DNA of 33,782 nt from Bacillota bacterium. GTDB taxonomy: Bacteria; Bacillota_I; Bacilli_A; Erysipelotrichales; Coprobacillaceae. Position numbers and translations under genes: made by a program. Where the stretch lies: positions 1 to 33,782 of the forward strand of contig JAUNWT010000017.1 of the NCBI GenBank assembly GCA_030540195.1. Direction: 5' to 3'. Below the pieces are notes generated by a model. It saw only the letters and a list, made by a program, of their open reading frames with translations, was not told where the DNA came from and made no database searches. Positions 1 through 33,782 of the stretch are shown one piece after another. Within the stretch, counting starts at the first letter, position 1. Every line of letters begins with the position of its first letter.

Positions 1-1
1 A

Positions 2-622
2 GCCATAATAAAAAGTGAACCTCCTAAGTTGTCCAACTTTTTCGGTTCACTTCAATACCCCTGGTTTATTTATAGCTTAAAAAATCCCCAAGATTATTTA
101 GTTACTCTTTTAATGAAAAAGAATAGAGAACTAAATAAGCTTGCTTATATTGATTTACATACAGGACTTCCAAATAGAAGTCGTATAGAAGAAGTGTTAG
201 CTGAACATAAAGATGATGATCATTCAAAAGCAATGATTATCTTTGACTTAAATGATTTAAAAGAAGTAAATGATTCATTAGGACATATTGCAGGGGATAC
301 GCTTATTATGAACTTTGCACATATTATAAGAACATATATTCCTAAAAAACATTTTGTAGGAAGATATGGTGGTGATGAATTTATTGCTTTGTTAAGTGAG
401 ATTACAGAAGATGAAATAAAAGAAATGATTACTAATATTTTAGATGAAACAAAACGTTTTAATGATTTTAGTAAACAAATACGTATTGAATTTGCCTATG
501 GTTATGCATTTTCAAATTCTATTCAAGGAACAGATTTAAAATTATTGTTTAAAGAAGCAGATAGAAAGATGTATGAATGCAAAGCACGAATGAAAGAAGA
601 AAAACAAGTCAGTTCATTTTAA
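2..622 (+). CDS. GGDEF-domain protein, 3' part (diguanylate cyclase)
   Basis: The reading frame is open through the left edge of the window, so the true start lies outside. The visible part is the C-terminal GGDEF domain, which would make cyclic di-GMP from two GTP in the cytoplasm. A linker (AYIDLHTGLPNR) leads into the domain, followed by FDLNDLKEVNDSLGH and the signature RYGGDEF. The allosteric I-site RxxD, normally five residues before GGDEF, reads PKKH here, so product inhibition through that site is unlikely. The N-terminal sensor is not visible. Internal TTG (29) and ATG (113) codons exist, but nothing resembling a ribosome site makes them the start. The stop codon lies inside a terminator hairpin. 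Confidence 0.88.
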   Translation, partial: AIIKSEPPKLSNFFGSLQYPWFIYSLKNPQDYLVTLLMKKNRELNKLAYIDLHTGLPNRSRIEEVLAEHKDDDHSKAMIIFDLNDLKEVNDSLGHIAGDTLIMNFAHIIRTYIPKKHFVGRYGGDEFIALLSEITEDEIKEMITNILDETKRFNDFSKQIRIEFAYGYAFSNSIQGTDLKLLFKEADRKMYECKARMKEEKQVSSF

Positions 623-636
623 ACTGACTTGTTTTT
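600..636. terminator. Bidirectional terminator between convergent genes
   Basis: A perfect 15-bp stem (left arm 600-614, right arm 622-636) has a 7-nt loop, A-rich on one side and T-rich on the other, so it can end transcription in both directions. It overlaps the last codons and stop of the GGDEF gene and serves the convergent AlbA_2 gene. Confidence 0.85.
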
Positions 637-1882
637 ATATATGATATTTTGTACCACGTCCACGACCTGTTTTTCTTATAATATTTTCTTCTTTTAATTT
701 ATTTAAAATATCTTTTACTTTTGAACGACTAAAAGGTACTAATGGTAGAATTTCACTAACTGATAGTTCATTATATTGTTTAAATAGATTATAAATGACC
801 TCATTGTCTGTTTTTAAATCTGATTTTGAACGAGTAACAGGCAAAATGATTTGAATTGTGTTAGCACTTGTATTAAAAATGGGTTTGTTAATGCTTTCGT
901 TGTAAGAATGAATAATTCTAAGAATTCCAGTTCCAAATATTTCGACAATACCTAAACGAAAAAATACATTACTGATAATTGGATTTCTTAAAGAAGAAAT
1001 CATACCAGAGATATATTCATCTTTTGTGATTCCATTTATAAGACCACCAGGTGACATAATTTCAATTCGATCTTCAAACATGGAAATTCTTATTTTTGCG
1101 TTTAAATCCCATGCTCTATGAATGAGAGCATTAGCGATAGACTCACGAAATGCTTCTTCAGGAATAAGTTCTATTTTTTTTCTATAACTTCCATCTATTT
1201 CTTCATATTGATAATAATCGATATATGTTTGAATTGCTAAATCATACATTTTTAAAATAGACATATTTTCTAGAAGAAGTCTTTTTTTTATAATATTTAT
1301 ACTTTTTCCAAATATCGCAATATCAATACCGGGAAAGGAATTGTTATCAGATAGAAGCTCAGCAGCATTATTAAAATGATTATTATTAAATAAATTAAGC
1401 GTTTTTAACGTATCTTTATTAAATGTATTAATAGAAATAGCTTCTTTCAATTTTTGTTCAAGATACTTAAAATCTAAACGAATATTACTTGTTGGCAAAT
1501 CCTCATAATTTATTTTTTTCCCTTCTAAAATAAGACGAGTTAATTCAAAAGAATCTACTTCGATTGTTGAAGTATCGTTTCTTTTAAATGCTTTAGAATT
1601 ATAAAGATAAGGTTTATTTTCTCCAGGATTTACAATGAGTGATATTGTTTTGTTAAGATCATCTACATCTAAATGATAATTTGGTTGAGGAAAGATATTA
1701 TCATTAATTCTGTTTTCTATATCAAGGCAACGTTTGTCAGGATTCTCTATACCTTTGATTTTTCCATCATCATCAATACCAAATATGATTGTTCCCCCAT
1801 TGTAATTTGAAAAAGCACTTACTGTTTTTAAAAATGACTTTGAAATTTCTTCTTTGAATTCTAAAATATTTGTTTCTTTCAT
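635..1882 (-). CDS. AlbA_2 / RecG C-terminal-like putative transcriptional regulator
   Basis: This 415-residue protein has the COG2865 architecture. An AlbA_2 (Schlafen-type) domain at the N-terminus contains NYNGGTIIFGIDDDGKIKGI (residues 26-45). A GHKL ATPase-like part follows, with PEEAFRESIANALIHR (241-256) and FGTGILRI (316-323). A winged helix ends the chain (about 355-415). The family is usually annotated as ATP-dependent DNA helicase RecG-related or as a regulator, but the helicase motor is absent, so a DNA-binding regulatory role is likelier. AlbA_2 proteins also occur in phage-defence contexts. The ATG at 1880-1882 is preceded by an AAAGGGGTG ribosome site. Targets cannot be read from the sequence. 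Confidence 0.82.
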   Translation of the reverse strand: MKETNILEFKEEISKSFLKTVSAFSNYNGGTIIFGIDDDGKIKGIENPDKRCLDIENRINDNIFPQPNYHLDVDDLNKTISLIVNPGENKPYLYNSKAFKRNDTSTIEVDSFELTRLILEGKKINYEDLPTSNIRLDFKYLEQKLKEAISINTFNKDTLKTLNLFNNNHFNNAAELLSDNNSFPGIDIAIFGKSINIIKKRLLLENMSILKMYDLAIQTYIDYYQYEEIDGSYRKKIELIPEEAFRESIANALIHRAWDLNAKIRISMFEDRIEIMSPGGLINGITKDEYISGMISSLRNPIISNVFFRLGIVEIFGTGILRIIHSYNESINKPIFNTSANTIQIILPVTRSKSDLKTDNEVIYNLFKQYNELSVSEILPLVPFSRSKVKDILNKLKEENIIRKTGRGRGTKYHI

Positions 1883-1924
1883 ATAATTTATTCACCCCTT
1901 TATAATATGACCAATTACATAATT

Positions 1925-1952
1925 ATTATACTAAAAAAGTCTATAAATTCAA
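1925..1952 (-). promoter_or_regulatory. Putative promoter of the AlbA_2 gene
   Basis: On the minus strand TTGAAT (1947-1952) and TATAAT (1925-1930) are separated by 16 nt, about 40 nt upstream of the start codon. Confidence 0.55.
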
Positions 1953-2033
1953 CCATATTTATTTTGTGGCTTTTTCCGGCCATAAAAAGTTCATAAAATG
2001 AAAAATAATCATTTTTGATGAATTAAATACATC

Positions 2034-2062
2034 TTTAAATTGAAAGTTCTAAAGTATATAAT
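2034..2062 (+). promoter_or_regulatory. Putative promoter of the lipoprotein gene
   Basis: A perfect TATAAT (2057-2062) has a weak -35 TTTAAA (2034-2039) at 17 nt. It is just upstream of an AGGAGG ribosome site. Confidence 0.5.
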
Positions 2063-2084
2063 AGAAAAAACATAGGAGGTTATG

Positions 2085-2672
2085 ATGAAACGAAAATTAT
2101 ATCAATTTATATTTATTATTGTTTGTATTTTATCACTATGTGGATGTGGAAAGACCACAAATGTAGAAGATAAAACAAAAAAAGTAATCATACCTTATTC
2201 TTTTTCGTTGATTTGTGGGCAAAAGAGTGAAGAAGATTTAGATGAAATGATTAAAACATATAATAAGGATAAAAAATATTGTCATAAGGCATATAAGAAG
2301 AATAAAGATGTTATCTTAGTTTCAACGGATCAACAAATAAAAAAATATGTAAAAGATAATAAAAAAATCATTAATAGTGCTATGAAGAAATTCACTAAAA
2401 GCAATAAGCTTTATAAATATAAGATTGCAAATGATTATTCATCTATTCAATTATATTTTGATGAAGCCATACCAGAAGATGTCTATTATCAATTACTATC
2501 TGCAAGTATTAATTTTACCAGTTTAAATTCTATTTTACTAAATGGCAAAGATTGGCATCTTACATGGCAAGTTATTAATTGTCATACTAATAAAACAGTT
2601 GTTACTTGGAATTTACCAAATGATGAAGAAAATAGTTTTACAGCAGAGGATTGGAAACAAAGTTATGAATAA
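2085..2672 (+). CDS. Small lipoprotein, unknown function
   Basis: This 195-residue secreted protein has a lysine-rich N-terminus, a hydrophobic stretch and the lipobox LCGC, so it should be processed by signal peptidase II and anchored to the outer face of the membrane. The mature part is lysine-rich with no family I recognise. Two ATG codons lie in tandem at 2082 and 2085. AGGAGG (2074-2079) is only 2 nt from the first and 5 nt from the second, so the second is preferred. The gene stands alone and is followed at once by the orphan ToxI element. Confidence 0.75.
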   Translation: MKRKLYQFIFIIVCILSLCGCGKTTNVEDKTKKVIIPYSFSLICGQKSEEDLDEMIKTYNKDKKYCHKAYKKNKDVILVSTDQQIKKYVKDNKKIINSAMKKFTKSNKLYKYKIANDYSSIQLYFDEAIPEDVYYQLLSASINFTSLNSILLNGKDWHLTWQVINCHTNKTVVTWNLPNDEENSFTAEDWKQSYE

Positions 2673-2684
2673 AATCAAGAATGA

Positions 2685-2713
2685 TTGTTTTTTGAAACAA
2701 AACTTGATATTAT
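2685..2713 (+). promoter_or_regulatory. Promoter of the orphan ToxI RNA
   Basis: TTGTTT (2685-2690), a 17-nt spacer and TATTAT (2708-2713). The same elements at the same spacing occur before the complete ToxIN locus (28254-28282), which argues that they are conserved as a promoter. Confidence 0.6.
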
Positions 2714-2739
2714 TGCAGTGGAGAAGTTTATCTTCAACA

Positions 2740-2776
2740 ATCAGGTGATTTTCTACCAAATAGTGAGAGCTAAAAA
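2740..2776 (+). repeat. Single 37-nt ToxI repeat unit
   Basis: It begins ATCAGGTGATT and ends AGCTAAAAA, matching the three units at 28308-28418. It is closest to the first of those units (GAG in the 3' arm rather than GGG). Confidence 0.8.
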
Positions 2777-2807
2777 AATACGAAGAGTAAAATCTTCGTA
2801 TTTTTTT
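2777..2807 (+). terminator. Terminator of the orphan ToxI RNA
   Basis: AATACGAAGA (2777-2786) pairs with TCTTCGTATT (2793-2802) over a 6-nt loop and is followed by a T run. The same hairpin ends the ToxI RNA at 28421-28449. Confidence 0.85.
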
Positions 2808-2946
2808 ATAAAATTAAGGTTGCATCTTTTAAATATAGTTATGACAAAATTATTCCATAAAAAATATATAAAGTTGTATGCAATGCTGGTACAAATATTT
2901 AAAAGAAAATAGTTCTATTAAAATGAGGTAAATAAGTTTATTACGT

Positions 2947-2970
2947 AGATAAAATTATTTATCTTTTTTA
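2947..2970 (+). terminator. Weak terminator-like hairpin
   Basis: AGATAAA (2947-2953) and TTTATCT (2958-2964) form a 7-bp stem with a 4-nt loop, followed by T residues. It lies in the roughly 290-nt gene-free stretch 2808-3097. The rest of that stretch holds the regulatory boxes and promoter of operon A, and I see no coding sequence in it. Confidence 0.35.
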
Positions 2971-2974
2971 TTTG

Positions 2975-3031
2975 AAATAGTACATTTTTCTAAAAGGACT
3001 TATTATGTATAAAATTGACAAATAGTCCTAT
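2975..3031 (+). promoter_or_regulatory. Putative operator of the secretion operon
   Basis: AAATAGTACATTTTT (2975-2989) is repeated exactly at 22837-22851 in front of the Xre regulator gene. AGGACT (2995-3000) and AGTCCT (3024-3029) form an inverted repeat around the -35 box. AGTCCTAT (3024-3031) also occurs at 22876-22883. The Xre protein is the obvious candidate ligand, by inference. Confidence 0.45.
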
Positions 3032-3043
3032 GTAAGGTAAAAT
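3015..3043 (+). promoter_or_regulatory. Promoter of secretion operon A
   Basis: A perfect TTGACA (3015-3020), 17-nt spacer and TAAAAT (3038-3043). A second TTGACA (3045-3050) lies exactly 30 nt further on but has no well-placed -10. The arrangement matches the Ig-protein promoter (TTGACT, 17 nt, TAAAAT). Confidence 0.65.
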
Positions 3044-3097
3044 TTTGACAAGAGATTTTGTGAAAAAATGTAAAAATAATGCTTTTGGGAGGCAGCA

Positions 3098-4006
3098 ATG
3101 ATAGAAGAGGGGAAAGAACTATTTTTAGATAGTGTAGATTGTGGAAATAATTTTTTTTATGTGTTGAATGATGCTCAAATTGTTCCAACAGAATATAAGG
3201 TTTTACACAATCAAAAAGACAGTACATTTGTGAAATGTATGAATTTTAAATACAATGGGAAAGATAGTGTATTTTATTTTTTAAATGATTTAAAAAGCTT
3301 ATCAAACTTTTTCATTGATTGTGATGAAGTAAGTGCAATTACAGTTATTTCTAATTTATTGTTGAAAATTCAAAATATTTTAAGTAATGGCTTTTTATCA
3401 AGCTTACATATCGATTATTCATTAAATAGAATTTATGTACATCCTACAAGTTTGGATGTTAGTATTGTTTATTTACCTATTAATAAAAATATTTGTGAAG
3501 ATGATATTAAGTTTAAGGATTTACTTAGAAAAGATATTTTTTCGGGAATAAATCATTTTCAAACATCAAGAATGGCACAGTTAAAACTTTACTTACAAAA
3601 TAATAATATTGCTTTTGAAGATTTATATCAAAAAATCAATGAATTGAATGCGACAGGGATTACTAGAAATATTATTGATTATACAAATAATCCTGTTACT
3701 AGAAGTAGTCAACTTCATTTGGTGTCCATTCATCCAGAACAAGATATAGATATTTATATTAATAAGGATGTTTATAAATTAGGGAGAAATCCAGAAATTG
3801 TTGATTATGCAATTACATTTAATAGTGCTATTGGAAGATTACATTGTAAGATCGAAAAAAATAATGATGAATATTATGTATATGATTTAAATAGTGCAAA
3901 TGGTACATATGTTAATAATCAAAGAATTGTTGGACAACCATGTATTTTAAAAGATAATGATATTTTAAGATTAGCGAATCTTGATCTAAGAGTTGTTATA
4001 AAGTAG
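3098..4006 (+). CDS. FHA-domain protein with DUF6382-like N-terminus, head of operon A
   Basis: This 302-residue cytoplasmic protein has no membrane segment. Residues 1-190 resemble the DUF6382 region found N-terminal to FHA domains in Bacillota. Residues 226-300 are an FHA phosphothreonine-binding domain with LGR (228-230), GRLHC (246-250) and NSANGTYVNN (265-274). The conserved Arg and His of the phosphate site are present. A GGGAGG ribosome site precedes the ATG. It is the first gene of the secretion operon and probably recruits phosphorylated partners to it. It is a paralogue in layout of the protein at 17085. The N-terminal part may be a diverged pseudokinase fold like that of EssB/YukC, but that is only a suspicion. 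Confidence 0.8.
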   Translation: MIEEGKELFLDSVDCGNNFFYVLNDAQIVPTEYKVLHNQKDSTFVKCMNFKYNGKDSVFYFLNDLKSLSNFFIDCDEVSAITVISNLLLKIQNILSNGFLSSLHIDYSLNRIYVHPTSLDVSIVYLPINKNICEDDIKFKDLLRKDIFSGINHFQTSRMAQLKLYLQNNNIAFEDLYQKINELNATGITRNIIDYTNNPVTRSSQLHLVSIHPEQDIDIYINKDVYKLGRNPEIVDYAITFNSAIGRLHCKIEKNNDEYYVYDLNSANGTYVNNQRIVGQPCILKDNDILRLANLDLRVVIK

Positions 4007-4019
4007 GGAGGTATATGTT

Positions 4020-5060
4020 TTGAAACCAAGAATAATTATTGCTGATGAAAGCTATGACTATATTATGCCTCTCCAACTAAAATTCATGAATGAGTTTTTT
4101 GAAAAGATAGATATTGAGGTGATTACAGATTTAAACTATTTTGATGAATTATTTTCAATTCCTCAAAATATAGATATTTTGATAGTTTCAGAAAGCTTTT
4201 ATAATACACAAATTCAAAGACATAATATTAAACATATTTTTGTTATGAAAGAACAAAATGAAAAAGAACAAACAACAGAATTAAATATTAATAAGATATA
4301 TAAGTATACAAGTATTAAAGAAATCTTTAATGAAATTATAGGGAAAAGTGAAGATGTTTTAAATAATTGTGGAAATGATGCACGTACAACCCAAGTAATA
4401 GCTGTTACTTCAGCAAGTGGTGGTGTTGGAAAGACAACAGTTTCTTTAGGATTAGCATCTGCTTTAGCAAATAATTATAAAAAGGTACTTTATGTTAATG
4501 TAGATGAATTAAATACATTTCAATATAAATTAATTGATAAAAGTTTAATGGGTTCAACGAGTTTATATGTAAATCTTATGCAAAATCATAATATTTACGA
4601 AAATATAAAACAATATATAAAAAATGAAGATTTTGATTATGTACCAGCCTTTAAATCACCATTAGTATCATTAGGTTTAAATATAAATGTATATATTGAT
4701 TTAATTAAACAAGCTAACGAATCTACAAGTTATGATTTTATTATTGTTGATACAAATAGTGTTTTTGATGAAACAAAAACACAACTATTAGAAATTTCTG
4801 ATAGTGTTATTGTTTTAACAACCAAAAATAAAAATACATTACTTGCAACAAATGATCTTGTATCGCATATCAATGGTGTTACATCAGGAAAATATTTATT
4901 TATTAATAATAAAGCTGAAGAACATGCTCTAACAAATAGAGAACAATTACGTTTTTCAATAAATCAATCTATTGAATTTATAGATAATTGTGATGATTTA
5001 ACATGTAGATCACTTGGAAAACAAAAAGATATACAAAATATCGCTTATTTATTAATTTAG
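4020..5060 (+). CDS. MinD/CpaE-like P-loop ATPase
   Basis: This 346-residue cytoplasmic protein starts at TTG, with AGGGAGG (4005-4011) 8 nt upstream. The only nearby ATG (4015) is out of frame and meets a stop at once. Residues 1-115 look like a degenerate receiver-type domain, as in CpaE pilus-assembly proteins. A SIMIBI ATPase follows, with Walker A SGGVGKTT (133-140) and a Walker B-like YDFIIVDT. The signature lysine of deviant Walker A motifs (KGGVGKT) is Ser133 here, which questions MinD-style dimer-coupled hydrolysis. In this operon it may position or regulate the secretion machine, by analogy with CpaE. Confidence 0.8.
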   Translation: MKPRIIIADESYDYIMPLQLKFMNEFFEKIDIEVITDLNYFDELFSIPQNIDILIVSESFYNTQIQRHNIKHIFVMKEQNEKEQTTELNINKIYKYTSIKEIFNEIIGKSEDVLNNCGNDARTTQVIAVTSASGGVGKTTVSLGLASALANNYKKVLYVNVDELNTFQYKLIDKSLMGSTSLYVNLMQNHNIYENIKQYIKNEDFDYVPAFKSPLVSLGLNINVYIDLIKQANESTSYDFIIVDTNSVFDETKTQLLEISDSVIVLTTKNKNTLLATNDLVSHINGVTSGKYLFINNKAEEHALTNREQLRFSINQSIEFIDNCDDLTCRSLGKQKDIQNIAYLLI

Positions 5061-5081
5061 TTTTTAGAGGGGGAAAACTTC

Positions 5082-5333
5082 ATGAATAATACTGCAATTG
5101 TAATTTTTAATATAGTAAATAGAGGAATATCTGTTGATTTAGAAATTCCATTGGATATTACAACCAAAGAATTAGTTATGGGACTTAATGAAGCATATCA
5201 TTTAGATATTGATACATATGACATTAAACAATGTTATTTGAAAACAGAAAATCCCATAGCATTGCTTAGAGGAAATAAATTAATAAGTTATTATGGCATT
5301 CATAACGGAACTATTATTAATTTTACAAAATAA
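5082..5333 (+). CDS. esaB: EsaB/YukD-like ubiquitin-fold protein
   Basis: This 83-residue protein has the length and pattern of the YukD/EsaB family: alternating beta strands, a helix around KELVMGLNEAY and a final strand HNGTIINFTK. Family members are small ubiquitin-fold accessory or regulatory proteins of type VIIb secretion. A GAGGGGG ribosome site precedes the ATG. It sits directly before essC, the usual gene order. Confidence 0.82.
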   Translation: MNNTAIVIFNIVNRGISVDLEIPLDITTKELVMGLNEAYHLDIDTYDIKQCYLKTENPIALLRGNKLISYYGIHNGTIINFTK

Positions 5334-5352
5334 AGAAAGGTAATTAATACAG

Positions 5353-8300
5353 ATGAATTTACAATATAAAATAATTATATCTAGTAAAAATATATATAGA
5401 GAAATTGAATTACCTATGGATGCAAAGACATTTAAAGTAGGGACGACAAAAGAATGTGATTATCGGTTACCAAAAGATTTGTTTTTTGAAGAAATTAGGT
5501 TAGATTTAACAAATGACAATGGTCAATGGATTGTTATGGGATCAGATAATATTTATTTATCAATGAATGATAGTAGAAAATTATTTGTGGTTAAACTTTC
5601 TCATGGTGATTTACTCGTAGTTAAATATCAAAGCTCAAATAGTGAAATATTTAATGTTGAGTTTACTGTTGATTTTGATACGAAAGAAAGAAAATTTGAA
5701 AGACAGATAGATATTTTAAATAAAGAAAGAATTACAATTGGTTCAAAAGCAACGGATGACATTCAAATTAAAGGTGAATATATTGGAAACGATGAGATTA
5801 CGATTACAAAAAATAACGGTAATTTATTATTAACAATCAATACTTATACATATGGTGTTTATTTGAATGGTAATAAAGTAATTCAAAATGTTGAAATAAA
5901 AAATTGTGATTTTTTCTCTATTTCTGATTTTATGTTTTATTATAAAAATAATTGTTTATGGACTGAAGCAACAGATCAATGTCTTGTTAAAGGAATGAAT
6001 TATACAGATAAAATAAAAAATAACATTTATCCTAAATTTATTCGAAATACAAGAATTAAAACAAAAATAGATAATGAGAGTATTTCGGTATTGAATCCAA
6101 ATAGTATTCCTAAAAAACCAGAATTAAATTTAGTAACTTCCTTGATGCCAACACTAATGATGTTTGCTCTTGTTGTTGTGTTGAGAGGATTCATGAGTAA
6201 AGGCTCTGGAGGAACATATATTTTATTTTCTATTGCTTCGATGGGAATGGGTGTAGTTACTTCGATTGCTAATATTGTTTCTACACAGAAAAAATACAAA
6301 AGAGAATGCCGAGAACGTATAGATAAATATAATGATTATATTGCTAGAAAGAAAGAAAAAATTCAAAAAGAACGTCAAAAAGAATTAAATAGTTTACGTT
6401 CTACTTACTACAGTACGCAAGAAGATTTAGAACATTTACTTAATTATGATTCGTGTTTGTTTGATCGAATGGTAAATGATGATGATTTCTTAGATGTTTA
6501 TTTAGGTGTTGGTAGAAGAAAAGCAAATAAATTAATTGATTATAAAAAACAAGAAAAGTTAGAAACAGGTGATGATTTAACACAAATACCAAGTGATATT
6601 TCTAAAGATTTCAAATTCATTGAAAATGCACCAATTACAGTTTCATTAAAAGACGCAAATGCAATTGGCGTCATTGGACAAAATCAACAATTATATTCAC
6701 TATTAAAATGTTTTATTGTTGATTTAGTTAGTAGACATTACTATGGAGATTTGAATATTTACTTGTTTATTAACGAAGATATTCAAAAATATAAATGGGT
6801 AAGATTTATACCACATTTCCAACAAGGTGATTACATTAGAAATATTGTGTGTGATAATCAAAGTAAAAATACGGTGTTTGAAACCCTTTATAAAGAGTTG
6901 ATGTTAAGATCGGAAAATAAAGGTGTTCCAGGATACAATGTAGTATTAATGATGGATGATCAAGGAATTAAATCGCATCCAATATCAAGATTTATTGAAA
7001 ATGCATCTGAATTAAATACAACTTTTGTATTTTTTGAAAATAATAAACAAGATTTACCTTTACATTGTACACAAGTTATTCAACTTACTTCAGATGAACA
7101 AGGTGAATTGTTTAAGGCTTCTGATCGATATGAAGTTCAAAAATTTACATATCAACATATAGATGATGATATGCTTACTAAAGCAGCTCAAATTATTGCT
7201 CCGACATATTGTGAAGAAATAAGTTTAGCAGGAACATTAAAGAAAAATATTTCATTATATGAATTATTAGGAATATATTCAGCAGATGATATTGATTTAA
7301 AATCTAGATGGAATGAATCAAGAATATATGAAACAATGGCAGTTCCTCTTGGCGTAAATGCAAAAGATGAAATAGTAAATTTAAATTTACATGAAAAATT
7401 TCATGGTCCGCATGGGTTGGTTGCTGGTACAACAGGTTCTGGTAAATCTGAAATTTTACAAGCATATATATTATCAGCTGCTACTTTATTTCATCCATAT
7501 GAAATAGGATTTGTAATTATTGATTTTAAAGGTGGGGGGATGGTTAATCAATTTAGAAATCTACCACATCTTATAGGAGCTATTACAAATATTGATGGTA
7601 ATGAAATTGATAGATCATTGAAATCAATTAAAGCAGAACTTTTGAAGAGACAAAGTTGCTTTGCTAAAGCAGGAGTCAATCATATTGATAAATATATACA
7701 ACTATATAAACAAGGAAAAGTTAGTGTTCCATTGCCACATTTGGTTATGATTGTTGATGAATTTGCTGAGTTAAAATCTGAACATCCAGATTTTATGAAA
7801 GAATTAATTTCAGCAGCACGTATTGGACGAAGTCTAGGAGTACATTTGATTCTTGCAACACAAAAACCTAGTGGTGTTGTTGATGGACAAATATGGTCTA
7901 ACTCAAAATTTAAGTTATGTTTAAAAGTACAATCTAAGGAAGACAGTAATGAAGTTATTAAAACTCCGTTAGCTGCTGAAATTAAAGAACCAGGACGTGC
8001 ATATTTGCAAGTTGGAAATAATGAAATTTTTGAATTATTTCAATCAGCATATAGTGGAGCACCAGCAGTGGTAGATGCAAGTGAAATAGAAAAAGAATTT
8101 AAGATTAAAGAAGTAAATTTTGCTGGGATACGTTCTACAGTTTACGAAAAGAAAAAACAAAAGAAAAATTCATTGGTTCAAAAAACGCAATTAGAAGCAG
8201 TAGTAGATTATATTAATAATTATTGTAAACAACATAAAATTAAGAAATTACAAAATATTTGTTTACCTTCATTACCTAAGAAAATTGATTTTCCAAATAT

Positions 8301-9861
8301 TGTTAAATCAAGTAATGAAAATACTATTGTACACTTTGGTATTTATGATGATCCTGATCATCAAATTCAAGAAGAATATAATTTGAATCTTACAACATCA
8401 AATTATATGATTATAGGATCGGGTCAAACAGGAAAAACAAATATACTGCAATCAATTATTAGAAACATTTCTACTACATATTCTCCAGATGAAGTATCTA
8501 TGTATATTATTGATTTTGGTTCAATGATATTAAGAAACTTTAACGATTTAAAACATGTTGGAGGAGTTGTAACTTCAACAGAAGATGAAAAATTAAAGAA
8601 CTTATTTAGATTATTAAATGAAGAAGTTGCAAGACGAAAAGAAACTCTTTCAGAAATAGGAGTTAGTTCATTTGCAGCTTATAAAGAAGCTGGATTGAGA
8701 GATTTATCACAAATTGTGGTGTTAATTGATAATGTTACAGCATTAAAAGAATTATATTTACAAGATAATGATCAATTATTACCTCTATGCCGAGATGGAT
8801 TGGGCGTAGGTATTAGTTTTGTTTTAGCAAATGCTCAAACTGCTGGATTTGGTTATAGATATTTAAGTAATTTTGATGGTCGTATTTCTTTATATAGCAA
8901 CGATACTACTGAATATTCAATGCTATTTGAATCGAGTCGCTTAAGATTACCAAATATACCAGGTAGATCACTTGTAAAAATTGAAAAAGATGTTTATGAG
9001 TGTCAGGCATATTTATCTTTCGAAGGTGAAAAAGAGTTTGATAGAGTTAAAGAAATAAAATCATATGTTCATGAAAATAATCAAAAATGGAATGAATTTA
9101 AAAAGGTTAAAGTTATTCCAGAAATTCCAAAAACGTTATCTTATGATTATATTCAAGACAATTATGAATTACCAGAAAATGAACCATCGTTTGTACTTGG
9201 ATTGGATTATGCAACAGTGCAACCAGTATTCTTTAACTATTCAGATGTTAAATTTCTAGCTATGTCTGGTAGAAAAGATTCCTATAAAAATATATTTGCA
9301 AGAAATTTTGTTGCAAAAATAAAAGAAGAAAAAAATGCAGATATTTATATCTTTGATGATATTCAAGGTAGATGGGGAGAATTTGATCAAGAAATTGGAA
9401 CAGAATTTTATTCAACAAGTGAAGATACAATAGATAGTATTCTTGAAGAAATTCACCAAATTCTTGAAAGCCGCTTTAATACTTCAATTTATGAAGGTAT
9501 TCAAGCAGTGTATAAAGAACCACCAATTGTTTTGGTTATTGAAAATAATGAAGTAATTACAAATATTAGTAAAAACAATAACTTATTTGAAATGATGAAG
9601 GATATTTTAGAAAAATATCAAGAAATGGGAGCAATGGTTCTCTTTACCAATATTTCAAATGCACAAATTCCTTATAACGCAAGTGGACTTATGAAAATGA
9701 TAAAAGAAGATAGAAATTATTTAATATTTGATGATATTAGTAATATTAAGTTAGTGGATATTCCAGTTTCTTTAAGTAAAAAATATGCAAAACAACTTGG
9801 AAAAGATGATGCGTATTATATGGAAAATGGTGTATTAAGAAAAATTAAAATTTTTGAATAG
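5353..9861 (+). CDS. essC: EssC, FtsK/SpoIIIE-family motor ATPase of type VIIb secretion
   Basis: At 1502 residues it is close to the size of staphylococcal EssC. Two FHA-like domains lie at about 1-95 and 110-205. Two membrane spans follow at about 262-280 and 288-310. Three FtsK-like ATPase domains come next. The first has Walker A GTTGSGKS (692-699) and Walker B LVMIVDEF (about 796-803). The second has GSGQTGKT (1022-1029) with LIDN in place of the acidic pair. The third has a degenerate SGRKDS (about 1305-1310). This matches the family pattern, in which the first domain is the main motor and substrates such as EsxB-type proteins dock on a later domain. It is the core of the membrane channel. 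Confidence 0.95.
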   Translation: MNLQYKIIISSKNIYREIELPMDAKTFKVGTTKECDYRLPKDLFFEEIRLDLTNDNGQWIVMGSDNIYLSMNDSRKLFVVKLSHGDLLVVKYQSSNSEIFNVEFTVDFDTKERKFERQIDILNKERITIGSKATDDIQIKGEYIGNDEITITKNNGNLLLTINTYTYGVYLNGNKVIQNVEIKNCDFFSISDFMFYYKNNCLWTEATDQCLVKGMNYTDKIKNNIYPKFIRNTRIKTKIDNESISVLNPNSIPKKPELNLVTSLMPTLMMFALVVVLRGFMSKGSGGTYILFSIASMGMGVVTSIANIVSTQKKYKRECRERIDKYNDYIARKKEKIQKERQKELNSLRSTYYSTQEDLEHLLNYDSCLFDRMVNDDDFLDVYLGVGRRKANKLIDYKKQEKLETGDDLTQIPSDISKDFKFIENAPITVSLKDANAIGVIGQNQQLYSLLKCFIVDLVSRHYYGDLNIYLFINEDIQKYKWVRFIPHFQQGDYIRNIVCDNQSKNTVFETLYKELMLRSENKGVPGYNVVLMMDDQGIKSHPISRFIENASELNTTFVFFENNKQDLPLHCTQVIQLTSDEQGELFKASDRYEVQKFTYQHIDDDMLTKAAQIIAPTYCEEISLAGTLKKNISLYELLGIYSADDIDLKSRWNESRIYETMAVPLGVNAKDEIVNLNLHEKFHGPHGLVAGTTGSGKSEILQAYILSAATLFHPYEIGFVIIDFKGGGMVNQFRNLPHLIGAITNIDGNEIDRSLKSIKAELLKRQSCFAKAGVNHIDKYIQLYKQGKVSVPLPHLVMIVDEFAELKSEHPDFMKELISAARIGRSLGVHLILATQKPSGVVDGQIWSNSKFKLCLKVQSKEDSNEVIKTPLAAEIKEPGRAYLQVGNNEIFELFQSAYSGAPAVVDASEIEKEFKIKEVNFAGIRSTVYEKKKQKKNSLVQKTQLEAVVDYINNYCKQHKIKKLQNICLPSLPKKIDFPNIVKSSNENTIVHFGIYDDPDHQIQEEYNLNLTTSNYMIIGSGQTGKTNILQSIIRNISTTYSPDEVSMYIIDFGSMILRNFNDLKHVGGVVTSTEDEKLKNLFRLLNEEVARRKETLSEIGVSSFAAYKEAGLRDLSQIVVLIDNVTALKELYLQDNDQLLPLCRDGLGVGISFVLANAQTAGFGYRYLSNFDGRISLYSNDTTEYSMLFESSRLRLPNIPGRSLVKIEKDVYECQAYLSFEGEKEFDRVKEIKSYVHENNQKWNEFKKVKVIPEIPKTLSYDYIQDNYELPENEPSFVLGLDYATVQPVFFNYSDVKFLAMSGRKDSYKNIFARNFVAKIKEEKNADIYIFDDIQGRWGEFDQEIGTEFYSTSEDTIDSILEEIHQILESRFNTSIYEGIQAVYKEPPIVLVIENNEVITNISKNNNLFEMMKDILEKYQEMGAMVLFTNISNAQIPYNASGLMKMIKEDRNYLIFDDISNIKLVDIPVSLSKKYAKQLGKDDAYYMENGVLRKIKIFE

Positions 9862-9887
9862 GTAAAATCTGCAAAATGCAGTTTTAC
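9862..9887 (+). promoter_or_regulatory. Intercistronic hairpin before the WXG100 gene
   Basis: GTAAAA plus CTGCA (9862-9873, one bulged T) pairs with TGCAGTTTTAC (9877-9887) over a 3-nt loop, with no T run after it. It may be an RNA-processing or stability element separating essC from the substrate gene. Confidence 0.5.
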
Positions 9888-9915
9888 ATAAATTAAGAAC
9901 GGGAGGAAAATGAAA

Positions 9916-10209
9916 ATGGCAGTAAACTATGTCGATTATGATGTACTAACAACAGGAGTATCTGTTTATGCAAGTCAAGCTAGTGCATTAAATGATGTTT
10001 TAACAGCATTAAACAAAATGAATGGTGAATTAGAAGCGGGTTGGTCAAATGATACAGCTAGAGCTTTCATCGAAAGATTTAACACAGAACATGGACCAGC
10101 ATTACAACAAGCTGCTGAAGCTATTCAAAGTATTTCTGATTACATCAATAGTTATATGCAAGCTAGACAAGATGATGATGCTGCAGGTGCATCAGCTGTC
10201 AGAGGGTAA
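9916..10209 (+). CDS. esxA: WXG100 secreted protein (EsxA-like)
   Basis: This is a 97-residue helix-turn-helix hairpin protein of the WXG100 family, a substrate and component of type VII secretion. The turn motif is W43-S44-N45, so Asn replaces the Gly of WXG. The C-terminus is flexible (DDDAAGASAVRG). GGGAGG (9901-9906) lies 9 nt before the ATG at 9916 but only 3 nt before the in-frame ATG at 9910, so the later start is chosen. A hairpin precedes it and a strong terminator follows directly, suggesting that much of the transcription ends here. Confidence 0.88.
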   Translation: MAVNYVDYDVLTTGVSVYASQASALNDVLTALNKMNGELEAGWSNDTARAFIERFNTEHGPALQQAAEAIQSISDYINSYMQARQDDDAAGASAVRG

Positions 10210-10217
10210 TCCCTTTT

Positions 10218-10255
10218 ATAGAAATCTATGCCTTTTAGCATAGATTTCTATTTTT
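10218..10255 (+). terminator. Strong terminator after the WXG100 gene
   Basis: A perfect 14-bp stem (10218-10231 with 10238-10251), 6-nt loop and T-tract. It lies inside the operon, so the effector genes downstream depend on read-through or on an unseen promoter. Confidence 0.85.
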
Positions 10256-10270
10256 CAATGAGGTGAAAAT

Positions 10271-10726
10271 ATGGAAAAATGGTATTGTCAAAATAAAATA
10301 AATTATTACTCAGAAAGAGTAAATTACTATAGAACTAAAATCAGTAATATTCAAAAAGATATTAATGATTTTTCAAGAACAAGAGATAAATTGAACTCAG
10401 TAATTAGTAGCTTACAAACAGCAATAAGTAAAAGTCAAAGTGCTTTAGATGGTTCAAGTGCTATTTCTGCACTTAATCCTAAACTTGTAGAAAATGTAAG
10501 AAAAAAACTTAATTCGGCAGTAAATGATGCTGGATATCAAGAAGAATATAAGAAAGTAAAAGCTACTTATAATGCAATTGTTGAAAGAATTTCAGTAGAA
10601 AATACAAATCTTAAAACTGCAAATGACAATTATACAAACGCTGTCAATAATCTTAATTACTATAAAAATGAGATGAAGAAAATAGAAAAGGATGAAAAGG
10701 CAAAAGCAGCAGTATGCAAAGTCTAA
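10271..10726 (+). CDS. YwqH-like (DUF5082-type) coiled-coil secretion partner
   Basis: This 151-residue protein is almost entirely helical and coiled-coil, with a first helical stretch about 5-60 and a second about 90-145. It has no signal peptide. Size, composition and position match YwqH/DUF5082-type proteins encoded before type VII toxins. Such small helical proteins are thought to bind the toxin's N-terminus for targeting. A GAGGTG ribosome site precedes the ATG. The family assignment is by pattern only. Confidence 0.7.
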   Translation: MEKWYCQNKINYYSERVNYYRTKISNIQKDINDFSRTRDKLNSVISSLQTAISKSQSALDGSSAISALNPKLVENVRKKLNSAVNDAGYQEEYKKVKATYNAIVERISVENTNLKTANDNYTNAVNNLNYYKNEMKKIEKDEKAKAAVCKV

Positions 10727-10744
10727 TAAAGGGGTGAAGTATGT

Positions 10745-11029
10745 ATGGCACAAAATGTGAAGTTTGATGAAGATACATTAAAAACATATGGTGAAAAAAT
10801 CAGTAAACATTGTGAAGATATTCAAGGTATTATTACTAGTTATCAGAAGACATTAAGTGATATATTAAGTACTGCAATTATGCAAGGTGATACTGCAAAA
10901 TCATTAGCTGAGTTTAAAACTCACGTGGATACACTTAATAATTTGATTTCTCCAATTGGTAAACAATGTGAAGGATTAACTAAACATTATTTAAAAGATG
11001 TGGATAGTGCGGATGAATATTTATACTAA
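10745..11029 (+). CDS. WXG100-superfamily-like small helical protein 1
   Basis: A 94-residue, two-helix protein with no cleavable signal, 18 nt after the previous gene and preceded by GGGGTGA. It has the length of WXG100/DUF5344-type partners of LXG or RHS toxins but no WXG. A role as targeting chaperone for the RHS toxin is inferred from position and size. Confidence 0.7.
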   Translation: MAQNVKFDEDTLKTYGEKISKHCEDIQGIITSYQKTLSDILSTAIMQGDTAKSLAEFKTHVDTLNNLISPIGKQCEGLTKHYLKDVDSADEYLY

Positions 11030-11045
11030 AAGGAGATGAAAAAAT

Positions 11046-11336
11046 ATGGCAAAAACAAAAATTGATTTAGATCAATTAAATTCGTATTTAAAAGAGTTGA
11101 AGTCTTTATCATCAGAACATATAAACAATCAAGCGGAATTTAATAACATAAAGAAGATGAATTATGATTTAGAGATGTCAGGAGATGTTGTGAAACAACT
11201 TAATGAAATAGGAAATACGCTTTCGTTAATTGATGTTTCTCTTAATACATTGATAGAAAACACATATACGTATTTAGAAAATAGAAAGAAATCGTTTAAA
11301 AATCAAGAGACAAAGGCAATGAAAAAACTGAAATAA
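11046..11336 (+). CDS. WXG100-superfamily-like small helical protein 2
   Basis: A 96-residue helical protein, charged and lysine-rich at the C-terminus, with an AGGAG ribosome site and a 16-nt gap from the previous gene. No WXG motif is present. It is the last small gene before the toxin and is probably another toxin-binding partner. Confidence 0.68.
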   Translation: MAKTKIDLDQLNSYLKELKSLSSEHINNQAEFNNIKKMNYDLEMSGDVVKQLNEIGNTLSLIDVSLNTLIENTYTYLENRKKSFKNQETKAMKKLK

Positions 11337-11363
11337 TATTGATTTAAGGAGGGGAGGAATATT

Positions 11364-14300
11364 ATGTATAAGGATTTTTCAAAAACATCAGAAGATAAAC
11401 TTAAAGAATATGTAGATGAAGTTTCATCAACAGGATTTTGGGATAGTGTTGTAGATAAGGTTTCTGATTGCCTTAATACAGTAGGCTTTTTTCTAGGATT
11501 ATTTAATTCACAAAAAACAGTTGAAGGAATGGGTGATTATCAAAAAAAGATAATTGATACTAAAAATACAACAAAAAAGGAAATTTCAACAATTTTTTCT
11601 AATGTTAGAAAAGTTGATACAAATTATGGCTCAGGGTTATCACAAAATAATTCATTATTAATAAATGTCAATAATTATATTAAGGATTTAGCAGATTGTA
11701 TAGATCCTAATGGTGGTAATTTAGATTCAGCATATATGACAAAAGTACTTGTTCCAAGTAAAAAAAGAATAAAAGAAAGTCAAACAACTGTCCAAGACGA
11801 AATAGAAAATAAAATGTTGGGTACTGATCCAGATGCAGCATCATTAAGTGTTGATCCAGTTAATCTATCAACAGGAAACTATGTATATGATCATCAGGAT
11901 TTGTTAATAATGGGATCACCAGAAGTGATATTCCATCGTTATTATAATGCAAAAGATTCTAGAATTAGTTCTCTTGGAAAAGGATTTAAACATAATTATG
12001 ATATTGAATTAAGGGAAATTGGAAATAATTACAGTATTGTTTTAGAAGATGGTAGATGTATTCATTTTGAGTTAAAAGATGATGTATATGTAGGGAAAGA
12101 CACTGCGGAAGAACATCTTTTCAAAGTAAATGATGAATTTATTCTTAAAACGAGAGATGGAAATATTTATAAATTTAATTCTTTTAATAAAATATCTAGA
12201 TTAGAAGATGAAAATAAAATCGGTATTAGTTTTGAATACGATGAAAATGAAAATCTCATACGTGCAAAAGCTGATAATGAAAGTGAGTTACTATACACAT
12301 ATGTAAATGATTTACTTGTTGATGTAAAAGATCATACAGGTAGAAAAATACAGTTTATTTATAAAGATAATTTTCTTGAAAAAGCTATTATGCCAAATGG
12401 AAGAGAAATTAAATATTCATATGACAGTAATGGAAGAATTATTGATTTGCCAATAGATGGTAATGAAAAACTAGTAGTAAATGTTTACGATGATAAAGAT
12501 CGAGTTATTGAACAACAATTCATAGATGGAAGTTCGATGTCTTTTGAATATGACGATGAAAATAAGACAGTTACTCAAATAGAAAGAAATGGAGTAAAAA
12601 CTGTTTATGTTCATGATGATAAAAAAAGAAATACAGAAATTATCTATGAAGATGGAACAACAGAAAAGTTTGTTTATAATGAAAAAAATCAATGTATTAA
12701 AAAAACAGATAGATTGGGTCATAGCGAAAGATATGCTTATGATAACAAGGGAAATGTTGTACAAAAAATAGATCCTCTTAGAAGAAGATTTAATATGACA
12801 TATGATAATCATAATAATTTATTAACACTTTCTTTAAATGGAAAGAGTATGATTAAAAATCGTTATGATAGTAAAGGAAATCTAATTTATACAGAAAATG
12901 CAGCTGGAATTGCAGAAATGTACAAGGTAGATGATTATGGAAGAGTAATTTCTACGATACATTCTGATAATAGTGAAACAAATATAATATATGATGAAAG
13001 AGGAAATGTAAGCAAAGTAGAAAATCCAGATGGTGGAGTTATTAAATATGAATATAATGATCTTAATCAGGTAATTAAATTAACAGATCCTAATGGGAAT
13101 AGTACTTATTTTGATTATGATGTTAATGGAAATGTTATAAAAACAATAAATGCTTTAGGATATGAAACAAATTATACGTATAATATTAATGGATTGTTAG
13201 AGTCTACATCATACGCAAATGGTACAGTAGAAAAAAGAACATACAATAAAATAAATCAATTAGAAGAAGTGATTGATGAACAAGGATATAGTACAAAATA
13301 TATTTATGATAGTATGTGGAATGTTTCAAAAATATTGTTACCAAATGGTTCAGTAGAAGAATATTTATATGATAAAGATAATCATTTATCAACGATTAAG
13401 ATTCCTGGTGGAACTACGATACATACAGTATATGATGCTAATGGTAATATTATAGAAGAGTGTACTAATGATGATAAAAAGATATTTAAGTACGATGCAT
13501 TAGGAAATACTATTAGTGTAAAACAGGGAGACGAGTATTCGACTGTCTCTTATGATATGTTTGGAAATGTAGCGGAAGTAAAACGTGTAAATGGAGAATT
13601 TGTAAAAAAAGAATATGATGAATTCGGTAGATTAGAACGGGAATATGATAATCTAGGTGCATTAAGAATTTATAGATATGATTCTACTGGAACTCTTTCT
13701 GAAGAAGAAGATGAATTAGGAAATATTACAAAATATAATTATTATCCAGGAAAAAGAATAAAAAGTATTATTTATCCAAATGGAGAAATTGATTCCTTTA
13801 TTTATGATTTAAATGGAAATGTTGTTGAACATAAAGATAAAAAGGGGAATGTAATTGAACTTCGATATGATAGTTTAAATAGAAATACAGAAACGTATCT
13901 TAATGGCATTTTACAAGAAAGTTTGGAATACAATGAAGTTAATGAAATTGTTAAGCGTGTTGATGCTTTAAACAATGCAACATATTTTACTTATTCATCA
14001 CGAGGTGAAGTATTATCAGTTACTGATCCAAATGGAACAAAAATGAAATATGACTATAACTCTATGGGTGATGTTTTAAAAGAAGTTATTACAGGACCTA
14101 CAGGTGAAGTGAAATTTGACAATACCTATGAATATAATGAATTTGGACAATTAGTTTGCATAAAAGATATACAAGGTTATAGTACTAAATATCAATATAA
14201 TAATCGTGGAGAGCTTATTGAAACAATTGATAAAGAAGGATACCATGTTTCGTATGGATATAATCAAAGAGGAAATATTGATAATTTGAGATATCAAGAT

Positions 14301-16460
14301 GGAAGAGAAGTTTCTTTTAAATATAATGAAAAAAATGTTTTAAAAGAAATTATAGATTGGAATGGTAAAACATCATTCGTAACAGATACAGAAGGAAGAG
14401 TAACATCAGTTACATATCCTGATGGAAAGAATGTTGGATATGTTTATAATTCATTTGGCGAAATATCTTCCATGAAGTATCCAAACGGTAAAGAAATTTA
14501 TTATAATTATGATAAGTTGAAAAGAATTTCATCTATTACAAATGGGGATAGTCAAATTATATATAAGTATAATGAAGATAATGAAGTAGTTAAAAGAATA
14601 TATCCAAATGGAACATCAACGGAATATGAATACAATAGGTGTGGTTTTCCAACTGTAATTAAAAATATAGATAAGGAAGGTATATTAGATCAATACGAAA
14701 TAGGATATGATGCTTTAGGAAGAAAGAACAAACTAAATAGATGGAGAAGAAATGATGCTGAATATAGTGGTTTGTTTGAATATTCTTATGGGAATACCGG
14801 GTTCTTAGAAGAGGTAAAGAAAAATGGGTCAGTACTTCGTAAATATGAATATGATTCATTTGGAAATAGAACAAGAAAATTTGATAAAAACGGCGAAGAA
14901 ATATACCATTACAATAATCTTAATCAACTTGTAAGCAAGTCTTTAGGAACAAATCAAGAAACATATGAGTATGATAAAAGAGGAAATTTAATAGAAGTAA
15001 AATCTAATGGTCAAATGAAATATCAGTATTGTTATGATACAACAAATAGATTATCAAAATCATTTAATAGTAATGGAGAAAAATCTACATATGCATATAA
15101 TGGTTTAGGATATAGAATAGGTCAAACTAAATACCAAAAAAGTGGAACTAAGCAAATTAATTATGTTGTAAATATGTTAAGACTTCATGATAATCTTTTA
15201 GAAAAAGATGAGAATGGAGAAGTACAAACATATATTTGGTCAGGATTTAATCCAGTAGCTATTAATCATAAACAAAGTGATTATTATTGTTATCATGATG
15301 AAATGGGAAGTATTAGTGATGTTATTTCATTTGATGGAAATTTGAAAGAAAAATTTGGATTTGATGAATTTGGTAACGAACTCTATGAAGTAGATAATTC
15401 TATAAATCCTTTTGGATATACAGGATATTTAAGAAATTATGATATGGGAACAAGCTTTGCCCAAGCTAGGGAATATATAAGTGATATTGGAAGATTTGCA
15501 GGTCGTGATATCGTTAAGGGTATGGCACCATATAATATTTCATACAATGAATATCTATATTGTCGAAATGACCCTAATAGCTATGAAGATAGAAATGGAC
15601 AAATTATTATTCTTACCGCAGTCATCGCTGGTGCTGCGATTGGTGGTATAGCTAGTGCTGGGCTAAATTATGTTGGTCAAAAAATTAAAGTTGCTCAAGG
15701 AAAACAAGACGAAATAAAGAAGGGAGAAATTGTAGGAAGTTTTGTAAGTGGTGCAATTATTGGTGGCGTTTCTGGTCTAACTGCAGGAGTACCAACAGGC
15801 ATTGCTGCAGTTGGAAACATTATTGCAAGTGGAGCTGGAGGCGCTGCGGAAAGCTTTATTAAACAAAAGATAGATAATGGTAAAGTTGATCTCGATGAAG
15901 TAGGTAAGGACGCAACTGTAGGAGCTGTGACAGGAGCTTTAGGAGAAGGATTGAAATTTGGAGGAAAATGGATAGGAGGAAAAATATCTAATAAAGTATC
16001 TAGCAGTGAACTCTTGTCTAAACAATACGAAAAAATAAAGAAAATTATTCCTGGAAAAGGTGATGTAAATAAATTTGATGCAAAAAATTCACTTAAAGAA
16101 ATAGAAAATACAGGTACATTGATAGAAAATCAAAAAACGTATATTGCAACTACTGAATTAAAACCGTGGGAAACAGGACATCATAGAGACAAGGTATTAA
16201 AAAAATTGATAGCAAAGGAAGAAAATCTTAGAATGGCTTTTAAACATGATTATGTTGTAAATCTCCTTGAACAAAAGAAAAAAGAGGCTTTCAAAAAAAT
16301 ACTTAAAACTTTAGTTGCATACAAAACACCGAAAGAAGTTATAAATGATTTTATTGAAAATGCCATAAAAGAAGGACCAGAAGAAGCATTGAATAAATTA
16401 TCCTCAGCTTTAAATAGGCCAAAATGGAAATTGCAAGGAAAATGTCCTATTTATGCTTAA
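11364..16460 (+). CDS. RHS-repeat polymorphic toxin, type VII secretion effector
   Basis: This is a 1698-residue protein. Residues 1-150 are helical without a signal peptide, as expected of a type VII targeting region. A DUF6531-like entry segment starts at DPVNLSTGNYVY (164). Residues of about 240-1330 are RHS/YD repeats (YDxxGN pattern), which form a shell round the toxin. The RHS core (YTGYLRNYDMG from 1352, ISDIGRFAGRD, then YLYCRNDPN) marks the autoproteolysis region. A Gly/Ala-rich segment (about 1414-1545) and a unique tail (about 1546-1698) follow. The tail contains GHHRD (1605-1609) and ends with CPIYA. I cannot name its activity. The His pair could belong to an HNH-type nuclease, but other metal ligands are not evident. 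The start has a GGGGAGG site. Confidence 0.88.
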   Translation: MYKDFSKTSEDKLKEYVDEVSSTGFWDSVVDKVSDCLNTVGFFLGLFNSQKTVEGMGDYQKKIIDTKNTTKKEISTIFSNVRKVDTNYGSGLSQNNSLLINVNNYIKDLADCIDPNGGNLDSAYMTKVLVPSKKRIKESQTTVQDEIENKMLGTDPDAASLSVDPVNLSTGNYVYDHQDLLIMGSPEVIFHRYYNAKDSRISSLGKGFKHNYDIELREIGNNYSIVLEDGRCIHFELKDDVYVGKDTAEEHLFKVNDEFILKTRDGNIYKFNSFNKISRLEDENKIGISFEYDENENLIRAKADNESELLYTYVNDLLVDVKDHTGRKIQFIYKDNFLEKAIMPNGREIKYSYDSNGRIIDLPIDGNEKLVVNVYDDKDRVIEQQFIDGSSMSFEYDDENKTVTQIERNGVKTVYVHDDKKRNTEIIYEDGTTEKFVYNEKNQCIKKTDRLGHSERYAYDNKGNVVQKIDPLRRRFNMTYDNHNNLLTLSLNGKSMIKNRYDSKGNLIYTENAAGIAEMYKVDDYGRVISTIHSDNSETNIIYDERGNVSKVENPDGGVIKYEYNDLNQVIKLTDPNGNSTYFDYDVNGNVIKTINALGYETNYTYNINGLLESTSYANGTVEKRTYNKINQLEEVIDEQGYSTKYIYDSMWNVSKILLPNGSVEEYLYDKDNHLSTIKIPGGTTIHTVYDANGNIIEECTNDDKKIFKYDALGNTISVKQGDEYSTVSYDMFGNVAEVKRVNGEFVKKEYDEFGRLEREYDNLGALRIYRYDSTGTLSEEEDELGNITKYNYYPGKRIKSIIYPNGEIDSFIYDLNGNVVEHKDKKGNVIELRYDSLNRNTETYLNGILQESLEYNEVNEIVKRVDALNNATYFTYSSRGEVLSVTDPNGTKMKYDYNSMGDVLKEVITGPTGEVKFDNTYEYNEFGQLVCIKDIQGYSTKYQYNNRGELIETIDKEGYHVSYGYNQRGNIDNLRYQDGREVSFKYNEKNVLKEIIDWNGKTSFVTDTEGRVTSVTYPDGKNVGYVYNSFGEISSMKYPNGKEIYYNYDKLKRISSITNGDSQIIYKYNEDNEVVKRIYPNGTSTEYEYNRCGFPTVIKNIDKEGILDQYEIGYDALGRKNKLNRWRRNDAEYSGLFEYSYGNTGFLEEVKKNGSVLRKYEYDSFGNRTRKFDKNGEEIYHYNNLNQLVSKSLGTNQETYEYDKRGNLIEVKSNGQMKYQYCYDTTNRLSKSFNSNGEKSTYAYNGLGYRIGQTKYQKSGTKQINYVVNMLRLHDNLLEKDENGEVQTYIWSGFNPVAINHKQSDYYCYHDEMGSISDVISFDGNLKEKFGFDEFGNELYEVDNSINPFGYTGYLRNYDMGTSFAQAREYISDIGRFAGRDIVKGMAPYNISYNEYLYCRNDPNSYEDRNGQIIILTAVIAGAAIGGIASAGLNYVGQKIKVAQGKQDEIKKGEIVGSFVSGAIIGGVSGLTAGVPTGIAAVGNIIASGAGGAAESFIKQKIDNGKVDLDEVGKDATVGAVTGALGEGLKFGGKWIGGKISNKVSSSELLSKQYEKIKKIIPGKGDVNKFDAKNSLKEIENTGTLIENQKTYIATTELKPWETGHHRDKVLKKLIAKEENLRMAFKHDYVVNLLEQKKKEAFKKILKTLVAYKTPKEVINDFIENAIKEGPEEALNKLSSALNRPKWKLQGKCPIYA

Positions 16461-16487
16461 AAAATCTATTTGATAAGCAATATAGTT

Positions 16488-16515
16488 TTGAAAAAATGGG
16501 AACTTGAAATAATTT
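16488..16515 (+). promoter_or_regulatory. Possible separate promoter of the immunity gene
   Basis: TTGAAA (16488-16493) and TAATTT (16510-16515) at 16-nt spacing, in the 94-nt gap after the toxin gene. The match is weak. Confidence 0.28.
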
Positions 16516-16554
16516 ATAAAAAATAATAGAATTTAATAAATTGGAGAAAATATA

Positions 16555-16977
16555 ATGAAAAAAAATGAAAATATTGTAGTATTAGAATATAATTTGCGTT
16601 TAAAAATATTCTACTTCATTTGTGTATTATTTGTAGCGGCTTTTACAGTGATATGGGGACATATGTTAAGAAGAATATTCTTTATTGTAGTAATACTTGA
16701 TGTCCTTGCTCTAGGAGCGTTTATTTATTTACAAACATCTCGCGTTATTATAGATAAAAGAGTAGATTATGTTGTTCAATGCATATTTTGGAAAAAAAAG
16801 AAAGTGTATTATAAAGATATGGCTTATGTAAAAGTAACTGAGGATGATAACACTGTCTATTTAGTTGTATATTCAATTGATGATAAAAAATTGCTTAAGG
16901 TTAATATGGGCGGATATACAAATACTGAGTATTTTTCACAAATTATTACTTCAATGGGGCTTGAACTAGTTGATTAA
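16555..16977 (+). CDS. Two-span membrane protein, candidate immunity protein
   Basis: A 140-residue protein with two membrane helices (about 15-35 and 41-60) and a C-terminal beta-rich domain (about 63-140) reminiscent of bacterial PH-like domains that follow paired helices. It lies directly downstream of the RHS toxin, the usual position of the cognate immunity gene. If that is right, a membrane-bound antidote hints that the toxin acts at or crosses the membrane. An alternative is an unrelated membrane protein carried with the operon. A GGAG ribosome site precedes it. Confidence 0.6.
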   Translation: MKKNENIVVLEYNLRLKIFYFICVLFVAAFTVIWGHMLRRIFFIVVILDVLALGAFIYLQTSRVIIDKRVDYVVQCIFWKKKKVYYKDMAYVKVTEDDNTVYLVVYSIDDKKLLKVNMGGYTNTEYFSQIITSMGLELVD

Positions 16978-16986
16978 AAGAAGTAG

Positions 16987-17040
16987 AAAAAAGGATTATA
17001 TAGTACTAAGTAAATAATAGTGACTATAAATCCTTTTTTT
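16987..17040 (+). terminator. Terminator of operon A
   Basis: AAAAAAGGATTATATAGT (16987-17004) pairs with ACTATAAATCCTTTTTTT (17023-17040), with one bulge and an 18-nt loop. The right arm ends as the T-tract. The loop and right arm carry the -35 region of the next operon. Confidence 0.8.
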
Positions 17041-17048
17041 GTTATAAT
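17020..17048 (+). promoter_or_regulatory. Promoter of signalling operon B
   Basis: A perfect TATAAT (17043-17048) with GTGACT (17020-17025) at 17 nt, 36 nt before the start codon. The -35 lies in the terminator hairpin of the preceding operon. Confidence 0.55.
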
Positions 17049-17084
17049 AAACCTAGTTTTAAATATGTAAATTTGAGGTATATT

Positions 17085-18176
17085 ATGGGGAAGATTGTTA
17101 TAAAGAGAAGTTCGAAGAAAAATATAATTACTAATAAATTGTTTAAAGAAGAAGTGATTGATGAATATCAATTAGAATCTATTAAACAAGATGATATGAA
17201 TGTTTTTTATTCAGTAGATAAGGCAAAGATGTCAAAGAAATTAAAAGTTGTTGTACAAGAAGGACAAGATTTAAATAATGTTATTCGAAATATGAGTAAT
17301 GTTAGATATTTTGTTGATTTAATTAATCGAATGATTTTTATTATTGATTATTGTAAACAACTGAATCAAAGTACGGATAATTTAGAAGTACATAGAGATT
17401 ATATTTTTGTTGGAGAATATATAAATGAAATGAAATTTATTTATTGGCCAATCAAGAATCCAAAGCCACAAAATAATATTTGTAATTTGTTTAGAGGAAT
17501 TGCAATGGCTTTAAATCCTGCAGAAAGTATTATTTATAAACAATATGTTGATTTCTTTGATGATATTCAATATTTTGACTACAACAAATTTAAAAATATG
17601 ATTAAAGATTTTAAGAATATGGATGATTATCTAAATGCTCGTGAAATAAAAGAAGAACCTGTAAATCATGTAAATACAGATAATAATGGGGGAAGATCTC
17701 TTGATTTTTCTAGAGTACAAGAAACAACACAACAAGATGATATTATTGCTCATGGATCTAAAAGATTAAATACTCAACAAGATACAACATTATTGAATGC
17801 ACCAAATAATAATCAAGCAACAACAGTTTTAGGTGCTAATGATGGAACAACTGTATTAGGAGCACAAGATTTTAATCAAATGAATTATCCTTATTTAATA
17901 AGAACAATGAATAATGAAAGAATTGATATTAATAAGCCTATTTTTAGGATTGGAAAAGAAAAACAATACGTTGATTATTTTATTTCTTCTAATCCAGCAA
18001 TTAGTAGAAGTCATTGTGATATTGTTGAAAAAAATAATCATTATTATGTAATAGATCGTAATTCAACAAATCATACCTATGTAAATGATGTTGTTATTAC
18101 TCCAGAAAATGAAGTTGAATTATTTTCTGGAACAAAATTAAAACTCGCTAATGAAGAATTTATTTTCTATATGTAA
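17085..18176 (+). CDS. Second DUF6382-like/FHA protein with TTVL linker motifs
   Basis: The start is ATG 17085, with GAGG (17075-17078) at 6 nt. The in-frame TTG at 17073 overlaps that site and is rejected. The protein has 363 residues. Residues 1-190 are a DUF6382-like region matching the operon A paralogue in layout. A disordered Asn/Gln-rich linker (about 190-268) carries TTLL (234-237), TTVL (246-249) and TTVL (255-258). The C-terminal FHA domain has RIGK (288-291), SRSH (307-310) and NSTNHTYVN (326-334), with His in place of the usual Gly. A threonine with a hydrophobic residue at +3 is a classic FHA ligand once phosphorylated, so the linker may be a kinase target that binds FHA domains. 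It heads the operon with the phosphatase and kinase. Confidence 0.8.
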   Translation: MGKIVIKRSSKKNIITNKLFKEEVIDEYQLESIKQDDMNVFYSVDKAKMSKKLKVVVQEGQDLNNVIRNMSNVRYFVDLINRMIFIIDYCKQLNQSTDNLEVHRDYIFVGEYINEMKFIYWPIKNPKPQNNICNLFRGIAMALNPAESIIYKQYVDFFDDIQYFDYNKFKNMIKDFKNMDDYLNAREIKEEPVNHVNTDNNGGRSLDFSRVQETTQQDDIIAHGSKRLNTQQDTTLLNAPNNNQATTVLGANDGTTVLGAQDFNQMNYPYLIRTMNNERIDINKPIFRIGKEKQYVDYFISSNPAISRSHCDIVEKNNHYYVIDRNSTNHTYVNDVVITPENEVELFSGTKLKLANEEFIFYM

Positions 18177-18187
18177 GGAGAAAAAAG

Positions 18188-18964
18188 ATGATGAATTATG
18201 TATCAACATATTATACGGATATTGGAATAAAAAAGAGTACAAATCAAGATAGTGTTCTTATAAAAAAAGCCAAGACAAGCATTGGAAATATTGCCATGGC
18301 AGTTATCTGCGATGGAATGGGTGGTCTTGCTAAAGGAGAAGTTGCCAGTGCGAGTGTTATTCAAATGCTTAATGAATGGTTTAATAATGATTTGAAACAA
18401 ATGATGCAAAATACACATTTTTCTTTATCTCTTGTATCTTCTAAAATAGGCGATTTGATTAGAGAAAAAAATACAAGAATCCTTCAATATGGAAAAGAAA
18501 ATAATATTAATTTAGGGACAACTATTACAATGCTATTTATCTATGAAAAAGAATATATGTTTTTTCATGTAGGAGATTCTAGATTATATAAATTATCTAA
18601 TACTATACAACAATTAACACATGATCATACACTTGTACAAAAAGAAGTAAATGAAGGAAAACTAACAAAGGAACAGGCAGAGGTTGATCCAAGAAAAAGT
18701 ATTTTATTACAATGTGTTGGAGCTTCTAAAGTTGTGACACCACAAATTGGATATGGAAGTATAGAAAACAAGGATTTATTTCTATTATGTTCAGATGGGT
18801 TTAGACATTGTATTTCAGAAAACGAAATTTATACAAGTTTAATTCAAGGAAATAATGCACAAGAATTAAAGAATAGTTTGTATCAACTCACAAATAAAAA
18901 TATGCAATTAGGTGAAGAAGATAATATTACATCAATTGCAGTTAAAGTCTTTATGGAGGATTAG
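18188..18964 (+). CDS. PP2C-family Ser/Thr protein phosphatase
   Basis: A 258-residue cytoplasmic, metal-dependent phosphatase of the PrpC/Stp1 type. Motifs in order are TNQD (18-21), CDGMGG (41-46), a GTTIT segment, HVGDSRLYKL, LTHDHTL, LCSDGF and EDNITS near the end. The aspartates that bind the two metal ions are all present. It should reverse phosphorylation by the kinase encoded next, whose gene starts 1 nt after its stop. The ATG is preceded by AAGGAG with 7-nt spacing. Confidence 0.93.
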   Translation: MMNYVSTYYTDIGIKKSTNQDSVLIKKAKTSIGNIAMAVICDGMGGLAKGEVASASVIQMLNEWFNNDLKQMMQNTHFSLSLVSSKIGDLIREKNTRILQYGKENNINLGTTITMLFIYEKEYMFFHVGDSRLYKLSNTIQQLTHDHTLVQKEVNEGKLTKEQAEVDPRKSILLQCVGASKVVTPQIGYGSIENKDLFLLCSDGFRHCISENEIYTSLIQGNNAQELKNSLYQLTNKNMQLGEEDNITSIAVKVFMED

Positions 18965-18965
18965 T

Positions 18966-20666
18966 ATGGCTCAAATAGGTGATGTTATTGATGGAAAATA
19001 TAAAATCTTAACACAAATAGGTGCAGGTGGAATGTCTAAAGTCTATCTAGCCATGGATAGTCGTTTAAATAAACAATGGGCAGTAAAAGAATTAGAAAAA
19101 CGTGCGCATGATAAAAATAATGATGTTGTTATTCAAAGTGCAATTGCCGAAGCAGGGATGATGAAAAAATTAGATCATCCTAACTTACCAAGAATTGTTG
19201 ATATCATTGATGAAGAAAATGTAATCTATGTTGTTATGGATTATATTGAAGGTGAACCTTTAGATAAAATATTGGAAGAATACGGTGCTCAACCTCAAGA
19301 TTTAGTTATTGAATGGGCAAAACAATTATGTGAAGTGCTTATGTATTTACATAATCGCAAACCACCTATAATTTATCGTGATATGAAGCCAGGGAATGTT
19401 ATGTTAAAACCTGACGGAAATTTAAAATTGATTGACTTTGGAATTGCTAGAGAATATAAGGAACAAAACTTAGCAGATACACAATGTTTAGGAACAAGAG
19501 GATATGCTGCTCCTGAACAATATGGTGGAAAAGGACAAACTGATCAAAGAACAGATATTTTCTGTTTAGGAGTTACTATTTATCATTTAGTAACAGGGAA
19601 GAACCCAGCTGAACCACCTTATGAAATCTATCCAATTAGAAAATGGAATCCAGCGTTATCAAGTGGTTTAGAAAGAATTGTAGATAAATGTACACAATTA
19701 AACCCTGAAGATAGATATCAATCATGTGAAGAATTACTTTATGCTTTGAATCATTATAATGAAATTGATGAAGAATACCGTAATACACAAAAAAATAAAG
19801 TTAAGAAATTTGCGACATCAGCAATTATTTCTCTTATTTGTTTTGTAATTAGTTTGGGAACATTTATTGGAAAGAATGTTATCAATGGAAATGATTACGA
19901 TGAAAATATTTCATTAGCTGAAAAATCAAGTGATCAAGATTCAAAAGAAAATTATTATGAAAAAGCAATAGAAGTTTATCCTGATAGAACAGGTGGGTAT
20001 CTCGGTTTAGTCAATACATATAAAAGTGATAATAGTTTTGATGAAAACGAAGAAGCTCGTTTCAAAAAAATTATTAATACAAATTTAGCTACAGTAAAAA
20101 AAGCAGATGATTATGGTGAACTTGCTTTTGAAATTGGAAAGCTTTATTGGTATTACTATGATTATGGTAATAATACAGATAATACAACACGTAGTAAAAG
20201 TGCTGCACAATGGTTTAAAGATGCAAAATCTTCTTTAGAAGAAGGTACTGATGAACAAAAGATGGCAGAAGTGTATGAAGCTATTGGTAATTTTAATAAT
20301 ACAGTTACTATTAATATAGAAGAAGCAAATGATAAAGGGATGTATAAGCCTTATTTTAAAAACTTATCTCAACTTATTAAAATGATGAAAAATAGTAAAG
20401 AACAAGAAAAAGTGAAATTAGAATTGTATAATCTAACTATTTCCGCAATTGAAAATTATGCACGAAAATTTAAGAATGATGGTATAAGTCAAGCAAAATT
20501 ACAAGCGTTATATGATGATGTTGTTAAAGGAGTCAATAAGATTCAAACGACAACAGATGATAACACAGATAAAATTTACTTATTGAAAAATGAAATTCTT
20601 GGAAAAATTCCAGGATGTCAAGATTCTATAACAAATGCTTATAGACCATCTATGGAGGAAGAATAA
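18966..20666 (+). CDS. Membrane Ser/Thr protein kinase with helical extracytoplasmic domain
   Basis: The start is ATG 18966, 5 nt after GGAGGA; longer frames lack a ribosome site. The protein has 566 residues. Residues 1-265 are a complete Hanks-type kinase: glycine loop GAGGMSKVYLA (19-29), K41, YRD (137-139) with N144, DFG (157-159) and APE (182-184). One membrane span lies at 282-302. The remaining 264 residues outside are helical and TPR-like, and no PASTA repeats are seen, unlike PrkC/PknB. The layout of kinase fold, single span and helical outer domain is that of EssB/YukC, whose kinase fold is inactive. It probably phosphorylates the TT[VIL]L proteins of this operon. Confidence 0.9.
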   Translation: MAQIGDVIDGKYKILTQIGAGGMSKVYLAMDSRLNKQWAVKELEKRAHDKNNDVVIQSAIAEAGMMKKLDHPNLPRIVDIIDEENVIYVVMDYIEGEPLDKILEEYGAQPQDLVIEWAKQLCEVLMYLHNRKPPIIYRDMKPGNVMLKPDGNLKLIDFGIAREYKEQNLADTQCLGTRGYAAPEQYGGKGQTDQRTDIFCLGVTIYHLVTGKNPAEPPYEIYPIRKWNPALSSGLERIVDKCTQLNPEDRYQSCEELLYALNHYNEIDEEYRNTQKNKVKKFATSAIISLICFVISLGTFIGKNVINGNDYDENISLAEKSSDQDSKENYYEKAIEVYPDRTGGYLGLVNTYKSDNSFDENEEARFKKIINTNLATVKKADDYGELAFEIGKLYWYYYDYGNNTDNTTRSKSAAQWFKDAKSSLEEGTDEQKMAEVYEAIGNFNNTVTINIEEANDKGMYKPYFKNLSQLIKMMKNSKEQEKVKLELYNLTISAIENYARKFKNDGISQAKLQALYDDVVKGVNKIQTTTDDNTDKIYLLKNEILGKIPGCQDSITNAYRPSMEEE

Positions 20667-20667
20667 T

Positions 20668-21141
20668 ATGAGTGCACAATTATTAGGAACAATCTCTATT
20701 ATCTTTTTAGGATTAGGAATTCTATTTCTGCTTGTTAGTGTTTATGTTTTTATTAAATATAGAATTAAAGATGTTATAAATGATTTAAATGGAAAAACGG
20801 CTCAAAGAGAAATTGAAAAGATTAGAGAAGAAAATAAAGGAATGAGTAAGTCATTTAAAACAGATAAATTTAATAGTTTAAGAGGAAAAAGAACTAAAAA
20901 GATTGATGTTAATCAAACAGTAGAAATCAAAAAAGAAAATGCTATACCGAATGTAAATGAAAGTACAACGATTCTTAATACAAGTAATGAAACAACATTA
21001 TTAGTAGATGAAGAAGGAACAACACTTTTAAATACGATGGGAACAGAAGAATTATCAACTAGTGATAATGAAGAAATACGTTCTATTCATTTTGAAGTCA
21101 TTGAAACGCAAATGTTTATTCAAACAAATGAGTTTATTTAA
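20668..21141 (+). CDS. Single-span membrane protein with TT[IL]L phospho-motif tail
   Basis: The start is ATG 20668, directly after the kinase stop, with GGAGG at 9 nt; an in-frame upstream ATG (20635) inside the kinase gene is not supported. The protein has 157 residues: a membrane helix at about 6-30, a basic cytoplasmic stretch (30-80) and an acidic, Thr-rich tail. The tail carries TTIL (100-103), TTLL (109-112) and TTLL (118-121). These repeat the linker motifs of the FHA protein at the head of the operon. I know no family. It looks like a membrane-anchored, kinase-controlled scaffold that would recruit FHA-domain proteins, including EssC. Confidence 0.75.
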   Translation: MSAQLLGTISIIFLGLGILFLLVSVYVFIKYRIKDVINDLNGKTAQREIEKIREENKGMSKSFKTDKFNSLRGKRTKKIDVNQTVEIKKENAIPNVNESTTILNTSNETTLLVDEEGTTLLNTMGTEELSTSDNEEIRSIHFEVIETQMFIQTNEFI

Positions 21142-21192
21142 GGAATAGATAAAAATTACAAATAGCTTAAAATAAAAAACGGGAGAGTAAGA

Positions 21193-22311
21193 ATGGAAAA
21201 AAAGAAAAAAATAATAATAGCAAGTGTTATTGCTGTTATTGCAATTGTTATTTCTTTAGTATTTGTATTTAATAATTCAAATACTAAGACAAATTCGAAT
21301 ACTTATGAAACTAAAATAAAAGAAGCACAAAAATATGCAAAGAAAAAGAATTATGAAAAAGCAGAAAGTTGTTATTTAGAAGCAATCGAAATTGATGAAA
21401 AGAAAAAAACAGCTTATTTAGAATTGTCAGATGTTTATGTAAGTGATGAAAAAAAAGATCAAGCAGTTTCAATCCTTAAAGAAGGATTAGAAAAAGTTTC
21501 TGAAAAAGATCAAAAGTATTTAAATGAAAAATTAGATCAATTTATTGCTAAATCTGTTAAATTTGAAGTGATTTCAAATAATGATGCAGATTCTACAGAA
21601 TATGGACATATTCAAGGAATAAATAGTAAAAACGAAGTTGTTTGGGAATATAAAACAGAAAATCATACAACTGCAGATGATGGTTCTGTAGGTGAAATAG
21701 GTATTTATAAAGATACGTATTATTTTAATGATTATGGAACAGTAACTGTATTAAGTTTAGCTGATGGAAAGGTTCAATGGACAAACAGTGATTTTGGAGG
21801 AATGAACGAAAAAGAAACAGCTGCTTTTGATAGCCAAGGTACAGTTTATCTAGGTTCATACCATGGACCAGAGTTTATTGCAATTGATCGTAATGGACAA
21901 ACACTTAAAGTTATCGATTATTTTAGTGGTAGCTTCTATGGAATTTCTAAATTTGAAGTTTCTGGTAATAAACTTTACATAGATTTTGAAGGTTGTGATG
22001 ACTATACAATGGAGGATTCATGTAGGATAGCAATGAATTTAAATGACTATACATACACTATTGGTGATAAACAAATACCTGGTCAATTTACAAAAGCCCA
22101 ATTAGATCAATTAAAGAAGGATTTAGGAGTACCAGATGATCTAGATGTAACTTTAAATCAAGATAATAAGCCTTCTTATTGGGAAACAGGTGAATCATGG
22201 TGTTTGGGTGTTTATTTCCAACATAATGGTCAAACTGTAGCCGGAGCTATGGTTGATCTTGAAACAGCTGAACCAGCGCATGATATTTTAGGATATAGTG
22301 ACGATTATTAA
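21193..22311 (+). CDS. Membrane-anchored TPR / PQQ-propeller-like protein
   Basis: A 372-residue protein with an N-terminal signal anchor (about 6-26). Two TPR-like helical pairs follow (about 37-115; YAKKKNYEKAESCYLEAIEI). Residues of about 120-372 contain beta-propeller-type motifs of the PQQ/quinoprotein kind (GTVTVLSLADGKVQW, GTVYLGSYHG, IAIDRNGQTLKV). The bulk should lie outside the membrane. It is the last gene of operon B, with a GGGAG ribosome site. It may bind the kinase's outer domain or the envelope, but nothing in the sequence proves it. Confidence 0.72.
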   Translation: MEKKKKIIIASVIAVIAIVISLVFVFNNSNTKTNSNTYETKIKEAQKYAKKKNYEKAESCYLEAIEIDEKKKTAYLELSDVYVSDEKKDQAVSILKEGLEKVSEKDQKYLNEKLDQFIAKSVKFEVISNNDADSTEYGHIQGINSKNEVVWEYKTENHTTADDGSVGEIGIYKDTYYFNDYGTVTVLSLADGKVQWTNSDFGGMNEKETAAFDSQGTVYLGSYHGPEFIAIDRNGQTLKVIDYFSGSFYGISKFEVSGNKLYIDFEGCDDYTMEDSCRIAMNLNDYTYTIGDKQIPGQFTKAQLDQLKKDLGVPDDLDVTLNQDNKPSYWETGESWCLGVYFQHNGQTVAGAMVDLETAEPAHDILGYSDDY

Positions 22312-22350
22312 AATTCTATATGAATTTAATATTTTAAACAATGTATTTAA

Positions 22351-22397
22351 AAAGATGGTAATTTTGAAAGATGGTAATTTTGTTATCATCTTTTTTT
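22351..22397 (+). terminator. Terminator of operon B with duplicated left arm
   Basis: The 16-nt unit AAAGATGGTAATTTTG occurs twice in tandem (22351-22366 and 22367-22382). Its AAAGATGGTAA pairs with TTATCATCTTT (22383-22393), followed by T residues. Either copy can form the stem. Confidence 0.75.
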
Positions 22398-22402
22398 ATG
22401 GT

Positions 22403-22444
22403 ATAAAAAAAGGAATGAGTCTATCTCATAGACTACAGACCTTT
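22403..22444 (-). terminator. Terminator of the Xre gene (minus strand)
   Basis: AGTCTAT (22418-22424) and ATAGACT (22428-22434) form a hairpin, extended by AAAGG/CCTTT (22409-22413 with 22440-22444). On the minus strand a T run follows. Confidence 0.65.
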
Positions 22445-22472
22445 AAAATTTAATAATTTATATCTTGTATAA

Positions 22473-22817
22473 TTAGGAAGCTTTTTTATGGGCATCAATA
22501 TAATATTGTGCAATATAGTAACATAATTCAGCAAATGATTTTTGATCATCTTGGGGTAAGTTGCTTAAATCCAATCCTAAGTTTGAAATCATTTCAGTAT
22601 TTTTAATGGCTAGATCTCCTTTTATAAGATCATCTACACCAACATTTAAGCTATTTGCTATAGCAACAATTGTGTCTAGACTTGGAATAGATTGAGCTCT
22701 TTCAATCTTTCCAAGAAAGTTACTACTAATATCACATTTTTCAGAGAGTTGCTCGATGGTTAATTTTTGTTTTTTTCTTAATATACGTATGTTTTTTCCT
22801 AGTTCCTTGTAGTTCAT
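22473..22817 (-). CDS. Xre-family helix-turn-helix regulator
   Basis: A 114-residue protein with an N-terminal lambda-repressor-like HTH (LGKNIRILRKKQKLTIEQLS, then ISSNFLGKIERAQSIPS) and a short C-terminal helical segment, probably for dimerisation (about 80-114). The frame extends back to 22910, but AAAGGAG lies 7 nt before the ATG at 22817, which is taken as the start. It is divergent from the Ig-like surface protein gene. Boxes TAGTACAT and GGAC shared by its own promoter, the surface gene promoter and the secretion operon suggest that it controls all three and itself. Confidence 0.85.
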   Translation of the reverse strand: MNYKELGKNIRILRKKQKLTIEQLSEKCDISSNFLGKIERAQSIPSLDTIVAIANSLNVGVDDLIKGDLAIKNTEMISNLGLDLSNLPQDDQKSFAELCYYIAQYYIDAHKKAS

Positions 22818-22836
22818 AAATTGACTCCTTTCTTTA

Positions 22837-22883
22837 AAATAGTACATTTTTGCAACAATTATTAAAGAAACTAGAAGTCCTAT
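22837..22883 (-). promoter_or_regulatory. Putative autoregulatory region of the Xre gene
   Basis: Contains AAATAGTACATTTTT (22837-22851), identical to 2975-2989 before operon A, and AGTCCTAT (22876-22883), also found at 3024-3031. On the minus strand TACTAT within the first box could act as a -10. Confidence 0.42.
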
Positions 22884-22951
22884 AAGTGCTTGATAATCCT
22901 TAAAATGCAATTTTTTGCGATATAATGGGCAAAAATGTAAAAAGGGACATA

Positions 22952-22992
22952 TAGTACATAATGTTGACTAAAAAACTTATTTTTTGTAAAAT
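22952..22992 (+). promoter_or_regulatory. Promoter and shared box of the Ig-protein gene
   Basis: TTGACT (22964-22969), 17-nt spacer and TAAAAT (22987-22992). TAGTACAT (22952-22959) lies just upstream, and AAAGGGACATAT sits at the same distance from the -35 as AAAAGGACTTAT before operon A. The 57 nt between -10 and start are AT-rich. Confidence 0.6.
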
Positions 22993-23049
22993 TATGTTGT
23001 ATTATCGATTAAATATGTTTTTTTATTTAATAAGTGAGGAGGGGAAAAA

Positions 23050-26000
23050 ATGATAAAAAACCATATTAAGAAATTGTTATCATGTATGGTTGTTTTAGCA
23101 ATGGTTTTGAGTACATTAATGTATTCAAATGTTGATGCCGTTGATGAAGGAAAACAATTAATGATACAAGTTCTTAACAATGTTGCAACAGAGTCATCTG
23201 AAAAAGTCATTAGCGTTGGAATTTATCAAAATGAGACAGATGAAGATTCAATTTTGACTCAAAAATTATCAGATAATGATATTGCAACATTTGATTTAGA
23301 TGCTTCGATTACAGGAGAAGTATTTATTAAATTGTTATCTGATGGTTCAACGAATAGTACTATAGATGAATTCAAATATAGTATTACCGATGATTCAAAT
23401 AAACAATATTGTGTTTATAACCTTACAGATAAGAGCTTCACAACTGACAAAAAGCTTACACCAAGTATGTTATTTGAAAAAGATTCTTTAACAGTACAAT
23501 ATGGCGATGATGTTACTAATGACTTAACTACAAATGTAACAGTAAGTTATGAAAGTAACAATGATGATGTGGCAACTGTTGATGAAAACACAGGAAAAGT
23601 AACTACTGTCAAACCTGGTGAAGCTAAAATTACAGCAAAAGTTAATGATGAAGATTTTGAAAATATAGAAGCTTCATATTCTTTAACTGTTACAAAAAGA
23701 GACGCTGGTATGCAATTTGCAGATAGCATGGGTATTGCAAATGGTGAAAAAACAATTGAAAGAATTAAGGGTACTTTAAAAAATGAAGTTGTATTTAACA
23801 AAGAATTAGAAAAAGCACCTAAAGTTACTTATGAAAGTTCTGCACCAGCTGTAGCAAAAATTGATGCATCTACAGGTGACGTTGAACTATTAAAAAATGG
23901 TAAAACAACAATCACAGCAACATTGGTAGGAGACGATTACTATAACACTGATTCAAAAAGTTATATTTTGAATGTTGTAAAAAAAGATGATGAATCGCAT
24001 TTTGCAAATGTAAAAGTAGATGGAGTTGATCAAACTTTATCAGAAAACAATGATCCAATTGAGTTGGTTAAAATTACAAATGCAGCTACTGTATCTAATC
24101 TAAATATTGAATATAGTATTGATGGTGGACAAACATGGGATTCACAAGTTCCTACTGAAAATAAAATGGGTAAATATGATGTAACTGTAAGATTAAGTGA
24201 TGATGATTATGTTTGTGTTAAACCACCAGTGACATCTATTTTAAGAGAACAACAAAAGATTGTCTTAAAACATGATAAAAATATCTCATTAAATGAAGAT
24301 GGTACTTTTGATGCAGAATATGATAAAACAAGTTCTAAAGTATTTGGTGATATTGCTTATAAATCAAATAAGGAAAATGTTGCATCAGTTGATGAAAATG
24401 GAAAAGTTTCATTTGTAAGTTTTGGTGATGCAACTATTACACTATCAGTAGATAAAGTTACTGATGATACCAACAAATTATATTATGATTCTGCTGAGGA
24501 AACATATAATGTTACATGTTTAGAATTAAAAGATGAAGATGTACAAAATGCCTTTACGATTTATTCTAATTATCAAGAAGGTCAAGAAAATCAAGAAGCA
24601 TATTTAAAAAACAATACATTCTATGGGAAAGATTCTATTACTATCGTATGTAATGATGGTTACTCTATTACAGATGCTAGTACTTTAGGATTCAGAAAAT
24701 GGACAAACTCAATTACATATACAGTTGATAAGAGTGATGTTCAACTTAGAGTAAAAAATAAAAATGGAGTAACATCAAGAATTAAAAATATTTCTCATTA
24801 TTTAAAAATGGACGGAGATATTAAGTTTGATGTAGATAGTACTGCTCCTTATATTGATGGAAAAAGTATTAATATTGTTAAAAAAGATGAAAATAAAATT
24901 CTAAGATTCTTTACATTTGGATTATTCGGTAATGGTAGTCTTACTATTAAAGTTCCAGCTGTTGATGAAGAATCTGGATATGCAAAAGCAGTATTATACG
25001 AAAATAAAGATGGAAAATATAATCAATTAAAAGAATGCAATGTTGATGAAGAATCTGGTTTAGCAACATTTGAATTAAATCCAAATGTAAAATATCCAGC
25101 ATTATATTTAAAATTAATTGATCATGTTGGTAATGAATCTAAAGAAATTTTAATTAATCATGAAAATACAAAATTAGCTAATTGGAATGGTGTATTTAAT
25201 TTAGAAACAAATAAACCTGAATTAGAAAACATCCAATTATCTAAAGAAGATTATCAAGATTCAAATTCTAAAAAATGGTATAACAACCAAAATAAAGACG
25301 GTCTTCCAACTGTAGCATTTGATGCAAAAGATGTAGATTCAGGATTATATGCTGTTAAAGTAACAGTAAATGGTACTGTTTTAAAAGGAAATGTAAACCA
25401 TGATACATCAATTGATGTAAATGGTAATACTAAAGTAGAAGATGATAGTGATGATTATTTATTTGATTTTAGAGATGTTGAACAACCAGATGTTAAGAAC
25501 TTTAAAGTTAATTTAAATGATTATCAAAATATGATTAGTTATTCAAAAGAAGATGGCAAGATCTACGTTGATTCAGCTAAAGGTGAATATAATGTTTCTA
25601 TTACTGTTTATGATAAAGCAGGTAATGTTGAAACAAAAGATGTAACATTCTATGAAGATATTACTTCTCCAGAAATTACTTCTATGAAATTTACAAATAA
25701 GGCTGGAAGTAGTAAGGAAGATGCTACAAATGTTGTTGCCTTAATGCAAGATAATAAGGTTTATGGTTATTTCTTTAATGAAGATACAACTGTAACTATT
25801 ACTGCAAATGATTTTTCTGATGAAAAATCTTCTTCTGGATTAAATAAAATTTATTATAAGTTAGTTAAAAAAGGTGAAAAATTTGATGAAACTGATTTAA
25901 CTAAATATGATAGTAAAGTAGTAAGTAATGGACAAATTCAATTTACTGTTTCTAAAGGATTTAAAGGTCAACTTTATGCTTATGTTGATGATCATGTTGG

Positions 26001-28161
26001 TTTACAATCAAAAGTAAATCATCCGGATGGTTCTGCTATTGAAAATGGTAAAGATAAAGATTCTCAACATAAAAACCATGCAGAAGCAAAAATTGAATAT
26101 ATTACAAATAAAGTAAATAGTGATGTTAAAGGTCAACCATTATTTAATGGAGATGTCACTTTAAAATTAACAATGACAGATACATTCAGTGGGTTACATT
26201 CTGTAGCTTATACTGTAAATGGTGTTCGTCATGAAGAAGTTATTAATATTGATAATCCAGCGATGACTGAATGGAAAGTAGAAAGCACTGATAGTAACTT
26301 AGTTACAAAAATCAGTAAAGAAATTACATTAAGTTCTCGTGAATACAACATGAATGATATTTCTGTTGAATTAAATGGATATGATAATGCAGGAAATGGA
26401 ATTAGCGCGCAAAAAGAAGTATTTAGTATTGATGTGACTCGTCCTGTTATTGATGTAACATATGATAACAATGATGATGATCCTGATTTTGAAAACTTCT
26501 TTAAAGCTGATAGAACAGCAACAATTACTGTTACTGAAAGAAACTTTGATCCAAATGGATTCGTTGCAGAAAGAACAGTAGATGGAAAGAAAGAAACATT
26601 ATCTTTAAATTGGACAACAGCTAATGTTGTTAATAATGTTTATACAGATGAAGTAACACATACAGCAACAGTTACTTATAACGCTGATGCTGATTATGAA
26701 TTCTCTATTGTAAAATGTGAAGATTTAGCAAAAAATAATGCATTACCATTTGCAACTCAAACATTTACAATTGATAAAACAAAACCTACAGTTCAAGTAT
26801 CTTATAATAATAATACATATAAAAATGAAAATTATTATAATGCTGGACGTGTTGCAACAATTACTATTAACGAACATAACTTTGAAACAAGTAGAATTAA
26901 TGTTATAGGTACTGCAACTGATAATGGGGCAACAATTAGTTTCCCTGCAACAAGTGTATGGTCTACAAACGGAGACGTTCATACAGCAACTATCAACTAT
27001 GGATATGATGGTGATTTTACATTCGATATCGAATATACTGATAAAGCTGGAAATAAGATGGATGATTATCAACAAGAACAATTCGTTGTTGATATGACAG
27101 CACCTACATTAGATATTACTGGTGTTGCAGATCATTCAGCAAATGCTGGTGATGTACAACCTGTTGTAACTTATAGTGATACAAACTTTGATAGTAATGG
27201 TGTTTCTATTTCTTATGTAGGAAGTAATAAGGGTGTATTACAAAGTGATGGTCAAAAAGCATCACAAGCTAATGGTGAAGTATTTACATTCAAAAATCCT
27301 GAAAAGAAAAAAGAAAATGATGACATTTATACAATTCATGCAAGTGTTGTCGATAAAGCAGGAAATGAAACAACAAAAGAAATTACATATTCTGTTAATA
27401 GATTTGGTTCAACTTATGAATTAGTAAATGATATTAAAGCTAATAACGGTAAGTATACAAATAAAGAATATAATGTTGTTGTTAATGAAATTAACCCAGA
27501 TACATTACAAAAAATGTCTGTTAAAGTTTCAAAAAATAACACAACAGAAGAAATCACACCTAGTGAATATAGTGTGAATAAAGTTAATGTAAATGGTAGT
27601 TGGAATCAATATCAATATGTCATTAATAAAGACTTATTTGAAAAAGATGGAAAATACAGTGTACATCTTTATTCAGAAGATAGTGCAGGAAATGTTAATG
27701 AAAATATTGATGAAGTTAAAAAAGCAAATATTAACTTCGGTATTGATAAAACAAAACCTCAAGTTGTTTCTATTAACTTAGAAAATGGTACAACTTATGC
27801 TGAAAATGGAATGAATGGACAAGTATCAATCAATGATAACTTAGTGTTAGATAAAGTAGAAATTCAATTAAATGGTAAATCAGTAAAATATACAAATAAA
27901 GATGATTTATATAATTTTGTTATTTCTGAAAAGAATTCAGCACAAAATGCAGTTATTATTGCTAAAGATGCTGCTGGAAATACAACTAAATTAAACATTG
28001 AAGATTTCTTTGTTACTACTAATTTATTTGTAAGATGGTATAACAATAAACCATTATTTATTGGAAGTATTGCAGTAGTTGTAGTTCTTGTTGGAGGAGC
28101 TTGGTATTTCTTAGTTGGTAAGAAAAAAGTACCTGAAACTTCTCAAAATGAAGCAAATTAA
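23050..28161 (+). CDS. Large Ig-like repeat surface protein with C-terminal membrane anchor
   Basis: A 1703-residue protein. A signal peptide (about 1-30, KKLLSCMVVLAMVLSTLMYS) is followed by Big_2-type domains (about 140-225, 238-313 and 400-490), each with a VDENTGKV- or IDASTGDV-like turn. Many further Ig-like modules follow, marked by DxTxP and DxAGN motifs (such as DVTRPVIDVTY, DKTKPTVQVSY and DMTAPTLDI). At the C-terminus one membrane helix (PLFIGSIAVVVVLVGGAWYFLVG) precedes a lysine cluster and a short tail. No LPXTG is present, so it should be held by the membrane rather than sortase-linked. It has its own promoter and a GAGGAGGGG ribosome site. It is probably an adhesin or envelope-spanning stalk. 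A link to the secretion system is suggested by position and promoter only. Confidence 0.88.
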   Translation: MIKNHIKKLLSCMVVLAMVLSTLMYSNVDAVDEGKQLMIQVLNNVATESSEKVISVGIYQNETDEDSILTQKLSDNDIATFDLDASITGEVFIKLLSDGSTNSTIDEFKYSITDDSNKQYCVYNLTDKSFTTDKKLTPSMLFEKDSLTVQYGDDVTNDLTTNVTVSYESNNDDVATVDENTGKVTTVKPGEAKITAKVNDEDFENIEASYSLTVTKRDAGMQFADSMGIANGEKTIERIKGTLKNEVVFNKELEKAPKVTYESSAPAVAKIDASTGDVELLKNGKTTITATLVGDDYYNTDSKSYILNVVKKDDESHFANVKVDGVDQTLSENNDPIELVKITNAATVSNLNIEYSIDGGQTWDSQVPTENKMGKYDVTVRLSDDDYVCVKPPVTSILREQQKIVLKHDKNISLNEDGTFDAEYDKTSSKVFGDIAYKSNKENVASVDENGKVSFVSFGDATITLSVDKVTDDTNKLYYDSAEETYNVTCLELKDEDVQNAFTIYSNYQEGQENQEAYLKNNTFYGKDSITIVCNDGYSITDASTLGFRKWTNSITYTVDKSDVQLRVKNKNGVTSRIKNISHYLKMDGDIKFDVDSTAPYIDGKSINIVKKDENKILRFFTFGLFGNGSLTIKVPAVDEESGYAKAVLYENKDGKYNQLKECNVDEESGLATFELNPNVKYPALYLKLIDHVGNESKEILINHENTKLANWNGVFNLETNKPELENIQLSKEDYQDSNSKKWYNNQNKDGLPTVAFDAKDVDSGLYAVKVTVNGTVLKGNVNHDTSIDVNGNTKVEDDSDDYLFDFRDVEQPDVKNFKVNLNDYQNMISYSKEDGKIYVDSAKGEYNVSITVYDKAGNVETKDVTFYEDITSPEITSMKFTNKAGSSKEDATNVVALMQDNKVYGYFFNEDTTVTITANDFSDEKSSSGLNKIYYKLVKKGEKFDETDLTKYDSKVVSNGQIQFTVSKGFKGQLYAYVDDHVGLQSKVNHPDGSAIENGKDKDSQHKNHAEAKIEYITNKVNSDVKGQPLFNGDVTLKLTMTDTFSGLHSVAYTVNGVRHEEVINIDNPAMTEWKVESTDSNLVTKISKEITLSSREYNMNDISVELNGYDNAGNGISAQKEVFSIDVTRPVIDVTYDNNDDDPDFENFFKADRTATITVTERNFDPNGFVAERTVDGKKETLSLNWTTANVVNNVYTDEVTHTATVTYNADADYEFSIVKCEDLAKNNALPFATQTFTIDKTKPTVQVSYNNNTYKNENYYNAGRVATITINEHNFETSRINVIGTATDNGATISFPATSVWSTNGDVHTATINYGYDGDFTFDIEYTDKAGNKMDDYQQEQFVVDMTAPTLDITGVADHSANAGDVQPVVTYSDTNFDSNGVSISYVGSNKGVLQSDGQKASQANGEVFTFKNPEKKKENDDIYTIHASVVDKAGNETTKEITYSVNRFGSTYELVNDIKANNGKYTNKEYNVVVNEINPDTLQKMSVKVSKNNTTEEITPSEYSVNKVNVNGSWNQYQYVINKDLFEKDGKYSVHLYSEDSAGNVNENIDEVKKANINFGIDKTKPQVVSINLENGTTYAENGMNGQVSINDNLVLDKVEIQLNGKSVKYTNKDDLYNFVISEKNSAQNAVIIAKDAAGNTTKLNIEDFFVTTNLFVRWYNNKPLFIGSIAVVVVLVGGAWYFLVGKKKVPETSQNEAN

Positions 28162-28184
28162 TAAAAAATAAATATCTGTTTATT

Positions 28185-28232
28185 TTTAAAACAAACCGTC
28201 CTCGTTAAAGCGAAGACGGTTCTGTTTTAAAA
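28185..28232 (+). terminator. Terminator of the Ig-protein gene
   Basis: A long interrupted stem: ACCGTC (28195-28200) and TCG pair with CGA and GACGGT (28215-28220), extended by TTTAAAACA/TGTTTTAAA. The gene-free stretch 28162-28467 holds this terminator and the ToxI gene. Confidence 0.8.
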
Positions 28233-28253
28233 TGAAGAATATTTCAAGAATTA

Positions 28254-28282
28254 TTGTTTTTTGAGACAAAACTTGATATTAT
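28254..28282 (+). promoter_or_regulatory. Promoter of the ToxI RNA
   Basis: TTGTTT (28254-28259), 17-nt spacer and TATTAT (28277-28282), conserved in the orphan copy at 2685-2713. Confidence 0.62.
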
Positions 28283-28307
28283 TGCAGTGGAGAAGTTTAT
28301 CTTCAAC

Positions 28308-28418
28308 ATCAGGTGATTCTCTACCAAATAGTGAGAGCTAAAAAATCAGGTGATTCCCTACCAAACAGTGGGAGCTAAAAAATCAGGTGATTCCCTACCA
28401 AATAGTGGGAGCTAAAAA
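28308..28418 (+). repeat. Three tandem 37-nt ToxI repeats
   Basis: Units are 28308-28344, 28345-28381 and 28382-28418, each starting ATCAGGTGATT and ending AGCTAAAAA. They differ only in the pairing triplets and one base of the AAATA/AAACA loop. They are directly adjacent, with no spacers. Confidence 0.95.
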
Positions 28419-28420
28419 GG

Positions 28421-28449
28421 ATACGAAGAGTAAAATCTTCGTATTTTTT
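28421..28449 (+). terminator. Terminator between toxI and toxN
   Basis: ATACGAAGA (28421-28429) pairs with TCTTCGTAT (28436-28444) and runs into T residues. It sets the excess of antitoxin RNA over toxin mRNA, as is usual for type III systems. Confidence 0.88.
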
Positions 28450-28467
28450 ATTTAAAGGAGAAAATTT

Positions 28468-29010
28468 ATGAAATTGTATGAAATTGATCGAGATTATATG
28501 GATTATCTTCATAAGATAGATTCAAAAGTATTAACACATAATGTGGATAAACATCAAAGAAAGTTTATAGCGATAAAAGTTAAACTGAATGGTTATCAGT
28601 ATTTTGTGCCTTTATCATCCCCTGATTTTAGAGATTATTATGATGATCATGGTATCAAGAAAGTACAGTATACGCGAGTACCTACTATTAAAAGGATTTT
28701 TAATGGAAATCCTACAGTTGAATCTTATTTAGGAAAATTATTATTTAATAATATGATCCCTGTTCCTAAAGGATTTTATTATGAATTTAATATTTTTTTA
28801 GAAAAAGATCAAAAGTATAAAGGATTACTTATTGATCAAGTACGCATTTTAAGAAGTAAAAAGAATCAAGAAGATATTTTAAAAAGAGCACAAGTTGTTT
28901 ATAAACTTAAAAGTAGGAATTCTTCATATAGTTATATTCAATACGCAACCGTAGATTTCTCTTTATTAGAAAAAGCATGCGATAAATACTTTGAAAAACA
29001 AGGATGTTAA
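28468..29010 (+). CDS. toxN: ToxN/AbiQ-family type III toxin (endoribonuclease)
   Basis: A 180-residue protein of typical ToxN length. Family motifs visible are YQYFVPLSSP (43-52) and FNNMIPVP (93-100), in a basic, beta-rich fold without signal or membrane segment. ToxN cuts RNA at A-rich sites and is held inactive by ToxI pseudoknots. Released on phage infection, it causes abortive infection. The ToxI repeats and terminator directly upstream confirm the assignment. AAGGAG lies 7 nt before the ATG. The residue after SSP is Asp53, where I recall a catalytically important Lys (Lys55 of Pectobacterium ToxN), so activity needs testing; several lysines (64, 65) lie nearby. Confidence 0.9.
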   Translation: MKLYEIDRDYMDYLHKIDSKVLTHNVDKHQRKFIAIKVKLNGYQYFVPLSSPDFRDYYDDHGIKKVQYTRVPTIKRIFNGNPTVESYLGKLLFNNMIPVPKGFYYEFNIFLEKDQKYKGLLIDQVRILRSKKNQEDILKRAQVVYKLKSRNSSYSYIQYATVDFSLLEKACDKYFEKQGC

Positions 29011-29038
29011 TGAATTATTCAAAAAAGTATATTATAAT
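29010..29038 (+). promoter_or_regulatory. Putative promoter of the ROK kinase operon
   Basis: TATAAT (29033-29038) with ATGAAT (29010-29015) at 17 nt, directly after the toxN stop. Confidence 0.45.
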
Positions 29039-29063
29039 AAAAGAAGAGTGAAAGGAGAAGACT

Positions 29064-29951
29064 ATGAAAGAATATTTAGCTTTTGATGTTGGGGGAACAT
29101 CTGTAAAATATGCATTATGTAATGAAGAGGGAGAAGTCTTTTCTTCAAGTAAATTTAAAACACCTGATACATTAGAAAAAATGTATCTTGAAATAGAGAA
29201 AGTCGTTAATAATAATCCAAATGTTGAAGGTATCGCCTTATCTATGCCAGGAGCAGTCGATAGTGATGGGGGTATTATTTATGGTTCAAGTGCTATTAAT
29301 TATATCCATGGACCAAATATAAAAGAAGATTTACAAAGTCGTTTTCATAAACCTGTTGAATTAGAAAATGATGCCAACTGTGCAGCTTTAGCGGAAGTAT
29401 GGAAAGGTGTCGCTAAAGATGAAAAAGATTGTTGCTTTATTGTCAGTGGAACAGGAATTGGTGGTGCTGTTATTAAAGATAGACATGTTCATCATGGTAA
29501 TGCTTTACATGGTGGAGAATTTGGTTATATGATCATGCGCTATGAACCAAGTGAAGGAAAATATTACACATGGTCTGATGATGGCTCTACAGTAGCAGTT
29601 ACTAAAAGAGTCGCAAAAGAACTTGGAAAAGATTATCATGATTTAGATGGTAAAGAAATTTTTGATCATGATAGTGTTAATGAAGTATATAAAAAATACG
29701 TCGATGAATATTATCGTACTCTTGCTATGGGAATCTATAATCTACAATATGCTTATGATCCAAGCATGATTGTTATTGGTGGAGCAATCTCTACAAGAGA
29801 AGAACTTTTAGATAAAATCAATGAACAATTAGATATCATCTTTGGACAATTAACACATGCTCATGTAAGACCAAATGTAAAAGTATGCAAGTTTGGAAAT
29901 GATGCTAATCTTATAGGGGCAACCTATCATTATATCCAAAGACACGAATAG
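29064..29951 (+). CDS. ROK-family sugar kinase
   Basis: A 295-residue cytoplasmic kinase. The N-terminal phosphate-binding motif is DVGGTSVKYA (8-17). The sugar-site region reads LENDANCAALAE, then GTGIGGAVI and HGGEFGYM. The usual ROK zinc motif CxCGxxGC is absent, as in the beta-glucoside kinase-like branch of the family. The substrate is therefore uncertain: a beta-glucoside, glucose or N-acetylmannosamine are possible. An AAAGGAG site precedes the ATG. The next gene starts 9 nt after its stop and is co-transcribed. Confidence 0.88.
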   Translation: MKEYLAFDVGGTSVKYALCNEEGEVFSSSKFKTPDTLEKMYLEIEKVVNNNPNVEGIALSMPGAVDSDGGIIYGSSAINYIHGPNIKEDLQSRFHKPVELENDANCAALAEVWKGVAKDEKDCCFIVSGTGIGGAVIKDRHVHHGNALHGGEFGYMIMRYEPSEGKYYTWSDDGSTVAVTKRVAKELGKDYHDLDGKEIFDHDSVNEVYKKYVDEYYRTLAMGIYNLQYAYDPSMIVIGGAISTREELLDKINEQLDIIFGQLTHAHVRPNVKVCKFGNDANLIGATYHYIQRHE

Positions 29952-29960
29952 GAGGATCAT

Positions 29961-30632
29961 ATGAATAAACAAATACCTAAAATAAATACACAACTTAGAA
30001 GCCATACAATTTTAGTACCGGAAGTTTATCGTGAAGCAACAGGTGTTTTAATCAATGGAAAACGTATCAAATCATTGGTATTTTCTACAGATGTCGCCGT
30101 TATTGCCAACTGTAATGCTGATGCGGTTATTGCAGTTTATCCATTTACACCAACCATTCAAATAACAGAATCAATTATTTCTGTAGCACAAAGACCTGTC
30201 TTTGTAGGTGTTGGTGGTGGAACAACGGCTGGTAAACGTGTTGAATCTATTGCTTTAGATGCAGAACTTCATGGAGCAACAGCAGTTGTCTTAAATGCAC
30301 CAACAACAACAGAATTCATTCAAAATCTTGCACAAGATATTGATATTCCAGTTGTATTAACCATTGTTTCTTTAAATGAAGATTTAGAAAAAAGAATGTT
30401 ACATACAGGTGCCAATATTGTTAATGTTTCTGGGGGAAAAGACACCGTTAAAATAGTTAAAAAACTAAGAGAAATAAGTCCTGATTTTCCAATTATTGCA
30501 ACAGGTGGACCAACTGAAGAAACAGTAAGAGAAGTTATTCAAGCAGGTGCTAATGCCGTTACCTTTACACCTCCTACCAATGGAGAAATCTTTAAAGGTA
30601 TGATGGAAGAATATAGACATAGATATGATTAA
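29961..30632 (+). CDS. TIM-barrel protein, unknown activity
   Basis: A 223-residue protein with the alternating beta-alpha pattern of a TIM barrel and a C-terminal phosphate-binding loop (PIIATGGPTEETV followed by AGANAVTFTPP). Another glycine-rich loop, VGVGGGTTAGKRV, lies about residue 80. Relatives are loosely annotated as hydrolases in Bacillota, and an aldolase or epimerase acting on a sugar phosphate would fit the partner kinase. GGAGG overlaps the end of the kinase gene and sits 5 nt before the ATG. Confidence 0.7.
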   Translation: MNKQIPKINTQLRSHTILVPEVYREATGVLINGKRIKSLVFSTDVAVIANCNADAVIAVYPFTPTIQITESIISVAQRPVFVGVGGGTTAGKRVESIALDAELHGATAVVLNAPTTTEFIQNLAQDIDIPVVLTIVSLNEDLEKRMLHTGANIVNVSGGKDTVKIVKKLREISPDFPIIATGGPTEETVREVIQAGANAVTFTPPTNGEIFKGMMEEYRHRYD

Positions 30633-30662
30633 TAAAAGTTCCTCATTTGAGGAGCTTTTATT
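30631..30662 (+). terminator. Terminator of the ROK operon
   Basis: AATAAAAGTTCCTC (30631-30644) pairs with GAGGAGCTTTTATT (30649-30662), with one wobble and a 4-nt loop. Confidence 0.8.
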
Positions 30663-30756
30663 ATATGCTTTTTTATTATGTTATTAATTACAGGTTTTAG
30701 AATTTTTTATGAGATAACCCCTAATAATACCCATTTAATCATTATAATAAGCGCGG

Positions 30757-30795
30757 CAATAACTTAGTTTATTTTATTATAAAATTAGGTTATTG
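30757..30795 (+). promoter_or_regulatory. Inverted repeat before the STAND NTPase gene
   Basis: CAATAACTTA (30757-30766) and TTAGGTTATTG (30785-30795) form an imperfect inverted repeat ending just before the AAGGAG ribosome site. TATAAT (30743-30748) lies upstream and a TATAAA (30778-30783) lies between the arms. It could be a repressor site or a leader hairpin masking the ribosome site. Confidence 0.45.
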
Positions 30796-30809
30796 AAGGA
30801 GAAAGGGTT

Positions 30810-33770
30810 ATGGCTGTTATTACTGATATAAAAAGAAGAATTTTAGAATTGTCTCCTGCGGGATTTCAAGAGTTTTGTGATGCCTTTTTAAAAAAGAAAG
30901 GCTATGGATTGATTCATAGTTATGGAATGCAATCAGGAATAGAAAATACAACAATTGGTCATCCCGATACATATTTTAGAAAAGATAATGGAAAATATGT
31001 ATTTGTAGTTTATACAAAACAACAGACAAATATTTATAAAAAAGTTAAAGAAGATATAGATAAATGTTTAGATAAGAATAAACCGAAATTAGATAAAGAG
31101 GATATTGATGAAATTATTTGTTGTCATGCATCATCAAATCTAAGTTCAGGAGATGATCAACAATTATATAAGTATTGTAAAGAACAAGGCGTAAAATTGA
31201 TGATATATGGGATAGACGAAATATCATTAGAAGTTTTTAATAGTTATCATTCTTTAGTTAGAGATTATTTGGGATTATCAATAGATACAAATCAAATAAT
31301 GGATAGAGATGATTTTATTTATAAGTATAATTCTAATAAAATGGTAGCACCATTAAATACGATATTTCAATTTAGAAATGATGAAAAATCAAAGCTAAAA
31401 CAATGCATATTAGATTCTTCAATTGTTATGGTTACAGGTAAAGCAGGAGTTGGAAAAACAAGATTAGTTTTAGAAACTATTTTAGAACTTGAATCAGAAA
31501 AAAATTATAAAGTATTATGTGTAAAAAATAATAATTTACCTATCTATGATGATTTGGTTTGTCATTTGGAAGAGAAAGAAAAATATTTATTATTTCTTGA
31601 TGATGCAAATGAATTTGCGGGGCTAAGTCAAATTCTTTCTTATATAACGAAAGAAAAATGTAAAGACGAAATAAAAATAGTTGTTACAGTTAGAGATTAT
31701 GTAAAAAAGGAAGTTGAAAAAATAATTCTAAAATATGAATTTCCTAGAATTATTAATGTTGATGTATTTAATAGAGAGCAAATTACTGAATTTTTGAAAA
31801 GCAATTTTAATATTGATCATGAAATATTTATATCTCAAATTATGAAAATATCTAGAGGAAATTTACGAATGGCATACATGGCTGGAAAGATTGCTACAGA
31901 AAATAATACATTAAAAAGTATTATAGATGTAACGCAATTATATGAAGTGTATTATTCACCATATGTGGATATATATTTTGGAAATAATGAAAAATTATGT
32001 TTTTTTACTGGCTTTTTAGCAATTGTAAGAGGGCTCTACTTTGAAAATCAATATATGTATAGTGATGTTTTAAAAGCAATGGATATATCTTTAGAAGAAG
32101 TGAGAAAATATATAGAATATTTGTCAATGATAGAATTTGTAGAAGTAAAAAAAGATAAGGTTGTTCTTTTTTCTGATCAATCTCTCGCAAATTATATGAT
32201 TTATTATACTTTCTTTCAAAGAAAGATTTGTCCTTTTTCAACTGTTTTAGAATTATGCTTTCCTAATTTTGAAAATGCAATAATTGAAGCTATAAATGTT
32301 ATTTTGAATTTATTTAACAATGGTAATAATATTGAATATTGTACGCAGGAAATATTAAAAGCATGGAATATATTTTCAAAGGATAAGAATTTTATAAAAG
32401 CATTTCATATATTTGATCCAGAAAAAACTTTTATATATATAAATGATATTCTTGAAGAGCTGGATTTTAAAGTAATAAATAATGAAAATTCTTATATAGA
32501 TTACCATTGGATACTAGATAGTCTTTCAGGTTTTGAAAATGAGGAATATTTTGAAACAGTACTTGATTTATTAATAAAATATTGTTCAAAGTCAAATAAT
32601 TTTCTTGAAAATGGATGTACTTGGTTGATAAGAAATTATGGACTCAATAGAGATGCGTTAAATGGAGAATATTATAATATAACGTTTGTTAGTCATTATT
32701 TATTTGATCACTTAAAGGATGAAATCCACTATTTAGTTTTCTTTAAATGGGTTAATAAGGTTTTAAGATTATATTTTCCATTAGGCAAACGTAATGATAA
32801 ATATTCAAATTATGATGGATTTATGGCATATAGTGAAGAACTTATAAAATATCGTTTTTATTGTTGGAAGGGGTTATTGAAAGCTTCTAAAGATAATACA
32901 TATAAAAGACAGATTCTTCTTTTTTTAAATTCATATATAGATGGTTTTGAAGTTAATGTAGATATTGATACAAATGTTTTTGAATATGATTTAAAATTCA
33001 TTAAGAAAATAATAAATCATTTAATGACAGATGATTTGTTAGTGATGAGTTGTATTAATAAGTTTCAAACAATTTGTAAAATGGACTGTGAGGAAACATG
33101 GAATGCTTTTTTAAAAAGTAAAACCTGGTTAGTATATGACTTGTTGAAAGATAATTATTATCAATCAAATTTAGAATATTTTGAATATGAGAAATGTAGA
33201 AAAAATAAAATACAAAAATATGTAGAACAATTAACAAAAGAAGATATAAAAAAGTTTATCATTACTATTAATAGTTTTATGAGTTTGTATAGTGAAGAAT
33301 TAGATATGTATGGTATTAATAATGGAATAGAGATTTCTATTGATTGTAGTATAAATAATAAAGAGAAACTTTTTTCATTTTTTGAGAATATAATTTTATA
33401 TGGAACATCTTTAGATATTTCACCACGTAATTTATTTACTTTTCTTTATTATTTCTTTGAACCAATAGAGATTTATGACTATATAATGAAATATGATTTT
33501 AATCAAAAAAATAAATGGCAATATATTTTCTTTGAAACATTACCACAAGAATATGTTACAAGAAAGTTATATGATGAATTAAAGAAATATTTTGAAAATG
33601 TTGATAATAATAAAAACAATCAGTTATATAATTATAATTTAAAAATATTAGATAAATTCTTAATAATAGAAAAAGATATTTATCCAATCATAACAAAAAT
33701 TATTATGAATAGTAAAAATAATGATCTTCAAAAGAATTATCTAACATGTTTATTTGAAGATAATTACTAA
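30810..33770 (+). CDS. STAND-type NTPase with nuclease-like N-terminus, candidate anti-phage protein
   Basis: A 986-residue protein. Residues 1-150 resemble a restriction-endonuclease-like domain: ELSPAGFQEFCDAFLKKKGY, then HPDTYF (51-56) and a strand FVVYTKQ (65-71). A P-loop NTPase follows, with Walker A GKAGVGKT (210-217), Walker B YLLFLDDANEF and VTVRDY as the sensor strand, which fits nSTAND3-type modules. From about 450 the chain is a long helical, Tyr- and Asn-rich region, probably a sensor. Such proteins usually sense a phage product, oligomerise and trigger an effector. As I recall, relatives carry Glu at the position of Val67, so the nuclease may be inactive. The gene ends 12 nt before the window edge. 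Confidence 0.78.
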   Translation: MAVITDIKRRILELSPAGFQEFCDAFLKKKGYGLIHSYGMQSGIENTTIGHPDTYFRKDNGKYVFVVYTKQQTNIYKKVKEDIDKCLDKNKPKLDKEDIDEIICCHASSNLSSGDDQQLYKYCKEQGVKLMIYGIDEISLEVFNSYHSLVRDYLGLSIDTNQIMDRDDFIYKYNSNKMVAPLNTIFQFRNDEKSKLKQCILDSSIVMVTGKAGVGKTRLVLETILELESEKNYKVLCVKNNNLPIYDDLVCHLEEKEKYLLFLDDANEFAGLSQILSYITKEKCKDEIKIVVTVRDYVKKEVEKIILKYEFPRIINVDVFNREQITEFLKSNFNIDHEIFISQIMKISRGNLRMAYMAGKIATENNTLKSIIDVTQLYEVYYSPYVDIYFGNNEKLCFFTGFLAIVRGLYFENQYMYSDVLKAMDISLEEVRKYIEYLSMIEFVEVKKDKVVLFSDQSLANYMIYYTFFQRKICPFSTVLELCFPNFENAIIEAINVILNLFNNGNNIEYCTQEILKAWNIFSKDKNFIKAFHIFDPEKTFIYINDILEELDFKVINNENSYIDYHWILDSLSGFENEEYFETVLDLLIKYCSKSNNFLENGCTWLIRNYGLNRDALNGEYYNITFVSHYLFDHLKDEIHYLVFFKWVNKVLRLYFPLGKRNDKYSNYDGFMAYSEELIKYRFYCWKGLLKASKDNTYKRQILLFLNSYIDGFEVNVDIDTNVFEYDLKFIKKIINHLMTDDLLVMSCINKFQTICKMDCEETWNAFLKSKTWLVYDLLKDNYYQSNLEYFEYEKCRKNKIQKYVEQLTKEDIKKFIITINSFMSLYSEELDMYGINNGIEISIDCSINNKEKLFSFFENIILYGTSLDISPRNLFTFLYYFFEPIEIYDYIMKYDFNQKNKWQYIFFETLPQEYVTRKLYDELKKYFENVDNNKNNQLYNYNLKILDKFLIIEKDIYPIITKIIMNSKNNDLQKNYLTCLFEDNY

Positions 33771-33782
33771 AATTATACAGAG

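Follow-up and report, generated by a model that had tools for sequence, protein, structure and literature searches.

Background

T7SS variants with a signalling module are the closest described counterparts of the locus studied here. In the sections drawn on here, Garrett et al. (2024, PMC11217815) report for T7SSd, T7SSe and T7SSj a large Ig-like protein with a Sec signal and a C-terminal membrane helix (TsxI), which is predicted to be a core component; T7SSe and T7SSj are also described there as having a kinase, a phosphatase and an FHA component. The sole regulator named in these sections for T7SS variants is the LytR-like TsiN of T7SSi, and shared regulation of T7SS and Tad loci is left open there for T7SSg and T7SSh. 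Our literature search, the coverage of which is incomplete, found no dedicated Xre regulator reported for kinase-bearing T7SS variants or for T7SS in Bacillota.

We analysed a stretch of 33,782 nucleotides from a Bacillota bacterium (GCA_030540195.1, contig JAUNWT010000017.1), called the window below. From short boxes shared between promoters, it had been predicted that an Xre protein encoded here controls a regulon in which a secretion apparatus and an Ig-domain surface protein are expressed together.

The secretion locus and its probable regulator

The genes concerned are the following:

3098-16977, plus strand: operon A, encoding an FHA protein, a ParA-like ATPase, YukD, EssC, WXG100, small helical proteins, an RHS protein and a small membrane protein
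17085-22311, plus strand: operon B, encoding an FHA protein, a PPM phosphatase, a kinase, a small protein and a TPR protein
22473-22817, minus strand: xre, encoding an HTH regulator of 114 aa (HTH_3, E 7.6e-14; orthologues 38-44% identical)
23050-28161, plus strand: gene of a TsxI-like Ig-domain protein of 1703 aa (Big_2, E 5.4e-17), with homologues in Tad and T7SS loci

The EssC-type ATPase and the WXG100 protein expected of T7SSe and T7SSj are both present, with EssC matching TIGR03928 at 1146.6 bits and the WXG100 protein matching PF06013 at 30.2 bits (cut-off 27.3). In the signalling module the kinase is clear (Pkinase, 176.9 bits) and an FHA domain was found, together with a weak DUF6382 match under its cut-off; the phosphatase of operon B was assigned by homology to genes of Thomasclavelia and of a second T7SS-bearing genome (G067). 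In the large surface protein Ig domains were detected, and a signal peptide and a C-terminal helix were read by eye from the translation. Because it fits the published description of TsxI, to which we liken it by that description, it is probably one of the machine's own parts and not an independent surface protein, and its co-regulation with the secretion operon would be sensible. The T7SS locus looks accessory, since searches of five congeneric genomes (G001-G005) found no homologue of the first FHA gene (3098-4006). At 11364-16977 an RHS protein is preceded by small helical partners and followed by a small membrane protein, which makes it a candidate T7SS substrate with a possible immunity protein.

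The xre gene starts at 22817 and is divergent from the Ig gene. Its product scores 51.9 bits against PF01381 (gathering threshold 23) and thus has a Cro/C1-type HTH; the structure model shows the HTH with confidence over residues 1-60 and, at residues 89-113, a long C-terminal helix that may serve dimerisation. Orthologues, in which the helix 3 residues NxLGKIER are kept, occur in T. cocleata DSM 1551, T. saccharogumia DSM 17460, one Thomasclavelia MAG and members of Oscillospiraceae/Clostridia. A profile search of 392 genomes across the phylum returned, besides the protein of the window, distant Xre proteins only.

A putative operator conserved beside xre in related genomes

A box with a consensus near AGGACTTATAGTCAA is present beside xre in all 14 intergenic regions that adjoin a full-length orthologous xre (three from Thomasclavelia and 11 from Oscillospiraceae/Clostridia). 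In every one of them it overlaps a TTGAC-type -35 element of the divergent gene, although the divergent genes themselves differ, and a second AGGA box usually follows 20-22 bp further on. The Thomasclavelia xre genes face a divergently oriented Tad operon (TadZ, an ATPase, two T2SSF proteins and a TadE-like protein), which contains FHA, phosphatase and kinase genes as well. The orthologues in Clostridia lie divergently to unrelated genes, whose starts often resemble those of lipoproteins or secreted proteins (L075, L077, L078, L083, L086, L087). A partial Xre homologue at a contig end (G042) has no box there. As a control, the regions upstream of 25 distant Xre genes contain no such box, their top matrix score being 9.7; the three Thomasclavelia orthologues, which belong to the training set, score 19.5-23.0.

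The core of this operator, GACTnnnAGTC, is an imperfect palindrome, so binding by a dimer would be expected. Its GTCAA portion equals a -35 element read on the other strand, and consequently the AGGACTTATA part alone is specific. The 16-column matrix was trained on the 14 boxes only, with the window excluded, and for the same reason a version of 11 columns, without GTCAA, was scored as well.

Operator matches at the promoters of the window

The strings and coordinates on which the original prediction was built (AAATAGTACATTTTT, TAGTACAT, AGTCCTAT, GGAC and both promoters) are all correct, and we confirm that the promoters of operon A and of the Ig gene read TTGAC[AT]-17-TAAAAT, with GGAC ending 15 nt upstream of TTGAC in both. 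What had been missed is that the GGAC box and the AGTCCTAT box (3024-3031 and 22876-22883) are one motif on opposite strands, and that there is a third candidate promoter, that of operon B. The relevant sites are:

2994-3009, plus strand: operator-like box AAGGACTTATTATGTA upstream of the operon A promoter; rank 12 with 16 columns, rank 2 without the -35 columns
3015-3030, minus strand: operator match TAGGACTATTTGTCAA, which covers the operon A -35 and spacer; rank 1, score 20.6 of 24.4
3015-3043, plus strand: operon A promoter, TTGACA-17-TAAAAT, 11 of 12 consensus bases
17020-17035, minus strand: operator match AAGGATTTATAGTCAC over the -35 before operon B, inside a terminator-like hairpin; rank 2, E 0.084
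17020-17048, plus strand: candidate operon B promoter, GTGACT-17-TATAAT, 10 of 12 consensus bases
22867-22882, minus strand: degenerate box TAGGACTTCTAGTTTC upstream of xre; score 5.8, p 5e-4, rank 15 without the -35 columns
22886-22901, minus strand: another degenerate box before xre, AAGGATTATCAAGCAC, at a distance of 19 bp from TAGGACTTCTAGTTTC; score 4.5, rank 14 without the -35 columns
22943-22958, plus strand: operator-like box AGGGACATATAGTACA, located before the Ig promoter; rank 4, p 5.5e-5, E 3.7, rank 7 without the -35 columns
22964-22992, plus strand: Ig gene promoter, TTGACT-17-TAAAAT, 10 of 12 consensus bases

Tested with a matrix that comes entirely from other genomes, the motif is strongly non-random in the window: on both strands, the 16-column matrix ranks operon A first, operon B second and the Ig promoter fourth. 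With the 11 columns, the promoter regions take ranks 2, 3, 5, 7, 14 and 15 of 67,544 positions and hold all of the top seven intergenic matches; column-permuted matrices equal the number of top-10 matches there in at most 0.3% of trials. No score equal to that of TAGGACTATTTGTCAA arose in 4 million simulated bases. The boxes of the Ig gene and of xre are both degenerate, and AGGGACATATAGTACA, which joins the GGAC and TAGTACAT of the original prediction into one site, is not significant by itself (E ~3.7).

Between operons A and B, a strong hairpin followed by a T-run (16986-17040; dG -17.7 kcal/mol, z -4.8) shares part of its sequence with a good -35/-10 pair and with the operator match of rank 2. 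Because the operon B box is contained in this hairpin, it could represent the operon A terminator, whether or not it also works as an operator. The whole likeness could be attributed to the -35 sequence of promoters, to AT-rich chance matches and to an intrinsic terminator at operon B, without any operator, and the weak inverted repeat formed by the operon A boxes (z -2.0) as well as the weakly unusual 15-mer AAATAGTACATTTTT fit such an explanation. We nevertheless regard it as improbable: the matrix from other genomes puts these promoters on top even when the -35 columns are removed, and a terminator of operon A makes no sense at 3015-3030, where the box lies inside the promoter of that very operon.

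Genome-wide statements are based on pattern searches. The combined -35-plus-box pattern KTGACWWWWARTCCTW, the KTGAC of which was written after the sites had been seen, occurs twice in the genome, both times in the window. Among the matches to one-mismatch box variants or to ATAGTACATWWT that were examined in the same genome, most are intragenic and none lies at a convincing regulated promoter. When one mismatch is allowed, the box pattern is found once and twice in two Thomasclavelia genomes (G031 and G040, respectively), exclusively at the Xre-adjacent Tad locus; a third (G025) has one match at the Tad locus and three elsewhere.

The shared 15-letter word

The 15-mer that had been stressed as a link between the promoters is found at two places:

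2975-2989, plus strand: AAATAGTACATTTTT, copy 1, exact match; at most a half-site, of doubtful role
22837-22851, plus strand: AAATAGTACATTTTT, copy 2, exact match; between the xre start and the xre boxes

It could be a binding site of its own, recognised by Xre or by a different factor, through which operon A and xre are linked, because its only two copies in the 2.57-Mb assembly lie at these promoters, with none for the reversed control. Several observations make this improbable: in simulations that match the composition of these AT-rich intergenic regions, the longest shared word reaches at least 15 letters in 1.25% of intergenic pairs, and some pair in the window shares a 15-letter word by chance in 9.5%, so that chance sharing amounts to about 1-10%; the word was not found at the promoters of relatives; and the left half-site of the operator is missing beside it. 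With up to three mismatches it is as frequent as expected by chance (15, against 14.1 in shuffled sequence).

The shorter TAGTACAT lies at 2978, 22840 and 22952 on the plus strand, and on the minus strand at 9941-9948 inside the WXG100 gene. Its four copies in the window compare with 1.84 expected and are reached by 11 of 100 shuffles, and with 54 copies in the genome it is not specific; a cluster of it on contig C129, where neither the box nor an xre was seen nearby, was dismissed as coincidence. At 22952 it reads better as the right half of a single operator, GGGACATATAGTACA. A genome-wide count had been proposed along with the original prediction, an evenly scattered motif being taken to speak against it: TAGTACAT alone is scattered in this way, and the full operator is not. 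As the regulatory box, AAATAGTACATTTTT and TAGTACAT are not supported, and the 15-mer is the weakest part of the original observation.

Proposed regulation

Xre probably switches the promoters jointly, because the box that adjoins xre in relatives sits on them and almost nowhere else in the genome. We think it fairly probable, judging from sequence, that the 114-aa Xre is a local and locus-specific switch, namely a repressor of the T7SS promoters. As a dimer, it would bind an operator near AGGACTTATAGTCAA at all three promoters: over the -35 and spacer at operon A, over the -35 at operon B, and immediately before the -35 at the Ig gene. The coverage of -35 and spacer suggests steric repression, in which bound Xre would block RNA polymerase, and the degenerate boxes upstream of the xre start suggest autoregulation. 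A signal would then relieve repression, so that the apparatus would come on together with the Ig component and the kinase/phosphatase/FHA module; by its neighbourhood, this module is a candidate for bringing about that relief.

The same operators could also be used by an Xre that activates, or that both represses and activates, with the boxes at 2994-3009 and 22943-22958 helping to recruit RNA polymerase. These boxes end 5 nt before the -35, the usual position of an activator site. However, at operon A, and likewise in all relatives, the best operator lies over the -35 and spacer, a placement usual for repressors, and activation seems to us unlikely, if somewhat less so than an absence of any operator.

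The original prediction is partly supported: a putative Xre-linked operator is common to the secretion operon and the Ig gene and is conserved beside xre across genera; the boxes first proposed are replaced, and operon B (17020-17048) is added. The predicted operator would account for a joint switching of apparatus, signalling module and Ig component, and it offers a direct and cheap test.

Comparison with known systems

With T7SSe, T7SSf and T7SSj, as far as the cited sections of PMC11217815 describe them, the locus shares an EssC-type ATPase with an N-terminal FHA region, WXG100, a YukD-like protein, a kinase, a PPM phosphatase (here by homology), an FHA protein, a large Ig-like protein that resembles TsxI by description, and an RHS candidate substrate. 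To these it adds a ParA-like ATPase, which resembles the TsfV described there for T7SSf, and the adjacent xre.

The nearest solved folds to Xre are those of ClgR, DdrO, C proteins, P22 c2 and SinR (fold matches 17-34% identical). It resembles these divergent autoregulatory repressors (the C proteins being those of restriction-modification systems) in its Cro/C1-type HTH, its small size and the presence of a box both at its own promoter and at the divergent one, but it differs from them in its operator and in its linkage to T7SS or Tad genes. Its best NCBIfam match is the RstR family NF041951, at 50.8 bits and thus under the curated cut-off of 80.

A second T7SS example was sought on a cut contig of 19 kb (G067:C40), which has an FHA1 homologue (~38%) as well as Ig and EssC homologues, but on which neither an Xre orthologue nor a box above threshold was found. 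In one Thomasclavelia genome (G040), an inverted box pair, AAGGACTTATAAT...ATTATAAGTCCTT, lies directly before the phosphatase gene (L031:4816-4831) and reaches the ribosome site, which hints at an internal control point.

The Tad-pilus operon of Thomasclavelia is alike in its Xre (39-42% identical), in the operator over the -35 of the divergent operon and in the FHA/PPM/kinase/Ig module. It is unlike the window in its machine, which is a Tad pilus, EssC not being found there. The Ig gene has its own promoter in the window, whereas in T. saccharogumia, the only genome in which this stretch is visible, the homologue lies in the same gene run, after the Tad operon genes. The FHA-phosphatase-kinase module and the Ig protein are common to T7SS loci (the window and G067) and to Tad-pilus loci (Thomasclavelia), with kinases 44-76% identical (L031, L033, L035, L036, L063). 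It seems to us an evenly balanced question whether one Xre family and one operator control two surface machines, T7SS in the window and the Tad pilus in Thomasclavelia, with the same kinase/phosphatase/FHA/Ig module attached to both, in what would be a portable regulatory cassette. If so, one regulator would link T7SS and Tad loci, and the cassette would give a tangible example of the regulation common to T7SS and Tad that the cited sections of PMC11217815 leave open for T7SSg and T7SSh.
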